This document shows, in pieces, positions 1 through 64,000 of a DNA stretch of 64,000 bases (the first letter of the stretch is position 1; every line of letters starts with the position of its first letter). The stretch covers positions 1 through 64,000 of the forward strand of contig VYBN01000032.1 in the NCBI GenBank assembly GCA_009844425.1, written 5' to 3'. A program made the translations under genes and the position numbers. The DNA is from Gammaproteobacteria bacterium. GTDB lineage: Bacteria; Pseudomonadota; Gammaproteobacteria; Steroidobacterales; Foliamicaceae. A model generated the notes under the pieces. That model was not told the origin of the DNA. It was given only the letters and a program-made list of their open reading frames with translations, and ran no database searches.

Positions 1-570
1 GGGTGGGGGTGCGATGGGGGGCAGCGAATCCATGAATCCGGGCGCGGCCTTTTCGACCTCGCCGAACAGCCGCACTTCCTCGGCGTGGGCGTCGGCCGTG
101 TTGTCGGCCACGTAGTCCCAGTCGGAGTCGGCGAACTTCGCCTCTTCCTCGGCCAGCGTCGAATGCCGGCTGGCCGAGAGGATGTTGAGAAACACGTCCA
201 GGAAGCGCCGCGCCTCGTCCTCGAAGCCCTCGCGCTCGCTCGCGCCCCGGTCCCTCAGCGTGTCGCGCGCAATGACCAGGCCGGCCAGGGCCTGCTCGCT
301 GGCGGCCAGGCGAAATTTCAGCTTGTCCAGCTTGTCGCGGAACACGACGTCATCGGGGCCGGCGTGCGGATTCAGACGTTCCCACAGGCGGTGGTCCTGG
401 GCGTGCAGGCGGTCCAGCGCGTGCTTGAGGTAATCCGAGCAGGCCAGGTAAACGGGCACCGGATTGTCCGCGGCCGCCTCGCCTTCCAGCGCCGCGCCCA
501 GCGTGCGGCGGACCATCGACATGCGCATGCGCTCCTGGCGCACGCGTTCGTGTGCAGCGGTAATGTTCAT
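1..570 (-). CDS. Hypothetical protein, C-terminus cut by window edge
   Basis: Open frame of 190 codons running off the left edge, beginning with ATG inside an ATGA overlap with the stop of the upstream esterase gene, so the two are very likely co-translated. The protein starts MNITAAHERVRQERMRMSMV and is rich in Ala, Glu, Arg and Leu. It is predicted to be mostly helical, with His and Glu/Asp pairs spread along it (HAQDHRLWERL near residue 60). It has no signal peptide or membrane segment. A hemerythrin-like helical bundle is possible from the His/Glu pattern, but I cannot assign a family and the C-terminus is missing. GC content and codon use match the neighbours. Confidence 0.6.
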   Translation of the reverse strand, partial: MNITAAHERVRQERMRMSMVRRTLGAALEGEAAADNPVPVYLACSDYLKHALDRLHAQDHRLWERLNPHAGPDDVVFRDKLDKLKFRLAASEQALAGLVIARDTLRDRGASEREGFEDEARRFLDVFLNILSASRHSTLAEEEAKFADSDWDYVADNTADAHAEEVRLFGEVEKAAPGFMDSLPPIAPPP

Positions 571-1631
571 GAGCCTTGGCCTCCTTCGGGGATCGTGCAG
601 ACCTGCACGCGGGTGGCGGTGATCGATCCCAGCAGCAGCTTGTCGCCGTAGCGGGCGGCGACGCTGCCGGCGGAATGCACCCGCCCGGAGTCGGACGCGA
701 CCAGTTCAAGCCCGCTGCCGTCGGCGTTGAGACGATAGAAGCGGCTGGGCGCCGGGTAGTCCTTGTCGCCGAAGTGCCGGCCCAGCGCCATGCCGTTGGC
801 GTGCTCCGCGACCCACAGCTTGCCGTCGGCGTCCACGTCGATATTGTCCGGGAATCCGGGCATGGCCACGCGCGCCTCTTCGGTCAGCCGTCCCTCGGTG
901 TCCGCCGTCATGATCTTCAGCCGTTTGCCCTGCGTTTCGGAAATGATGAATCGGCCCTCGGCGTAGCCGATCCCGGCGCCTCCCGCGAGCTTGTCCGCGG
1001 CCACGCGCATGACCTGGCCGTCGTAATAGACGGCCCTGGCCAGTCCGGCGCCGAACAGGAACTCCTGGATCTGCTGGAAGCGATTGGCCGCGCCGGTGTC
1101 GTTGACCGCGATGAACTGCTCCGCGCCGACGGCCTGGATGTCGTTGGGGCTGTTCATCAGCGGGCTGCGCACGGTGCGCACGTGGTGCAGGAACCCGTCG
1201 TCGCGCAGCTCGAATATTTCCACCGCCTCCGGGCCCTCGCCGCGCTCGCGCGGGTGGTTGATCACGAACAGCCGCGTATTGCCGGCGGCGTCCTGGTGCA
1301 GGCTCATGCCGTGCGGATGCAGGTGCGAGGGCACTTCCGCCAGGGGCAGGAACTGGCCGATGGGATCGGCGTTCAGGTCCAGCGCCAGGATGACGCCGCG
1401 GATGCTGCGGTTGCCAAGCAGCGCGCGCCGGTCGAGCACCGAAAGGTAGGCGACGCCGCGCATGCGGTCGATCACGATGTCCTCGGCGCTGCCCGGCAGG
1501 GAAATCGCCTCGCAGGCCCAGGGCAGCTCTTCGTCCACGCTGGTGAAGGCGTTCATCCTCGCCATCGAACTCACGCCGGCCAGCAGCAGCAGTCCGAGGA
1601 TGGCGCCTGTCGCGATCAGGAATTTCTTCAT
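567..1631 (-). CDS. Paraoxonase/arylesterase-like six-bladed beta-propeller hydrolase
   Basis: 354 residues. The first ~22 form a signal peptide or membrane anchor (MKKFLIATGAILGLLLLAG), so the enzyme is periplasmic or anchored. Paraoxonase signatures appear in the expected order: E50-D51 in GSAEDIVID, HPHGMSL and VINHP (counterparts of the catalytic His dyad), SPNDI and FPDNIDVD (calcium ligands). The family hydrolyses lactones and aryl esters using Ca2+; the substrate here is unknown. A longer in-frame start exists upstream but would read through a palindromic repeat and overlap uppP, so the signal-peptide start is preferred. The gene follows uppP and overlaps the next gene by ATGA. Confidence 0.82.
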   Translation of the reverse strand: MKKFLIATGAILGLLLLAGVSSMARMNAFTSVDEELPWACEAISLPGSAEDIVIDRMRGVAYLSVLDRRALLGNRSIRGVILALDLNADPIGQFLPLAEVPSHLHPHGMSLHQDAAGNTRLFVINHPRERGEGPEAVEIFELRDDGFLHHVRTVRSPLMNSPNDIQAVGAEQFIAVNDTGAANRFQQIQEFLFGAGLARAVYYDGQVMRVAADKLAGGAGIGYAEGRFIISETQGKRLKIMTADTEGRLTEEARVAMPGFPDNIDVDADGKLWVAEHANGMALGRHFGDKDYPAPSRFYRLNADGSGLELVASDSGRVHSAGSVAARYGDKLLLGSITATRVQVCTIPEGGQGS

Positions 1632-1653
1632 GCCGCCGAGTATAAGCAATAGC

Positions 1654-1710
1654 CCCTGGGTGGGAGGGCGTCCCGCCCTCCTCGAAGGCGGGACGCCTTC
1701 GCTCCCAGGG
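1654..1710. repeat. Short palindromic repeat, GGGCGTCCCGCCC class
   Basis: Two 24-nt arms pair imperfectly (1654-1677 with 1687-1710). Each arm contains a small hairpin: GAGGGCG-TCC-CGCCCTC, then GAAGGCG-GGA-CGCCTTC. It sits in the gap between uppP and the downstream esterase gene. Related copies occur near 26.45, 27.40, 38.40, 59.22 and 63.19 kb. There is no U-tract, so it is not a standard intrinsic terminator. Confidence 0.8.
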
Positions 1711-1714
1711 TCAC

Positions 1715-2506
1715 CTAAAACAGGATCACTGCGGAGAGCGCCAGGCGGTAGAGCGCGAACGGCCACAGGCCCCAGCGCGCCACCAGGCGCAGCAGCAGGC
1801 CCATGCAGAGGAAGGCGGCCACGCCCGCCACGACCGTGCCCAGCGCCAGCGCGCCCCAGTCGGCGGCGGCCGGCGCCGCGCTCAGGTTCACCGTCTCGAG
1901 GGCGGCGGCCGCCAGGATCACGGGGATCGCCAGCAGGAAGGACAGGCGGGCCGCGGCCGGGCGCGCCATGCCCAGGAACCGGGCGGCGGTAATGGTCACG
2001 CCGGACCGCGACGCGCCGGGAATCAGGGCCAGCGCCTGGCCGCAGCCGATCCAAAGCGCCTGCTTCCAGCCGATCTCGCGGACCCGCGTCAGGTATTGCG
2101 GGCGGCGGTCCGCCCACACCATCAGTATCGCGAACAGCGCGCCGGCTACGGCGATCAGCCGCGGTTCGCGGAAGGACGCCTCCACGGTGTCGTGCAGCAG
2201 CAGTCCGAGCGCGCCGATCGGCAGCGTCGCCAGGACGATCAGCAGGCCCAGCCGCGCCGCCGCCCCGGGGGCGGTGCGATACAGGAGCCAGGCGCGCCAT
2301 TCGCCCAGGATCGCGGCGATTTCCCGGCGCGAGAACGCGATCACGGCGATCAGGCTGCCGAAGTGCACCGCGATGTCGAAGGCGATGCCCTGGTCGGCCC
2401 AGCCCAGCCAGGCCGGCACCAGGATCAGGTGCGCCGAGCTCGATATCGGCAGGAACTCGGTGACGCCCTGCAGCAGGGCCAACAGGACGATCTGCCAGAG
2501 GCTCAT
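1715..2506 (-). CDS. uppP: Undecaprenyl-diphosphatase UppP (BacA family)
   Basis: 263 residues, a typical length. Dephosphorylates undecaprenyl diphosphate to recycle the lipid carrier for peptidoglycan and LPS; gives bacitracin resistance when overexpressed. Both signature regions are present: QGVTEFLPISSSAHLILVP near the N-terminus (Glu and Ser/His of the first motif) and PGASRSGVTIT near residue 167. About seven hydrophobic segments place it in the inner membrane. Its ATG overlaps the stop of the upstream methyltransferase gene (ATGA). The ATGA links here and at the far end suggest one transcript running methyltransferase, uppP, esterase, hypothetical protein. Confidence 0.96.
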   Translation of the reverse strand: MSLWQIVLLALLQGVTEFLPISSSAHLILVPAWLGWADQGIAFDIAVHFGSLIAVIAFSRREIAAILGEWRAWLLYRTAPGAAARLGLLIVLATLPIGALGLLLHDTVEASFREPRLIAVAGALFAILMVWADRRPQYLTRVREIGWKQALWIGCGQALALIPGASRSGVTITAARFLGMARPAAARLSFLLAIPVILAAAALETVNLSAAPAAADWGALALGTVVAGVAAFLCMGLLLRLVARWGLWPFALYRLALSAVILF

Positions 2507-3684
2507 GCGCGCGCCGCCTCAGCCGCACGCTCCGGTACGCGCGCCGGGTCCAGCGACGCACTGAGGTCGCGCCCGCCGAAACCGCTCGGCGCGCCGATCC
2601 CTTCCGTCGCCAGTCCCAGGAACTTGAAGGCCTCGCCCATGCCGCCGGGCAGCGTCAGCCGGCGCAGCTCGGCCGCGTCCTTCGCCGTCGGGGGCGATCC
2701 GGCCAGTTCCAGGATGCCGGCCGCCAGCAGGAACTGGGCCTGGTTGGTGTAACCCGCCGTTGTCAGTCCCGCCGCCTCCGCCGCGCGCGCAACGGCGGTG
2801 AAGTCCACCCAGGCGGTGATGTCCTCCCGCCCCGGCCGGCAGAACGGATCGTCGTGCCAGTGCTGTCCGGAGTGGCAGCCCAGCGTGCCTTCGCTGCGTT
2901 CCGCCAGGTACAGCTCATGCCGCGGCAGGCCATAGTCGGCCAGCAGCACCAGGCCGGCTTCCAGCGTCTGGGCGAGTTCCCCGACAAACTCATCCTGGTT
3001 CAGCCGGATCTCCGAGCAATAGCCGTCCGGCAGCGTCCAGGGCAGTTCCGCCTGCAAGCCGTCAAGCGCCCGCTCCAGCGCGGCGTCGGCGCGCCGGTCT
3101 TCCCAGCGCAGCCCCTGCTCCCCGCCCAGGCTCACGCCGCGCTCCAGCCAGGCGCCCCGTTCGCGCCGGAAACACGTGCAGGGCAGGGCGTCGAACACCT
3201 CGTTGGCGATGATCATGCCCCGTATGCGTTCGTGCGTCAGCCGGTCCACCCACTCAAGTCGTTCGACAAGGTCCGGGTGCGTGCTCCCCAGGCGCTCCCG
3301 TTGCACGGCGCGCAGCCCGGGCGCGGGCTCGACCAGAAGGTAGCGCTGCGGCAACTTGCCCGCCTCCTTGAGTTCGCCCAGCACGACTTCGGCCAGCCGG
3401 CCGCTTCCCGGGCCCAATTCGACGAGTTCGCCGTCCGGGCAGGCGGCAAGGACCTCGGCGCATTGCCCCGCCAGGGCGCGTCCGAACAGCGCCGAGGTTT
3501 CCGCCGCGGTATCGAAGTCTCCCCCCTCGCCGAACCGGGCCCGACCGGAACCGTAATAGCCCTCCTCGGGGTGGTACAGCGCCAGTTCCATATAACGGTC
3601 GAACGCGAGCCAGCCGCCCGCCTCGGCGATCGCGGCGCTGATGTGCCGGGGCGGCATGGAGGGCTTGCGGTCGTTCGTGCTCAC
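2503..3684 (-). CDS. SAM-dependent methyltransferase, MidA/NDUFAF7 (DUF185) family
   Basis: 393 residues, full length for the family. The N-terminal region YMELALYHPEEGYYGSG and the SAM-binding motif ELGPGSGRLAEVVL (about 89-102) are diagnostic, as is IIANEVFDALP (post-motif II). Mitochondrial NDUFAF7 methylates an arginine of a complex I subunit; the substrate of bacterial homologues is mostly unproven. It starts 52 nt from a divergent pteridine reductase-like gene and overlaps uppP by 4 nt. The pairing with uppP and the folate genes is probably positional. Confidence 0.88.
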   Translation of the reverse strand: MSTNDRKPSMPPRHISAAIAEAGGWLAFDRYMELALYHPEEGYYGSGRARFGEGGDFDTAAETSALFGRALAGQCAEVLAACPDGELVELGPGSGRLAEVVLGELKEAGKLPQRYLLVEPAPGLRAVQRERLGSTHPDLVERLEWVDRLTHERIRGMIIANEVFDALPCTCFRRERGAWLERGVSLGGEQGLRWEDRRADAALERALDGLQAELPWTLPDGYCSEIRLNQDEFVGELAQTLEAGLVLLADYGLPRHELYLAERSEGTLGCHSGQHWHDDPFCRPGREDITAWVDFTAVARAAEAAGLTTAGYTNQAQFLLAAGILELAGSPPTAKDAAELRRLTLPGGMGEAFKFLGLATEGIGAPSGFGGRDLSASLDPARVPERAAEAARA

Positions 3685-3736
3685 GGGCGGCTACATATAA
3701 TGCCGCCACCGGGCAACAAAGGGCGGCGCAAGGACA

Positions 3737-4474
3737 ATGACGACGGCGAAAGTCGCACTGGTGACCGGGGGCGCAAAGCGCGTGGGCGCGGCGACCGCCG
3801 GGGAATTGCACGACGCCGGATTCACGCTGGCGGTGCACTGCAATCGCTCGCTTGCCGACGTCGACGAACTGGTGGCGCGTCTCAACGCAATTCGCCCCGA
3901 TTCCGCGTTCGCGCTGCAGGGCGATCTGCTCGAGGAGGGCGCCTGCGAGCGCCTTGCCGCCGAAACGCTGGAGCGCGCCAGACGCCTGGACTGCCTGGTG
4001 AACAATGCCTCGACTTTCTATCCCACGGCGGTGGGCGAAATTACCGGGGACGACTGGCGCAGCCTGGTGGGCAGCAACCTCAAGGCCCCGGTGTTCCTTT
4101 CGCAGGCGCTGGCGCCGGCGCTGAAGGCCTCGCGCGGCGTCATCATCAACATGGTGGACATCCACGCCCGCATCCCGCTTCGGGGCTACCCGGTGTACAG
4201 CGCGGCCAAGGCCGGGCTCGCGGCCCTGACGCTCAGCCTGGCCGGCGAACTGGCGCCGGAAGTGCGGGTCAACGGCATCGCGCCGGGCATGGTCATGTGG
4301 GCCGATCCGCCGCCGCCGGAGAACGTGAAGAAGGCCATTCTTTCGAAGACCCCGCTCGGGCGGGCCGGCGAGCCGCGCGACGTGGCCCGGCTGGTGCGTT
4401 TCGTGGTCTGCGACGCGCCGTTCGTGACCGGCCAGATCATCGCCGTGGACGGCGGCCGCAGCATCGGCTGGTAG
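3737..4474 (+). CDS. Pteridine reductase-like short-chain dehydrogenase (FolM type)
   Basis: 245 residues. Rossmann motif TGGAKRVGAA at 10-19, then NNASTFYPT (typical of pteridine reductases, in place of the usual NNAG) and Y-x3-K as YSAAK. PTR1/FolM proteins reduce dihydrobiopterin and dihydrofolate with NADPH. Two genes of the pterin branch (folB, folK) lie 1.2 kb downstream past tsaD, which supports a pterin or folate role. NAD(P) preference cannot be read with certainty; the K-R after the glycine motif suggests NADPH. A constant-loop hairpin follows the stop codon. Confidence 0.85.
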   Translation: MTTAKVALVTGGAKRVGAATAGELHDAGFTLAVHCNRSLADVDELVARLNAIRPDSAFALQGDLLEEGACERLAAETLERARRLDCLVNNASTFYPTAVGEITGDDWRSLVGSNLKAPVFLSQALAPALKASRGVIINMVDIHARIPLRGYPVYSAAKAGLAALTLSLAGELAPEVRVNGIAPGMVMWADPPPPENVKKAILSKTPLGRAGEPRDVARLVRFVVCDAPFVTGQIIAVDGGRSIGW

Positions 4475-4517
4475 CGCACCCTCTCGCCCTTAGGCCCTGG
4501 CAATCTGCCGACCCATT

Positions 4518-4627
4518 GGCCGTTCTTCTGTCCCTTCCTCGCGGGAGACGCATTAATCCATCCATGGAGCTTGGTTCCGCCATCCCTGGCTCACACACTC
4601 CCGCGAGGAAGGGACAGAAGAACGGCC
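4518..4627. repeat. Constant-loop hairpin A (30-bp perfect stem)
   Basis: Arms 4518-4547 and 4598-4627 are exactly complementary over 30 nt around a 50-nt loop. The loop holds two mini-hairpins, TCCA-TCCA-TGGA and CCA-TCCC-TGG. It differs from the loop of element B (18.6 kb) at 5 positions, while the stems differ. An extra complementary block (GCCCTGGC/GCCAGGGC) lies just outside. It sits between the convergent SDR and tsaD genes, where it could also stop transcription. Confidence 0.92.
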
Positions 4628-4639
4628 GCCAGGGCTCGG

Positions 4640-5677
4640 TTACACCGCAGGGGAGAAGGGCGTTACTTCGCTTATGTTCCATCGGGGGCGGGCATCGGGC
4701 GCCGCGGGACCGGGAGCGCCGCCGGTCAGGCGCAGGCAGCCGGTGAGCGCGATCATCGCGCCGTTGTCGGTGCAGTACTCGGCGCGCGGGTAGTAAAGGC
4801 CCACGCCCGACTCTTCGCACATTTCCTTCAACCGCGACCGTAGCCGGCGGTTGGCGCCCACGCCGCCCGCCACGACCAGGCTGCCGTGCCCTGACTCGTC
4901 CAGCGCGCGCGCCGTGCGGTCGAGCAGCGATTCGACGATGGCCGTTTCCAGCGCCAGCGCCAGCGAGGCCCGGTCGGTATCGTCGAGCGGTTTGTCGGCG
5001 GTCAGTTCGCGCACCTTGTACAGGAGCGCGGTCTTGAGGCCGGAGAAGCTGAAGTTGAGGTCCCTGCGCCCCCGCATCGGCGTGGGCAGGGTGAAGCGGC
5101 CCGGCTCGCCCTTTTCCGCCAACCGGGCGATTTCCGGGCCGCCCGGATAGCCGAGTCCCAGCAGCTTGGCGCCCTTGTCGAAGGCCTCGCCGGCGGCGTC
5201 GTCCAGCGATTCGCCCAATACCGCGTAGTCGCCGTAGCCGCGCACGTCCACCAGCAGGCTGTGGCCGCCGGAAACCAGCAGCGCCAGGTACGGAAACTCC
5301 GGCGAATCGCCTTCCAGCAGCGGGGCGAGCAGATGCGCTTCCATGTGATGCACGCCGACCAGCGGCACGCCCAGCGCCCGCGCCAGTCCGCCGCTGAACA
5401 CGAGCCCGGCCAGCAGCGCGCCGATCAGGCCGGGCCCGGCGGTGCAGGCGATGCCGTTCAGGTCGGATTTGCGCAATCCCGCGTCGTCGAGGGTCCCGTT
5501 CACCAGCCCGGCGAGGCGCTTGATATGGTCCCGCGATGCCAGTTCCGGCACCACGCCGCCGAATTCCGCGTGCTGTCGCGCCTGGCTATACAATCGGTGC
5601 GCCAAAAGACCCCGGCGGGCCTCGTAAACCGCCACGCCGGTCTCATCGCAACTCGTTTCAATTCCCAGAACACGCAC
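4640..5677 (-). CDS. tsaD: tRNA N6-adenosine threonylcarbamoyltransferase TsaD
   Basis: 345 residues, the usual length. Catalyses transfer of threonylcarbamoyl to A37 of ANN-decoding tRNAs, with TsaB, TsaE and TsaC. Diagnostic motifs: GIETSCDETGVAV at the N-terminus, GVHHMEAHLLAP with metal-binding His residues near 110, LVSGGHSLLVDV, and a C-terminal YCTDNGAMIA with the metal Asp. The GTG start is set by the conserved MRVLGIETSCDE beginning. It is divergent from folB with only a 20-nt gap, so promoters must overlap the coding ends. tsaD is often next to rpsU in gammaproteobacteria; here it is 50 kb away. Confidence 0.97.
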   Translation of the reverse strand: MRVLGIETSCDETGVAVYEARRGLLAHRLYSQARQHAEFGGVVPELASRDHIKRLAGLVNGTLDDAGLRKSDLNGIACTAGPGLIGALLAGLVFSGGLARALGVPLVGVHHMEAHLLAPLLEGDSPEFPYLALLVSGGHSLLVDVRGYGDYAVLGESLDDAAGEAFDKGAKLLGLGYPGGPEIARLAEKGEPGRFTLPTPMRGRRDLNFSFSGLKTALLYKVRELTADKPLDDTDRASLALALETAIVESLLDRTARALDESGHGSLVVAGGVGANRRLRSRLKEMCEESGVGLYYPRAEYCTDNGAMIALTGCLRLTGGAPGPAAPDARPRWNISEVTPFSPAV

Positions 5678-5697
5678 CCGAGGAATTTTAGTCTTCG

Positions 5698-6078
5698 ATG
5701 CCGCAAATGACCGACAGAATCATCATTCAGGACCTGCGCGTGAAAGCGATCGTCGGCGTCAACCGCTGGGAGAAAGCCGCGCCGCAGGTCGTGGGGGTGG
5801 ACCTTGAGATCGGAGTGGACGCGGCGAAAGCGGCCGAAGCCGACGAGATTGCCGCCACGGTCGATTACAAGCGCGTATCGCGCGAAATTGCGGCGCTGGC
5901 CGAAAGCCGCAGCTACGAACTGATCGAGACCCTGGCGGAGGCCATCGCGGCTCTGGTCCTTGGCGAGCACGGCGCGCAATGGGTGCGCGTGAAGGCGCGC
6001 AAGCCCTTCGCGCTGCGTAATGCCCGCGACGTGGGCGTGGTGATCGAACGCGGGAATCGAACGATCGGGGACGCGTGA
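5698..6078 (+). CDS. folB: Dihydroneopterin aldolase FolB
   Basis: 126 residues. Converts 7,8-dihydroneopterin to 6-hydroxymethyl-dihydropterin and glycolaldehyde in folate synthesis. It shows IIIQDLRVKAIVGVNRWEK at the start (conserved GVxxWE), the active-site region TVDYKRVS and the C-terminal VKARKPFALRNARDVGV with the conserved Lys. ATG at 5707 would give MTDRIIIQ and fits E. coli FolB slightly better, so the first three codons are uncertain. The stop overlaps the folK GTG start (GTGA), so the two are co-translated. Confidence 0.94.
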   Translation: MPQMTDRIIIQDLRVKAIVGVNRWEKAAPQVVGVDLEIGVDAAKAAEADEIAATVDYKRVSREIAALAESRSYELIETLAEAIAALVLGEHGAQWVRVKARKPFALRNARDVGVVIERGNRTIGDA

Positions 6079-6557
6079 ATCCGTCGGTCCGCGTATTCGT
6101 CAGCGCCGGCAGCAACATCGATCCGCGCGCGAACCTCGAAACCGCCTGCAGGGCGCTGAAGCGGCGCTACGGGCAGATTGAACTGTCGCCGCTGTACCAA
6201 AGCCCGGCCGAAGGCTTCACCGGCCCGGACTTTCTCAACCTGGTGGCGGGCTTCCGCACGGAGGATTCGCCCGGCGAAATACGCAAGCGGTTGGCTGAGA
6301 TTGAAGCCCGGGCGGGCCGCGACCGGTCAGGCGGAAAGTTTTCCTCGCGCACGCTGGACCTGGACCTGCTGCTGTACGGCGACCGCGTCGACGCTGCGCT
6401 GAAGCTGCCTCATCCCGACATCGAACGCTACGCCTTCGTCCTCAAGCCGCTCGCCGACCTCGCGCCCGACCTCCGCCATCCCGTCTCCGGCGCCACCATC
6501 GCCGAACTCTGGCGCTCCTTCACAGGTCAGAGCCAGGCGGCGATCGCCTCGCGTTGA
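6075..6557 (+). CDS. folK: 6-hydroxymethyl-7,8-dihydropterin pyrophosphokinase FolK
   Basis: 160 residues, full length. Transfers pyrophosphate from ATP to hydroxymethyl-dihydropterin. Signatures: FVSAGSNIDPRANLE at the N-terminus, FLNLVAGFRT, and SRTLDLDLLLYGD near 94-106 with the two Mg-binding Asp residues, followed by LPHPDIERYAFVLKPLADLAP. It starts with GTG overlapping the folB stop. Its last 31 nt overlap, tail to tail, the 3' end of the aldo/keto reductase gene on the other strand. Confidence 0.96.
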   Translation: MNPSVRVFVSAGSNIDPRANLETACRALKRRYGQIELSPLYQSPAEGFTGPDFLNLVAGFRTEDSPGEIRKRLAEIEARAGRDRSGGKFSSRTLDLDLLLYGDRVDAALKLPHPDIERYAFVLKPLADLAPDLRHPVSGATIAELWRSFTGQSQAAIASR

Positions 6558-7429
6558 TCGGCGTCCGGCAGCGGGCCGAGGCCGGCGCCGAGGTTGTCCA
6601 CCATGTGCTTGACCTTGGTCGTGGCCGGGATCACGCAGGTCACCGCCGGGTGCCCCAGGATCCACTTGAGGAACAACTGCCCCGGGCTGTCGCAGCCCAG
6701 TTCCGCGGCCACATCCGGTAGTTCCTTGTTGCCCACGCGGCGGAACAGGTCGCCGCGCACGAACGGCCGGTTCACCATGACCGCCATGCCCCGCTCCTGC
6801 GCCAGCGGCAGCAGCCGCTGTTCGGCTTCGCGCTCGCCCAGGCTGTAGTTGAGCTGAACGAAGTCCCAGTCGGCGGCCTGCATCACGCGTTCGAAGTCCG
6901 CGAACTGCCGCGGGTTCGAGGTCGTGATGCCGATGTAGCGGAAGGCGCCGTCGGCCTTCATCTCGCGCATGGTCTCGAGATGGACCTCCCAGTCCACCAG
7001 GTTGTGGACCTGCATCAGGTCGATCCGGTCCAGGCCCATCTTCTCCATCGATTCCCGCATCTGCCTGACGCCGGACTCGCGCCCCTCGGTCCAGACCTTG
7101 GTGGCGCAGAACATCGTTTCGTTGCCGGCCGCCAATGGAAGGAGTTCGCCCAGGTGGGTCTCGGAATTGCCGTACATCGGCGAAGTGTCGACCAGCGTGC
7201 CGCCGGCGAACAGCGCTTCCAGCACTTCGACGAGCGCGGCGCGCTGGTTTTCGCCGCTGACGCTGTTGAACACGCGCGACGTGCCCAGGCCCACGGGCGG
7301 CAGGGCCTCGCCGCTCGAGGGGATGTGGTGCATGCGGACGTCGGCGGCGCTTGCCGGCGGCAGGCTGAGCGCCAGTCCGGCCGCGCCTGCGCCTATGAGC
7401 GCTTCTCTGCGGGTAATTCTTCGAATCAT
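6527..7429 (-). CDS. Tat-exported aldo/keto reductase
   Basis: 300 residues. The N-terminus RRITRREALIGAGAAG followed by a hydrophobic stretch and ASA is a twin-arginine signal, so the mature enzyme should be periplasmic and folded with its cofactor before export. The AKR tetrad is visible: Asp and Tyr in DTSPMYGNSE, Lys in CATKVW, His in MQVHNL. The C-terminal NADPH-binding loop includes IPATTKVKHMVDN. Substrate unknown. Most AKRs are cytoplasmic; Tat-targeted members are a recognised minority. Its 3' end overlaps folK convergently. It is 24 nt downstream of cca. Confidence 0.88.
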   Translation of the reverse strand: MIRRITRREALIGAGAAGLALSLPPASAADVRMHHIPSSGEALPPVGLGTSRVFNSVSGENQRAALVEVLEALFAGGTLVDTSPMYGNSETHLGELLPLAAGNETMFCATKVWTEGRESGVRQMRESMEKMGLDRIDLMQVHNLVDWEVHLETMREMKADGAFRYIGITTSNPRQFADFERVMQAADWDFVQLNYSLGEREAEQRLLPLAQERGMAVMVNRPFVRGDLFRRVGNKELPDVAAELGCDSPGQLFLKWILGHPAVTCVIPATTKVKHMVDNLGAGLGPLPDADQREAIAAWL

Positions 7430-7453
7430 GGTTTTTCTTTCTCCTTCCCGGAT

Positions 7454-8665
7454 CTAGGTTTCGGCGATGGCGGCGATGCGGCGGCGGCGCAGCTCGTCGC
7501 CCAGGCGGGCGCCTTCGTAGCCTTCGTCGGCCAGGTCCGCGCCCGAAACGGTGCACGCCGCGGCAAAGGCGCGGCGGAAAACGTCGGCGGCGGGATAGGC
7601 GTCCTCGGTCATGCCCAGGCGGCCGCGGTAGTCCGCCTCGCAGGCCACCAGGAAATCCTCCAGCAGGCTGTCGGCCCGAAACGCGCCCAGCGATTCCAGC
7701 ACCTTGAGCTTCGTGTCGGGACGCAGTTCGTCGGCGCGGTGGCAGACGCCGTGGTAGCGCGCGACCTTTTCCGCCAGCGTCCGGAACCGCTTCGGCGCGC
7801 CCAGCCGCTCGCACATCTCGCCCACCAGGCGCACGCTGGCCGCCTCGTGCCCGCTGTGCCGCGGCCAGTACTGCTCGGGCGTGACCCCCTTGCCGAGATC
7901 GTGGGTCAGCGCCGCAAACCGCACTTCCACGCTGGGCGAAAAACGGGCCGCCTGCTCGAGCACCATCATCACGTGCACGCCGGTATCGATCTCCGGGTGC
8001 CAGCGTTTCGGCTGCGGCACCCCCCAAAGGCGGTCGATCTCCGGAAAGATCACCTTCAGGGCGCCGCATTCGCGCAATACCTCGAAGAAGCGCTGCGGCG
8101 CGTCCTCGCCCAATGCCCGCACCGTCTCCTGCCAGACGCGCTCCGGCACCAGCGCCGCCGCCTCGCCCCGCGCCACCATTTCGCCCATCAGCGCCATCGT
8201 CTCCGGGGCAATCGCAAAACCCAGGCCATCGAAGCGGGCCGCGAATCGGGCGACGCGCAGGATCCGCACCGGGTCTTCGCGAAATGCGGGCGAAACGTGC
8301 CGCAGCACTTTCTCCGCGAGGTCCCGCTCGCCGCCGTGGGGGTCCACAAGGCGCCCGGCGTCGTCCTCGGCCATCGCGTTGATGGTCAGGTCGCGCCGCA
8401 GCAGGTCTTCCTCCAGCGTGACCTCGGGGCCGAAATCGACCTCGAAACCCCGGTAGCCGGGAGCGGTCTTGGTTTCGCGCCGCGCCAGCGCGTATTCCTC
8501 CTGCGTATCCGGATGCAGGAAAACGGGAAACGAGCGCCCGATCTCCTTGTAACCCTGCTTGAGGAGTTCATCGGCGGTGGTTCCCACCACCACCCAGTCG
8601 CGCTCGCGCACCTCAAGGCCCAGGAGCCGGTCCCGAACCGCGCCCCCTACGAGATATGACTTCAT
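7454..8665 (-). CDS. cca: CCA-adding tRNA nucleotidyltransferase with HD domain
   Basis: 403 residues, the length of the gammaproteobacterial multifunctional enzyme. Adds or repairs the 3' CCA of tRNAs; the HD part gives phosphohydrolase activities in E. coli. Motifs: LVGGAVRDRLLG at the start, ERDWVVVGTT (catalytic DxD region, here E-R-D), RRDLTINAMA, DPVRILRVARFAARF, then LTHDLGKG with the HD pair near 255 and HHD-type residues in RYHGVCHRADEL. Hairpin J lies 22 nt upstream of the start, between this gene and htrA, both on the minus strand. Confidence 0.96.
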   Translation of the reverse strand: MKSYLVGGAVRDRLLGLEVRERDWVVVGTTADELLKQGYKEIGRSFPVFLHPDTQEEYALARRETKTAPGYRGFEVDFGPEVTLEEDLLRRDLTINAMAEDDAGRLVDPHGGERDLAEKVLRHVSPAFREDPVRILRVARFAARFDGLGFAIAPETMALMGEMVARGEAAALVPERVWQETVRALGEDAPQRFFEVLRECGALKVIFPEIDRLWGVPQPKRWHPEIDTGVHVMMVLEQAARFSPSVEVRFAALTHDLGKGVTPEQYWPRHSGHEAASVRLVGEMCERLGAPKRFRTLAEKVARYHGVCHRADELRPDTKLKVLESLGAFRADSLLEDFLVACEADYRGRLGMTEDAYPAADVFRRAFAAACTVSGADLADEGYEGARLGDELRRRRIAAIAET

Positions 8666-8686
8666 GCTGGGCTATGCGCTGCTAAA

Positions 8687-8798
8687 GGCCGCATCCGCCC
8701 CCGTCCTTCCGGAACCTTCCGAAGCCAGGGATGGCTGAGGAGAGCCCACAGGGATGTGCTTGCCGGCGTGTTCCGGAAGGACGGGTGCGGATGCGGCC
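8687..8798. repeat. Constant-loop hairpin J (28-bp stem)
   Basis: Arms 8687-8714 and 8771-8798 pair with a single mismatch around a 56-nt loop. The loop contains AGCC-AGGGAT-GGCT and CACA-GGGA-TGTG mini-hairpins and matches the reverse complement of the loop of element F (29.3 kb). Stems of J and F are not related in sequence. It lies between htrA and cca. Confidence 0.9.
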
Positions 8799-8808
8799 GC
8801 AGGGCCGC

Positions 8809-10281
8809 CTAGCCCCGCACCGTGATGACGACCCTGCGGTTGCCGCGGGCGAGATGGAGCACCAGAAGGGACCGGTTTTCGGCCGCCGCCTTCATCTGCT
8901 CCACGTTGCGCACGTCGGTGCGGTTGACCCGGAAGATCACGTCCTCGGCCTCAAGGCCGCTGTTCTCGGCGGCGCTGCCGGGCGCGATGGATTCCACCAG
9001 GATTCCCTGGTAGCCGTCCTCCTGGCCGTTGACCAGTGTGGCGCCGGCCAGGGCCGGATGGACCTCGTCGCCGCTGGAGGTCACCATGCCGCCCAGAACC
9101 ACCTCGACCAGCTTGAGCTGGCCGTCCTTGCCGACGATCTGCAGCGACACCTCTTCGCCCACGGAACGCAGGCCGACGGTATTGACCAGATCGCTGCTGC
9201 CCTCGATCTCCTTGTCGTTCACTCGGACGATCACGTCGCCCGGTTCGATTCCGGCTTCCTCCGCGGCCGAGTCCGGTATGACCTCGCTGACGAAGGCGCC
9301 GGCCGAGGACGCCAGGTCCAGCGCCTGGGCCACGTCCTCGCTCACGTCCTGCACGAACACGCCCAGTCGGCCGCGCCGGATTTCGCCGAATTCCACCAGC
9401 TGGCGCATGATCTCGCGCACGATGGAAGTCGGAATGGCAAAGCCGATGCCGATGTTGCCGCCGGAGCGCGACAGGATGTTGGAGGGGATGCCGACGAGTT
9501 CGCCGCGCATGTTCACCAGCGCGCCGCCGGAGTTGCCGGGATTGATCGACGCGTCGGTCTGGATGAAGTCCTCGATAGGGCTGGGCGCACCCGCCGCGCG
9601 GGCCCGCGGGATGGACCTGCCGACTGCGCTGACGATGCCGGAGGTCACGGTGTGGGTCAGGCCGAACGGATTGCCGATGGCCACCACGAAGTCGCCCACC
9701 TGCACCGCTTCGGAATCGCCCAGCGGCATCTCGGTCAGGTCGTCCGCCTGGTCCAGTTCAAGCACGGCCACGTCGGTGCCGGCGTCCGATCCCACCACCG
9801 AGGCGGCGATGGTCCGGCCGTCGCTCAGGGTCACTTCGATCTCGGACGCGTTCTGGATCACGTGATGATTGGTGAGCACCAGCCCGCGTCCGGCGTCCAC
9901 GATCACGCCGGAACCCGTGGGCTGCGGCTGCGGGTCCTGCTGTTGCTGCTGAGGCTGCTGCCGCCGGCGGGGGTTGCCGAAGAAACGCTCGAAGAAGGGG
10001 TCGCCCTGGAAGGGGCTGCGGAAACTCCTGGCCGGCCGGGCGATTGCGATGCTCACGACCGCCGGCGTGGTGGCCTGGACCAGCGGCGCCAGGCTGGGAA
10101 AGGGCTGTCCGTCCAGTTCCAGCGGCAACGAGGCCGGGGCCGTCCGTTCCTGGGCGTGCGAGGGCGTCGGCGCGCCGCCCGACAGCAATGCGCCCGCGCC
10201 GGCAAGGACCAGCGCCAGCGCCGATAGTCCGATCACAATCCTGCGTCTCATCTTCCTGTTCCGTATATCAGTAAATTGCAT
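8809..10281 (-). CDS. Periplasmic serine protease of the DegP/DegQ (HtrA) family
   Basis: 490 residues. Signal peptide over about 10-43 (MRRRIVIGLSALALVLAGAG, cleavage near SHA-QE). The trypsin-like domain has His140 (TNHHVI), Asp170 (AGTDVAVL) and Ser251 (NPGNSGGAL). Two PDZ domains follow (about 295-390 and 400-485). A Gln-rich linker lies at about 103-122, in the region of the LA loop. It degrades or refolds misfolded envelope proteins. The first ATG is used here, but ATG at residue 11 gives a more standard signal peptide. Hairpin K begins only 5 nt upstream of the first ATG, which favours the later start. MucD/DegQ is the closest assignment. Confidence 0.93.
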   Translation of the reverse strand: MQFTDIRNRKMRRRIVIGLSALALVLAGAGALLSGGAPTPSHAQERTAPASLPLELDGQPFPSLAPLVQATTPAVVSIAIARPARSFRSPFQGDPFFERFFGNPRRRQQPQQQQQDPQPQPTGSGVIVDAGRGLVLTNHHVIQNASEIEVTLSDGRTIAASVVGSDAGTDVAVLELDQADDLTEMPLGDSEAVQVGDFVVAIGNPFGLTHTVTSGIVSAVGRSIPRARAAGAPSPIEDFIQTDASINPGNSGGALVNMRGELVGIPSNILSRSGGNIGIGFAIPTSIVREIMRQLVEFGEIRRGRLGVFVQDVSEDVAQALDLASSAGAFVSEVIPDSAAEEAGIEPGDVIVRVNDKEIEGSSDLVNTVGLRSVGEEVSLQIVGKDGQLKLVEVVLGGMVTSSGDEVHPALAGATLVNGQEDGYQGILVESIAPGSAAENSGLEAEDVIFRVNRTDVRNVEQMKAAAENRSLLVLHLARGNRRVVITVRG

Positions 10282-10285
10282 TGGC

Positions 10286-10394
10286 CAAGTTCCGTGTCAA
10301 ACAGATATTGTCGCATCAGAGCGGGCGGGACGCGCCTTGCCACGAACCATGGGGGACGCGCTGATGCGACAATATCTGTTTGACACGGAACTTG
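10286..10394. repeat. Long hairpin K (34-bp perfect stem) in the htrA-nrdJ divergent region
   Basis: Arms 10286-10319 and 10361-10394 are perfectly complementary over 34 nt, with a 41-nt GC-rich loop. The loop matches, in reverse, the beginning of element L at 31.05 kb. The stem carries TTGACA reading outwards on both sides (10380-10385 on plus, 10295-10300 on minus), a consensus -35 hexamer. No good -10 was found at the right distance. Confidence 0.9.
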
Positions 10395-10624
10395 TATCCC
10401 AATTGATGCGCATATGCCGCAAACAGTCGCGCCGCGTCGGCGGCCCGCTCATCGGAAAACGGCGGTTTCATTGTAATCCAGAGCGGCTGTTGCAATTGCC
10501 AATCGCGGGGGTTAAAAATTCGCTCGGATCAGCGCTGAAATAACGCTGGATCAAGGGGACAGCGCACACGACTTTCCGGCTTCCGCAGTCAGGGAACGGA
10601 AAGCTGAAAATATTGGGGGAGTCT

Positions 10625-12775
10625 ATGGGGCAACCGGTCAAGCTGGCACATTTCGGCGATGACAGAGAGGAGATTTCCTTACAGCCAGCCTCCCTCGACA
10701 TCTGGGATTCCAAATACCGGTTAAAGACCAAGAAAGGCGAAGTCCTCGACGAAGACGTTCACGCCACCCACGCCCGGGTGGCCCGCACGCTGGCCGAAGT
10801 CGAGCCCGAGGACATCCGCGAGAAGTGGTTCGAGTCCTTCCTCTGGGCACTCAGCCACGGCGCGGTACCCGCCGGCAGGATCGTCTCCAACGCCGGCGCC
10901 CGGGAGCACAAGCCGGCCACGTCCACGATCAACTGCACCGTGTCGGGCACCGTGCGCGACTCGATGAACGGCATCCTGGAGATGGCGCACGAAGCCGGGC
11001 TGACGCTCAAGGCCGGCTGCGGCATCGGCTACGAATTCTCCACGCTGCGTCCGCGCGGCGCCTACGTGGCCGGCGCCGGCGCCTACACCTCGGGGCCGCT
11101 GTCGTTCATGGACATCTACGACAAGGTCTGCTTCACGGTGTCGTCCGCGGGCGGACGCCGCGGCGCGCAGATGGGCACCTTCGACGTCGGTCATCCCGAC
11201 GTCAAGGAGTTCATCACGGCCAAGCGCGAGGACGGGCGCCTGAGGCAGTTCAACCTGTCGCTGATGATCACCGACGAGTTCATGCAGGCCGTCGAGTCCG
11301 AGGGCGACTGGGTGCTGGCCTTCCCGCTGGACCCGCTGGAGGCCGAGGAAGACGATGTCGATCTGACCGACGGCCAGGCCGTCGTCTGGCGCGACTGGCC
11401 GGTAACGGAAGGCTATATCACGGACAGGGAAGGGCGGGTGGCCTGCAAGGTCTATGGAACCCTGCCGGCCCGGGAACTGTTCGATCTCATCATGCAGTCC
11501 ACCTACGACTTCGCCGAGCCCGGCTTCATCCTGATCGACCGCGTCAACGAGATGAACAACAACTGGTACGTGGAGAACATCCGCGCCACCAACCCCTGCG
11601 GCGAGCAGCCCCTGCCGCCGTATGGCGCCTGCCTTCTCGGTTCCGTGAACCTGACCCGCTTCGTGCGCGAACCGTTCACGGAAGGGGCCTGGTTCGACTG
11701 GGACGAATTCAACGCGGTCGTGGCGATCTTCACCCGCATGCTCGACAACGTCGTGGAGATCAACGGCCTGCCGCTCGACACCCAGGTCAGCGAAATCCTG
11801 CGCAAGCGGCGCCACGGCATGGGCTTTCTGGGGCTGGGATCGACGCTCACCATGCTGCGCATCCGCTACGGCAGCGACGACTCCACCGGATTTACCGAGC
11901 GGGTCGCGCGCGAACTGGCCGTGACCGGATGGCGCGTGGGCCTGGAGCTGGCGCGCGAGAAGGGTCCGGCGCCGATCATGGACGAGGAGTTCGAGGTGAC
12001 CCCGCAGATGCTGCGCCGCCGTCCCGAAATGGCCGAAGACGGCGTCAGGGCCGGCGACAGGCTGCCCGGCAAGGTGCTGATGGCGCGCTACAGCCGCTAC
12101 ATGCAGCGCGTGGCCGGCGAGGACCCGGAACTGGTGGCCGCCATCGCCGAGGACGGCGCGCGCTTTACCCATCATTCTTCGATCGCGCCCACCGGCACCA
12201 TCTCGCTGTCGCTGGGCAATAACGCCAGCAACGGCATCGAGCCCAGCTTCGCCCACCACTATTTCCGCAACGTGATCCGGGAGGGGCGCAAGACCAAGGA
12301 GAAGGTGCCCGTTTACTCGTATGAACTGCTCGCCTACCGCGAGCGGATCAATCCCGAGGCCAATCCCGAAGGCGAGGGCGAGCAGGCGCTGCCCGGCTAC
12401 TTCGTTACGGCCGACGACGTTTCGCCGTCGGAACACGTCGCGATCCAGGGCGCGGCCCAGAAGTGGGTCGATTCGTCCATTTCCAAGACCGCCAACGTGC
12501 CGTCCGACTACCCGTACGAGCGGTTCAAGGACATCTACATCGAGGCCTGGAAGAGCGGCCTGAAGGGCTGCACCACCTTCCGCTTCAACCCCACCGCCTT
12601 CCAGGGCGTGCTGGTCAAGGAAAAGGACCTGAAGAGCACCTTCTACGTCTTCCAGCTCGAAGACGGCAGCGAGGTCAGGTTCGCCGGCGACGAGGAAGTC
12701 GAGTACGACGGCCAGGTGCATACCGCCGCCAACCTCTTCGACGCACTCAAGGAAGGCTACTACGGGAAATTCTGA
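10625..12775 (+). CDS. nrdJ: Class II (B12-dependent) ribonucleotide reductase, large part NrdJa
   Basis: 716 residues. Reduces ribonucleotides with adenosylcobalamin and needs no oxygen or NrdB. Visible: CTVSGT with the first redox Cys, GCGIGYEFS, and NPCGEQPLPPYGACLLGSVN with the radical Cys and Glu. IAPTGTISLSLGNNASNGIE lies near the end. The C-terminal redox-Cys tail is absent and is encoded by the next gene, as in the split NrdJa/NrdJb of Pseudomonas. ATG at 10625 was chosen because GGGGGAG precedes it closely; an in-frame TTG at 10613 would destroy that site. I saw no cobalamin riboswitch in the 230 nt upstream. Confidence 0.95.
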   Translation: MGQPVKLAHFGDDREEISLQPASLDIWDSKYRLKTKKGEVLDEDVHATHARVARTLAEVEPEDIREKWFESFLWALSHGAVPAGRIVSNAGAREHKPATSTINCTVSGTVRDSMNGILEMAHEAGLTLKAGCGIGYEFSTLRPRGAYVAGAGAYTSGPLSFMDIYDKVCFTVSSAGGRRGAQMGTFDVGHPDVKEFITAKREDGRLRQFNLSLMITDEFMQAVESEGDWVLAFPLDPLEAEEDDVDLTDGQAVVWRDWPVTEGYITDREGRVACKVYGTLPARELFDLIMQSTYDFAEPGFILIDRVNEMNNNWYVENIRATNPCGEQPLPPYGACLLGSVNLTRFVREPFTEGAWFDWDEFNAVVAIFTRMLDNVVEINGLPLDTQVSEILRKRRHGMGFLGLGSTLTMLRIRYGSDDSTGFTERVARELAVTGWRVGLELAREKGPAPIMDEEFEVTPQMLRRRPEMAEDGVRAGDRLPGKVLMARYSRYMQRVAGEDPELVAAIAEDGARFTHHSSIAPTGTISLSLGNNASNGIEPSFAHHYFRNVIREGRKTKEKVPVYSYELLAYRERINPEANPEGEGEQALPGYFVTADDVSPSEHVAIQGAAQKWVDSSISKTANVPSDYPYERFKDIYIEAWKSGLKGCTTFRFNPTAFQGVLVKEKDLKSTFYVFQLEDGSEVRFAGDEEVEYDGQVHTAANLFDALKEGYYGKF

Positions 12776-12778
12776 ACA

Positions 12779-13552
12779 ATGACCGATACCGCAAGGAAAA
12801 TCGCCGGCAAGATCGTCGGCTACCGCGTCGAGCAGCCTGACGCTTCGGAGGCGGCCGCCGCCGAACAACCCGCCCCCGCTCCCGAGGCGCCCGCCAGGCC
12901 CGAGGCGCCCAGGGCGCCCGCCGCGCGCCTGCCGCTCAGCGCCAGCGAGGACGGCAAGGTGGTGCGCATGCACGAGGGCCTGGAGCGCCCGGAGCGCCTG
13001 GAAGGCACGACCTACAAGGTCAAGACTCCGGTGTCCGATCACGCCATGTACGTGACCATCAACGACATCATTCTGAACGAGGGCACGGCCGACGAGCGCC
13101 GGCGGCCGTTCGAGATCTTCATCAATTCCAAGAACCTCGATCACTACCAGTGGATCGTGGCGCTGACCCGGGTCATGTCGGCCGTGTTCCGCAAGGGCGG
13201 CGACGTGGCCTTCCTGGTGGACGAGCTCAAGGCCGTTTTCGATCCGCGCGGCGGCTACTGGCAGCCCGGCGGGGTGTACATGCCGTCGATCATCGCCGAG
13301 CTGGGCTGCGTGGTGGGCGACCACCTGGAGCGGATCGGATTTCTCGGCGAGCACTCGCTGGACCCGGCCGAGCGCCGGGCGCTGGACGCCAAGCGGCAGG
13401 ACTTCGAGGACGCCCAGCGCCAGGAGGACGCATTCGCCCGGAACTCCTTCCCCGCCGGCGCGCAGCTTTGCGGGCGCTGCCACACTGCGGCCGTCGTGAT
13501 GATGGACGGCTGCCTGACCTGCCTCAACTGCGGCGATTCGAAGTGTAACTAG
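12779..13552 (+). CDS. NrdJb: C-terminal part of split class II ribonucleotide reductase
   Basis: 257 residues, 3 nt after the nrdJa stop. It corresponds to the TSCPD-type C-terminal region of single-chain NrdJ. The core YKVKTPVSDHAMYVTINDI and FEIFINSKNLDHYQW is followed by a Cys-rich tail (CGRCHTAAVVMMDGCLTCLN then CGDSKCN) that should shuttle electrons from thioredoxin to the active site. The N-terminal ~55 residues are Ala/Pro/Glu-rich and probably a flexible linker. The pair must work together; the same split is known in Pseudomonas aeruginosa. Confidence 0.9.
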   Translation: MTDTARKIAGKIVGYRVEQPDASEAAAAEQPAPAPEAPARPEAPRAPAARLPLSASEDGKVVRMHEGLERPERLEGTTYKVKTPVSDHAMYVTINDIILNEGTADERRRPFEIFINSKNLDHYQWIVALTRVMSAVFRKGGDVAFLVDELKAVFDPRGGYWQPGGVYMPSIIAELGCVVGDHLERIGFLGEHSLDPAERRALDAKRQDFEDAQRQEDAFARNSFPAGAQLCGRCHTAAVVMMDGCLTCLNCGDSKCN

Positions 13553-13606
13553 CCTGGGGCGTGTTAACGCTATGCGACGCCAGCCCCTTTACAGGACGGC
13601 GCCGCA

Positions 13607-14371
13607 ATGAACGATCTGTTCGATCTTCGCGGCAAGACCGCGCTGGTTACGGGTTGCAGGCGCGGTATCGGCAAATCGATGGCCATCGGGCTTGCCGAGG
13701 CGGGTGCGGACATCATCGGCGTTTCGGCCACGCTCGAAACCTCCGGATCGGAGGTTGAAGAGGCCGTGGGGAAGGCCGGCGGCGCCTTCAGCGCCTATCA
13801 ATGCGACTTTGGCCAGCGGGCCCGGCTCTACGAGTTCATTGCGGACGTCCGGGAACGGCACGGGGCGCCGGATGTGCTCGTGAACAACGCCGGGACGATT
13901 GAGCGGGCGCCTGCCGTGGAGCACGGCGACGAAAGCTGGGACCGGGTGCTGGAGGTGAACCTGAGCGCCCAGTTCATATTGAGCCGCGAATTGGGCCGCG
14001 ACATGGTCGAAAGGGGCTCGGGCAAGATCATCTTCACGGCCTCGCTGCTGTCGTTTCAGGGCGGGATCACCGTTCCCGGGTATGCAGCCAGCAAGGGCGG
14101 GCTCAAGCAACTCATAATGGCGCTCTCGAATGAATGGGCGGGCAAGGGCTTGAACATCAACGGCATCGCGCCGGGTTACGTGGAGACCGACAACACCGAG
14201 GCTCTGCGCGAGGATGCGCAGCGGTCCAGGTCGATCCTGGAGCGGATCCCGCAGGGCCGCTGGGGAACGCCGGACGACTTCAAGGGCGCGGCCGTGTTCC
14301 TGGCTTCGCGGGCCTCGGACTATGTGAACGGCAGCCTCGTGCTCGTTGACGGCGGCTGGATGGGGCGCTGA
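13607..14371 (+). CDS. kduD: KduD-like 2-deoxy-D-gluconate / 2-dehydro-3-deoxygluconate dehydrogenase (SDR)
   Basis: 254 residues. Classical SDR: TGCRRGIGKSMA (about 15-26), NNAGTIERAP, and Ser/Tyr/Lys in TASLLSFQGGITVPGYAASK. The stretch FTASLLSFQGGI-VPGYAASKG is characteristic of KduD, which interconverts keto-deoxyuronates from pectin- or alginate-type sugars. The gene is followed by a complete three-gene TRAP transporter with gaps or overlaps under 15 nt. This suggests uptake and first oxidation of a uronate or related sugar acid. The substrate is an inference from family and context. Confidence 0.82.
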   Translation: MNDLFDLRGKTALVTGCRRGIGKSMAIGLAEAGADIIGVSATLETSGSEVEEAVGKAGGAFSAYQCDFGQRARLYEFIADVRERHGAPDVLVNNAGTIERAPAVEHGDESWDRVLEVNLSAQFILSRELGRDMVERGSGKIIFTASLLSFQGGITVPGYAASKGGLKQLIMALSNEWAGKGLNINGIAPGYVETDNTEALREDAQRSRSILERIPQGRWGTPDDFKGAAVFLASRASDYVNGSLVLVDGGWMGR

Positions 14372-14375
14372 GAGC

Positions 14376-15356
14376 ATGAAGTCCGCAGTGGCCTTGTGGC
14401 TCGGTGCATTGCTGGCGCTTGCCGGACCGCTCGCGGGTGCGCAGGAGATCATCCGGCTGCGAGCCTCCGATGTCCAGGACGCCGGTTACCCGACCGTCCG
14501 CGGCATGGAAGCCATGGCGGCTGTGCTCGACCGGGAAACCGGCGGCCGAATCCAGGTCAAGATTTATCCAGGGGCCCAACTGGGCGACGAGCGCGACATG
14601 CTGGAGATGACGATCTTCGGCGGCATCGACATCAGCCGCACCAGCATCGCTCCGCTCAATTCGATCGCCCCGGAGACCGGCGTGTATTCGCTGCCGTTTC
14701 TGTTTCGTTCCACGGAACACATGCGGCGCGTCCTCGACGGTCCGATCGGCGATGAAATACTTGCTGCCCTGGAGGTCCACGGGCTGGTGGGGCTGTGCTA
14801 CTACGACGCCGGCGCGCGCAGCATGTACAACAACCTCCGTCCGATCCACTCGCCGGCCGACATTCAGGGAATGAAAGTACGGGTGATGAATTCGGAAGTC
14901 TTCGTGGACATGATCGCGACGCTGGGCGGCAACGCCACGCCCATGGGGTTCGGACAGGTGTATGAGTCGCTGGCCCTGGGAACGATCGAAGCGGCGGAGA
15001 ACAACTGGCCTTCCTACGAGTCCTCCCGGCACTTCGAAGTGGCGCCGTACTACAGCGTCACCCAGCATGTGATGGTGCCCGAAGTGCTGCTCATGTCCCG
15101 CTACCGGTGGCGGAAACTGTCTCCGGAGGACCAGGCCCTGATTCGCCGGGCGGCAAAGGAATCGGTGCCGGTGATGCGCGAACTCTGGGACGCGCGAGTG
15201 ACGATATCCCGCAACGCCATGGTGGAAGCCGGCGTGCAGATTGTCGACAACATCGACAAGCAACCCTTCATGGACGCGATGCAGCCGCTGTATGAACAGT
15301 ACCTGAAGGATCCGAAGCTCAGGGACCTGGTGGAGAGAATCCGTGCGGCGCCTTGA
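14376..15356 (+). CDS. TRAP transporter substrate-binding protein (DctP family)
   Basis: 326 residues with a signal peptide (MKSAVALWLGALLALAGPLAGA, cleavage after AGA-QE). DctP hallmarks: GGRIQVKIYPGAQLGDERDM, the Arg-containing IQGMKVRVMNSEVFVDM that normally binds the substrate carboxylate, and LGTIEAAENNWPSY. It captures an organic acid in the periplasm for the DctQM permease encoded next. The start at 14376 was chosen over an upstream ATG because it gives the signal peptide. It is 4 nt after kduD, so transport and metabolism are linked. Substrate probably a sugar acid. Confidence 0.92.
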   Translation: MKSAVALWLGALLALAGPLAGAQEIIRLRASDVQDAGYPTVRGMEAMAAVLDRETGGRIQVKIYPGAQLGDERDMLEMTIFGGIDISRTSIAPLNSIAPETGVYSLPFLFRSTEHMRRVLDGPIGDEILAALEVHGLVGLCYYDAGARSMYNNLRPIHSPADIQGMKVRVMNSEVFVDMIATLGGNATPMGFGQVYESLALGTIEAAENNWPSYESSRHFEVAPYYSVTQHVMVPEVLLMSRYRWRKLSPEDQALIRRAAKESVPVMRELWDARVTISRNAMVEAGVQIVDNIDKQPFMDAMQPLYEQYLKDPKLRDLVERIRAAP

Positions 15357-15849
15357 GCAACGATTGGACCGCGCAGCCGGGAGGCTCGCCGGATTGGTCC
15401 TGAAGGTCGCCGCCGCCGGACTGGTCGCGATGACGCTGGTCATTGGCTGGCAGGTGTTCGCGCGCTACGTGCTGAACGCCAGCCCGCCGTGGTCCGAAGC
15501 GGCCGCCCTGATCGTGATGGTCAGCTTTGTACTGCTGGCCGCGGCCGTGGGCGTATATGAGAAGTTCCATCTTGGGTTCCGGTGGCTGGTGACCAGGCTG
15601 CCGATGCAATCGAGGCGGGCGGTTTTCGTTTCCGGCCAGGTGCTGATCCTGGTATTCGGCGCCGCCATGGCCTTCAACGGAATGGCGCTGGTTGACTACA
15701 CGGCAACGCACATCATCCCCACGCTGGGCATATCCCGGTCGGTGGCCTACTGGCCGTTCGTCGTGTGCGGCGTACTCATGGCGCTGTTCGCCTGCGTCAA
15801 CTGCCTGAACGTTTTTCTCGGAAGAAGGGACGCCGACCCATGGAATTAG
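15343..15849 (+). CDS. TRAP transporter small permease (DctQ family)
   Basis: 168 residues with four predicted membrane segments (about 20-40, 50-70, 93-112, 130-152), the DctQ layout. The family motif region VFARYVLNASPPWSEAAALI is clear. It starts with GTG inside the 3' end of the dctP gene (14-nt overlap) and its own end overlaps the dctM start by 10 nt, so all three are translationally coupled. It bridges the binding protein and the large permease in the inner membrane. Confidence 0.9.
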   Translation: MRRLEQRLDRAAGRLAGLVLKVAAAGLVAMTLVIGWQVFARYVLNASPPWSEAAALIVMVSFVLLAAAVGVYEKFHLGFRWLVTRLPMQSRRAVFVSGQVLILVFGAAMAFNGMALVDYTATHIIPTLGISRSVAYWPFVVCGVLMALFACVNCLNVFLGRRDADPWN

Positions 15850-17120
15850 CGATCCTGTTCGGTACCTTCGTGGTCCTGCTGGCCCTGGGAGTGCCGGTCG
15901 CCTTCTGTCTCGGCCTGTCGGCGCTGGCCACGCTGCTGTACCTGGACATTCCCCTGATCGTGGCCTTCCAGCGGATGGCGGCCGGCATCGACGTGTTCGC
16001 GCTGCTCGCCATTCCTTTCTTCATATTCGCCGGCGAACTCATGAACCAGTCGGGCATCGCGGCGAAACTGGTGCGCCTGGCGGAATCGATGCTGGGCAGG
16101 GCCAGGGGCGGGCTGGGGCAGGTGAGCGTGCTCTCGTGCATGATGTTCGGCGCGGTCTCGGGTTCGGCCGTGGCCAGCGTTTCCGCGATGGGATCGGCTT
16201 TGACCCCGATCATGCGCGAGAAGGGTTACACGCGGGATTTCGCGGTCAACGTCACCGCGACCGGCTCGGCCACGGGTCTGCTCATACCGCCTTCGCACAA
16301 CATGATCATCTACTCGATCGCGGCGGGCGGCAGCGTTTCCATCGTTTCGCTGTTTCTCGCCGGCGTGCTGCCGGGAATACTGCTGGGCCTCGCCCTGATG
16401 GCCGCCACCTGGCTGGTTGCCGTCAGGCGCGGTTATCCGGGCGGCGCTTTCCCGGGGTGGCGCCAACTCCTCGTTGCCTTCATGCAGGCCGCGCCCGGAC
16501 TGCTTTCCGCGATCATCATCGTGGGCGGAATCCTGTCGGGCGTGTTCACCGCCACCGAATCGTCGGCGATCGCCGTCGTCTATACGGTCGTCATCGCGGT
16601 CCTCGTCTATCGAAGCCTGAACTGGTCGAAGTTCGTGACGGCCACCCGCAATGCCGTAAGGACCACGGCCATCGTGATGCTGATCATTGCCGCGGCCTCG
16701 GCGTTCGGCTGGCTGATGGCGGTCGCGGAGGTGCCGCTGCGCATGTCGGAGGCGCTGCTCGGCATCAGCGAGAACCCGCTGGTGCTGTTCCTGATCATCA
16801 ACCTGATCCTGCTGATGCTGGGCACTTTCATGGACATGGCGCCGCTGATCATCATCACCACGCCGATCTTCCTGCCGGTGGCGACCCAGCTCGGCATGGA
16901 CCCGGTGCAATTCGGCGTCGTGATGATCCTGAACCTGGGGATCGGCCTGGTCACGCCGCCGGTGGGGGCGGTCCTGTTCGTGGGCTGCGCGGTGGGCGGC
17001 ATCACGATAGAGAAGAGCCTGCGCTCCATCTGGCCCTTCTATTGCGCGATGCTCGTTGTGCTGTTGCTGGTGACCGCGGTTCCCTCCATCTCGCTGGGGC
17101 TGCCCGGTCTGTTCGATTAG
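15840..17120 (+). CDS. TRAP transporter large permease (DctM family)
   Basis: 426 residues, about 12 membrane segments, the usual length for DctM. Conserved blocks include AIPFFIFAGELMNQSGIA, FGAVSGSAVASVSAMGS, TGLLIPPSHNMIIYS and the C-terminal GIGLVTPPVGAVLFVG. It forms the Na+-dependent transport channel of the TRAP system. The ATG at 15840 starts the conserved MELAILFGTFVVLLALG; a longer reading frame exists but lies inside dctQ. It is the last gene of the kduD-dctPQM unit. Confidence 0.94.
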   Translation: MELAILFGTFVVLLALGVPVAFCLGLSALATLLYLDIPLIVAFQRMAAGIDVFALLAIPFFIFAGELMNQSGIAAKLVRLAESMLGRARGGLGQVSVLSCMMFGAVSGSAVASVSAMGSALTPIMREKGYTRDFAVNVTATGSATGLLIPPSHNMIIYSIAAGGSVSIVSLFLAGVLPGILLGLALMAATWLVAVRRGYPGGAFPGWRQLLVAFMQAAPGLLSAIIIVGGILSGVFTATESSAIAVVYTVVIAVLVYRSLNWSKFVTATRNAVRTTAIVMLIIAAASAFGWLMAVAEVPLRMSEALLGISENPLVLFLIINLILLMLGTFMDMAPLIIITTPIFLPVATQLGMDPVQFGVVMILNLGIGLVTPPVGAVLFVGCAVGGITIEKSLRSIWPFYCAMLVVLLLVTAVPSISLGLPGLFD

Positions 17121-17177
17121 GCGGCACCGCCCGCGAGATTTGCCCGGTTGCGGGATGTTGCGATAATTGCCCGTGCC

Positions 17178-18596
17178 GTGATTCCCGACTACTCGAAAGC
17201 GCACATCCTGGTGGCGGGCGACGTCATGCTCGACGAGTACTGGCTGGGAACGGCCACGCGCATTTCGCCCGAAGCGCCGGCGCCCGTCGTGCGGGTCGAA
17301 AGCCGCGATTACCGTCCGGGCGGCGCGGCCAACGTGGCCTGCAACCTGGCCGGGCTGGGCGCGCAAGTGACGCTGCTGGGGATTGTCGGCAAAGACGACG
17401 AGGCCGAGGCGCTGGACGCCGCGATGCGGGGCGCCGGCGTGACCTGCGAATGGCTGCATTCGGAGTCTCGCCCGACGGTCCGCAAGCTTCGGGTCCTGAG
17501 CCGCAATCAGCAGGTCATCCGGCTGGACCGCGAAACGCCGTTCAGCGCCGGTGACGCCTCGCGCCTGATGGTGCGCTATGCCGAATTGCTGGACGGGTGT
17601 TCGGCCGTGGTGCTGTCGGACTATGCCAAGGGCAGCCTGGCCGACGCCGGCACGCTGATCGAAGCCGCGCGCGCCGGCGGAACGCCGATCCTGGTGGATC
17701 CCAAGTCTACCGATTTCGGGACCTATCGCGGAGCGGGCCTGCTGACGCCGAACCGCGCCGAGTTCGAGGCGGCGCTGGGGGGATCGGGGGAGACGCCGGA
17801 GAAGATGGCCTCGCGGGCGCAGCGGGTTTGCTCGCTGCTCGAGATCGGCAGCATGGTGGTTACGCTGGGCGAACAGGGATTGCTGGTGGCGCCGGCCGCC
17901 GGGCCTTCCCGTCACATGCCCGCCCGTACCAGGGAGGTTTACGATGTCACCGGCGCCGGCGACACCGTGACGGCGGTGCTGGCCGCCGGTCTCGCGGTCG
18001 GCGCGGAGCTGGAGGATTCGGCGCACCTGGCCAATGTCGCCGCCGGCGTGGTGGTGCGCCGCGTGGGCGTGGCGCCGATCCGTCTGCGCGACCTCGCCGA
18101 GGAACTTCGCGAGCCGGGCACGGCCGGCTCCGCGATCGTCGATGCCGCACAGGCCGCGGCCATCGGCCGGCGGCTGCGCGACTCGGGCAGGACCCTGGTC
18201 ATGACCAACGGCTGTTTCGACCTGCTGCACGCAGGCCATACCGCCTGCCTGGCCGAAGCGCGCGCGCTGGGCGACCGCCTGATGGTCGCAGTCAACGACG
18301 ACCAATCGGTGCGCAGGCTGAAAGGGGGCTCGCGCCCTATCGTGCCGCTCGATCAGCGCATGGCGGTACTGGCCGCATTGGGCAGCGTGGACTGGGTCGT
18401 GCCCTTCGGCGAAGACACGCCGGCCGCGCTGATCGAGGAGGTCGGCCCCCTCGTGCTGGCCAAGGGAGGCGACTACAAGCCGGAAGATATCGCCGGCGGC
18501 GATGCCGTCGAGCGCCTGGGCGGCCGCGTCGTCGTCCTCCCGTACCACGAAGGCCTCTCCACCTCCAGCCTCCTCCAGCGCCTCTTCCGCGCCTGA
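17178..18596 (+). CDS. hldE: Bifunctional heptose-7-phosphate kinase / heptose-1-phosphate adenylyltransferase HldE
   Basis: 472 residues from GTG. The N-terminal ribokinase-like domain (to about 310) has ILVAGDVMLDEYWLG, RPGGAANVA and the catalytic YDVTGAGDTVTAV. The C-terminal cytidylyltransferase-fold domain begins at MTNGCFDLLHAGHTACL with the HxGH motif. It makes ADP-heptose for the LPS inner core; waaA, 285 nt downstream, also acts in core assembly. A TTG 30 nt upstream is an alternative start; the GTG fits the family N-terminus better, but neither has a clear ribosome site. Two hairpins separate it from waaA. Confidence 0.95.
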   Translation: MIPDYSKAHILVAGDVMLDEYWLGTATRISPEAPAPVVRVESRDYRPGGAANVACNLAGLGAQVTLLGIVGKDDEAEALDAAMRGAGVTCEWLHSESRPTVRKLRVLSRNQQVIRLDRETPFSAGDASRLMVRYAELLDGCSAVVLSDYAKGSLADAGTLIEAARAGGTPILVDPKSTDFGTYRGAGLLTPNRAEFEAALGGSGETPEKMASRAQRVCSLLEIGSMVVTLGEQGLLVAPAAGPSRHMPARTREVYDVTGAGDTVTAVLAAGLAVGAELEDSAHLANVAAGVVVRRVGVAPIRLRDLAEELREPGTAGSAIVDAAQAAAIGRRLRDSGRTLVMTNGCFDLLHAGHTACLAEARALGDRLMVAVNDDQSVRRLKGGSRPIVPLDQRMAVLAALGSVDWVVPFGEDTPAALIEEVGPLVLAKGGDYKPEDIAGGDAVERLGGRVVVLPYHEGLSTSSLLQRLFRA

Positions 18597-18618
18597 TCCG
18601 TGACTGCCGGTCCTTGGG

Positions 18619-18732
18619 AGCGCAAAGCCTTGTCCCTTTCCTGCCGGGAGACGCATTAACCCATCCATGGGGCTTGGTTCCGCCATCCATGGCTCACATA
18701 CTCCCGGCAGGAAAGGGACAAGGCTTTGCGCT
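18619..18732. repeat. Constant-loop hairpin B (32-bp perfect stem)
   Basis: Arms 18619-18650 and 18701-18732 are exactly complementary over 32 nt; the loop is 50 nt. Its loop differs from that of A at 5 positions, and some changes are paired: TCCA/TGGA in A is CCCA/TGGG in B. It is the first of two tandem hairpins in the hldE-waaA gap. Confidence 0.93.
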
Positions 18733-18753
18733 TTCATGCTGATCGAGACCGGA

Positions 18754-18862
18754 GCGCTTACCCATGCCCCAGCCTGCAGGGAGTATTGGAGGCAGGGATG
18801 CCGGAGCAAGCTACAGGGATGTATTCATGCGTCTCCCGGCAGGCTGGGGCATGGGTAAGCGC
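18754..18862. repeat. Constant-loop hairpin D (30-bp stem), inverted loop
   Basis: Arms 18754-18783 and 18833-18862 pair with one mismatch. The 49-nt loop (18784-18832) is identical to that of element E at 28.3 kb, though the stems are unrelated, and it is homologous to loops A and B in reverse orientation. It carries GGC-AGGGAT-GCC and TACA-GGGA-TGTA mini-hairpins. It ends 18 nt before the chosen waaA start, so it may fold in the waaA leader. Confidence 0.93.
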
Positions 18863-18880
18863 GGGCATGCACGAAAGCGG

Positions 18881-20188
18881 ATGGCGTTAGGCGAGAAGGC
18901 GGTGCTGGGCGCCTACGGCGCGCTGTCATGGATCGCGGCGCCCGCCATGTGCGCCTACATGCTCGCGCGGTCCGCGCGCGATCCCGGCTGGCGCCGGCGC
19001 CTGTCCGAACGCTGGGCCGTCAGGACTCCGCAACTGCCTGCGGGAGGCGTTTGGCTGCACGGTTCGTCGCTCGGCGAGACTGGCGCGCTGTCGGTCGTGG
19101 CCGAAGAACTGCGCGCCCGCCGCCCCGACCTGCCCATGCTGCTTACCGCCTTCACGCCGGCCGGTTCGGCCGCCATTCAGGGCCGCCTGCGCGAATCGCA
19201 GTCTCATTGCTTTCTGCCGCTGGACATGGGCGTCGTCAACCGGCGCTTCCTGCGCGCGGCGCGCCCCGCACTGGGCGTCATCCTGGAAACCGAGATCTGG
19301 CCCGGCCTGTACGCGGCCTGCCGGTCCGCGGGCGTGCCCCTGGTGATCGTCAGCGCCCGGCTTTCGGAGCGCTCCCATGCCCGCTACCGGCGCGTGCGCG
19401 GGCTCGTCTCGGCAGCCTTGCGAACCGTGCGAGTGGTTGGCGCGCAAAGCGAAGAGGATGCGCAGCGCTTCGCGGAACTCGGTCCCGACGGCCTGGACGT
19501 GCGGGTGACCGGCAACCTCAAGTTTCATTTTCGGCCGGAAGCCGGCGTGCTCGAACGCGGCGCGGAAATTCGCCGGTCGATCGGCCGGGAACGGCCCGTG
19601 TGGATTGCCGCCAGCACCCACGAACCGGAGGAGAAAGTGGCCCTGGATGCGCATCGCCAGGTGCTGGCCGGCCGGGAAGACGCGCTGCTGATCATTGCGC
19701 CGCGCCATCGCGAGCGCTTCGCGGCGGTGCGCGCATTGCTGAAGCAGAGCGGTCTCAAGATCGGGGTCCGCTCCGGCGACGGTTCCCCGCCGCCCGGCGC
19801 CCAGGTGTTTCTGCTGGATACCCTGGGCGAGATGAACGCCTTCTACGCCGCCGCCGACGTGGCCTTCGTGGGCGGCAGCATCGCGAGGGTGGGCGGGCAT
19901 AACCTGCTGGAGCCGGCCGCCTTCGGTCTGCCGGTGCTGACCGGCCCGCACCTGTTCCAGACGCGGGACACGGCCCGCCTGCTGAGCGAGGCCGGAGCGC
20001 TGTTCCGCGTGCACGACGCCCGCGAACTGGCCGGGCGGCTGGCCCGGCTTCTGGACAGCGAACTTGCGCAGCGCAGCGCGGGAGAGGCCGCCAGGAACTG
20101 CCTGGCGGCGGGAGAGGACGTGCTGGAGGAGACGCTCGGTCTTATTGAGCCGCTTCTTCCGCCTCGGCCTGCTCCATCCAGCCGCTGA
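18881..20188 (+). CDS. waaA: 3-deoxy-D-manno-octulosonic acid (Kdo) transferase WaaA
   Basis: 435 residues, the usual length. Transfers Kdo from CMP-Kdo to lipid A precursor at the inner membrane. An N-terminal hydrophobic anchor (about 6-28) is followed by VWLHGSSLGETGALS, LETEIWPGLYAAC, VTGNLKFHF, and the C-terminal GT-B part FVGGSIARVGGHNLLEPAAFG. In-frame ATGs upstream (18764, 18851) lie within hairpin D and give an unlikely N-terminus, so ATG at 18881 is preferred. Its last 47 nt overlap the 3' end of tolC on the other strand. Confidence 0.94.
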   Translation: MALGEKAVLGAYGALSWIAAPAMCAYMLARSARDPGWRRRLSERWAVRTPQLPAGGVWLHGSSLGETGALSVVAEELRARRPDLPMLLTAFTPAGSAAIQGRLRESQSHCFLPLDMGVVNRRFLRAARPALGVILETEIWPGLYAACRSAGVPLVIVSARLSERSHARYRRVRGLVSAALRTVRVVGAQSEEDAQRFAELGPDGLDVRVTGNLKFHFRPEAGVLERGAEIRRSIGRERPVWIAASTHEPEEKVALDAHRQVLAGREDALLIIAPRHRERFAAVRALLKQSGLKIGVRSGDGSPPPGAQVFLLDTLGEMNAFYAAADVAFVGGSIARVGGHNLLEPAAFGLPVLTGPHLFQTRDTARLLSEAGALFRVHDARELAGRLARLLDSELAQRSAGEAARNCLAAGEDVLEETLGLIEPLLPPRPAPSSR

Positions 20189-21548
20189 CTTCGGCCAGGT
20201 CCTCCTCGGTGAGGATGCCCGCGGCGCTCTTCAGGCTGAGCATGTTGATGATGAAGTCGTAGCGGCTGCGCGCGTAATTGGTTTCGGCCTGGACCAGGTT
20301 GCGGCGCGCATCCAGCACGTCCACGATGGTGCGTGTGCCGATTTCGTAGCCGGCCTCCGTGGCCCGCAGCGCGGTCTGACTGGAGGCGACGGCCTGGCGC
20401 AGCGCATTGACGCGCGAAATTTCCGAACTGACGCCCAGGAAGGCGTCGCGGGTCTGGCGCACGACCGCCCGCTCCACGCCCTCGAGGCGCTCGGTGGAGG
20501 CGCGGTGCAGGAACCTGGCCTCGCGGACCCTGGAGTTCCTGTTGAAGCCATCGAAAATCGGCACCGAAAGCTGCAACCGGATGGAGTCGCTGCGGAAACT
20601 GTCGCGGTAGTCCGCCCCCATGCCGCGGAACACCCGCTCGCGGTCGCCGCTGCTGCCGTTCACGTTCGCGACGATTTCCAGCGTAGGCAGGTAATCGGAG
20701 CGGCGCAGCCTGACCTCCGCATCGGCGATGGACGCCGTCATGCGCGCCGAGATCAGGCTGGGGTTCTGCTGCAGCGCGGTGTCGATCCACGACTGCTCCA
20801 CATTGGGTGAAGGCAGCGGCAGCGGCATGCCTTCGCCCGGCCGGGTCAGACTGGCCACCGGCATGGGCGATCCCACGATTTCCCGCAGTTGTTCCTCGGA
20901 GGTGGCCAGGGACCGCTTGGCGGCGATCTCGGCGGCTACCGCCTGGTCATGCGCGGCCTGCGCTTCCTGCACGTCGGTGATCGCGATAAGGCCCACCTCG
21001 AAACGCTTCTGCGCCTGTTCCAGCTGGCGGGCGATGGCGGTGCGGTTGGCGCTCTGCGAGGTCAGTTCGTCCTGCGCGCCCAGCACCGCGAAATAGGCCT
21101 GCGCGGTGCGCAGCATGGATTCCTGCAGTGCGGCTTCGAAGTCCGCTTCGCCCTGCGCCAGCACGTCGTTCGAAGCGCCCAGGGCAACGACGGCGGCCCA
21201 GTCGAAGATGGTCTGGCGCAGCGTGAAACTCCATGCGGTGGACGTGGCGTCGGTCGTGCTGGATTCGATGATCGGGGCGAATTCGCCGGTCGGCGTGGGC
21301 GCGTAGAACAGGAGGGTTGCGCGGCTGTCCTGGCGGGAGTAATCGGCGTTTGCGTCGATTTCCGGGAAAAGAACGCTGCGGGCCTGCGACCGGACTTCCC
21401 GCGAAGCCATCAGGCGGGCCTCGGCCTCGCGCAGCAGCGGGTCGCTCATGCGCGCCTTTTCATACACCTCAAGCAGGTTGTCCGACGATCCCGGAAGGGG
21501 CACGCCGGTCAGGGCCGCGAGCGCGGCGAGCAGGATGAACTTCTTCAT
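20142..21548 (-). CDS. tolC: TolC-family outer membrane channel protein
   Basis: 468 residues with a signal peptide (MKKFILLAALAALTGVPLPG). Two internally similar halves of the outer-membrane-efflux family are visible. The first begins LLEVYEKARMSDPLLREAEA; the second has WIDTALQQNPSLISARMTAS and LQLSVPIFDGFNRNSRVREA. The C-terminal helix has ALRATEAGYEIGTRTIVDVL, a TolC signature. It acts as the exit duct for type I secretion and RND or ABC efflux; no partner pump is in this window. pcm lies upstream on the same strand and waaA is convergent, an order I recall from other gammaproteobacteria. Confidence 0.95.
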   Translation of the reverse strand: MKKFILLAALAALTGVPLPGSSDNLLEVYEKARMSDPLLREAEARLMASREVRSQARSVLFPEIDANADYSRQDSRATLLFYAPTPTGEFAPIIESSTTDATSTAWSFTLRQTIFDWAAVVALGASNDVLAQGEADFEAALQESMLRTAQAYFAVLGAQDELTSQSANRTAIARQLEQAQKRFEVGLIAITDVQEAQAAHDQAVAAEIAAKRSLATSEEQLREIVGSPMPVASLTRPGEGMPLPLPSPNVEQSWIDTALQQNPSLISARMTASIADAEVRLRRSDYLPTLEIVANVNGSSGDRERVFRGMGADYRDSFRSDSIRLQLSVPIFDGFNRNSRVREARFLHRASTERLEGVERAVVRQTRDAFLGVSSEISRVNALRQAVASSQTALRATEAGYEIGTRTIVDVLDARRNLVQAETNYARSRYDFIINMLSLKSAAGILTEEDLAEVSGWMEQAEAEEAAQ

Positions 21549-21606
21549 AGGGGAAGGGCCGCCGACATGAACGTGTGGATTCTACCCTCTCGCCGCTGCC
21601 GGCGTT

Positions 21607-22257
21607 CTAGAACCGGAAGGGATCGGGTTGTGGAGCGTTCGCAAGCGGAGTGGTTACGGTTTCAAACAGGGATTCCTCGATTCGGGACTCGCCGCAAGTG
21701 ATCAGCAGCGCTTCCATGATCGGCTGCCGGCCCACGATGCAGAACAGCCGGCCGCCCCTGGCCAGCCATTGCTCGAACCGGTCGTCGTACTGCGGCATCG
21801 ACCCGGTGAGGACTACCGCGTCGAACGCGGTTTCGGGCTTCCACTCGAACGCATCGGCGCGGATTGTTTTCACGTTCGCCAGCGCCGAGAGCTTTTCCGT
21901 CGCGCCGGCGTGCAGCTCGGGGGAAATCTCGAGGCTGTGCACCTCGGCGGCCATTTGCGCCAGGCAGGCGGCAAGCCAGCCGCTGCCCGTTCCCACCTCC
22001 AGCACGCGGTCGCCGGCCTTGAGGTCGAGCGCCTGGAGGATCCGGCCCTCCACGGACGGCGTCATCATTTCCTGGCCGCCGGGCAGCGGCAGCGCCAGGT
22101 CGGCGTAGGCCATCGCGCGGTACTGCTCCGGCACGAAGTCCTCGCGGGGCAGATCGCTGAATACGGCCAGCACCCGCTCGTCGAGCACGCTCCAGCAACG
22201 CACCTGGCTGCGCACCATCAGCTCCCTCGCCCGCATGTCCATCTCCTGCGCCATCAT
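21607..22257 (-). CDS. pcm: Protein-L-isoaspartate O-methyltransferase
   Basis: 216 residues. Uses SAM to methylate abnormal isoaspartyl residues and start their repair. The motifs are REDFVPEQYRAMAYADLALP (substrate region), VLEVGTGSGWLAACLAQMA (SAM motif I, about 86-104) and VHSLEIS. It is divergent enough that the usual PCMT active-site Ser/Thr-rich segment (ISQP) reads MMTPSVEGRIL. It starts ATGATG, so the first Met is uncertain. Hairpin C lies just upstream. It is probably the first gene of a pcm-tolC transcript. Confidence 0.9.
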   Translation of the reverse strand: MMAQEMDMRARELMVRSQVRCWSVLDERVLAVFSDLPREDFVPEQYRAMAYADLALPLPGGQEMMTPSVEGRILQALDLKAGDRVLEVGTGSGWLAACLAQMAAEVHSLEISPELHAGATEKLSALANVKTIRADAFEWKPETAFDAVVLTGSMPQYDDRFEQWLARGGRLFCIVGRQPIMEALLITCGESRIEESLFETVTTPLANAPQPDPFRF

Positions 22258-22279
22258 CCCTCAACCATAGGTTGGCGTT

Positions 22280-22412
22280 GCGCCCTTCGACGCCCCCACC
22301 CTTCCGGGAGACGCATGAATCCATCCATGGAGCTTGGTTCCGCTGTTCGCGCCGGGGCATCGCCGCTCACTGGCTCACACACTCCCGGAAGGGTGGGGGC
22401 GTCGAAGGGCGC
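22280..22412. repeat. Constant-loop hairpin C (31-bp perfect stem, enlarged loop)
   Basis: Arms 22280-22310 and 22382-22412 are perfectly complementary over 31 nt. The loop is 71 nt: its start and end match loops A and B, but the second mini-hairpin is replaced by about 21 extra nt with a new GC-rich sequence. It lies between hppA (upstream) and pcm (downstream) on the minus strand. Confidence 0.92.
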
Positions 22413-22431
22413 GTGCAGTCATCGCAATGTA

Positions 22432-24471
22432 CTAGAGGAGGGGCGCGATGAGCAGGGCGACGATGTTGACGATCTTGATCAGGGGGTTGATGGCGGGGCC
22501 GGCGGTGTCCTTGTAGGGGTCACCGACGGTATCGCCCGTCACCGCGGCGTGGTGCGCTTCCGAGCCCTTGCCGCCCAGCGCGCCGTCCTCCACGTATTTC
22601 TTGGCGTTGTCCCAGGCGCCGCCTCCGGTGGTCATCGAGATCGCCACGAACAGCCCGGTGACGATCGAGCCGATCAGCATGCCGCCCAGCGCCCTCGCGC
22701 CCGCGCCCTCGGGCATCAGCCAGCCGATCACCAGCACCAGCACCACCGGCGCCAGCACCGGCAGCAGCGAGGGCACGATCATCTCGCGGATCGCGGCCCG
22801 CGTAAGCAGGTCCACGGCGCGCCCGTAGTCGGGCTTGGCCGTGCCTTCCATGATCCCCGCGATCTCCCGGAACTGGCGGCGCACTTCCTGCACCACGCTG
22901 CCGGCGGCGCGTCCCACGGCTTCCATGGCCAGCGCGCCGAACAGGTACGGGATCAGGCCGCCGATGAACAGGCCGATGATCACGGCGGGGTCGTCGAGGC
23001 GGAAGACGAAGCTCTTGCCCGCCGCCTGCAGGTTGTGGGTGTAGTCCGCGAACAGCACCAGCGCCGCCAGTCCGGCGGAGCCGATCGCGTAGCCCTTGGT
23101 GACCGCCTTGGTGGTGTTGCCGACGGCGTCCAGCGGGTCGGTGATGTTGCGGATTTCCTCGGGCATTTCGGCCATTTCCGCGATGCCGCCGGCGTTGTCG
23201 GTAATGGGGCCGAAGGCGTCCAGCGCCACGATCATCCCGGTCATCGACAGCATGGCCGTGGCGGCGATCGCGATGCCGTAGAGCCCGGCGAGCTGGTAGG
23301 TGAACAGGATGCTCAGGCAGACCGCCAGCACCGGCAGCGCGGTGGCCTTCATCGAAAGGCCCAGCCCGGCGATGATGTTGGTGGCATGGCCGGTGGAGGA
23401 GGCCTGGGCCAGCTTGCGCACCGGCGAGAACTGGGTGCCGGTGTAGTAGTCGGTGATGAACATGATGACGCCGGTCAGCACCAGGCCGATCAGCGCCGAA
23501 CCGAACAGGCTGGCCGGCGGATACGAACCGGCGTCGGCCCACATCCGTTGCGTGAGGAACCAGATCCCGATCGCCGCGAGCACGGCGGCCACGATCACGC
23601 CCTTGTACAGCGCGGTCATCACCGCCTGGCCCTTGCCGGCGCGCACGACGAAGGTGCCGATGATGGAGGCCACGATCGATACGGCGCCGATCGCCAGCGG
23701 GTACAGCACCGCCGCATCGGTCGCTTCCGCGATGGTCAGGTAGCCGAGCAGCATCGTGGCGATGACGGTCACGGCGTAGGTCTCGAACAGGTCGGCGGCC
23801 ATTCCGGCGCAGTCGCCAACGTTGTCGCCCACGTTGTCGGCGATGACCGCGGGGTTGCGCGGATCGTCCTCGGGAATGCCGGCCTCGACCTTGCCGACCA
23901 GGTCGGCGCCCACGTCCGCGCCCTTGGTGAAGATGCCGCCGCCCAGGCGCGCGAAGATCGAGATCAGCGAACCGCCGAATGCCAGCCCCACCAATGCATG
24001 CAGCACGTCAGCCGTGTCCATGCCCGCGCGGTCCAGCACCAGGTAGTAGCCGGCCACGCCCAGCAGGGCCAGTCCCACGACCAGCATTCCGGTGATCGCT
24101 CCGCCGCGGAAAGCCACCGCCAGCGCGGCGTTCATTCCGTTGTGCGCGGCCTGGGCGGTGCGCGAATTGGCCCGCACCGAAACGTTCATGCCGATATAGC
24201 CGGCCGCGCCGGAAAACGCGGCGCCGAGGAAAAACCCGCCGGCCACGGCCCAGTCGAGCACGAATCCCAGGATCAGCAGCAGCGGCAGGCCCGCCAGGGC
24301 GACCGTCATGTATTGCCGGTTCAGGTAGGCCTTGGCGCCGACCTGCACCGCCGAGGCGATCTCCTGCATTCGCTCGTTGCCCGCATCCAGCTTCAGCACC
24401 CAGCGCGTGCTCACAAGCCCGTAGAGAATCGCCAATGCCCCGGCGGCGATGGCGCTGTACACATAGTTCAT
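22432..24471 (-). CDS. hppA: K+-independent H+-translocating membrane pyrophosphatase
   Basis: 679 residues with about 16 membrane helices. Couples PPi hydrolysis to proton export across the inner membrane. Signatures: [19 protein letters not shown] with the catalytic DVGADLVGK, then [19 protein letters not shown] and the C-terminal [17 protein letters not shown]. The Lys in [15 protein letters not shown] is the residue reported to mark K+-independent enzymes (Ala in K+-dependent ones). Start ATG at 24471 gives the family N-terminus; a longer frame overlaps the divergent JAMM gene. It could save ATP in a low-energy lifestyle. Confidence 0.96.
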
Positions 24472-24515
24472 AAGGTCTGTCCCAAGCTTAGGGCGAACGC
24501 CCGCAAAACGGCGAA

Positions 24516-24542
24516 TTTTATCCGCTTCCGCGGATAGTAAAA
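24516..24542. promoter_or_regulatory. Palindrome in the hppA / CysO-cluster divergent region
   Basis: TTTTATCCGC-TTCC-GCGGATAgTAAAA pairs over 12 positions with one bulge. It is centred between the hppA start (24471) and the JAMM protease start (24577). TAAAAT at 24538-24543 could serve as a -10 for the cysteine cluster, but no convincing -35 was found. It could be an operator, or a hairpin near the hppA start. Confidence 0.35.
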
Positions 24543-24576
24543 TGCGCGATCCGATTAAGCCGCCCCGCGTTTCCCC

Positions 24577-24993
24577 ATGAACAGGATCAGTCTGCCCGCC
24601 CCGCTGCGGGAGGAACTGTCGACGATAGCCGTCGACGGATACCCCTATGAGACCTGCGGTGTCCTGGTGGGGGCCTGCGCGGACGATGAAGTGCGGGTCG
24701 AGAAAGTGTTCCAGGCCCGCAATCTCAATACCGAGCGGGCGCGGGACCGCTACGTTCTGGACCCCGACGACCTGATGTCGGCCGACCTGGCGGCGCGGGA
24801 GGCCGGCCTGGAAATCGTCGGTTTCTGGCACACGCATCCCGACCACCCGGCGCGCCCGTCGGAAACCGACCGCCAGGCCGCCTGGGACGGGTATTCCTAC
24901 GTGATCCTTTCGGTGAGCGGCGCTCGCGTCGAGGACCTGCGGTCCTGGCGGCTGAACGGCGAGGGCTTTGTGGAAGAGCAGGTGGCGGCATGA
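24577..24993 (+). CDS. JAMM/MPN+ metalloprotease of the Mec/QbsD type
   Basis: 138 residues. The full JAMM zinc motif is present: Glu in YETCGVLVG (about 26) and [14 protein letters not shown] (H-x-H-x7-S-x2-D). Mec in Mycobacterium releases cysteine from the sulfur carrier CysO; QbsD in Pseudomonas trims two residues off the carrier QbsE. The next gene encodes a carrier whose GG is followed by two residues, so either role or both are possible here. Its stop overlaps the carrier start by 4 nt. First gene of a four-gene unit. Confidence 0.9.
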
Positions 24994-25274
24994 GCAGCGT
25001 GATCGTGCGCATCCCCACGCCGCTGCGCGGTTTTGCCGAGGGCCAGAGCGAAATCGCCGCCGAGGGCGCCGATGTGGGCGCGGTCCTGAGCGCGGTCGGC
25101 GCCGCCCACCCCGAACTGCTGGCGCGGGTCATGAAGGACGACGGGCAGCCCCGCGAGTTCGTGAACATCTATCTCGGCAGCGACAACGTGCGCACGCTCG
25201 ACGGCATGGATACGCCGGTGGGCGAGGGCGACGTGCTCTCGATCCTGCCCGCGGTGGCGGGCGGCGCGGAATGA
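24990..25274 (+). CDS. Ubiquitin-like sulfur carrier protein (MoaD/ThiS/CysO family)
   Basis: 94 residues, beta-grasp fold expected. Hydrophobic core and C-terminal pattern [14 protein letters not shown] fit MoaD/CysO. Carriers normally end in Gly-Gly, which is adenylated and thiocarboxylated. Here GG is at 91-92 and Ala-Glu follows, so the chain must be trimmed before activation, as with QbsE by QbsD. It is flanked by the protease that could do this and by the E1-like activating enzyme, overlapping both genes by 4 nt. Confidence 0.88.
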
Positions 25275-26440
25275 GGGCCAGGGACCGCCGGCTGGCCGAC
25301 ATCCGGAGCAAGGTCCCGGAAGTCAGCCCGCGCGAGGCGCTGGACCTGCAAAGGTCGGGCGCGGCGCTGATCGACGTGCGCGATGCGTCCGAAGTCGCCC
25401 AGGGCAGCCCCGGCGGCGCGCTCAGGCTGGACCGCAGCTTCCTGGAACTGAGGATCGAGGAGGCGATACCGGACCTGGACCGCACGCTGGTGGTCACCTG
25501 CGCAAGCGGCCAGCGGTCGCTGTTCGCGGCCGATGATTTGCGGCGCATGGGCTACCGCGACGTGCGTTCGCTGGCCGGCGGGTTCAACGGCTGGAAGGAC
25601 GAGGGTCTGCCGTTCGAGATCCCGAAGATGCTCAACGCCGACGCCCGGGAGCGCTATTCGCGCCACCTGGTCATGCCGGAGGTGGGCGAGGCCGGCCAGT
25701 TGAAACTGCTGGAAAGCCGCGTGCTGCTGATCGGCGCCGGCGGGATCGGCTCGCCGGCGGCGCTGTACCTGGCCGCGGCCGGCGTCGGCACGCTCGGCAT
25801 CGTCGATCACGACGTTGTGGACCGCAGCAACCTGCAGCGTCAGATCCTGCACTCCGACGAGCGCGTGGGCGTCTCCAAGGTGGCCTCGGCGCGCGAGGCC
25901 GTGCTGGCGCTGAATCCCGCCGTCAACGTGATCGAGCACCAGTTGCGCCTGGAGAGCGCCAACGTCGAGGAGGTGTTCGAGGGCTACGACGTGGTGGTGG
26001 ACGGTTCCGACAACTTCGCCACGCGCTACCTGGTCAACGACGCCTGCGTCAAGCACCGGATTCCCAACGTGCACGGCTCGGTGTTCCGCTTCGAGGGGCA
26101 GGTGACCGTGTTCTGGCCTTCCCGCGAGGGCGATCCGGGCCCCTGCTATCGGTGCCTGTACCCGGAGCCGCCGCCGCCCGAACTGGCGCCGTCGTGCGCC
26201 GAGGCGGGCGTGCTGGGCATACTGCCGGGCGTGGTGGGTCTGCTGGAGGCGGTGGAAACGATCAAGATCCTGCTCGGCGCCGGCGACCTGCTGGTGGGCC
26301 GGCTGCTGCACTACGACGCCCTGTCCGCGCGCTTTTCCGAATTCAAACAGGCCCGCAACCCCGAATGCCGCTATTGCGCCGACGGCGCGGAGTTTCCCGG
26401 CTACATCGACTACCAGGAGTTCTGCGCCCTTGCCGGCTAA
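25271..26440 (+). CDS. E1-like sulfur-carrier adenylyltransferase with N-terminal rhodanese domain
   Basis: 389 residues. Residues about 10-115 form a rhodanese domain with active Cys in VVTCASGQRS. The rest is a ThiF/MoeB domain: RYSRHLVMPEVGEAGQLKL, the ATP loop IGAGGIGSPAALYLA, and zinc Cys pairs CYRC and CRYC. It should adenylate the carrier C-terminus and deliver sulfur to it. The domain order is reversed compared with MoeZ and MOCS3, where rhodanese is C-terminal. That swap is worth noting but the assignment is secure. Overlaps by 4 nt with the carrier gene. Confidence 0.92.
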   Translation: MRARDRRLADIRSKVPEVSPREALDLQRSGAALIDVRDASEVAQGSPGGALRLDRSFLELRIEEAIPDLDRTLVVTCASGQRSLFAADDLRRMGYRDVRSLAGGFNGWKDEGLPFEIPKMLNADARERYSRHLVMPEVGEAGQLKLLESRVLLIGAGGIGSPAALYLAAAGVGTLGIVDHDVVDRSNLQRQILHSDERVGVSKVASAREAVLALNPAVNVIEHQLRLESANVEEVFEGYDVVVDGSDNFATRYLVNDACVKHRIPNVHGSVFRFEGQVTVFWPSREGDPGPCYRCLYPEPPPPELAPSCAEAGVLGILPGVVGLLEAVETIKILLGAGDLLVGRLLHYDALSARFSEFKQARNPECRYCADGAEFPGYIDYQEFCALAG

Positions 26441-27392
26441 TTCCCCTGGGTGGGAGGGCGTCCCGCCCTCCACAAAGGCGGGACGCACAGATGTTTTCGC
26501 CGGTATCGGCGACACCCCGCTGGTCGAACTGGACTTCCTCGATGAAATCCCCGACGGGGTGCGGCTGTTCGCCAAGCTGGAGAGCGCCAATCCCGGCGGC
26601 TCGATCAAGGACCGGCCGGTTGCCCGCATGCTGTCTGCCGCGATGCGCGACGGCCACCTGGACGGCGACCGGCGGCTGCTGGATTCGTCTTCGGGCAATG
26701 CGGGCATCGCCTACGCGATGCTGGGCGCCGCTCTGGATATTCCCGTCACGCTGGTCGTGCCCGGCAACGCCAGCCGCGAGCGCCTGCAGCGGATTCGGGC
26801 GCACGGCGCGGAACTGATCCTGACCGACCCGATCGAGGGCTACGACCATGCGCTGCGCGAGTCGCAGCGGCTGGCCGCCGAACAGCCCGAGCGCTACTGG
26901 CACTGTGACCAGTATTCCAATGAAGAGAACTGGCGGGCGCACTATGACGGCACCGGCGCCGAACTGCTGGCGCAGGTCGGCGAAGTGGCCGGCAGCGCGC
27001 CCGACGCCTTCGTGGCGGGGGTGGGCACCGGCGGAACCATTACCGGCGCCGGCCACAGGCTGCGCGAAGCCAATCCCGAGCTGCACATCACCTGCGTGAT
27101 TCCCGACGTGTTTCCGGGGATCGAGGGCCTGAAGCCGCTGGGCGCGCCCGACGACATCGTGCCCGCCATCCTGCACGAGGACCTGATCGACGAGCGCATC
27201 GACGTGCGCATGGAGCAGGCGACGGCCATATGCCGGCGGCTATCCCAGGCAGGACTGTTCGTGGGGCCCTCGTCCGGCGCCTACGTGCACGCCGCATTGC
27301 AGGTCGCCGCCACCGGCCGCTACCCCGTCGTCGCCACGATCCTTTCCGACGGCGGCGAGCGCTACTCCTCCACCGGTATGTGGGACCGCTAG
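26430..27392 (+). CDS. cysM: Cysteine synthase (CysM type, probably CysO-dependent)
   Basis: 320 residues. PLP-dependent fold-type II: lysine in NPGGSIKDRPVARML, SSGNAGIAYAM, GVGTGGTITGAGHRL and the C-terminal PSSGAYVHAA. It joins O-acetylserine or O-phosphoserine with sulfide or carrier thiocarboxylate; the carrier, activator and JAMM genes just upstream favour the CysO route. The only in-frame start is TTG at 26430, inside the end of the upstream gene. Translation then runs through a palindromic repeat (about residues 5-18) before the conserved DVFAGIGDTPLVELD. The repeat has been absorbed as an N-terminal extension. Confidence 0.9.
   Translation: MPANSPGWEGVPPSTKAGRTDVFAGIGDTPLVELDFLDEIPDGVRLFAKLESANPGGSIKDRPVARMLSAAMRDGHLDGDRRLLDSSSGNAGIAYAMLGAALDIPVTLVVPGNASRERLQRIRAHGAELILTDPIEGYDHALRESQRLAAEQPERYWHCDQYSNEENWRAHYDGTGAELLAQVGEVAGSAPDAFVAGVGTGGTITGAGHRLREANPELHITCVIPDVFPGIEGLKPLGAPDDIVPAILHEDLIDERIDVRMEQATAICRRLSQAGLFVGPSSGAYVHAALQVAATGRYPVVATILSDGGERYSSTGMWDR
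26446..26486. repeat. Short palindromic repeat inside the cysM 5' coding region
   Basis: Perfect palindrome GGAGGGCGTCCCGCCCTCC at 26453-26471, then a truncated second unit GGCGGGACGC. Same class as the 1.65-kb copy. It is read in frame as part of cysM. Confidence 0.8.
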
Positions 27393-27400
27393 GACCGGAC

Positions 27401-27452
27401 CTGGGAGGGAGGGCGTCCCGCCCTCCGGGAAGGCGAGACGCCTTCCCCCCGG
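27401..27452. repeat. Short palindromic repeat between convergent genes
   Basis: Two adjacent hairpins, GGAGGGCG-TCC-CGCCCTCC and GAAGGCG-AGA-CGCCTTC, fill the 60-nt gap between the ends of cysM and the SDR gene. A bidirectional transcription stop is possible, but no U-tract follows. Confidence 0.8.
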
Positions 27453-28259
27453 TTAGACGGGGACGGTGTAGTTCAGCGGCAGGCGGCCACCGTCGGCGAA
27501 CAGGGTCTGGCCGGTGATGTAGGAGGCCATGTCGCTGGCCAGGAACACCGCGACCGAGGCGATTTCCTCCGGTTGACCCAGGCGGCCCATGGGCGTGCGC
27601 GAAAGAATCATGCGGCGCGCGTTCTCGTCGGTCATGACGGACTTGAGGATATCGGTCTCGATCGAGCCGGGGCCGATCGCGTTGACCCGCACGCCGTGCT
27701 CGGCCAGGCCCAGGGCCATGACGCGGGTCAGTTGCGAGAGCCCGCCCTTGGACACCACGTAGGCCAGCTGGTTGGGTATCGCCAGCCGTTCGTTGACCGA
27801 CGACATGTAGAGGATGCTGCCCCGGCTCTCTCGCCTGACCATTTCCCGGGCCGCGAGCTGTCCCAGCACGAAGCCGGCGCGCAGGTTGACGCGATGCACG
27901 CGGTCGAAATCCTCGCGGCTGGCCGTCAACACGTCGCCCGGCGCCAGGATGCCGGCATTGCTGAGCAGTACGTCCAGGCCGTCGAAGTGGTCCGCGGTGG
28001 CGGCGATCAGGCCCTCGCACTGCTCGTCGTCGGCCACGTCGCAGTGGTGCGCCAGGGTCGTGGCGCCGGTTTCCGCGGCGATCTCGCGCGCCGCCTGCTC
28101 GCAGCCTTCCCGGTCGATGTCCGCCAGCGCGACGCCGGCGCCGTGTTGCGCGAAGGCCAGCGCGCAGGCCCGGCCGATGCCGTTTGCCGCGCCGGTCACG
28201 ACGGCGGTCCTGCCCTCGAGAAGCCTGCCGCCGCTCACGCTCGCGAGATTACCGCCCAC
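27453..28259 (-). CDS. Short-chain dehydrogenase/reductase, substrate unknown
   Basis: 268 residues. Classical SDR with TGAANGIGRACA (about 22-33), acidic D47 in ADIDREG suggesting NAD+, SNAGIL, Ser in SSVNE, YVVSKGG and the C-terminal ADGGRLPLNYTV. It lies upstream on the minus strand of nothing else and downstream of a deacetylase-fold gene, with hairpin E between them. It may belong to the catabolic cluster that follows. Residues 1-12 before the Rossmann motif are variable and the start may be slightly later. Confidence 0.85.
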   Translation of the reverse strand: MGGNLASVSGGRLLEGRTAVVTGAANGIGRACALAFAQHGAGVALADIDREGCEQAAREIAAETGATTLAHHCDVADDEQCEGLIAATADHFDGLDVLLSNAGILAPGDVLTASREDFDRVHRVNLRAGFVLGQLAAREMVRRESRGSILYMSSVNERLAIPNQLAYVVSKGGLSQLTRVMALGLAEHGVRVNAIGPGSIETDILKSVMTDENARRMILSRTPMGRLGQPEEIASVAVFLASDMASYITGQTLFADGGRLPLNYTVPV

Positions 28260-28263
28260 GGTA

Positions 28264-28372
28264 GCCCTTCCTCATAGCCCCCCTTTCCGGGAGTATTGGA
28301 GGCAGGGATGCCGGAGCAAGCTACAGGGATGTATTCATGCGTCTCCCGGAAAGGGGGGCTATGAGGAAGGGC
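28264..28372. repeat. Constant-loop hairpin E (30-bp perfect stem)
   Basis: Arms 28264-28293 and 28343-28372 are exactly complementary. The 49-nt loop is identical base for base to the loop of D at 18.8 kb, while the stems differ at most positions. It lies between two minus-strand genes. Confidence 0.94.
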
Positions 28373-28386
28373 GAGATGCCCTCGGT

Positions 28387-29280
28387 CTATAGTTGCTTGA
28401 GGTACCACTCGGCGATCTCCTCGCGCGTCGTCCACCACACGCCCGGCAGCGACTTGGCATGCTCGACGAACTCGCGCAGCGCGCGCATCCGGTAGGCGCG
28501 CCCGGAAACGTGCGGATGCAGCCCCACGTTCATCATGCGCGCCTGCGTCGCGCCCTCCCGGTACAGCTCGTCGAGCTCGTCGATCAGGATGTCGCGGAAC
28601 TCGCCGGTCGTGTGGCCGCGCCGCGTGAGAATCGTGAAGTCGTTGATTTCATTGGAGTACGGGGTGGACACGATGTTGCCGTGCGGGGTCCGGATCAGGT
28701 ACGGCTGATCGTCGTTCATCAGGTCGCAGTAGAACAGCAGCCCGGCCTCGGCCAGGATTCCCGGCGTGGCCTGCGTGCCGCGCAGCGACGAGGATAGCCA
28801 GCCGCGCGCCTTGCGCCCCACCGTGCGCTCGTAGATGTCCAGCGTGCGCTGAATCACCTTGCGCTCGCTCTCCTCGTCGCCGGAAAAGTCCGTCAGCAGC
28901 TCGCCCTGCTCGTAGTTGTGCGCGATCAGTTCGCAGCCGCGCTCCAAGGCGGCCTCAACCATCGGCAGGCGCCGCTCGCAGGTCACGGCATTGAGCGTGC
29001 AGCCCGGCGTGACGCCCAGCTCGTCGAACAGTTCGAACTGCCGCCAGATGCCCACCCGCTGGCCGTATTCGCGCCATGTGTAGTTCGGAAAATCGGCCAC
29101 CCGGCCCGGCAGCGCGTCGGGCAGGACCGGCGGCCCGCCGGCGTAGTACGGCGCGTCGGTGTCCTTGGTCAGGTCCCAGGTCTCGAGATTGAAAGTGATC
29201 AGCAGCGCGACACGCTTGCCGTCCGGCCATTCGAGCCGCGGTCGCTGCGTAATTCCCGAGTACTCGTATTCCATCGTCAT
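28387..29280 (-). CDS. Polysaccharide deacetylase-fold hydrolase, PuuE/allantoinase-like (copy 1)
   Basis: 297 residues. NodB-type (beta/alpha)7 fold of the PuuE kind: RVALLITFNLETWDL, REYGQRVGIWRQFELFDELG, CELIAHNYEQGELL with the conserved His, and LNVGLHPHV-type C-terminal motif (MNVGLHPHVSGRAYR). PuuE hydrolyses allantoin without a metal; related proteins act on other cyclic amides or sugars. Start ATG at 29280 has a GGAG upstream; a longer frame runs into hairpin F. It is one of three homologues in 6 kb, so this family is central to the cluster. Confidence 0.85.
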   Translation of the reverse strand: MTMEYEYSGITQRPRLEWPDGKRVALLITFNLETWDLTKDTDAPYYAGGPPVLPDALPGRVADFPNYTWREYGQRVGIWRQFELFDELGVTPGCTLNAVTCERRLPMVEAALERGCELIAHNYEQGELLTDFSGDEESERKVIQRTLDIYERTVGRKARGWLSSSLRGTQATPGILAEAGLLFYCDLMNDDQPYLIRTPHGNIVSTPYSNEINDFTILTRRGHTTGEFRDILIDELDELYREGATQARMMNVGLHPHVSGRAYRMRALREFVEHAKSLPGVWWTTREEIAEWYLKQL

Positions 29281-29311
29281 CTTGCTACTCCAGGAGAACT
29301 GCCGACCCGCC

Positions 29312-29418
29312 GGTTTCCGTGCCCTCTCTTTCCGGGGTACGCCGACAAGCACATCCTTGTGGGCTCGGCCTCGGCATCCCTGCCTCGGACGCCCCCGGAA
29401 AGAGAGGGCACGGAAACC
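29312..29418. repeat. Constant-loop hairpin F (26-bp perfect stem)
   Basis: Arms 29312-29337 and 29393-29418 are complementary over 26 nt. The 55-nt loop is homologous in reverse to that of J (8.7 kb) and carries GGC-AGGGAT-GCC and CACA-AGGA-TGTG units. It separates the racemase-superfamily gene (upstream) from deacetylase copy 1. Confidence 0.9.
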
Positions 29419-29429
29419 TCACGCCGGAA

Positions 29430-30176
29430 CTAGTGTTCGGCGAGCAGGGAGCCGAAGCCAAAGACCTTGTCTTCGATCCCGTTCTCCCGCAGCGCGTGCC
29501 AGTAGGTGCAGGTGTTGATTGCCAGCACCGGCTTGTCCAGCCAGTTCTCGGCTTCCGGCGCGATGTGCGCGAACGCCAGGTTCGTGCCCACCTGGATGAT
29601 CAGCTCCACCGAGTCGTCGTTGACCTCGTGCACCGAGCGCCGCAGCGTGGCCGGGGTCTCGTGCGCGATCAGCATCGGGCTTTTGCTCTTCAGCCCCACC
29701 AGGTGGACCACCTCGAAGCCGCAGCCCTCGAAGAAGTTGCGCACTTCCTTGTCTCCCACCGGCATGTACGGGGTGATCACGCCGATCCGCCTGATGTCGC
29801 CGTAGCAGGCGATGGCATCGCGGCAGGCGTGCGAGCCCAGGCCCACCGACACCCCGGCGCGCACCTCGAGTTTCTTCTTGAGTTGTTCGGCGCCGAGCAC
29901 GCCCTCCCAGAACGTCTCGGCCGACATGCCCATCACGACGTAGTCCGGGCTGCAGGTCATGACGCGGTCCACGGCGTTTTCGGTCTCCGCGCGGATGTTC
30001 TCCATCAACTGCAGGAACTCTTCGTCGCTGTTAACGGGGGCATCCGGTATCCAGGCGCGGGAGAAGTGGTTGGTCACGCCGCGCGGGCGCATGTCGTCGT
30101 ATTCCGGCTGCACGCTGGTGTTGGTGGACGGCGCCACCACACCGAACTTCATGCGCCATCCCAGGGTATCGGTCAT
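29430..30176 (-). CDS. Asp/Glu racemase superfamily protein, maleate isomerase / arylmalonate decarboxylase-like
   Basis: 248 residues. FGVVAPSTNTSVQPEYD at the start matches the VPSxNT substrate-binding loop of maleate isomerases. Enzymes of this family use Cys residues at two facing sites. Here the first site reads YVVMGMSAETF and the second IIQVGTNLAFA, so Met and Gly appear to stand where I expect Cys. The remaining nearby Cys is in INTCTYWH (C223). The reaction is therefore uncertain and could differ from known isomerases. It lies 11 nt from the alpha/beta hydrolase gene upstream on the same strand, so the two should be co-transcribed. Confidence 0.78.
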   Translation of the reverse strand: MTDTLGWRMKFGVVAPSTNTSVQPEYDDMRPRGVTNHFSRAWIPDAPVNSDEEFLQLMENIRAETENAVDRVMTCSPDYVVMGMSAETFWEGVLGAEQLKKKLEVRAGVSVGLGSHACRDAIACYGDIRRIGVITPYMPVGDKEVRNFFEGCGFEVVHLVGLKSKSPMLIAHETPATLRRSVHEVNDDSVELIIQVGTNLAFAHIAPEAENWLDKPVLAINTCTYWHALRENGIEDKVFGFGSLLAEH

Positions 30177-30187
30177 GTCGGGGTCCC

Positions 30188-30985
30188 CTAGTCTCTTAGA
30201 ACGAAGTCAGCCACGATGCGGGTCCATTCCCCGGGCTGCTCGTCAATGATGTCGTGAGTGCCGCCTTCCAACTCGGCGTATTCGAAGTCCGGCCTGAGCT
30301 TGTTCACGCGTTTGCAAACCTCGTAGATGTCGTCGCCGGTATTGGTGAACACCAGCGTCGGCTGGGTCATCTTGCGCAAAGGCTCGGACAGGTCGTGGGC
30401 GAAGGCGGCTGCATGGCCGTAGCGGGCGGTCTCGCCGGCGATCAGCATCTGCACCACGCCCCAGTGCATGGCCCGCAGGTTGGTCCAGCCCGGCGTGAAG
30501 TGCACGCGCCGGTTCCACATGTCCATCAGGTGGCTGCCATCGGCCTTCGGGCCGGATTCGACGCGGTTGCTGGTCGCCTGCTTCCACTTGTCCTGTTCCT
30601 CGCGGGTGAGCAGCGGCGCGCCGTTCAGCACCACCCGGGTGACCCGCTCCGGCTCCATCACCGCCAGTTCCGCGGCGATCGACGCGCCGGTGTGATGGCC
30701 CAGCACGGCGGTGCGTTCGAGTTCGAGGTGATCGATCACGTTGCGGATCGCGTTCGCGTAATCCGGGATCCAGGGCTGCTCGTCGGGCACGTGGGACTGG
30801 CCGAAGCCGGGCGTGTCCACGCCGATCGCGCGTATTCCGCGCTCCGCCAGCGGCTGATAGGCGGCCTCGAACATCTCCGAGGAGCTGGGCGACTGGTGGA
30901 GCAGCAGCAGCGGCGCGCCGCTCCCCGCCTCCTGGTAGTGGATCTGGCCGAACGGCCCGTCGGCGTAGCCTTTGCGTCTTTTCAT
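30188..30985 (-). CDS. Alpha/beta-hydrolase fold protein without a standard nucleophile
   Basis: 265 residues. Fold landmarks are clear: LLLLHQSPSSS (oxyanion region), IRAIGVDTPGFGQS, and the C-terminal LVFTNTGDDIYEV and GGTHDIID with the usual acid and His. The nucleophile elbow, normally G-x-S-x-G, reads G-H-H-T-G at 96-100, so His98 stands where Ser, Asp or Cys is expected. Either the protein uses another mechanism or is not a hydrolase. It is the first gene of a minus-strand pair with the racemase-like gene and is divergent from the isochorismatase-type gene across hairpin L. Confidence 0.82.
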   Translation of the reverse strand: MKRRKGYADGPFGQIHYQEAGSGAPLLLLHQSPSSSEMFEAAYQPLAERGIRAIGVDTPGFGQSHVPDEQPWIPDYANAIRNVIDHLELERTAVLGHHTGASIAAELAVMEPERVTRVVLNGAPLLTREEQDKWKQATSNRVESGPKADGSHLMDMWNRRVHFTPGWTNLRAMHWGVVQMLIAGETARYGHAAAFAHDLSEPLRKMTQPTLVFTNTGDDIYEVCKRVNKLRPDFEYAELEGGTHDIIDEQPGEWTRIVADFVLRD

Positions 30986-31019
30986 TGCGGAGTCATCCCC
31001 TTTCCGGGCGGGCGCGCCT

Positions 31020-31281
31020 GTGCCGTGTCAAGCATATACCTTCGCATCAGCGCGTTTCCCCTGGTTCGTGGCAAGGCGCGTCCCGCCGGGAATGGTGCCT
31101 CCCATTGCCCAGGGGCGCAACGCGGCCACGGGCCAGGGGAAACGCGCCCTTCGGGAGCGGGCGGGGCGCGCCACTGCGGCGTTGCAGCCCTGGGCAATAC
31201 GGGCAGTATTCCCTGCGGTCTGCGCCTTGCATTGGCGCGCCCCGCCCGCTCTGATGCGAAGGTATATGCTTGACACGGCAC
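31020..31281. repeat. Nested three-stem hairpin L between divergent genes
   Basis: Outer arms 31020-31050 and 31251-31281 pair perfectly over 31 nt. Inside are two more perfect stems, 31051-31064 with 31133-31146 (14 bp) and 31155-31172 with 31234-31251 (18 bp), so the whole can fold as a three-way junction. The left inner part matches the loop of K (10.3 kb). TTGACA reads outwards from both outer arms (31270-31275 plus, 31026-31031 minus). Confidence 0.9.
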
Positions 31282-31411
31282 CAGTAGCCCAGCAGGACGT
31301 CCGCACACTCCCTGAACCTATAATACCTGCGCCCCGCGACGCCTTCGGTCGTTGCCGTTGATGGAATAACATGGGCTTTAGTTACGTTGAAGTCATTGCT
31401 CGGGTGCGCCG

Positions 31412-32125
31412 ATGCCACAGATGCAAACCTCCAGTCTGACGCCGCGCCAATACTGGGAAGAGGTCAAGTCCAACCCGAACCGGGCGCGTTTCGGATTTGG
31501 GGAAAAGGCGGCGCTGATCAACATCGATCTGCAGCGCGCCTATACGGACATCGACAGCTTTCCCACGGCCTACCAGACCAACCCTGGCCAGATCGACTAC
31601 GTCAACCGCCTGTCGGCGCTGGCGCGCGAGAAGAACATGCCGGTGATCTGGACCTACGTCGCCTACATGGAAAACGCCGACGACGCCGGCGTCTGGGGCA
31701 CGCGCACCGACACCGAGAATTCCCTTCAGAACATCAAGGAGGGCGGCGCCCGCGCGGAGCTGGACCCGCGACTGAGCGTGGACCGGGAATGCGACGCCGT
31801 GGTCAACAAGCGCATGGCCAGCGTCTTTCACGACAGCCTGATTCCATCGCTGCTGGTCTGGCACAAGGTGGACACGGTGATCCTCACCGGCGGAAGCACC
31901 TCCGGTTGCGTGCGCGCCTCGGCGGTTTCGTCCCTCTCGCACGGCTACCGGACGATCGTGCCGGAGGAATGCGTCGCCGACAAGCACGAGATACCGCACT
32001 TCGCCAACCTCTGCGACATCATGCTCAAGTACGCGGATGTGGAGCCCTTCGCCGCGGTGGAGGAATGGCTGGAGAGCCATCCCGGCTGCGCGCCGATTCG
32101 CCGGGCGCGCGGCGTCGGCTTTTAG
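31412..32125 (+). CDS. Isochorismatase-fold amidohydrolase (N-carbamoylsarcosine/maleamate amidase-like)
   Basis: 237 residues. The cysteine-hydrolase triad is present: Asp in LINIDLQRAY, Lys in VVNKRMASVF, Cys in STSGCVRASA. The segment GGSTSGCVRASAVSSLSHGY is typical of N-carbamoylsarcosine amidase and maleamate amidase rather than true isochorismatases. It hydrolyses an amide or ureido group to release ammonia. With two deacetylase-fold genes directly downstream and a maleate-isomerase-like gene across the divergent gap, a ring-opening pathway for a cyclic amide or ureide is a reasonable inference. Confidence 0.86.
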   Translation: MPQMQTSSLTPRQYWEEVKSNPNRARFGFGEKAALINIDLQRAYTDIDSFPTAYQTNPGQIDYVNRLSALAREKNMPVIWTYVAYMENADDAGVWGTRTDTENSLQNIKEGGARAELDPRLSVDRECDAVVNKRMASVFHDSLIPSLLVWHKVDTVILTGGSTSGCVRASAVSSLSHGYRTIVPEECVADKHEIPHFANLCDIMLKYADVEPFAAVEEWLESHPGCAPIRRARGVGF

Positions 32126-32150
32126 GGCTAACACGCCCTAGGGATTCTCC

Positions 32151-33083
32151 GTGCGGGAAGATCCAGCGCTTTACGACTATCGCGCCTGGGACGAGCGCCT
32201 GCCGATCCGTTGGCCGGACGGCGCCCGGGTCGCTTTCTGGGTAGCGCCGAACGTCGAGTTCTACGAACTGGACCCGCCGGCCAATCCGCAACGCAAGGCC
32301 TGGCCGCGTCCGACCCCCGATATCCAGGGCTACGGAACAAGGGACTACGGCAACCGGGTAGGCCATGTGCGCATGATGGAAGTGCTCGACCGCCATGGCG
32401 TGCGCGGTTCCGTGAGCCTGTCGGTGGCGCTTTGCGAGCATCACCCCGAGATCATCGACATGTGCCGGGAGCGCGACTGGGAGTTCTTCAGCCACGGGAT
32501 CTACAACACCCGCTACGCCTACGGAATGGACGAGGCCCAGGAACGCGCGATGATCGAGGACTCGGTGCGCACGATCGCCGAGCACACCGGGCAGCGCTGC
32601 GCCGGCTACCTGGCCTCGGCCCTCACGCACACCGAGCGCACGCTGGACCTGTTCAGCGAGGCCGGCGGGCTTTATACCTGCGACCTGTTTCATGACGACC
32701 AGCCCACGCCCGTGCGGGTGCGCTCCGGCAAGCCGTTCGTTTCCGTGCCCTACTCGCTGGAGCTGAACGACACGATTGTCTATGTGGTCAACCGTATCGA
32801 GCCCAGGCGTTACGGCGAGATGATCAAGCAGGCCTTCGACCGGCTCTACCGGGAAGGCGAACAGGGCGGAACGGTCATGTGCGTGCCGCTGCACGCCTAC
32901 CAGGTGTCGCATCCCCACCGGATACGCGCGTTCGAGGATGCGCTGGCCTATATCACCGGGCACCCGGACGTGTGGGTGACCACCGGCCGGGAAATTGCCG
33001 AGTACTTCGTGGAGCACTATTACGAACAGGCCGTCGCGAAGTGGGGCGGGAGAGATTCGCAGGACGGCGGAAATGGCGCTTGA
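32151..33083 (+). CDS. Polysaccharide deacetylase-fold hydrolase, PuuE-like (copy 2)
   Basis: 310 residues, GTG start 25 nt after the amidase gene. VAFWVAPNVEFYELD, RDYGNRVGHVRMMEVLDRHG, WEFFSHGIYNTRY (active-site SHG) and VPLHAYQVSHPHRI keep the acidic, His and final His residues of the family. GYLASALTHTERTLDLFSEA matches the third motif. It overlaps the next paralogue by 11 nt, so the two products are probably made together and may form a complex. Substrate unknown; cyclic ureide, imide or lactam are candidates from family and neighbours. Confidence 0.85.
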   Translation: MREDPALYDYRAWDERLPIRWPDGARVAFWVAPNVEFYELDPPANPQRKAWPRPTPDIQGYGTRDYGNRVGHVRMMEVLDRHGVRGSVSLSVALCEHHPEIIDMCRERDWEFFSHGIYNTRYAYGMDEAQERAMIEDSVRTIAEHTGQRCAGYLASALTHTERTLDLFSEAGGLYTCDLFHDDQPTPVRVRSGKPFVSVPYSLELNDTIVYVVNRIEPRRYGEMIKQAFDRLYREGEQGGTVMCVPLHAYQVSHPHRIRAFEDALAYITGHPDVWVTTGREIAEYFVEHYYEQAVAKWGGRDSQDGGNGA

Positions 33084-34002
33084 ACCGTCCTACCTGAAGT
33101 ACCGGCGCCGCCGCTACGGCATGGACCACGACCTGTACGAGTGGTCGATGCTGTCCGAGCGCGCGCCGATCGCATGGCCGAACGGCGCCCGGGTGGCGCT
33201 CTGGGTCAACCTGGCGGTGCAGTTCTTTCCGCTGAACCAGAGCGGCAAGCCGTTCCGCCCGCCGGGCGGCATGAGCACGCCGTACCCGGATCTCCGCCAC
33301 TACACGCTGCGCGACTACGGCAACCGGGTGGGCCTGTTCCGCTGCCTCGAAGCCCTGGACGCGGCCGGCATTACCCCCACGTTTTCGGTCAACGCGGCCA
33401 TCGCCGAGCGTTATCCGCAACTGCTCGAGCGCCTGAACCGGCGCGGCAACGAGATATTGGCGAGCTCCTGGAACATGGACAGCCTGCATCATGGCGACAT
33501 GGCCATCGACGACGAGCGTGAATTGATCGGCCGCTCGCTTTCGGTCCTGCGCGCGGCCGTGGACCAACCCGTCACGGGCTGGCTGGGGCCGGCGCGCTCG
33601 CAAAGCGGCAACACGCCGGACCTGCTCGCCGAGGCGGGCATAAGTTACATGGGCGACTGGATCAACGACGACATGCCGTATCCGTTTGCGACCCGGCACG
33701 GCGAGCTGATTGCGCTGCCCCTGTCGCTGGAACTCGACGACCAGTTCATCGTCCAGAACAACCTGCACTCGGAATGGGAGTACGCCGACCAGGTGAAGGA
33801 CGCCTGCGATTACCTTCTGGCGGAGGCCGAGAGCACCGGCAGCGGACGCTTGCTCGCGCTGTCCGTCCATCCCTGGCTCATGGGCCAGCCGCATCGCATC
33901 GGCGCGCTCGAATCCGCGCTCAAGCACATTTCCGGGCAGCCCGGCATCTGGTCGGCCCCGGCCTCCGAAATCGTCGCGGCCTGGTCAGCGCAACGCGCCT
34001 GA
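33073..34002 (+). CDS. Degenerate polysaccharide deacetylase-fold protein (copy 3)
   Basis: 309 residues. Clearly homologous to copy 2 (RDYGNRVGLFRCLEALDAAG, PHRIGALESALKHI), but key residues differ. The acidic position in the first motif is Gln (NLAVQFFPLN against NVEFYELD), and the active-site SHG is SSW (NEILASSWNMD). The final SVHPWLMGQPHRI is kept. It may be a non-catalytic partner of copy 2, with which it overlaps, or it may handle a different substrate. ATG at 33073 lies inside copy 2; a longer frame upstream lies wholly in copy 2 and is rejected. Confidence 0.82.
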   Translation: MALEPSYLKYRRRRYGMDHDLYEWSMLSERAPIAWPNGARVALWVNLAVQFFPLNQSGKPFRPPGGMSTPYPDLRHYTLRDYGNRVGLFRCLEALDAAGITPTFSVNAAIAERYPQLLERLNRRGNEILASSWNMDSLHHGDMAIDDERELIGRSLSVLRAAVDQPVTGWLGPARSQSGNTPDLLAEAGISYMGDWINDDMPYPFATRHGELIALPLSLELDDQFIVQNNLHSEWEYADQVKDACDYLLAEAESTGSGRLLALSVHPWLMGQPHRIGALESALKHISGQPGIWSAPASEIVAAWSAQRA

Positions 34003-34016
34003 AGACCGTGCTCGCC

Positions 34017-34108
34017 GGGAAGGAGGGTGTCCCGTCCCTCCAACCGGGAAACGAGGACGTTCCGTCCTCTAAAAACCTCGGTTGGAGGGACGGAACACCC
34101 TCCTTCCC
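34017..34108. repeat. Constant-loop hairpin R, left flank of restriction island
   Basis: Arms 34017-34046 and 34079-34108 pair over 30 nt with one mismatch. The 32-nt loop contains GAGGACG-TTC-CGTCCTC and is the exact reverse complement of the loop of S at 38.3 kb, while the stems are unrelated. Just beyond it the base composition drops. Confidence 0.92.
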
Positions 34109-34496
34109 TCCCGGGTCATTTTGAAGCGGGCGGTCAGTGTATTGGGACCGGCTGCGGGCAACAGGTCCACACCCGGATCGCTTGCCTGGGAAGCGTGGTG
34201 AGCGATAGGCGCGCGGCGAAGATCGCTAACGAGAAACAGACAAAAAAGTAAGTGAACTTATCGAATTGTCTGAATTTGGAGTAGGGAGCGTCGCAGTGAT
34301 GAATTTCCCAAATCCAAGGTGCCACGGTTCCAGAGGAACGGTCACTCGACGAAGCGCTAATGACGAAGTCCTAAGCAATTGGCAGGGGCTAACGCAGATA
34401 GGGAATAAGAGTTCGGGCGGATACGGTGAAGGAATGTAGAATGAAATTCAAGGACTACACGGTCGATAGGTTGGACCGGGAATAAGGAGATTCGAT
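34109..34496. other. AT-richer non-coding stretch before the type II restriction genes
   Basis: About 390 nt with no convincing gene. Composition changes from the GC-rich backbone to clearly AT-richer DNA near 34.2 kb, marking the island edge. AAGGAG ends 7 nt before the methyltransferase ATG. The region should hold the promoter of the restriction-modification genes, but I cannot point to clear -35/-10 boxes. No control-protein gene is visible. Confidence 0.5.
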
Positions 34497-35933
34497 ATGA
34501 ACATACAGGCATTACAGACTCAAGTCCCCTTCCCGGAGGTAATCCCGGCGAGTCCACTTTCTTCGCCGAATGGAGGGCCGGTCAAGGCGCGAAACGATCT
34601 AAACGCCCGATTTCGGGATCGAATTTGCGTCAACACGGCCATTAGCCGCAAACTCGTTTCTTATCAAGGGAATAAGTACGTGGCCGGGTTGCGCTGGCTC
34701 AAGTACAAGGAAGGATTCTCCACGGAACTGGTTGCATCGCTTCTGGATAACATTCGGGGAAGCCGTGTGCTCGATCCCTTCTCCGGTATCGGCACTACAG
34801 CGCTCACCTCGGGCGCCAGGAGAATGGCCGCTACAGGTATCGAAATCATGCCGGTTGGAAATCTTGCCGCCAAGGCAATTTCATGCGGCGCCAATGCCGT
34901 AAATCAGCAGGAATTCGCAGCAGCAGCCTCCGCTTTGCTGAGCCATATTTCCCGGGGCAATCGCGGATTGGATTTTCCGCATCTACGCATTACCGAGGGT
35001 GCGTTTCCCGGCAACACGGAGAGTGAACTCGCCCGGGCCCGGAGTTACCTCAAACAGATGGACGATTGCAACCTCAAAGTAATGCTGGAGCTTGCATGCG
35101 TAAGCGTGCTGGAAGAGGTGAGCTACACGCGCAAGGATGGGCAATATCTTCGGTGGGACCCGCGATCCGGAAGGACTGCAAGCACGCGGCTTAACAAAGG
35201 AGATATACCCACGCTCAAAACCGCACTGACCCGAAAGGCGCACGAGATCATCACCGACTTGCCCGCTGTTGCACAGCGGTTTCAAGGACGCGCTCCTCGA
35301 TTCATTGACGGCTCCAGCCTTGACGAATTGCGGAAACAGCCTTCAGCGAGTTTTGATACGGTAATCACCTCGCCGCCGTACGCGAATCGGTACGACTACA
35401 CGCGCACTTACGCCCTTGAACTGGCCTGGTTGGGATACTCCAACGAAGATTTGAAGAAATTGCGGCAGGAACTTCTGTCCGCGACCGTAGAGAACCACTC
35501 CAAACGCAACAAACTCACGCGGTCCTATGCGGGTTCTCCCCTCCCGGAACGGGCATTCAAACTTGTCGATGAGCAGGATGCACTCAATGAGGCGCTGGGA
35601 ATTCTAAGGGATCACGTCAAGGAACTTGGCAATCGGCACGTCATTCGTCTGATCGAAAACTACTTTTCGGAAATGGCCGTCATAATCTGTGAGTTGGCGA
35701 GATTGGTCGAACCCGGCGGACAGGTTTTCATGGTGAACGATAACGTGCGCTATCACGGAGAGGAAATCCCCGTTGACCTGGTTCTTTCCGATTTCGCCGA
35801 GCAATTGGGGTTCCAATGCGTGGTTATCTGGACCCTTAAGCGCGGCAAGGGCAATTCCAGCCAGCAGATGGGCAGGTTTGGGCGTCAGGAGATCCGGAAA
35901 TGTGTCTATCACTGGGTTCGAACGCATGACTGA
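34497..35933 (+). CDS. Type II DNA methyltransferase, probably N4-cytosine
   Basis: 478 residues. The AdoMet motif LDPFSGIGTTAL (about 91-102) precedes the catalytic motif VITSPPYANRYDY (about 289-301); TSPPY is typical of N4-cytosine methyltransferases. It should protect host DNA from the nuclease encoded next. AAGGAG lies 7-8 nt before the ATG. Codon use is less GC-rich than the flanks, a sign of transfer. Its end overlaps the nuclease start by 8 nt, so the pair is translationally coupled. Recognition sequence is unknown; CCCGGG is a guess based on the partner. Confidence 0.88.
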   Translation: MNIQALQTQVPFPEVIPASPLSSPNGGPVKARNDLNARFRDRICVNTAISRKLVSYQGNKYVAGLRWLKYKEGFSTELVASLLDNIRGSRVLDPFSGIGTTALTSGARRMAATGIEIMPVGNLAAKAISCGANAVNQQEFAAAASALLSHISRGNRGLDFPHLRITEGAFPGNTESELARARSYLKQMDDCNLKVMLELACVSVLEEVSYTRKDGQYLRWDPRSGRTASTRLNKGDIPTLKTALTRKAHEIITDLPAVAQRFQGRAPRFIDGSSLDELRKQPSASFDTVITSPPYANRYDYTRTYALELAWLGYSNEDLKKLRQELLSATVENHSKRNKLTRSYAGSPLPERAFKLVDEQDALNEALGILRDHVKELGNRHVIRLIENYFSEMAVIICELARLVEPGGQVFMVNDNVRYHGEEIPVDLVLSDFAEQLGFQCVVIWTLKRGKGNSSQQMGRFGRQEIRKCVYHWVRTHD

Positions 35934-36834
35934 CCATCTGCTCCGGTCCGTGCTCTTCGCCGACATTCTCCGCAAGGGCGAGGATAAAGTTCAGCGTCGC
36001 ATTATTGAGGCTTTCAAAGGCGAATTGGACTTTACACAACTTGACAAGCTCATGATCAGCTCTGCTGCATGGGAGCATGTGACCGCTCTCGACATCGTTC
36101 CGCAAGTTGTTTTCGCGCATCCTGATATCCTTCGGGCAAACCCGACGACATCACTCTATTACCGGGGCATGGCGCTTCTTTCTCAAAAGCGGGTTGGACA
36201 AGCGGCTGCATCCGTGACCAATTGGGAGGATGGATCCCGCAAGACGCCTATTCGCCACGATGCAGCGCAAAAGGTTGCTTGTCTTTACAACGCCATGATT
36301 TCATCGATTATCGAAGGATCGTCGGATTGGACGCTGGACAATGGCTATCGGAACGTTCTCGCCACGATGGGGATTTCGCTCGACGGCATGTATCGCAACA
36401 GAATCGGCCAAATGGCCGAGGATCTTGTAAAGAACCGGATAGCATCATGGCTGAAAGGCAAGGAACTGATCGCACCAGATTGCCCGGAAGAAGGACCATA
36501 CCTGTTGCCCGACGATACGCTCATGCGCTACGGCTCTGAACCGGATATTGATTTCGTCCGGCGCAACAGGCTCATCGCCACAATCGAGATAAAGGGCGGA
36601 CGCGATCCAGCCGGCGCCCTTGAGCGTCTTGGCGCCATGACAAAGAGTTTCGCCGAAACGCCGCCGGATTGTGTGAACTTTCTGGTCGCGGGCGTCATTA
36701 CGCCGGAAATGCAGTCTCGTCTCAATGCAATGGGGAATGTCAAGGTCTATCTTCTGGACGAAATTGCCCAGGACGGAAAGCGCTGGGATGATTTCATGAG
36801 CGAAGTATTCCACTACACCATTCGCGTGACATGA
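35926..36834 (+). CDS. Type II restriction endonuclease, XcyI/Cfr9I-like
   Basis: 302 residues. A PD-(D/E)xK core is visible at about 205-225: SEPDIDFVRRNRL then IATIEIKGG. The remainder resembles XcyI-family enzymes (CCCGGG) by my recollection of length and by the partner N4-cytosine methylase, not by a search. The ATG inside the methyltransferase 3' end gives a sensible start; a longer frame lies entirely within the methyltransferase gene. Base composition is AT-rich like its partner. Together they form a complete restriction-modification unit. Confidence 0.72.
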   Translation: MTDHLLRSVLFADILRKGEDKVQRRIIEAFKGELDFTQLDKLMISSAAWEHVTALDIVPQVVFAHPDILRANPTTSLYYRGMALLSQKRVGQAAASVTNWEDGSRKTPIRHDAAQKVACLYNAMISSIIEGSSDWTLDNGYRNVLATMGISLDGMYRNRIGQMAEDLVKNRIASWLKGKELIAPDCPEEGPYLLPDDTLMRYGSEPDIDFVRRNRLIATIEIKGGRDPAGALERLGAMTKSFAETPPDCVNFLVAGVITPEMQSRLNAMGNVKVYLLDEIAQDGKRWDDFMSEVFHYTIRVT

Positions 36835-37103
36835 GCGGATTCCACAAAGACGAACCGCGCGTTGCGGCTGGAGCGGCGAGCGAATGGACTACAACATCGC
36901 CATCGATGCGCTGTGCTGGCAGGTGGGGGTGCCGCTGACCCGTCTTCGACAGTTCAGAAATACGGAGATCTTTTTTCACTGAAATTTCGGGGCACAGTAG
37001 CGAGTATTGCGCCTCCAAGTTCGCAACTGTGCGAGCAGTCAATTGACTCTCCTGCGGGCGCCTGGCATCATTGCGTTATTATTCTTTGAAATATGACGGC
37101 ATA
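36835..37103 (+). other. Gap with a 32-codon ORF, possible gene remnant
   Basis: Between the nuclease and the ATPase. ATG at 36884 opens 32 codons (starts MDYNIAIDALCWQVGV, stop at 36982) with no recognised family and no ribosome site. The first part is GC-rich, the rest AT-richer, suggesting a junction between fragments of different origin. Confidence 0.3.
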
Positions 37104-38264
37104 GTGTCCACCAGGATCTATCCTCGCCTGACCCGGGCGCCCGGACAGAGCTTCTTTCTCCTCGGCGTACGCGGGGTTGGCAAGAGCACCTGGGCGCGGC
37201 GCCAGTTTCCCGATGCTCCGCGTATCGATCTCCTTGACGAAAGCCGCTATCAGGACTATCTCGCTGATCCATCCCTCTTTGCGGCGGATATCCAATCGGC
37301 GCCGCCCGGCAGTTGGGTGGTGGTGGACGAGATCCAGCGTCTTCCCAACCTGCTCAATGAAGTGCATCGGCACATCGAGGATCGCCAGCTTAACTTTGCC
37401 CTGCTGGGGTCAAGCGCGCGAAAACTCAAGGCCGCAGGCGTCAACCTGCTCGCAGGCCGAGCGCTGCACAAGACCATGCATCCGCTAACCCCGGCCGAAC
37501 TCGGCGACGACTTTGATCTCGATGCCGCCCTCGATACGGGAACCATTCCCCTGGCATGGGCCGCCGCCGAACGGCGCCCCGTGCTTGACAGCTACGTCCG
37601 CCTCTACCTCCGCGAGGAGATCCGGGCCGAGGGCCTGGTGCGAAACCTCCCGGGGTTCGCGCGCTTCCTGCCCATCGCCGCCCTCTACCACGGCCAGGTC
37701 GTCAACATATCAGGCATCGCGCGCGACTGCGGCGTTGCGCGCACCACGGTGCAGGGTTACCTGGACATCCTTGAGGATACGTTGCTTGCTTTCCGCCTCC
37801 CTGCCTTCCAGCCACGGCTGCGGGCGCGTGAGCGCCACCATCCGAAGCTCTACTGGGTCGATCCCGGCCTGGTTCGCGCCGTGAAAAAGCTCCATGGACC
37901 GATCGCACCCGAAGAGCGCGGCGCGCTGCTTGAAGGCTGGGTTCTGCACCTTCTGCGGGCGCACAACGAGGATAGCGGATTGTTCGACCAGTTGCGCTAC
38001 TGGGCGCCGCATCCGGCGAACCGCACGGAGGTGGACTTCCTGCTCCGCCGAGGCGGCGAGTTGACGGCGATTGAGGTCAAATCCCAACCCCGCTATCACA
38101 CCGGCATGCTGCCGGGGCTGCGTGCGATCGCGGATCTCCCGGGGGTAGTGCGGCGCGTGCTTGTTTACGGCGGCAAGCGGTCATTTCGAACCGGGGCCGG
38201 GATCGACGTATGGTCCACTGGCCGGCTGCATCAGGCCCTTGCCGAGAAGGCCCTTTGGCCTTGA
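37104..38264 (+). CDS. AAA ATPase with C-terminal DUF4143 domain
   Basis: 386 residues. Walker A in LLGVRGVGKSTWARR, Walker B in SWVVVDEIQRLP, then a winged-helix-like middle (SGIARDCGVARTTVQGYLDI). The C-terminal DUF4143 region has TEVDFLLRRGGELTAIEVKS, a PD-(D/E)xK-like D-ExK pattern. These ATPases are common, move often and have no settled function. GTG start gives VSTRIYPRLTR, as in relatives; TTG codons up to 33 nt upstream are alternatives. GC content is that of the backbone, unlike the preceding restriction genes. Confidence 0.85.
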   Translation: MSTRIYPRLTRAPGQSFFLLGVRGVGKSTWARRQFPDAPRIDLLDESRYQDYLADPSLFAADIQSAPPGSWVVVDEIQRLPNLLNEVHRHIEDRQLNFALLGSSARKLKAAGVNLLAGRALHKTMHPLTPAELGDDFDLDAALDTGTIPLAWAAAERRPVLDSYVRLYLREEIRAEGLVRNLPGFARFLPIAALYHGQVVNISGIARDCGVARTTVQGYLDILEDTLLAFRLPAFQPRLRARERHHPKLYWVDPGLVRAVKKLHGPIAPEERGALLEGWVLHLLRAHNEDSGLFDQLRYWAPHPANRTEVDFLLRRGGELTAIEVKSQPRYHTGMLPGLRAIADLPGVVRRVLVYGGKRSFRTGAGIDVWSTGRLHQALAEKALWP

Positions 38265-38280
38265 GTTCCGCGACCCCGCA

Positions 38281-38372
38281 GGGCAGGAGGGCATTGCGCC
38301 CTTCCACCCGAGGTTTTTAGAGGACGGAACGTCCTCGTTTCCCGGGTGGAAGGGCGCAATGCCTTCCTGCCC
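38281..38372. repeat. Constant-loop hairpin S, right flank of restriction island
   Basis: Arms 38281-38310 and 38343-38372 pair over 30 nt with one mismatch. The 32-nt loop is the exact reverse complement of the loop of R. R and S therefore form an inverted pair around the methyltransferase, nuclease and ATPase genes. Confidence 0.92.
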
Positions 38373-38398
38373 GGGATCACTCAGAAGCAACCTTTTGT

Positions 38399-38458
38399 CG
38401 AGGGCGTCTCGCCCTCGCTCCCAGGGCCCTTCTTCGAGGGCGAGACGCCCTCCCAGGG
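38399..38458. repeat. Short palindromic repeat after the TonB receptor gene
   Basis: GAGGGCGTCTCGCCCTC (38400-38416) and GAGGGCGAGACGCCCTC (38436-38452) are each self-complementary and are reverse complements of one another. The element ends 3 nt before the receptor stop codon on the minus strand. Confidence 0.8.
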
Positions 38459-38460
38459 TT

Positions 38461-40959
38461 TTAGAAGCGGGCGGTGAACTCCACGCCTATGCGCCGGAGG
38501 TCGGCCGGGTGGATGAACGTGCCGCCGAACTCGGGCGCCGGGATCACCTCTTCCAGATAGACCTCCTCGGTCGCGTTCCTGGCGAACACCACCGCCGAGA
38601 GCCGGTCGTTCTCCACGCCCACGCGCAGGTTCAGCACCGTGTAGCTGTCGCGCCGGGTGGGTGTGAAGTCGCTGGCCACCCCGTCGAACAGCGTCGCGCG
38701 CTGCTGGTCCTGGATCACGTGGAACCAGGTCTCGCCCACGGCCGACACGTCGGCCGAGGCCGCAAGCCGCCAGTCGCCGGTCAGCGGCATGACCACGCGG
38801 GCGCCCGCGCTGGCCGTCCAGTCCGGCGTGTACGGCGACTTGTTGCCGACCGTGTCGGGCCGCACGCTGTTGGCTTCGATCTCGCTGTCCACGTAGCCCC
38901 AGCCCGCGTAGACGTCGAGGATGTCCGTCACCGCCCAGGTGGCGCCGATTTCCGCGCCCTGCAGGCTCACTTCGTCGACGTTGCCGTTCAGCCGCAGCAG
39001 GCCGAAGGGGCCCACCAGGAACTCGAAGAACTGCATGTCGTCCACCTGCACGTTGAAGGCCGTGGCTTCGAGCCTCAGGCGGTCGTCCAGCAGGCTGCCC
39101 TTGACGCCCACTTCAAGCGAAACGGAAGTTTCCTTGTCCACGTCGTCGGTGATGCCCACGGGCACCTGCGGCGGCGCACCCAGCGCGGCCAGGAACACGT
39201 TGTTGATCAGGCCGTTGATGAAGATGTCCACGGTGGCCTTGGCGCCCTGGTTGTTGAATCCGCCGCTCTTGAAGCCCACGCCCCCGCTGGCGAACAGCGT
39301 CCAGTCCTCGGTCACGTCCCAGGTGAGCGAGAGCTTCGGCTGGAACTGGCTGAATGTGCGGGACTTGGGCGCGATCGAACCGGCCGGATTCACGCCGGGG
39401 CACAAACCGGGGTTGATCGGCGCGTTGCCGGTGTAGGGCGGTCCGTCGCAGTCGATGTACTGCGACAGGGCGTTGATCGGAACCAGGTTCTCAACCTCGC
39501 GCCGTTCGTTGTCGAAGCGCAGCGCCAGCGAGACTTCCGTGGTTTCGGTCATTTCGTAGGAGATTTCGCCGAAAGCCGCCATCACGCGATTGCTGAAGCG
39601 GTCGTGCACGAGTTGCTCGGTCGGGTTGTCGCCGCTCTGCGGCACGTACAGTTCCTGGGTGATGCCGTTGCCCAGGTCCAGCCCGGTGTTGACGCCCACC
39701 TCGCGGTCGATGTCGAGGAAATAGGCGCCGGCCAGCCAGGTGAGGGGCCCTTCGCCGGTGGAGTTCAGGCGCACTTCGACGCTGTAGTCGGTCTGTTTGC
39801 GCTCCTGGTACTGGGTGCCGTCACAGGCGATCGGCGTGTACGGGCCCAGCAGCGACACCGGGAAGTTCGGGTCGGGACCCAGGTAGGTGGGAGCGGGCAG
39901 CCGCACCCCGGCGTTGAACGCCTCGGTCACCGAATCCAGGCAGTGCTGGTTGGCGTTGAAGAAGCCGAACGCGCCGCTGGTGCCGTCTGCGCTCAGGTTG
40001 TTGTCGATCTTGCTGTACAGGAACCAGGCGCGCATGTCGGCCCAGCCCAGCGCGTGGTCGACACGGGCGGAGAACTCCGTGGCCTCCTGTTCGTTGCCGG
40101 GATCGATGTTGGTCTGGAAGACGAACTCGTGGTCGTTGACGTCCTCGAAGAACTGCGGCACGCCGAACAGCTGCGCAAACAGCGGAAGATGAAAGGCCGC
40201 GTTGAAGGTGATCGAGGCCGCGTCGACCTCGCCGTACCGGAACTTGAAGTCCCAGCTGGTCTCCTCGGAGGGATCCCAGGTGAGCCGCGCATTGACGTTG
40301 TAGCCGCGATAGTCGTCCACGATGTCGTCGCGATTGAGATAGGTGTTCTCGTAAAAGCCGTCGGTCGTGCGGTAGTCGCCCTGCACGCGGAAGTTGACGC
40401 CTTCGGCCAGGGCGCTTTCGATGGCGCCGGAGTACAGCCAGGTGTTGTCGCCCGCGCCGCTTGCCTTGACGTAGCCGCCGGTATCGCCGCCGGGCTTGTC
40501 GGTGGTGATGATGATGGCGCCGGCCGCGGCGTTACGCCCGTACAGCGCGCCTTGCGGCCCCTTGAGTATTTCGATCTGGCTCAGGTTCGCGTACTCCCGG
40601 TTCAGCGCCGCCGGATTGGTCATCAGCACGCCGTCGACAATCAGCGCATAGGAGTTCTCGGCATCGCGCGCGCCATTGATTCCGCGGATGTTGACTTGCG
40701 TGTCGCCCACTTCCGCCGTGTCCACGATCGACACGCCGGGCGTCATGTACACGAAGTCCTCGGCGCGCTGAATGCCGGACCGCTCGATGTCCTCGGCAGT
40801 GAGCACCCGCACCGTTCCGGGCACGTCGCGCAGCGTTTCTTCGCGCTGACGGGCGGTCACTATGATTTCCTCGATCGCATCCTGCGCCGGCGCGACCGGC
40901 GCCAGAAGCACCGTGCCGAGTGCGCAAAAAATCAGTTGTCTCAAAGGGTTCGTGTTCAT
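38461..40959 (-). CDS. TonB-dependent outer membrane receptor
   Basis: 832 residues. Signal peptide to about residue 25 (cleavage near APA-QD), TonB-box-like EEIIVTARQREE, and plug domain with VPGTVRVLTAEDIERSG and VNIRGINGARD. The plug closes with EILKGPQGALYGRNAAAGAI and a 22-strand barrel follows, ending in EFTARF with the terminal Phe. It imports a large or scarce ligand using TonB energy. No siderophore or B12 gene is adjacent, so the ligand is unknown; the type is that of the large iron-complex/other-substrate receptors of marine Proteobacteria. Confidence 0.95.
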   Translation of the reverse strand: MNTNPLRQLIFCALGTVLLAPVAPAQDAIEEIIVTARQREETLRDVPGTVRVLTAEDIERSGIQRAEDFVYMTPGVSIVDTAEVGDTQVNIRGINGARDAENSYALIVDGVLMTNPAALNREYANLSQIEILKGPQGALYGRNAAAGAIIITTDKPGGDTGGYVKASGAGDNTWLYSGAIESALAEGVNFRVQGDYRTTDGFYENTYLNRDDIVDDYRGYNVNARLTWDPSEETSWDFKFRYGEVDAASITFNAAFHLPLFAQLFGVPQFFEDVNDHEFVFQTNIDPGNEQEATEFSARVDHALGWADMRAWFLYSKIDNNLSADGTSGAFGFFNANQHCLDSVTEAFNAGVRLPAPTYLGPDPNFPVSLLGPYTPIACDGTQYQERKQTDYSVEVRLNSTGEGPLTWLAGAYFLDIDREVGVNTGLDLGNGITQELYVPQSGDNPTEQLVHDRFSNRVMAAFGEISYEMTETTEVSLALRFDNERREVENLVPINALSQYIDCDGPPYTGNAPINPGLCPGVNPAGSIAPKSRTFSQFQPKLSLTWDVTEDWTLFASGGVGFKSGGFNNQGAKATVDIFINGLINNVFLAALGAPPQVPVGITDDVDKETSVSLEVGVKGSLLDDRLRLEATAFNVQVDDMQFFEFLVGPFGLLRLNGNVDEVSLQGAEIGATWAVTDILDVYAGWGYVDSEIEANSVRPDTVGNKSPYTPDWTASAGARVVMPLTGDWRLAASADVSAVGETWFHVIQDQQRATLFDGVASDFTPTRRDSYTVLNLRVGVENDRLSAVVFARNATEEVYLEEVIPAPEFGGTFIHPADLRRIGVEFTARF

Positions 40960-41110
40960 TCGCAGCTCCGGGGTCTGAACGTTCGCCGGCTTTCGCCTTG
41001 TCGCCGGCTTGCTGAAGTCGGGAAGTTTAGGCTTGGGGGACGATTCCAGTCAATGCGGCATTGGCGGCGTGATAGATTAGCCGCCTTTCCGGCATCGCTT
41101 GGGGGCGACT

Positions 41111-41920
41111 ATGGCAGAGGCAAGGACAGTTGTGGTTACCGGCGGCACGCGCGGCATCGGCAAGGGCATGTCGCGCGAGTTTCTCAAGCGCGGCCACCGC
41201 GTCGTCGTGTGCGGGCGCAGCGACGACAGCGCCGCCGCTGCCGCCGCCGAACTGGCCGAGCACGGCGAAGTGATCGGCAAGGGCTGCGACGTGAGCGATT
41301 ACGCCAGCGTGCAGGCCCTGTGGGACGCGGCAGTCGAGCGCTTCGGCGGTGTGGATATCTGGATCAACAACGCCGGCATCAGCAATCGCCGCGCCAACGT
41401 GAACGAACTTCGGCCCGAAGAAATGGCGGAAGTCGTGAGCACCAACCTGACGGGTTCCTTCAACGGCTGCCGGGTCGCGATCGAAGGCATGCGGAAGCAG
41501 GACAACGGCGGGGCCGTGTACGTGTTCGAAGGCTTCGGCAGCAACGGCATGACCGCGCCGGGACTCACGCCGTACGGCTCGACCAAGCGCGCGATCAGCT
41601 ACATGGCGCAATCGCTGGCCAAGGAGGTGCGCGGCGGCAACGTGATCGTGGGCGCGCTGAGCCCCGGCATCGTGATCACCGACATGTCGATGCTGGCGGG
41701 TGGGCGCGACACCGACCGCGCGGCCCAGGCCCGCAGGATCTACAACATCCTGGGCGACCGGGTGGAGCGCGTCACGCCCTGGCTGGTGGAAAAGGTGCTG
41801 GCGAACCGCAAGAACGGGGCCAGCATCAAGTGGCTGACCTCGCTGCGCGCCGCCGGCCGGTTCATGTGCCCGGTCTATCACCGCCGCGACGTCGTCAGCG
41901 ACTACGCCCCCGGCGCCTGA
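41111..41920 (+). CDS. SDR family protein resembling chlorophyll b reductase (NYC1/NOL)
   Basis: 269 residues. Rossmann motif TGGTRGIGKGMS, INNAGISN, and Ser/Tyr/Lys in EGFGSNGMTAPGLTPYGSTK. Several stretches match my memory of plant NYC1/NOL: VVSTNLTGSFNGCRVAIEGM, LSPGIVITDM, RRIYNILGDRVERVTPWLV. There is no sign of photosynthesis here, so the substrate is something else, perhaps a cyclic tetrapyrrole or another carbonyl. ATG at 41111 has GGGGG at a good distance; TTG at 41099 is less likely. Hairpin G follows the gene. Confidence 0.82.
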   Translation: MAEARTVVVTGGTRGIGKGMSREFLKRGHRVVVCGRSDDSAAAAAAELAEHGEVIGKGCDVSDYASVQALWDAAVERFGGVDIWINNAGISNRRANVNELRPEEMAEVVSTNLTGSFNGCRVAIEGMRKQDNGGAVYVFEGFGSNGMTAPGLTPYGSTKRAISYMAQSLAKEVRGGNVIVGALSPGIVITDMSMLAGGRDTDRAAQARRIYNILGDRVERVTPWLVEKVLANRKNGASIKWLTSLRAAGRFMCPVYHRRDVVSDYAPGA

Positions 41921-41962
41921 CGCGCGCGTGCGCTCCGAACAAGCGAACAGCCGTGCTTCCTC

Positions 41963-42062
41963 GCCCTTCGTTTGTCCCCCTCCTCGCTGGAGGCGCCATC
42001 CTGGCTCGATTCTCGCTGTCCCTGCTCCAACGCTCCCACGAGGAGGGGGACAAACGAAGGGC
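41963..42062. repeat. Constant-loop hairpin G (24-bp perfect stem)
   Basis: Arms 41963-41986 and 42039-42062 are complementary over 24 nt with a 52-nt loop. In reverse the loop holds GCC-AGGAT-GGC and a CAGGGACA unit. A fragment of the same loop recurs at 44080-44102 without a stem. It lies between the SDR gene and glnS. Confidence 0.88.
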
Positions 42063-42123
42063 TTCAGCGGGCGCCTTTCCAGTCGCGCAGCAGCGCCGGC
42101 TTGCGGCGTTTCCATAGTGTGTG

Positions 42124-43782
<1,659 letters not shown>

Positions 43783-43808
43783 CCCCTCGGTTTTGCCGTG
43801 CTGGTTCC

Positions 43809-43916
43809 GCCTTGTTTGTTGTCCCCTCCCCACCGGGGACGCATGAAGTCATCCTGACGCTCGGCGGGGGCGTCCTGCCCCCGACGCCCCTGTGGGGAGG
43901 GGGCAACAAACAAGGC
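43809..43916. repeat. Constant-loop hairpin H (25-bp stem)
   Basis: Arms 43809-43833 and 43892-43916 pair with one mismatch. The loop contains GGGGGCG-TCCT-GCCCCC. Its sequence aligns in reverse with the loop of I, where the same mini-hairpin is GAAGGC-AGGAT-GCCTTC, showing paired changes. Confidence 0.88.
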
Positions 43917-43950
43917 TCGGTTGCCGCCTGCCCTGACAGCGCCCACTCAA

Positions 43951-44058
43951 GCCCGTCTATTGCGCCGCTTGTCGCGGGAGCGTCGAAGGCAGGATGCCTT
44001 CGCCGAGCGTCAGGACGACTTTATGCGTCTCCAGCGAGAAGCGGCGCAATAGACGGGC
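43951..44058. repeat. Constant-loop hairpin I (30-bp stem)
   Basis: Arms 43951-43980 and 44029-44058 pair with three mismatches around a 48-nt loop that is homologous to loop H in reverse. It lies in the glnS-rpoD gap, between convergent genes. Confidence 0.86.
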
Positions 44059-44079
44059 GAGGCAGCACGAGAAGCGGGA

Positions 44080-44102
44080 ATCGAGCCAGGATGGCGTTCC
44101 CC
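44080..44102. repeat. Stemless fragment of the G-type loop
   Basis: GAATCGAGCCAGGATGGCG matches the reverse complement of part of loop G at 42.0 kb. No flanking stem is visible, so this looks like a decayed copy beside hairpin I. Confidence 0.6.
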
Positions 44103-44140
44103 GGACAAAGGGGCCATCAAGGGCGAGTTCGAAGCGGGGA

Positions 44141-46084
<1,944 letters not shown>

Positions 46085-46119
46085 GTGCGGCGCGTGCCTC
46101 CGGGAGGGTGAATCGGCCA

Positions 46120-46148
46120 ATTATCGCTCATTTTTGACGGTCCATAAA
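46120..46148 (-). promoter_or_regulatory. Candidate rpoD promoter
   Basis: On the minus strand GATAAT (46125-46120) lies 17 nt after TTTATG (46148-46143). The -10 is a 5/6 match; the -35 is weak. It is about 35 nt upstream of the rpoD start. Confidence 0.4.
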
Positions 46149-46247
46149 GCAGGGAAACCGAAGCGGCGCCCCGCCTGCCTTGCTTGATGCTTCGGATGTG
46201 GGAACCGTCTCAGCAGAATTCAATGCCCGCATTCGCCCGGGCGCCCG

Positions 46248-46634
46248 TCATTCCCTGAGCGCCCGCCGCAGGAACAATACGCCCAGCGCCAGGACAACGA
46301 GCTCAAAGACCGTCGCCAGGCCCTGGTTCGCGGAGATTCCCGGATTGCCGTCGAAGACCTCGACGACGAGACGGGTCAGCGCCAGGGCGCCGACGCCGAA
46401 CACCGCGCAGGCGAGGCCGGCGAACGCCAGCCGCCGCGACCACACGCCGGAGATCATCAGCAGACCGATGCCCGCCACCAGGCCGCCGTAGGTCGCGCGG
46501 ATTTCGGTCACGCCCGACGGGTCCGCCGCTGCAATGCCCATGGCCGCCCCCAGGGTGTGGGGGTCGATAAGGGCAAATACGGCCGAAGCGATGAAGATGC
46601 CGCCCACAACAGCCAGGTAGATTTTCTGCGCCAT
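46248..46634 (-). CDS. DUF4345 family membrane protein
   Basis: 128 residues with four predicted membrane helices (about 5-25, 45-66, 70-90, 102-122). IRATYGGLVAGIGLLMI and LALTRLVVEVFDG match the DUF4345 pattern I know. Function unknown. It is inserted between dnaG and rpoD on the same strand, 36 nt after dnaG, so it probably shares the dnaG transcript. This is an unusual passenger in the primase-sigma operon. Confidence 0.8.
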   Translation of the reverse strand: MAQKIYLAVVGGIFIASAVFALIDPHTLGAAMGIAAADPSGVTEIRATYGGLVAGIGLLMISGVWSRRLAFAGLACAVFGVGALALTRLVVEVFDGNPGISANQGLATVFELVVLALGVLFLRRALRE

Positions 46635-46669
46635 TTCGGATTCTCCCTGCGTTTCGGCTGCCGCTGGCC

Positions 46670-48328
46670 TCAGGACGGGGTGCGGGCCGCCATTTCGCGG
46701 ATGGAATTCTCCCTGCGCATTCTGGCGACGCCCTCCTCGAACTCCCGTTTGGCCTGTCCGGCGTTGAGTTCGGTTTCCCTTGCCAGAAGTTGCGACATCA
46801 GGCCATGCTCCGGTCGTTCGCGGTAGCGCTCGACGAGTTTGACCGGACTGATTCCGGGCGTCGAGCGCGCCGTTTCGAAGAGTTCCGCGAGCAGGCCCAC
46901 CCGGGGTTCCTTCAGGTATTCAAATTCCGGCAGGGGATCGGCCTCCGCGGCCATTTCCGGAAAATTGAGCAGCAGACCGGTCAGGGATCCGGCCAGGTTG
47001 CCCCATGGATCGTTTCGCGGCATTCCGGGCGCCGGCCGGCGGACGGCGGCGCGGCGGCTCTGCGAGGTTTCAAGAAGCTGTCCCAGACGCTCGCGCGGAA
47101 GCTGCACCTCGTCGGCCAGACGGTTCATGAGCAGGTCCCGGTATACGCCGATGGGCGTGGAGCCGATCAGCGGCCGGGCCAGTTCGGCGATCCGCGCGCG
47201 TCCTTCCGCGGTGGCGAGGTCGCACTGCGCCGAAAGCGTCTGCATCAGAAACTCGGACATCGGCGTGGCGGAATCCAGCACCTGGTTGAACGACTCCGCC
47301 CCCTCGGAGCGCACGTAGCTGTCGGGGTCCTCGCCCTCTGGCAGGAAGGCGAAACTCAACTGGCGGCCGCCGCGCATCTCGGGCAGGGCCCGCTCCATCG
47401 CCCGCTCGGCCGCCCTGCGGCCGGCCGGGTCCCCGTCGAAGCAGAACACGACGCTGGGCGAAACCCGGAAAAGCAGCGTGAGCTGCTGAGGCGTGACCGC
47501 GGTTCCCAGCGTGGCCATTGCGCCGGGCACGTCGTGCTGGGCCAGCCCGATCACGTCCATGTAGCCTTCCACGAGCACGCAGCGGCCGACCTTGCGCCGG
47601 CCGAGTTCATGCAGTCCGTACAGCTCACGGCCCTTGTGGAACACCGGCGTCTCGGGGCTGTTCATGTATTTCGGCTGGACGTCGCCCATCGCCCGGCCGC
47701 CGAAGCCGGTAACGCGGCCGCGGCGGTCGCGGATCGGGAACATGATGCGGTCGCGGAAGCGATCGTAGAGTTCGCCGGAGTCGCCCTTGAGCGCCAGGCC
47801 GGCGTCGACGAGCCTGCGGCGGTCGTCGTCCGTCTGGCCGAACCGCGCCAGGATGCCGTTGCCCGCGGGCGCGTATCCGATCCCGAAGGCCTGCGCGATC
47901 TTGCCGGTCAGCCCTCGGCCCTTGAGGTAGTCCTTGGCCGGCGTGCTGGCCTTGAGTCCTTCGATGTAGTGCAGGGCCGCGCCGTTCAGCAGTTCATACA
48001 GGCCCTTGCCGGAGGGCCGGGACGGACCGCTGCGGGGCACTTCCAGGCCGTAGCGGTCGGCCAGCGCCTCGACCGCGGCGGGAAAGTCGAGCCGGTCGTG
48101 CTGCATCATGAAGCTGAGCGCGCTGCCGTGGGCGCCGCATCCGAAGCAGTGGAAGAAACCTTTTGTGGGGCTGACGGTGAACGACGGGGTCTTTTCGTTG
48201 TGGAACGGGCACAGTCCCTTGTACTCGCGGCCGGCGCGCTTCAGCTTGACGCGTTCGCCGATGATTTGCGTGATGTCGGCGCGATCGAGGAGATCGTCGA
48301 TGAACTCTCTCGGAATCGGCCCCGCCAT
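46670..48328 (-). CDS. dnaG: DNA primase DnaG
   Basis: 552 residues. CHC2-type zinc finger: CPFHNEKTPSF then GFFHCFGCGAHG (Cys and His ligands at about 38-65). TOPRIM domain with LVEGYMDVIGL and CFDGDPAGRRAAERAM. The C-terminal helicase-binding part is shorter than in E. coli. It makes RNA primers at replication forks. Start ATG at 48328 gives the conserved MAGPIPREFIDDLLDRADI; a longer frame reads through hairpin M. Its usual upstream neighbour rpsU is 7 kb away behind a restriction island. Confidence 0.96.
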   Translation of the reverse strand: MAGPIPREFIDDLLDRADITQIIGERVKLKRAGREYKGLCPFHNEKTPSFTVSPTKGFFHCFGCGAHGSALSFMMQHDRLDFPAAVEALADRYGLEVPRSGPSRPSGKGLYELLNGAALHYIEGLKASTPAKDYLKGRGLTGKIAQAFGIGYAPAGNGILARFGQTDDDRRRLVDAGLALKGDSGELYDRFRDRIMFPIRDRRGRVTGFGGRAMGDVQPKYMNSPETPVFHKGRELYGLHELGRRKVGRCVLVEGYMDVIGLAQHDVPGAMATLGTAVTPQQLTLLFRVSPSVVFCFDGDPAGRRAAERAMERALPEMRGGRQLSFAFLPEGEDPDSYVRSEGAESFNQVLDSATPMSEFLMQTLSAQCDLATAEGRARIAELARPLIGSTPIGVYRDLLMNRLADEVQLPRERLGQLLETSQSRRAAVRRPAPGMPRNDPWGNLAGSLTGLLLNFPEMAAEADPLPEFEYLKEPRVGLLAELFETARSTPGISPVKLVERYRERPEHGLMSQLLARETELNAGQAKREFEEGVARMRRENSIREMAARTPS

Positions 48329-48412
48329 AAACCCGAATATTGCACCATTCGCCGCGCACGCCCAAACGCGCGTTCGTCCTTCGTTGCAACTGCGCGTCCT
48401 TCGCGCGCTGTC

Positions 48413-48462
48413 GCGCCTTTCCCTCTGGAGCCACTTCGCGACGCTCCTGCCGGGAAAGGCGC
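48413..48462. repeat. Constant-loop hairpin M (short stem) upstream of dnaG
   Basis: GCGCCTTTCCC (48413-48423) pairs with GGGAAAGGCGC (48452-48462). The loop contains CCACTTCGCGACG, shared with O and P near 62-63.6 kb and close to N and Q. Further weak pairing continues outwards with an insertion on the left side. It lies at the junction between the dnaG leader and the restriction island. Confidence 0.75.
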
Positions 48463-48522
48463 AACACCGCGCTTTGGCCGGCGCGATATCCGGCATGTGT
48501 CGCCAAGTGAAGCGCGCTCCGT

Positions 48523-48533
48523 TATAGTATGAT
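48523..48533 (+). promoter_or_regulatory. Candidate -10 region for the antitoxin/restriction island
   Basis: TATAGT overlaps TATGAT in an AT-rich stretch 36-46 nt before the antitoxin ATG. No good -35 is visible. GAGG lies 9 nt before the ATG. Confidence 0.35.
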
Positions 48534-48568
48534 TTTACGACTTTCCAACATTAATAAGCGAGGTCACT

Positions 48569-48859
48569 ATGGCGCTTGTAACCGTGAAACCGAAATTCCA
48601 GGTAACTATCCCCGCCAAGCTTCGCAAAGACATTGACCTACGCGAGGGCGACATCATGGAAGCAACTCTTGTCAGCGATGGCATCTTGTTCAAGCCTAAA
48701 GACTTGGTGGACCGGGTAGCCGCCGCCGACCGCATTGCCGCAAAATTTGCCGAGGCTCAGCCAACGCATAGGGACCGCGGGCAGTCGGAGGGCGAAATTA
48801 TGCGCGACGCGATCGACGACATAGCTCGATCGCGTCGTGAACGCCACCGCGAGGCATGA
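48569..48859 (+). CDS. AbrB/MazE/SpoVT-type antitoxin
   Basis: 96 residues. The N-terminal swapped-hairpin DNA-binding domain is clear: VTVKPKFQVTIPAKLRKDI followed by LREGDIMEATLVSDGILFKP. The C-terminal half (about 47-96) is the toxin-binding tail, charged and helical. Such antitoxins repress their own operon and pair with a PIN-domain RNase. The next gene overlaps by ATGA as a toxin would, but only a short hydrophobic N-terminus there resembles a PIN domain, so the antitoxin appears to be an orphan. Confidence 0.88.
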   Translation: MALVTVKPKFQVTIPAKLRKDIDLREGDIMEATLVSDGILFKPKDLVDRVAAADRIAAKFAEAQPTHRDRGQSEGEIMRDAIDDIARSRRERHREA

Positions 48860-49110
48860 GAGCCGTAGAAGTGATTGTTGTCTCCGTAATGACGTGGCTG
48901 CGGCCCGAACCGAGCGTCGCCGCATTCCCCAATTCGAATGCCGCCAGTCCACGCGAGGCGTGGCCGCGCAAACGCCGAGGCCTTGAAGATAGAATCGCAG
49001 AGTTACGAAGCGCCGCCGGCAAGGAAAAGCAGATGTTGCGCCGAGTCGAACTGAACGAGGAACTTGCGCGACTGCGGGCCGATCGCGAGGCGGCGCGTGC
49101 GGGCCCATAG
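48856..49110 (+). pseudogene. Fused remnant: start of a toxin gene joined to a DUF4391-like tail
   Basis: 84 codons overlapping the antitoxin by 4 nt. The first ~15 residues (MRAVEVIVVSVMTWL) occupy the place and style of a PIN toxin start (MRAVxDTNVxVS), but no Asp motif follows. The last ~40 residues (LEDRIAELRSAAGKEKQMLR then RVELNEELARLRAD) resemble the C-terminal coiled coil of DUF4391 proteins. These I recall lying just before Mod genes in type III-like restriction operons. I infer a deletion that fused the two genes. It may or may not be translated. Confidence 0.45.
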
Positions 49111-49126
49111 GTTTGGAGAACTTGGT

Positions 49127-51076
49127 ATGGAGAAGATTGTCGCCAGCGACCGGGAGGCCCGCTCCGCGGATATCGTTACCGAAAACTTGGAACAACTAAA
49201 GGCCCTGTTTCCCCAAGCATTCACAGACGGCAAGGTAGATTTCCAGGTGCTCCGACAAATTCTCGGTGACGCCGTGGACGACAGTGAGGAAAAATACGGG
49301 CTCAACTGGCATGGTAAGCGCCGCGCGCGACAGCTCTCACTCACGCCGTCGACCGGAACCCTGCGCCCATGCCCTGAGGATAGTGTCGATTGGGAAACTA
49401 CACAGAACTTGATGATTGAAGGCGACAACCTGGAGGTGCTGAAGCTCCTCCAGAAGAGCTACGCTGGAAAGGTCAAGCTTATCTACATCGATCCTCCGTA
49501 CAACACGGGAAAGGACTTCGTTTATCGCGACGACTACCGTGACAACCTTCGAAACTATCTGGAACTAACCGGCCAAGTGGATGGTGACAACCGCAAATTG
49601 TCCTCAAACGCGGAATCGTCGGGGCGTTTTCACACCGACTGGCTGAACATGATGTATCCGAGACTTTTGCTGTCGAGGCATCTACTTAAGCCTGATGGCG
49701 TCCTTCTGATCTCGATTGATGATACCGAAGTGCACAATTTGCGTGCGGTTTGCGATGATGTTTTCGGAAGCGAAAATTTCTGTGGGACATTCGTCTGGGA
49801 AAAGAAGAAAAAGCCGTCGTTTCTTGACCGAAATATGGGCACCGTTACGGACTACATTGTCGCGTATGCAAAAAACCGCTCACTCGCCCCACCATTCGTC
49901 GCAGGTTCAGTCGAAGAGGGCAAAAAATACCCATTCAATAACGCGGGGAATCCCGAAAGCGTCCTCAGTTTTCCGCCGCGGTCCGTGAAGTTTTCCTGTC
50001 CAGATCAGCAAGTTACCGCACAGGATATGTCCCAAGGGAATATCGTTACAGAGCTGCTCGACGACGTGAGAATTGAGGCTGGATCAAACGTTGATGAGTT
50101 TCGGCTCCGAGGTGAGTGGCGCTATTCCCAGGCCAAACTGGACGAGTTCATTGCTAATGGCGCTGAAATCGTAATCAGCAAGGTTCCCTTCCGCCCGAAC
50201 TACATCAATCGTTCCGGCGAAATGAAGAAAACGTCCAATCTGCTGTCACATCGCGTGAATGGAATACCCACAAATGAGGATGCTACTCAAGAGATGAGAG
50301 TGCTTTTTGGAATGGACGTCATGAGTTACCCAAAACCCTCCGGCCTCGTCAAATATTTGGTTCGATCAATTTCCACTAACGATGACATAGTTCTAGATTT
50401 TTTTGCTGGTTCGGGCACGACGGCAAACGGAGTATTGCAACAGAATCTTGATGATGGATTGGCCCGTAGATACTTCTTGGTCCAGTTACCCGAAGTCCTG
50501 GATATCAATAGTAAGGAACAGCAACTGGCCGCGAGTTTCCTTAAATCTCAGGGACAGCCCAACAACATTGCCGAACTAACCAAGGAATACCTGCGTCGTA
50601 TAGGAAGTGATATTCGAGAAAAGAACCCCATGTTTGTGGGCGATGTCGGTTTTCGCGCTTTCAAACTGGATTCGACAAACATTCGCAAGTGGGAACCGGA
50701 ACCCGATAACCTGGAAGCCTCGCTGGAACTGTCCATCCAAAGCCTAAACCCCGATTGCAGTAAAGCTGGGGTTTTATTTGAGTTGCTGATTCGCCTGGGC
50801 CTGGATCTGTGCATATCCATTGATGATCGAATCGTTGCCGGGAAGAGTATCTACTCGGTCGGAGGTGGAATTCTTTTCGCTTGTCTCGACATGGCCATTA
50901 CCGTTTCTGATGCGGAACTCATTGGTCAAGAAATCATAGCTTGGCACGAGAGTCTTACTAAAGCGGGAGATGTTACCTGTGTCTTTCGAGACAACGCCTT
51001 TGTAGATGACGTTGCCAAGATTAACTTGACGACGTTCCTCCAAGAAGGCGGTATTTCTTCGATCAAGAGCATATGA
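49127..51076 (+). CDS. Type III-like DNA adenine methyltransferase (Mod subunit)
   Basis: 649 residues. Beta-class order: catalytic IYIDPPYNTGKDF (about 137-149) comes before the AdoMet motif LDFFAGSGTTANGV (about 423-436). The N-terminal DSEEKYGLNWHGKRRARQLS is a common Mod feature. DPPY predicts N6-adenine methylation. ATG at 49127 has GGAG upstream; longer frames run into the previous ORF. It overlaps the PLD nuclease gene by 4 nt. Codon use is markedly less GC-rich than dnaG and rpoD, a sign of horizontal transfer. Confidence 0.93.
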   Translation: MEKIVASDREARSADIVTENLEQLKALFPQAFTDGKVDFQVLRQILGDAVDDSEEKYGLNWHGKRRARQLSLTPSTGTLRPCPEDSVDWETTQNLMIEGDNLEVLKLLQKSYAGKVKLIYIDPPYNTGKDFVYRDDYRDNLRNYLELTGQVDGDNRKLSSNAESSGRFHTDWLNMMYPRLLLSRHLLKPDGVLLISIDDTEVHNLRAVCDDVFGSENFCGTFVWEKKKKPSFLDRNMGTVTDYIVAYAKNRSLAPPFVAGSVEEGKKYPFNNAGNPESVLSFPPRSVKFSCPDQQVTAQDMSQGNIVTELLDDVRIEAGSNVDEFRLRGEWRYSQAKLDEFIANGAEIVISKVPFRPNYINRSGEMKKTSNLLSHRVNGIPTNEDATQEMRVLFGMDVMSYPKPSGLVKYLVRSISTNDDIVLDFFAGSGTTANGVLQQNLDDGLARRYFLVQLPEVLDINSKEQQLAASFLKSQGQPNNIAELTKEYLRRIGSDIREKNPMFVGDVGFRAFKLDSTNIRKWEPEPDNLEASLELSIQSLNPDCSKAGVLFELLIRLGLDLCISIDDRIVAGKSIYSVGGGILFACLDMAITVSDAELIGQEIIAWHESLTKAGDVTCVFRDNAFVDDVAKINLTTFLQEGGISSIKSI

Positions 51077-52092
51077 CGGCCAAAGGCCAAAATCATCTGC
51101 CGACTTGGATATCGGGGAAATGGAGTATTGCGGCTTTCCGGGACTCTTTGATTTCCACTCTGCAGGCTGATCGTTCCGGCACAAAGCTATCCCTGTACTT
51201 CTATGCTGTCACTTCGTCTGGTTGGGGCCAGCTTCGCCAATCAATATTGTTATGGAAGAGTTGTGACGAGAAGCGCAAGGTCCGTCTATTTGTCGGTACA
51301 GATCACGGGATCACGGACCCTTCCGCACTTAGGCAGATCACCGAAGACGGCGTCGATGTACGCGTAATGCTCAATTACAACGGTATATTTCACCCGAAAG
51401 TCGTTTGGCTGCAGGGAAGCAAATGGCATGCCGTTTGGGCCGGAAGCAACAATCTGACCCGTGATGGCTTACTGAACAATGTTGAGTTTGCCTTGCTTGC
51501 ACGAACGCGGAAAACACCTTCAGCTCTGGGCCAATGGGCACGAGCAATCGAGACCGCGAGCACCAAACTTACACCGAGACTTCTGGATTCTTACGAATTC
51601 CAACGGCGCCGATTTGAGATAAAGCGAACTCGCGCCGGTGCAGCAACCTTTACTTGGAAACGAAGGGTACAGCCAAAAATAAAGAAGAAACCGACACCTC
51701 CGGTGGGAGATGGAAGCCTAATCATGGAAGTGATGCCGAAGGAAACTGGAGGCGAAGGAGGAAGGCAGCTTCAACTTCCAGTGCGGGCGGCCTCGGAATT
51801 TTTTGGTGTGCAAGGTGTTGGATCAAGCAACACAATACAACTCGGGGAGAAGGGTGGATCACTTTCACGACAGTTGACAATAACTGTATTCAAGAACAAT
51901 ACAGTGCGGATCGTTATCAGTAATTTGGAATATAGAGACCGCCCCTGCGTGCTGGTATTTGCGAAGACGGGAAATAAGCAGTTTGAGTACGAGATCGTTC
52001 CTGAGAGCATTTTCCCAAATCGATACAAGAGTCTGTTGGCACTCTGTACAAATCAGACCCGTCGTGGCAGCCGACGATGGGTCATTGCATGA
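51073..52092 (+). CDS. PLD-family nuclease embedded between mod and res
   Basis: 339 residues. One HKD-type motif is visible: FHPKVVWLQGSKWHAVWAGS then NNLTRDGL (H-x-K and G-S-x-N, about 97-125), as in PLD-fold nucleases such as BfiI and NgoFVII, which act as dimers. The C-terminal half (about 200-339) is beta-rich and could be a B3-like DNA-binding domain by analogy with those enzymes; I infer this from layout only. It overlaps mod and res by 4 nt at each end. Three-gene coupling makes it a true part of this system rather than a bystander. Confidence 0.82.
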   Translation: MTAKGQNHLPTWISGKWSIAAFRDSLISTLQADRSGTKLSLYFYAVTSSGWGQLRQSILLWKSCDEKRKVRLFVGTDHGITDPSALRQITEDGVDVRVMLNYNGIFHPKVVWLQGSKWHAVWAGSNNLTRDGLLNNVEFALLARTRKTPSALGQWARAIETASTKLTPRLLDSYEFQRRRFEIKRTRAGAATFTWKRRVQPKIKKKPTPPVGDGSLIMEVMPKETGGEGGRQLQLPVRAASEFFGVQGVGSSNTIQLGEKGGSLSRQLTITVFKNNTVRIVISNLEYRDRPCVLVFAKTGNKQFEYEIVPESIFPNRYKSLLALCTNQTRRGSRRWVIA

Positions 52093-55070
52093 AGCTCAAG
52101 TTTGAACCGAATCTTGACTTTCAACTTCAAGCGGTGAATGCTGCTTGCGATCTTTTCCGAGGCCAAGAAGTCTGCCGGACGGAATTCACGGTCACCCGAA
52201 ACGAGGCGAACTCTCAGTCATGGCTGAGTTTCGCCGAAAATGATTTCGGCGTTGGCAATCGGCTTGCCCTGCTCGACGAAAAAATCCAAAAGAACCTGAA
52301 CGACATCCAGCTTCGCAACGGATTGCCGCCGTCTCGTTTCCTCGACTCCGGAGACTTCACCGTTGAAATGGAAACCGGTACCGGTAAGACGTACGTATAT
52401 CTACGCACGATCTTCGAACTGAACAAGCGCTACGGCTTCACTAAATTCGTTGTCGTGGTTCCTTCGATCGCGATCAAGGAGGGCGTCTATAAGTCACTTC
52501 AGATCACCGAGGATCATTTTCGAACGCTGTATTCGGGCACTCCATTCGAGTATTTCCTTTACGATTCCGCGAAGCTCGGACGGGTTCGGAACTTCGCCAC
52601 CAGCCCCCATATCCAGATCATGGTGGTTACGGTTGGAGCCATCAACAAAAAGGACGTCAACAACCTCTACAAAGACAGCGAGAAGACGGGTGGCGAGAAG
52701 CCAATCGACCTGATCAAGGTCACCCGGCCGATCATAATGGTCGACGAGCCGCAAAGCGTGGACGGCGGTCTGGCCGGGCGCGGTAAGGAAGCCCTAGGTG
52801 CGATGAACCCGCTGTGCACTCTTCGCTATTCGGCCACGCATGTGGAGAAGCACCACATGGTTTATCGACTCGACGCCGTCGATGCATACGAACGCAAGCT
52901 GGTGAAGCAGATCGAGGTTGCGTCCGCCACCATCGAGGACGCCCACAACCGACCCTATGTCCGCCTGATCTCTACGGGCAACACACGCGGCATTATCAGC
53001 GCCCGGGTCGAAATGGATGTCGAATTTGCCGGTCGCGTGCGGCGTGTCGAGAGGTTGGTACAGGACGGCGACGATCTTGAACAGGCGACTGGCCGCGCGG
53101 TTTATCGGGATTGCCGTATTGGTGAGATACGCGTCGAGAAGAAAAACGCATTCATCGAAATTCGGGTGCCCGGCGGGGAGCATTTCTTGCGGGAAGGCGA
53201 AGCTTGGGGCGATGTAGACGCGGCGGCCGTTCACCGGCAAATGATCCGCCGGACCATTCGCGAGCATCTCGACAAGGAGAAGCGCTTGCGACCGCAAGGT
53301 ATCAAGGTCCTCAGCCTATTCTTCGTTGACACCGTGGAACGATATCGCCGCTACGACGAATCGGGCAATCCGGTGAAGGGCGAATACGCTCGCATGTTTG
53401 AGGAGGAATATCGACGCCTCGCACGCCATCCCGATTACTTGTCGCTATTTAAGGAGGTGGACCTTGTCACGGACGCCGGGAAGGTCCACGACGGCTACTT
53501 CTCCATCGATAGGAAAGGCGGATGGGTTGATACCGCCGAAAACAACCAATCCAATCGTGACAATGCCGAGCGCGCCTACAACCTAATCATGAAGGAGAAG
53601 GAGAAACTGCTGAGCTTGGACGAACCTTTGAAGTTCATATTCTCGCATTCTGCCCTGCGCGAAGGGTGGGACAATCCCAATGTGTTTCAGATCTGCGCAT
53701 TGCGCGATATTCAGACCGAGCGTGAGCGCCGCCAGACGATCGGGCGCGGATTGCGTCTATGCGTGAACCAGGACGGTGAGCGCTTGCGCGGTTTCGAAGT
53801 GAATACGCTCACGGTGGTTGCGCGCGAGAGTTACGAGGAGTTTGCCGAGAATCTCCAACATGAGATCGAGAAGGATACTGGTATGCGCTTCGGCGTCATC
53901 GAGCCTCACCAGTTCGCGCAGATTCCGGTGATTGGTAACGACGGGAAAGCGGCAGTCTACGGATTCGACAAGTCGCAGGCTCTGTACGGCCATCTTCGGA
54001 CGGCAGGCCACATCGACGCAAAGGGGTGCATACAGGATTCACTTCGCCACGCGCTCAAGCACGATAGCCTTGTCATACCCGATGAATTTGCTGCCCAACG
54101 GGCTGCCATCACTTCTGTCCTGCACAAGCTTGCTGGGCGCCTAAAGGTCAAGAACGCCGACGACCGCCAGACCGTCCGGCCGCGTCAAGCCGTGCTCGAT
54201 AGCAGCGAGTTCAAAGAGTTGTGGGACCGCATCAAGCACAAGACTACCTACCGCGTGACTTTCGATAATGAGACCCTGCTGCAAAAGTGTGCCAGGGCGT
54301 TGAGGGCCTCGCCAGCGATTCCCAGGACCCGTCTGCAATGGCGCAAGGCTGACATCGCCATCGGTCAGGCTGGGGTCGAGGCGGCCGAGATCGCCGGGTC
54401 GGCGACTGTGGTTCTTGAAGAAGCCGAAACCGAGTTGCCCGATCTGCTGACCGAGCTTCAGGATCGTACACAACTCACGCGTCGAAGTATTTTTCGCATT
54501 CTTACCGGAAGTCGGCGACTTGGCGACTTCAAGCGAAACCCGCAACAGTTCATCGAGCTTGCCGCGCAGGCCATTAATGGCTGCAAGCAGCGGGCGCTGG
54601 TGGACGGCATCAGGTACCGGCGCCTAGGCGATGATGCCTACTATGCGCTGGAGCTATTCAAGCAGGAAGAACTCACCGGTTATTTGAGGAACATGCTCGA
54701 TGCGGAGAAGTCAGTCCACGCGAAGGTGATCTTCGAATCCGAGACCGAGCGGCGGTTCGCGGATCAACTTGAGAAGAACGCGGCTGTGAAGGTATACACC
54801 AAGCTTCCCGGCTGGTTCAAGGTGTCGACACCGCTTGGAAGTTACAACCCGGACTGGGCAGTTCTGATCGATTCTGACGTGGGGGAACGCCTCTACTTTG
54901 TCGTCGAAACGAAAGGGAGCACTTTGCTCGGCGATCTCCGCCCTATCGAGGCCGCGAAGATCGAATGCGGCAAGAAGCACTTCAAGGCGCTCGAGGTTCG
55001 CGAAGATGCCGCCCGGTACGAAGTTGTCGCCACTGTCGACGAATTGTTTGCACAGACCGTCACAGCCTGA
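52089..55070 (+). CDS. Type III-like restriction subunit Res (SF2 helicase plus nuclease)
   Basis: 993 residues. Walker A in METGTGKTYVYLRTI (about 96-110), DEAD-box equivalent IIMVDEPQSVDGG, SATH, then helicase motif VI QTIGRGLRLCVN. The C-terminal nuclease has YNPDWAVLID and YFVVETKGS (D-x-ExK). Translocates on DNA and cuts with the Mod subunit. ATG at 52089 overlaps the PLD gene stop (ATGA). Length is normal and no frameshift is seen, so the system looks functional. Less GC-rich than backbone genes. Confidence 0.93.
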   Translation: MKLKFEPNLDFQLQAVNAACDLFRGQEVCRTEFTVTRNEANSQSWLSFAENDFGVGNRLALLDEKIQKNLNDIQLRNGLPPSRFLDSGDFTVEMETGTGKTYVYLRTIFELNKRYGFTKFVVVVPSIAIKEGVYKSLQITEDHFRTLYSGTPFEYFLYDSAKLGRVRNFATSPHIQIMVVTVGAINKKDVNNLYKDSEKTGGEKPIDLIKVTRPIIMVDEPQSVDGGLAGRGKEALGAMNPLCTLRYSATHVEKHHMVYRLDAVDAYERKLVKQIEVASATIEDAHNRPYVRLISTGNTRGIISARVEMDVEFAGRVRRVERLVQDGDDLEQATGRAVYRDCRIGEIRVEKKNAFIEIRVPGGEHFLREGEAWGDVDAAAVHRQMIRRTIREHLDKEKRLRPQGIKVLSLFFVDTVERYRRYDESGNPVKGEYARMFEEEYRRLARHPDYLSLFKEVDLVTDAGKVHDGYFSIDRKGGWVDTAENNQSNRDNAERAYNLIMKEKEKLLSLDEPLKFIFSHSALREGWDNPNVFQICALRDIQTERERRQTIGRGLRLCVNQDGERLRGFEVNTLTVVARESYEEFAENLQHEIEKDTGMRFGVIEPHQFAQIPVIGNDGKAAVYGFDKSQALYGHLRTAGHIDAKGCIQDSLRHALKHDSLVIPDEFAAQRAAITSVLHKLAGRLKVKNADDRQTVRPRQAVLDSSEFKELWDRIKHKTTYRVTFDNETLLQKCARALRASPAIPRTRLQWRKADIAIGQAGVEAAEIAGSATVVLEEAETELPDLLTELQDRTQLTRRSIFRILTGSRRLGDFKRNPQQFIELAAQAINGCKQRALVDGIRYRRLGDDAYYALELFKQEELTGYLRNMLDAEKSVHAKVIFESETERRFADQLEKNAAVKVYTKLPGWFKVSTPLGSYNPDWAVLIDSDVGERLYFVVETKGSTLLGDLRPIEAAKIECGKKHFKALEVREDAARYEVVATVDELFAQTVTA

Positions 55071-55205
55071 TTCGGGTCAGGTCCAACCTGCGCAACTGGT
55101 CTCGAAACCAGCTTTGGTCGTCCCCGCCACCGGGCAAATCCTCGACTGTCGAGGTGTCAGTGACCGTTCCCCTGGATCCGACCCACTCTGGATGTGGGGG
55201 AGGGG

Positions 55206-55421
55206 TTAGTAGAGGCGGCGGCGGCGGTTCTGTTCGCGGCTGGTGCGCTTGGCCTGGCGCTTGACGGCGGCGGCCTTCTGGCGCTTGCGAACCTGGGTCG
55301 GCTTCTCGTAGAACTCGCGGCGGCGCACCTCGGCCAGGATGCCGGCCTTCTCGCAGGCGCGCTTGAAGCGGCGCAAGGCCGCATCAAAGACTTCGTTTTC
55401 CTTTACCCGTACGCTAGGCAA
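55206..55421 (-). CDS. rpsU: 30S ribosomal protein bS21
   Basis: 71 residues from a TTG start: [20 protein letters not shown] is the bS21 N-terminus (after processing) and the tail is Arg/Lys-rich, ending RRRRLY. GAGGAC lies at a suitable distance upstream. In most gammaproteobacteria dnaG and rpoD follow directly on the same strand. Here they follow in the same order and orientation but only after a 6.5-kb plus-strand restriction island. Confidence 0.95.
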
Positions 55422-55519
55422 GTTGCTGTCCTCGTCGCAAGGAGCGCGGATTTTAGCGATTGCCCGCCCCCATTGCAATTGCCTGTTGTATTGTTTGCCG
55501 CCTTGCGGAACCATTTTCG

Positions 55520-57412
55520 ATGACCAGAAGAACCCGGATTTCGGCCCTGATGCTGGCGCTTTTCCTGACGGCGGGCGGCGCCGGAAGCGCGTGGGCGAAG
55601 GGTGACCTGGAGCGGGGCAAGCGCCTGGCCCGGGAGTGCTTCGCCTGTCATGGGCAGGACGGTTACAGTCCGTCGCCGATCAATCCGAAGATCGGCGGGC
55701 AGCACGAGCGCTACCTGTTCCTCTCGCTGAAGGAGTATCGCGACGGCGGGCGCTCGCACTCGCTCATGCGCGGATCGGTGCTCAACAAAAACGACCAGGA
55801 CCTAGAGGACATTGCCGCCTACTACGCCAGCCAGCCGGGTTACCTGACGCCGCGTGAAATTTGGGAGCGCACGCAGGAAGGCGCGCCGGCCGCGGCCGGA
55901 CCGCCCGCGGGAGCCCCACAGGGCGGTCCGCCCCGCGGCCCGGCGGCACCGCCCAAGTTTGATCACAGCGACCACATCGCCCGCTACAACAGCATGCTGG
56001 CGCAGGCGATTCGCGATGCGGCGCAGACCCCCGGGCCGGTCGGCGACGCGGCCTGCGAGAGCCTTTCCGGCAGCGCGGATTCCGATCGCGACGGCGACGG
56101 GCTGGCGGACGCCTACGACGCCGCCCCGGACGATGCCGGCGAGTTCGTCCTCGACAGCGACGCAGACGGCTTCTACGAGATCTGCGACATCCGGCAGCTC
56201 GAGGCCATCGGCAACCTCGGCGCCGGCGAAGGCAAGTCCACCACGCTGGACCGGGCCGAGCGCATGGCGCGCAAATACCGCCTGGCGCGCGACCTCGACG
56301 CTTCTTCCGTCGGCAACTTCGAGCCGATCGGCGACTGCGGCCCGGCCGGAAACTGCATGGTGACGCTGGACCGCTTCGGGTTTCAGGGCGTGATCGACGG
56401 CGGGGGACATACGATCCGCGGACTGCGGATCTCCAGGCCCGGGGGCAGCGGGATCGGCCTGATCGGCGTGCTGGGCGCGCAGGGCACCGTTCGGGACCTG
56501 GCGCTTGAGGATGCGGTCGTGATCGGCCGCGGCGGCGTGGCCCTGCTGGTGGGCAGCAATTTCGGCATGGTCTACCGCTGCCGCGCCGAGGGCGAGGTGG
56601 CCGGCGAACTGGCGCTCGGCGTTCTGGTGGGCGGAAGCGGTGGCCTGGTGGCCTACGGCGAGTCCCACGGCACGGTTTCGGGCAACCAGGCGGTAGGCGG
56701 GTTGGTCGGCGACGTGCGCGGCGGCGTCTATTTCAGCCGGTCGAACGCCGAAGTGTCCGGCAGCCGCGGCCTGGGCGGGCTGGTGGGGCTGAACACCTTC
56801 GGCCTGGTCCTGAGCAGCTACTCCACGGGCCAGGTGATCGGCGGCAACGACCTGGGCGGGCTGGTGGGAATGAACACCGACGCCAAGGTGCGCAACAGCT
56901 TTTCGATCGCGGCGGTCGAGGGCGACGGGAGCAATATCGGCGGACTGGTGGGGTTCAATTCCTTAAGCGAGGTGCGCAACAGCTATGCCGCCGGCGCCGT
57001 TTTCGGCGGCGATGCCGTGGGCGGCCTGGTGGGGCGCAACAACGGCAGCGTGCGCACGAGCTATGCGGCGGGGCCGGTAACGAGCGACGGCGCTTCCGGA
57101 GGGATTTCCGGGTTCACGGTCGAGGGCGAGGAGGACGGCAACTTCTGGTCCGCGATGACCTATTCCGCGGGCGCTTCGGACCTGGGCGCACTGACCGCCG
57201 AACAAAGTGGATGGGCGCCGCGGCCCGGCGATTTCCTGGGACTCATCGACGCCTATTGCGACGCCAACGGCAACGGCTTTATCGATCCCGACGAGCGCGT
57301 GCCGGACAATCGGGTCTGGGACTTCCGCGGTTCGGGCGAGTTTCCGGTAATCCGCTGTACTTTTGAGGCAGGATACCCTTCCGGGGACACAGACTCTATG
57401 GGGAACATGTAA
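55520..57412 (+). CDS. Secreted cytochrome c domain fused to GLUG-repeat beta-helix
   Basis: 630 residues. Signal peptide (about 1-26, cleavage AWA-KG). Haem site CFACH at 40-44 within a c4/c5-like domain (to about 115). A Pro/Ala/Gly-rich linker follows, then a calcium-type segment [14 protein letters not shown] and about six GLUG repeats ([20 protein letters not shown] is one) over about 330-550. A second [16 protein letters not shown] site is near the end. GLUG proteins are usually surface adhesins. The joining with a cytochrome suggests electron transfer at the cell surface; that is inference. It overlaps the next gene (TAATG). Confidence 0.85.
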
Positions 57413-58425
57413 TGCCGAGCCGCAATCCGTTTTCAAGATTCCTGGCGCTTGCGCCTGCGGTGGTCGTGGCGGCTGGCCTGGCCTGGGGCGACGAGGAACG
57501 CGCCAACACCTTCCAGCCCTTCGTCAAGGGCGACATCTTCGTCGCGTCGACGATCATGGACCATCCCACCGACGACCACATGGGCACCGGGCGCATCTTC
57601 CAGTACGACGCCGAACTGAACCTCAAGGGCCAGCTCTACACGAAAGGCACGACGCACAAGATCGGCGGCCTGAATTTCGCGCCGGACGGCACGCTGTGGG
57701 CCTTTGCCCAGGGGACGCCCGCGGTGGTGGAAATCGGCCCGGACGGCGTGCAGAAGCCGGTGCGCAGGTTCTCCGAGCGCAGTCTGAGCAGCGTGACCTT
57801 CGCCCGCGACGGCAGCCTGTATTTCGGGGAGCACCTGCAGGGGCCCAACACCACCATTCCCACCAACACGACCGTATTCAACCTGCTGACCGGCCGCGAC
57901 GTGATCGGCGACGGCAACATCTTCAAGTTCAGCCCGGACGCCCTGCTGCTTCAGGAATTCCACACCGACACGCATGGTGGCCTCATGGGCATCCACGGCG
58001 TGACGTCGACCGTGCTGACCGACGACGACACGCGTATGGTCTATCTGTCCGAGACCGGCAACCGGGTCATGCAGTACGACCTGGCCAACGACCGGCAGTT
58101 GCCGGACCTGAGGGTGTTCGACGACGACGAGAACGTCTTCATGGTCCTTACGCTGATGCCGATGCTCGACGGATCCCTGCTGATCAGCACCGGCAACGGC
58201 CTGGTGGTGCTCGACAAGGACTCGGGGGAGACGCTTCGCTATTACGACATGCGCAGTCCCGGATGGGCGGCCTCGGGGCCGACGGTGGACGGCGCGGGAA
58301 TCATCGTGGGCAACTTCTTCACCGGCGAGGTCGTGATCATCAGCCGGGAGACCGGGGAAGTCGTCCGAAGCAACAACATCGGGCAAACAAACTCGCTCTC
58401 CGGCGTGGCCCAGTTCCCCGGCTGA
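57412..58425 (+). CDS. Secreted beta-propeller protein (SMP-30/quinoprotein-like)
   Basis: 337 residues with a signal peptide (about 1-26, [20 protein letters not shown]). Repeating blades contain GGLNFAPDGTLWAF, SSVTFARDGSLYFGE, GNIFKFSPDA and LVVLDKDSGETLRYYD, the usual strand-turn pattern of six- or seven-bladed propellers. No PQQ or metal site can be named with confidence. The 1-nt TAATG overlap with the cytochrome-GLUG gene indicates co-translation, so the two exported proteins probably work together. Confidence 0.75.
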   Translation: MPSRNPFSRFLALAPAVVVAAGLAWGDEERANTFQPFVKGDIFVASTIMDHPTDDHMGTGRIFQYDAELNLKGQLYTKGTTHKIGGLNFAPDGTLWAFAQGTPAVVEIGPDGVQKPVRRFSERSLSSVTFARDGSLYFGEHLQGPNTTIPTNTTVFNLLTGRDVIGDGNIFKFSPDALLLQEFHTDTHGGLMGIHGVTSTVLTDDDTRMVYLSETGNRVMQYDLANDRQLPDLRVFDDDENVFMVLTLMPMLDGSLLISTGNGLVVLDKDSGETLRYYDMRSPGWAASGPTVDGAGIIVGNFFTGEVVIISRETGEVVRSNNIGQTNSLSGVAQFPG

Positions 58426-58452
58426 CCGGTTTCATCCGAAAGAGGCCTTCTC

Positions 58453-59217
58453 ATGACAAAAAGACGCATTATTCTCATCGTCCTCGCGGTCATCGCCGTT
58501 CTGGTCTTGCTGTCCTTCCGAACCACCCAGTACCCCGTTTTCGAAATGGAGGCCGACGCGGCCCCCGAGAGCGGTCACCATGTGCTGCTGTTCGGCGGCA
58601 CCCGCAACACCGGGCTGGAGGTCGCGAAGATCCTGGCGGGACGGGGCGACCGGGTCACGGCCTTCGTCCGCCCGTCGTCGGACCGTTCCGGGCTGGAGCC
58701 GCTGGGCGTGAACTTCGCCGTGGGCGACGCGCTGGACATGGAAAGCGTGCAGGCTGCCTTCGATGGCGGCGACTACACCTCGGTCATCACGACGGTGGGC
58801 TGCTTCAGTTGCGATCCGCGTCCGGACTTCCTGGGCAACCGCAATATCTTCGACGCGGCCGAGGCGGCGGGCGTGCAGAGGATGGTGTTCGTGACCAGCA
58901 TCGGCTCCGGAGACAGCGAGATGGCGGCGCCCTGGCTGGCCCGGGTGTTCCTGCGCGAAATACTGCCGTTGAAGACGCAGGCCGAAGACCACCTGATGGC
59001 CAGCGGCCTCGACTACACGATCATCCGTCCCGGCGCGCTCCGTTCGAGGCCGCCCACCGGCAAGGGATACTTAAGCGAGAGCCGCGAAGCGGAAGGAATC
59101 ATCAACCGCAGCGACCTGGCCGGCCTGATCGTCGATGCGCTGGACGACAACGCGACGACCGGAAAGGTGCTGGCCGCGGTCGATTCGGAGATGGCCTACC
59201 CCTGGGACATATTCTGA
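58453..59217 (+). CDS. Membrane-anchored NAD(P)-binding protein (atypical SDR, NmrA-like)
   Basis: 254 residues. An N-terminal hydrophobic helix (about 6-22) anchors the protein. The Rossmann motif is GGTRNTGLEVAKIL (about 48-61), with VFVTSIGSG and YTIIRPGALR later, as in NAD(P)H-binding atypical SDRs. The usual Tyr-x3-Lys is not evident. If the anchor leaves the body in the periplasm, cofactor supply would be a problem, so a cytoplasmic-facing orientation is more likely. It lies 27 nt after the propeller gene and probably belongs to the same transcript. Confidence 0.82.
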   Translation: MTKRRIILIVLAVIAVLVLLSFRTTQYPVFEMEADAAPESGHHVLLFGGTRNTGLEVAKILAGRGDRVTAFVRPSSDRSGLEPLGVNFAVGDALDMESVQAAFDGGDYTSVITTVGCFSCDPRPDFLGNRNIFDAAEAAGVQRMVFVTSIGSGDSEMAAPWLARVFLREILPLKTQAEDHLMASGLDYTIIRPGALRSRPPTGKGYLSESREAEGIINRSDLAGLIVDALDDNATTGKVLAAVDSEMAYPWDIF

Positions 59218-59221
59218 CGGA

Positions 59222-59274
59222 GCCTGGGAGCGAGGACGTCTCGTCCTCGTGGCGGGCGGGACGCCCTCCCACCC
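59222..59274. repeat. Short palindromic repeat between convergent genes
   Basis: GAGGACG-TCT-CGTCCTC followed by GGGCGGGACGCCC-type palindrome, 3-4 nt from each flanking stop codon. Same class as the 1.65-kb and 27.4-kb copies. Confidence 0.8.
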
Positions 59275-59277
59275 GCA

Positions 59278-60072
59278 TTACTCGAGAGTGTCGTCCAGCG
59301 TCGCGCGGCCCTGCATCCGCGCCTGTATGAGGTCGAGGCCGGACTGTATCCGGTCGTAGAAGCCGGTGGCGAGCAGCTCACGGCGGAGTTGCTCGTTGAT
59401 TCCGGCGCGGGTCGCGTGCTCCTCGACCAGACCGGCGAAACCCTCGCCTTTCGGCTGGGTGGATTTTTCGGCGATACCGCGGAACAGCGAGCCGGTATAG
59501 CGGTCCGCGTCCGCCGGATCGACGCCCCTGGCGCGCAGCCAGGACGAAACGGACTCCAGCAACTCGAAATAGGGCGCCATCAGCGCCGAAGTGGAGAAGA
59601 ACGCGTCGAGCTGCGCCTCGTCCGATACCTGGATTACCGTAGCGATGGGATCGAACAGGTCGCCCAGCTTCCGGTTCGGCGGACACATGGCAATAGGGCC
59701 GGTGCGCCGCGCCACGGGTGGGACCGGCGCCACCCGGCCGATGAACTCGGCGGGCCGGATCTGCCGCTGGATGTCCCCGGAACTGATCGTCGCGATGAAG
59801 CTTGCGACCGCGAGGTTCCGCCGGAAGTCGAGCGCGCCGAGTACGGCTGCGGCGTCCTGCGGACGCACGGCGAGAATGACCAGCTCCGAGCGGTCCAGCA
59901 CCTGCTGGTTGTCGGTGGCCACCTCCACGGCGGCATAGCGCTCGCTCAACTTGCGCGAACGATCGACGCTCCTGGGCGACAGGAGAATCGAAAGACCGGG
60001 GACCTCCGCTTCGCAAAGACCCGTGACCACCGCCTCGGTGATCGTGCCGACGCCGATGAAACCCACGTTCAT
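59278..60072 (-). CDS. Pyrroline-5-carboxylate reductase-like protein
   Basis: 264 residues. NADP motif VGFIGVGTITEAVV at the start and VILAVRPQ match ProC. The central GRVAPVPPVARRTGPIAMCP replaces the usual RxMPNTPxxxxxG, and the C-terminal dimer region is divergent (TGSLFRGIAE in place of GSGPAY). It may not act in proline synthesis; a relative of unknown substrate is possible. ATG at 60072 lies 4 nt from the dapE stop, making it the third gene of a dapD-dapE unit. Confidence 0.72.
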   Translation of the reverse strand: MNVGFIGVGTITEAVVTGLCEAEVPGLSILLSPRSVDRSRKLSERYAAVEVATDNQQVLDRSELVILAVRPQDAAAVLGALDFRRNLAVASFIATISSGDIQRQIRPAEFIGRVAPVPPVARRTGPIAMCPPNRKLGDLFDPIATVIQVSDEAQLDAFFSTSALMAPYFELLESVSSWLRARGVDPADADRYTGSLFRGIAEKSTQPKGEGFAGLVEEHATRAGINEQLRRELLATGFYDRIQSGLDLIQARMQGRATLDDTLE

Positions 60073-60076
60073 CGGC

Positions 60077-61234
60077 CTACTCCGATTCCGGGTCGAGCAG
60101 CAGCCGCTCCATGATCCGCGAGTAGACTCGCCGCAGGCCTTCGGCGTCGCTGGCACGGATGCGCTCGTTGACCTGGTGGATGGTGCGGTTGATCACGCCG
60201 AATTCCACCACGTCGGCGCCGTGCAGCGCTATGAAACGCCCGTCGGAGGTGCCGCCGCCCGTGGACAGTTCGGGGTCGATCCCGCACTCCTCGCGCACGA
60301 TGTCGCGGGCCGTCTCGACCAGCGGGCCGTGCGCGGTCAGGAAGGGTTCGCCGGCGGGGCGCCATTCGATCTCGTACTCGATGTCGTGGCGGCTGAGCAG
60401 GTCCTCGACCCATTGCTTGATCTGCTCGCTCTTCCACTGGTTGGTGAAGCGGAAGTTGAAGCGCGTGACCAGTTCGCCGGGGAACACGTTGGTCGCTCCC
60501 GCGTCGGCCTGCACCTTGACGACCTGGAAGCCGGTCGGCGGGAAATGCTCGTTGCCTTCGTCGAGCGGCGTCGCGTACATGTCCGCGAGCACCGGAGCGA
60601 AGCTCTGTATGGGATTGCGCGCCAGGGCGGGGTAGGCGACGTGGCCCTGTTCGCCGCGTACGGTCATCGTGGCGCTCAGCGAACCGCGCCGCCCGACCCG
60701 CAGCGTGTCGCCGAGTTTTTCCGAGCAGGAAGGCTCTCCCACCACGCACCAGTCGATCGTCTCGTCGCGGGCGCTGAGCGTGTCCATCACGCGCCGGGTA
60801 CCGTCCCTGGCCGGACCTTCCTCGTCGCTGGTGATCAGAAATGCCAGCGAGCCGCGGTGTTCGGGATGTTCATCCGCAAAGTCGATCCCGGCGCGGACCA
60901 TGGCCGCGATGCCGGTCTTCATGTCGGCGGCGCCCCGGCCCTTGAGCCATCCGTCATCGAGTTCCGGTTCGAACGGATCGTGGTCCCAGTCCTTCAGCGG
61001 CCCCGGGGGCACCACGTCGGTATGGCCGGCGAAGCACAGCACCGGGGAGTCGCCGCCGTGACGCGCCCACAGGTTGGAGACCTTGCCGAAGGGCATGTGC
61101 TCGACGCTGAAACCGGCCTCTTCCAGCATGCCGGCAAGCAGTTCCTGGCAACCCCCGTCCGCGGGGGTCAACGATGGCCGCCGCATCAACTCCAGGGCGA
61201 GGTCGATCGTGCGCTGGTCGCGGGAATCAGCCAT
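60077..61234 (-). CDS. dapE: Succinyl-diaminopimelate desuccinylase
   Basis: 385 residues. Zinc-binding residues appear in order: His in [12 protein letters not shown], Asp in [10 protein letters not shown], Glu pair in ITSDEEGPA, Glu in VGEPS and His near the C-terminus in NRTIHQVNE. It releases succinate from N-succinyl-LL-diaminopimelate in lysine and peptidoglycan synthesis. Its start overlaps dapD by 8 nt, which encodes the preceding step but one of the pathway. Confidence 0.96.
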
Positions 61235-62039
61235 CGCGCAACAACTCGTTCAATGAAGTGCGTCGACGGGTGCGTTCGTCCACCTGCTTGACGATGACGG
61301 CGCAGTAAAGATGCGCCCGGCTCTTGCCGTCGGGCAGGCTGCCCGGCACGACGACCGAGCCGGCAGGCACGCGGCCGTAGTGGACCTCGTCGCGGGCCCG
61401 GTCGTAGATGCGGGTGCTCTGTCCGATATACACGCCCATCGCGATGACCGCGCCGCGCTCCACGATCACGCCCTCCACGATCTCCGAGCGCGCGCCGATG
61501 AAGCAGTCGTCCTCGATGATGGTGGGCGTGGCCTGCAGGGGCTCCAGCACTCCGCCGATGCCCGCCCCTCCGGAAAGATGCACGTTCCTGCCGATCTGGG
61601 CGCAGCTTCCCACCGTGGCCCAGGTGTCTACGAGCGTGCCGCTGTCCACGTAGGCGCCGATGTTCACGTAGCTGGGCATCAGCACGACGCCGGGCGCGAT
61701 GTAGGCGCCGCGCCGGGCCTGCGCGTCGGGCACCACTCGCACGCCGGACGACTCGATGTCGCCGCCGGCGAATTTCAGCGGGACCTTGTCGAAATAACGC
61801 GTATGGCCGCCGGGGATCTCGCGGTTGGGCGTCACCGCGAAATAAAGGAGCACGGCCTTCTTGAGCCACTCGTTGACCTGCCAGCCGTCGTCGGCCGGTT
61901 CGGCCACGCGCGCCTCGCCGCGGTCGAGCAGGCCGATTGCCTCCTCGATGGCCGCTCGCAGTTCGGCGGGCGCGCTGTCGGGCGCGAAATCCGCACGCTG
62001 TTCGTACGCGGCTTCGATGATGTTGCGCAGGTCTTGCAC
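61227..62039 (-). CDS. dapD: Tetrahydrodipicolinate N-succinyltransferase
   Basis: 270 residues from GTG, matching the E. coli length and N-terminus ([16 protein letters not shown]). The left-handed beta-helix is seen in [20 protein letters not shown] and [20 protein letters not shown], then [20 protein letters not shown]. It transfers succinyl from CoA to tetrahydrodipicolinate. A longer reading frame adds 16 residues ([16 protein letters not shown]) that are not conserved. First gene of dapD-dapE-proC-like. Confidence 0.95.
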
Positions 62040-62113
62040 TTCAGCTCTCGGGAGTGATTTCCGCCGCTTATCCAACGGCGCCCGCAATTATCTCACTATG
62101 GCGCGCTTCCTTC

Positions 62114-62184
62114 GCCCGTTGTTGTCACCTTCTGCGCTGGAACCACTCCGCGACGTTCCTGCGCAGAAGGTGACAACAACGGGC
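62114..62184. repeat. Constant-loop hairpin N (24-bp perfect stem)
   Basis: Arms 62114-62137 and 62161-62184 are complementary; the 23-nt loop is the exact reverse complement of that of Q (63.68 kb). Inner stem TTCTGCGC is shared with Q, the outer part differs and is still paired. It forms a tandem with O, 27 nt apart. Confidence 0.9.
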
Positions 62185-62211
62185 TCCAGTCGGAGCGCGG
62201 CCGTTGGGATT

Positions 62212-62286
62212 GGCGGTGTATTGCGACCCTTTGTGGAGGAAGCGTCGCGAAGTGGCTGACGTCACAAAGGGGCGCAATACACCGCC
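62212..62286. repeat. Constant-loop hairpin O (24-bp stem)
   Basis: Arms 62212-62235 and 62263-62286 pair with one mismatch; the 27-nt loop is the exact reverse complement of that of P (63.58 kb), and here the stem is also shared. With N it forms the left half of an inverted pair around wrbA-acyP. Confidence 0.9.
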
Positions 62287-62296
62287 CGAGAGCGAT

Positions 62297-62899
62297 TCAG
62301 GATGTGTGGAGGGTGCGGGCGAGCGTTGCGAGGCGGCTTCCCAGGGATTCGGCGAGGGTTTTCTCGTCGGAAGTGAGGCCGTTCGCGCTGGTGCGCTCGA
62401 CGTGCGATGCGCCGTACGGCGAGCCCCCGGACGTGGTCTTGCGTAATTCGGGCACGGTGTAGGGGATGCCCGTGATCAGCATGCCGTGATGCATCAGGGG
62501 TACGGCCAGCGACAGCAGCGTGGCTTCCTGGCCGCCGTGCATGCTGTTCGACGACGTGAATACCGCGGCCGGCTTGTCCACCAGCAGGCCCGAGACCCAT
62601 TCCGCCGCGAGTCCGTCCAGGAAATGCTGGATCGGCGCGCTGGGGGCGCCGAAACGCGTGGGGCTGCCGAGAGCCAGACCCGCGCAATCGCGCAGGTCGT
62701 CCTTGCCGACATACGGCGCGCCACTTTCGGGGACGGCGGGCATGGCCTCGCCGGACTGCGCGGCGACCGCAGGCGCGGCGCGCAGCACGGCCTCGCAGCC
62801 GGTCGTCATTTCGATGCCGCGGCCGATGGCGCGCGCCAGGGCCTCGGTGGCGCCCTTGACCGAGTAGTACACGACCAGGATCTTCAGTTCGCCGCTCAT
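62297..62899 (-). CDS. wrbA: NAD(P)H:quinone oxidoreductase WrbA
   Basis: 200 residues. Flavodoxin-like fold with FMN loops VVYYSVKGATEALARAI, LGSPTRFGAPSAPIQHFLD and FTSSNSMHGGQEATLLSL (WrbA has T-SxxxxHGGQE). It reduces quinones by two electrons and protects against redox stress. Its C-terminal end is 10 nt from hairpin O. It lies 10 nt after a short remnant ORF. Confidence 0.94.
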   Translation of the reverse strand: MSGELKILVVYYSVKGATEALARAIGRGIEMTTGCEAVLRAAPAVAAQSGEAMPAVPESGAPYVGKDDLRDCAGLALGSPTRFGAPSAPIQHFLDGLAAEWVSGLLVDKPAAVFTSSNSMHGGQEATLLSLAVPLMHHGMLITGIPYTVPELRKTTSGGSPYGASHVERTSANGLTSDEKTLAESLGSRLATLARTLHTS

Positions 62900-62909
62900 T
62901 GCCCGGGCG

Positions 62910-63095
62910 TCATACGACGATGACGGGGTCGGTGATCGTCAGGTGAAAGACGTTGAGGGGCTCGGCGACGATGAGCCCGGCAAGCGATTCCTCCTTCAGT
63001 ACCTTTTCCGCCCGCTCGCGATTGAAAAGGGGACCGCCCTGGAGCAGCGACCCGCCCTGGGCGAAGGTTTCACGGAAGGATTGCTGGCCGCCCAT
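62910..63095 (-). pseudogene. N-terminal fragment of an M24 (creatinase/Xaa-Pro peptidase-like) gene
   Basis: 61 codons. The segment LFNRERAEKVLKEESLAGLI then VAEPLNVFHLT matches the beginning of M24 N-terminal domains (NRxRAxxxLxxxxLDALxxxxPxNVYYLTG). It then breaks off after HLTITDPVIVV. The remaining ~300 residues of such proteins are absent and wrbA begins 10 nt beyond. I take it as a deletion remnant inside the block bracketed by N-O and P-Q. A small functional protein cannot be excluded. Confidence 0.35.
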
Positions 63096-63186
63096 GGAAA
63101 ATTCCGTATTTCGTCAGGCGACCGATTCTAATGCCACGCGGAATCGCCGGACCCTGCGGGAAGCGTGCAGGCCGCAGCATGCCTTT

Positions 63187-63207
63187 GGGAGGGCGGGACG
63201 CCCTCCC
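63187..63207. repeat. Short palindromic repeat upstream of acyP
   Basis: GGGAGGGCG-GGA-CGCCCTCCC, a perfect 9-bp stem, 52 nt before the acyP start. Single-unit member of the GGGCGTCYCGCCC class. Confidence 0.8.
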
Positions 63208-63259
63208 TACTTTCTTGCGCCTTGGGATTCGCGGCGTCGAGCGGGTAGAATTTCCGCCC

Positions 63260-63544
63260 ATGTCGGGAGAGGTCTGCCGCCGCTACATCGTTTCGGGACG
63301 CGTGCAGGGCGTGTTCTTTCGCGCCAGCACCGCCAGCGTCGCGCACCGTCTCGGCCTGCGCGGGCGCGCCAGGAACCTCCCCAACGGCAACGTGATGGTC
63401 CTGGCCCTGGGGCCGGAATCCAAGGTGGACGAACTGGCCGAGTGGCTGCGCGATGGACCGCCGTCCGCGGAAGTAACCGAGGTTCAGCAGGCGGACGAGC
63501 CGCTGGACCAGTGGCAGCACCTCCCCGACTTCCGCACCCACTGA
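63260..63544 (+). CDS. acyP: Acylphosphatase
   Basis: 94 residues, typical size. Catalytic Arg in GRVQGVFFRASTAS and Asn in GRARNLPNGNV. Hydrolyses acyl phosphates such as 1,3-bisphosphoglycerate and carbamoyl phosphate. ATG at 63260 is preferred; the open frame extends 43 codons upstream through a palindromic repeat and has no conserved sequence. Hairpin P follows 10 nt after the stop. Confidence 0.94.
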   Translation: MSGEVCRRYIVSGRVQGVFFRASTASVAHRLGLRGRARNLPNGNVMVLALGPESKVDELAEWLRDGPPSAEVTEVQQADEPLDQWQHLPDFRTH

Positions 63545-63554
63545 CCCCCACTCG

Positions 63555-63629
63555 GGCGGTGTATTGCGCCCCTTTGTGACGTCAGCCACTTCGCGACGCT
63601 TCCTCCACAAAGGGGCGCAATACACCGCC
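63555..63629. repeat. Constant-loop hairpin P (24-bp perfect stem)
   Basis: Arms 63555-63578 and 63606-63629 are complementary; loop and stem are the inverted copy of O. Spacer to Q is 27 nt, the same as between N and O, and about 20 of 27 spacer bases match in reverse. Confidence 0.9.
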
Positions 63630-63656
63630 AATCCGAACAGTCGCGCACAAACTGAA

Positions 63657-63727
63657 GCCCTTTGTCGTTACCTTCTGGGCAGGAACGTCGCGGAGTGGTT
63701 CCAGCGCAGAAGGTAACGACAAAGGGC
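63657..63727. repeat. Constant-loop hairpin Q (24-bp stem)
   Basis: Arms 63657-63680 and 63704-63727 pair with one mismatch; the loop is the exact reverse complement of N. It ends 5 nt before the proS stop codon. Confidence 0.9.
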
Positions 63728-63732
63728 GAGGG

Positions 63733-64000
63733 TTAGCGTTTGGCGCGCTCGGACAGGAGTTGCGGGGCTTCGTCGGCGCCTAGGTGCTCGGCTTCGTCCG
63801 AGCGGCGGTGCTTGTATTCCAGCGTCCCCTGCTTGAGCCCGCGCGAACTCACGACAACACGGTGCGGAATGCCGACCAGGTCGGCGTCGGCCAGCTTCAC
63901 GCCCGGGCTTGCATCGCGGTCGTCGAACAGCACTTCCACGCCCAGCGATTGCAGGTCCCCGTAGAGCCGCTCCGCCGTCGCCCGCACCTCTTCGTCTCGG
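63733..64000 (-). CDS. proS: Prolyl-tRNA synthetase, C-terminal end only
   Basis: The last 88 codons are in the window; the gene continues past the right edge. The anticodon-binding domain is recognisable: AERLYGDLQSLGVEVLFDDR, then DASPGVKLADADLVGIPHRV, with GTLEYKHRRSDEAEHL near the end, as in bacterial ProRS. It charges tRNA-Pro. Nothing can be said about its start or editing domain. Confidence 0.92.
   Translation of the reverse strand, partial: RDEEVRATAERLYGDLQSLGVEVLFDDRDASPGVKLADADLVGIPHRVVVSSRGLKQGTLEYKHRRSDEAEHLGADEAPQLLSERAKR

Follow-up and report, generated by a model that had tools for sequence, protein, structure and literature searches.

A Type III restriction-modification operon with a predicted BfiI-type PLD-B3 nuclease gene between mod and res

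Layout of the operon

Three overlapping genes on the forward strand make up the locus described here, which lies within a 64,000-nucleotide stretch of DNA (the window). The first, mod (49127-51076, + strand), encodes a beta-class N6-adenine Type III DNA methyltransferase of 649 amino acids, recognized by PADLOC and Pfam and by its relatives in the PDB (EcoP15I and other Mod proteins). The second (51073-52092, +) encodes a 339-residue protein that matches Pfam PLDc_2 and, by Foldseek, the restriction enzyme BfiI (2c1l), and is annotated as a BfiI-like PLD-B3 nuclease gene. The third, res (52089-55070, +), encodes a Type III restriction subunit of 993 amino acids with an SF2 helicase, a homologue of EcoP15I Res recognized by PADLOC and Pfam (ResIII). 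All three open reading frames are intact and of full length, and their catalytic motifs are complete. An earlier note on this DNA had described mod, PLD and res as joined by two ATGA overlaps, and both were confirmed, at 51073-51076 (AGCATATGACGG) and at 52089-52092 (ATTGCATGAAGC). Judging from these overlaps, it is plausible that the three genes are translationally coupled and so made in step.

Both ends of the operon have the features of Type III systems. Mod matches the MTase_III model of PADLOC (1e-199) and Pfam N6_N4_Mtase (1.5e-29), and carries DPPY at residue 122 and FAGSG at 426, the beta-class order in which DPPY precedes FxGxG and a target-recognition domain (TRD) lies centrally. The TRD spans residues 223-376 (49793-50254, +), with bounds set by comparison with relatives. 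Res matches the PADLOC model REase_III with an E value of 0 and has the helicase motifs GTGKT at 97, DEPQ at 219 and QTIGRGLR at 549. The assertion that Res already has a D-ExK nuclease of its own was borne out by a C-terminal PD-ExK domain at residues 873-980 (54705-55028, +; Pfam RE_endonuc, 5.1e-35), which contains NPDW...VETK. By sequence and structural model, then, the locus is a Type III restriction-modification operon with a predicted BfiI-type PLD-B3 nuclease gene inserted between mod and res.

Genomic setting and history of the locus

The operon sits in an island (48.5-55.2 kb; 48473-55206) between rpsU and dnaG, and its three genes have a GC content of 47-57% versus 65% for the window. 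The island splits rpsU (55206-55514, - strand) from dnaG (46670-48496, -) and rpoD, that is, from the rest of the macromolecular-synthesis gene cluster. The spacing between rpsU and dnaG is about 36 bp in two genomes of the same genus (G003 and G005), and in a third (G007) the place is occupied by genes for AbrB and a PIN-like toxin. To the left of the operon, the window has an orphan AbrB/MazE-type antitoxin gene (48569-48859, +; Pfam MazE_antitoxin, 3.7e-8; TIGR01439, 8e-12), kept without a toxin gene, whereas in a locus of the same genus (L088) the AbrB gene precedes a PIN-like toxin gene.

A short open reading frame directly before mod (48856-49110, +) is probably the remnant of a DUF4391 gene. 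It matches the C-terminal 38 positions of the Pfam model with an E value of 9e-6, below the curated cut-off, and is 42% identical over 57 amino acids (E 1e-8) to the intact DUF4391 protein of a related locus (L064). Intact DUF4391 genes lie between a helicase gene and mod in three relatives (L063, L064 and L069). Based on the remnant and this gene order, the window operon looks like a 5'-shortened form of a helicase-DUF4391-mod-cargo-res arrangement, and comparison with the relatives suggests that a helicase gene has been lost.

The PLD-B3 protein

The similarity of the middle protein to Pfam PLDc_2 is modest in score (1.4e-6), and the catalytic set is complete: alignment with BfiI places H107-x-K109, N127 and E138 (51391-51486, +) at the expected positions, and the H-x-K...N...E set is conserved in all five relatives examined. 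The H-x-K-x-N pattern, whose absence from an alignment had been named beforehand as grounds for dropping the idea of an embedded PLD nuclease, is therefore present, and the proposal that this nuclease is apparently intact is supported. A profile built from four PLD relatives found the solved structures of SauUSI (1.4e-6) and BfiI (1.4e-4).

The AlphaFold2 model of the protein, built from four sequences, is of moderate quality, with a mean pLDDT of 64 and about 75 in the B3 part. Its best Foldseek match, covering the full length, is BfiI (E 1.5e-7, probability 1.00), with the two domains placed differently relative to each other, so that the rmsd is 20 A across the whole chain. In this model a B3-like DNA-binding domain occupies residues from about 212 to 339 (51706-52089, +), and the possible B3-like tail of the earlier note proved right. 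When aligned with VIA-align, the modelled B3 part matches the C-terminal domain of BfiI bound to its cognate DNA (Z 12.8, 125 residues, 2.8 A), as well as LlaJI.R1 (Z 12.0), the B3 domain of UbaLAI (Z 9.9) and EcoRII-N (Z 8.7). The protein thus has the anatomy of a BfiI-type PLD-B3 restriction nuclease, namely a single PLD domain with the H-x-K, N and E residues followed by a C-terminal B3-like domain, and nuclease activity is predicted from that anatomy. It may, as the earlier note suggested, serve as a backup effector or bring a different cutting mode. From the same features, sequence-specific cutting in the manner of BfiI is more likely than the action of a non-specific effector. The B3 domain and the neighbouring methylases make a generic phospholipase unlikely.

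The gap between mod and res as a cargo slot

The earlier note took Type III systems to consist of Mod and Res only, and this fails in the present clade. A search of 274 gammaproteobacterial genomes with Res yielded 16 genomes with relatives, the window's own included, and the gap between mod and res holds at least one other gene in 11 of the 16 related loci in which the spacing could be read. The cargo consists of a Fic gene (L061), an AAA_21 gene with DUF4276 (L064) or followed by a similar second open reading frame (L062), RhuM (L065, L069) or RhuM plus Fic (L076), RecG-like HATPase genes with or without AlbA_2 (L066, L071, L077), a HAD gene (L074), or a gene of unknown type (L073). RhuM and Fic/Doc genes have been described before in restriction-modification operons or their neighbourhoods (PMC3710099), and PrrC, which is embedded in the Type I locus EcoprrI, fires upon inhibition of the enzyme (PMC12707154). 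Embedding a gene between mod and res, overlap included, is accordingly ordinary; PLD as the cargo is rare. Inheritance of the PLD gene along with the Mod backbone can be rejected, because the nearest backbones sampled (Res 71-73% identical) whose slot could be read hold Fic or AAA plus DUF4276 and the backbone of the other PLD-bearing locus, in Pirellula (see below), is a different one.

Other occupants of these slots deserve mention in their own right. The AAA_21 ATPase gene and its companion (DUF4276 in L064) at 872-2769 of L062 and 3894-5839 of L064 form a possible two-gene effector cargo. The planctomycete relatives of the Pirellula system have a second slot, which lies after an SNF2-like helicase gene and before mod. 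In the helicase-[slot]-mod-res arrangement of L091 it contains an OLD-like ATPase gene and a UvrD-like gene (3352-6040), a Gabija-like pair, and in that of L092 a SIR2-like and HerA-like pair (1825-6328), both judged from protein starts only.

Distribution of the PLD gene

When genomes were scanned with the PLD family alone, a full-length close relative was found in one other genome, a Pirellula MAG (L021), at 45-47% identity. The order there is SNF2-like helicase, PLD, Mod and Res, with 18 bp between the helicase and PLD genes. Its Mod and Res fall under different Type III models from those of the window (PADLOC PDLC03636 versus PDLC03634 for Mod, PDLC03648 versus PDLC03647 for Res). The exact order mod-PLD-res was found nowhere else in a pattern scan of the species-genome collection, which requires short conserved stretches and returned four relatives in all. 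Sampling searches of 368 other gammaproteobacterial genomes, about 397 other genomes of the phylum and 293 genomes of the Pirellula phylum, as well as of plasmids, phages, viral contigs and E. coli DNA, gave the same result. Recurrence of the order was the earlier note's own test, and its outcome counts against a conserved three-gene mod-PLD-res system. A functional link is nevertheless supported by the Pirellula locus, where the PLD protein lies, in another order, beside Res and a Mod with the same TRD. In the literature outside subscription papers and REBASE, no description was found of a PLD gene embedded in a Type III operon, of genes "between mod and res", or of DUF4391.

More distant PLD relatives lie directly behind Eco57I-like methylases (L014, L015 and L022-L024) or an MmeI-like one (L016), or adjoin methylases of other kinds (L033, L078), and these neighbours fit a role of PLD-B3 proteins as the restriction half of restriction-modification pairs. 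At the Sinorhizobium locus L014 (5743-10918) the Eco57I-like methylase is spread over two overlapping reading frames (5743-8538 and 8381-9814), possibly through a frameshift, and the PLD-B3 gene that follows is itself followed by a TIR-TPR gene. A Neisseria gonorrhoeae match (L104), examined as a candidate R.NgoAVII, proved to be a different PLD protein inside the nuo genes and was left out.

Association of the nuclease with one TRD

TRDs set the target of Mod proteins and are swapped between mod genes (PMC3311624; PMC3874151). Between the window and Pirellula the TRDs are 63% identical, compared with 45-47% for the full-length PLD proteins, about 40% for the conserved N-terminal part of Mod and about 25% for Res. 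Within the PLD protein, the B3 domain is conserved better than the PLD domain (54% versus 43%), as expected if specificity has been kept. Among 23 other Mods of the two backbones, a related TRD was undetected in 22: all 8 complete planctomycete Mods lack one, and 1 of 15 gammaproteobacterial Mods has one. In that sole exception (G153) the TRD, 45% and 53% identical over two contig ends taken as one gene, comes with an AlbA_2 gene in the slot and not with PLD. By this background, the chance of a TRD match at Pirellula is about 1 in 23; because the window itself defines the TRD, the match amounts to only one independent observation.

The TRD can do without the PLD protein: it is also present, with no PLD gene, at a Type III locus on an Enterococcus faecium plasmid (55-57% identity) and in two orphan Mods of phages (57-58%). 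The orphan Mods lie on two viral contigs (L026, 6659-7816; L079, 6611-7837) and perhaps serve self-protection against that specificity.

The difference in gene order, mod-PLD-res versus PLD-mod-res, means that a single recombination tract does not explain the sharing of both TRD and PLD. Because a TRD sets the target of Mod and can move from one mod gene to another, PLD-B3 and TRD are most simply read as a matched pair. The nuclease appears to travel with the TRD, and with two loci only this is suggestive, not proof. The new point is the TRD common to two PLD-bearing loci on different backbones; the embedding itself is of a kind already known.

Interpretation

Taken to its full extent, the matched-pair reading holds that the Type III methylase and the BfiI-like nuclease share one target, that a single TRD mark licenses two mechanistically different nucleases, and that TRD and B3 domain pass jointly from one Type III backbone to another, their specificities matched. 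We hold this tentatively, at somewhat under an even chance. The number of methylases counts against a shared target: BfiI needs two, one for each strand (PMC4267653), and the window locus has one. The PLD-B3 protein may instead be independent cargo or a guard effector, with its own target or acting like PrrC when the Type III enzyme is blocked, and sharing nothing with the target of Mod. The gene lies inside the operon as prrC does, the slot holds unrelated genes in most related loci and Fic or AAA plus DUF4276 on the nearest backbones, and the PrrC, RhuM and Fic/Doc cases provide precedents. Such cargo would leave unexplained both the shared TRD in two different backbones and a sequence-reading B3 domain of the restriction-enzyme type, and we consider it rather unlikely.

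There are two further explanations. PLD-B3 could be the nuclease subunit of an ATP-dependent, CglI-like enzyme that does not cut alone, with Res as the motor in the window and the SNF2-like helicase in Pirellula, where the helicase gene is directly upstream of PLD; methylation of only one strand would also call for some such gating. However, Res belongs to the Type III family with its own nuclease and not to the Z1-domain family of H subunits, and the window locus has kept no SNF2 gene, which makes this arrangement improbable. Alternatively, the locus might be decaying, the helicase and DUF4391 genes having been lost and the remaining genes no longer forming a working system. The DUF4391 remnant before mod, read against the helicase-DUF4391-mod order of the relatives, points in this direction, but mod, PLD and res are of full length with all catalytic motifs present, and a helicase gene next to mod and res is missing from several of the sampled Type III relatives. 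Decay is accordingly quite improbable.

The overall explanation to which we give an even chance is that of a Type III operon that acquired a PLD-B3 gene, in which B3 and TRD read the same word, one methylase guards against two nucleases, and PLD-B3 is gated. The B3 domains of BfiI, NgoAVII and CglI read the target (PMC4267653), and by comparison of the two loci the B3 domain here would share its DNA word with the Mod TRD. One methylase would then protect the host from both the Mod-Res complex, which would cut in an ATP-dependent manner on a head-to-head encounter of two unmethylated sites, and a dimer of PLD-B3, which would act bound to an unmethylated site. Type III sites are asymmetric and receive methylation from Mod on one strand; replicated DNA escapes cutting because the enzymes require two unmethylated sites placed head to head (PMC3874151). 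A freely acting PLD-B3 nuclease would cut the unmethylated daughter after each replication, and because only one strand is methylated its cutting is, with less support than the shared target, probably gated, either by a need for two bound sites or by Res as a motor like the H subunit in CglI; in both CglI and NgoAVII an ATPase gates the PLD-B3 subunit (PMC4267653; PMC5737866). The benefit might be that the same sites can be cut a second way, by different chemistry, if phage proteins block Res or where sites are not arranged head to head.

If the pairing is real, the methylation mark of a Type III system would also govern a Type II-like enzyme as its second cutter, and the gap left by the head-to-head rule would be closed. 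An old question would become testable, namely how a nuclease copes with asymmetric sites that carry methylation on just one strand. Two unrelated folds, TRD and B3 domain, that move together would offer specificity studies a useful, naturally matched pair for a single DNA word. The gap between mod and res in this clade is in addition a cargo slot for varied defence-type genes, and a place to seek new effectors.

Comparison with known systems

DISARM, in which a PLD gene (drmC) accompanies drmA and drmB, is rejected as an identity for the operon: the DrmC model matches the PLD protein with an E value of only 1e-4, and no drmA- or drmB-like reading frame occurs between rpsU and dnaG. The operon is a real and well-formed variant of Type III restriction-modification with a rare, predicted BfiI-type cargo nuclease. 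Like EcoP15I and EcoPI, it has adjacent genes for a Mod with DPPY, FxGxG and an exchangeable TRD and a Res with an SF2 helicase and a C-terminal PD-ExK domain; unlike them, it has the PLD-B3 gene between mod and res and the DUF4391 remnant upstream. Type III enzymes cleave in an ATP-dependent manner, 25-27 bp away from one of two unmethylated asymmetric sites that face each other head to head. The PLD-B3 protein is close to the Type IIS enzyme BfiI in architecture (N-terminal PLD with H-x-K, N and E, C-terminal B3) and size (339 versus 358 amino acids), and both genes adjoin a methylase gene. However, identity in structural alignments is only about 12-15%, and BfiI comes with two methylases and lacks a Type III partner. 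Enzymes of the BfiI type cut at specific sites as a dimer with one active site, needing neither metal nor ATP.

CglI and NgoAVII (M, PLD-B3 R and ATPase H/N) likewise have three-gene loci of a methylase, a PLD-B3 nuclease and an SF2 ATPase, and their nuclease subunit has the same two domains, R.NgoAVII itself being absent among the listed structure matches. The window methylase is an N6/N4 (N6-adenine) Type III Mod and not a C5-cytosine methyltransferase, and its ATPase is a Res with its own nuclease (ResIII plus RE_endonuc) and no Z1 match rather than a nuclease-free DEAD-family ATPase with Z1 and C-terminal domains; on these two counts the operon is rejected as a CglI/NgoAVII system. The flanking genes are rpsU, dnaG and rpoD. 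SauUSI, a Type IV PLD-helicase, shares the PLD nuclease domain (profile E 1.4e-6, Z 10.1), but it is one fused protein that reads modified cytosine, whereas here the nuclease is encoded by a gene of its own, has a B3 domain and is partnered by a methylase. An extra effector gene inside the operon is likewise the plan of EcoprrI, with PrrC, and of other restriction-modification operons with embedded cargo; the cargo of the window differs in being a predicted restriction-type DNA nuclease, apparently matched to the TRD.
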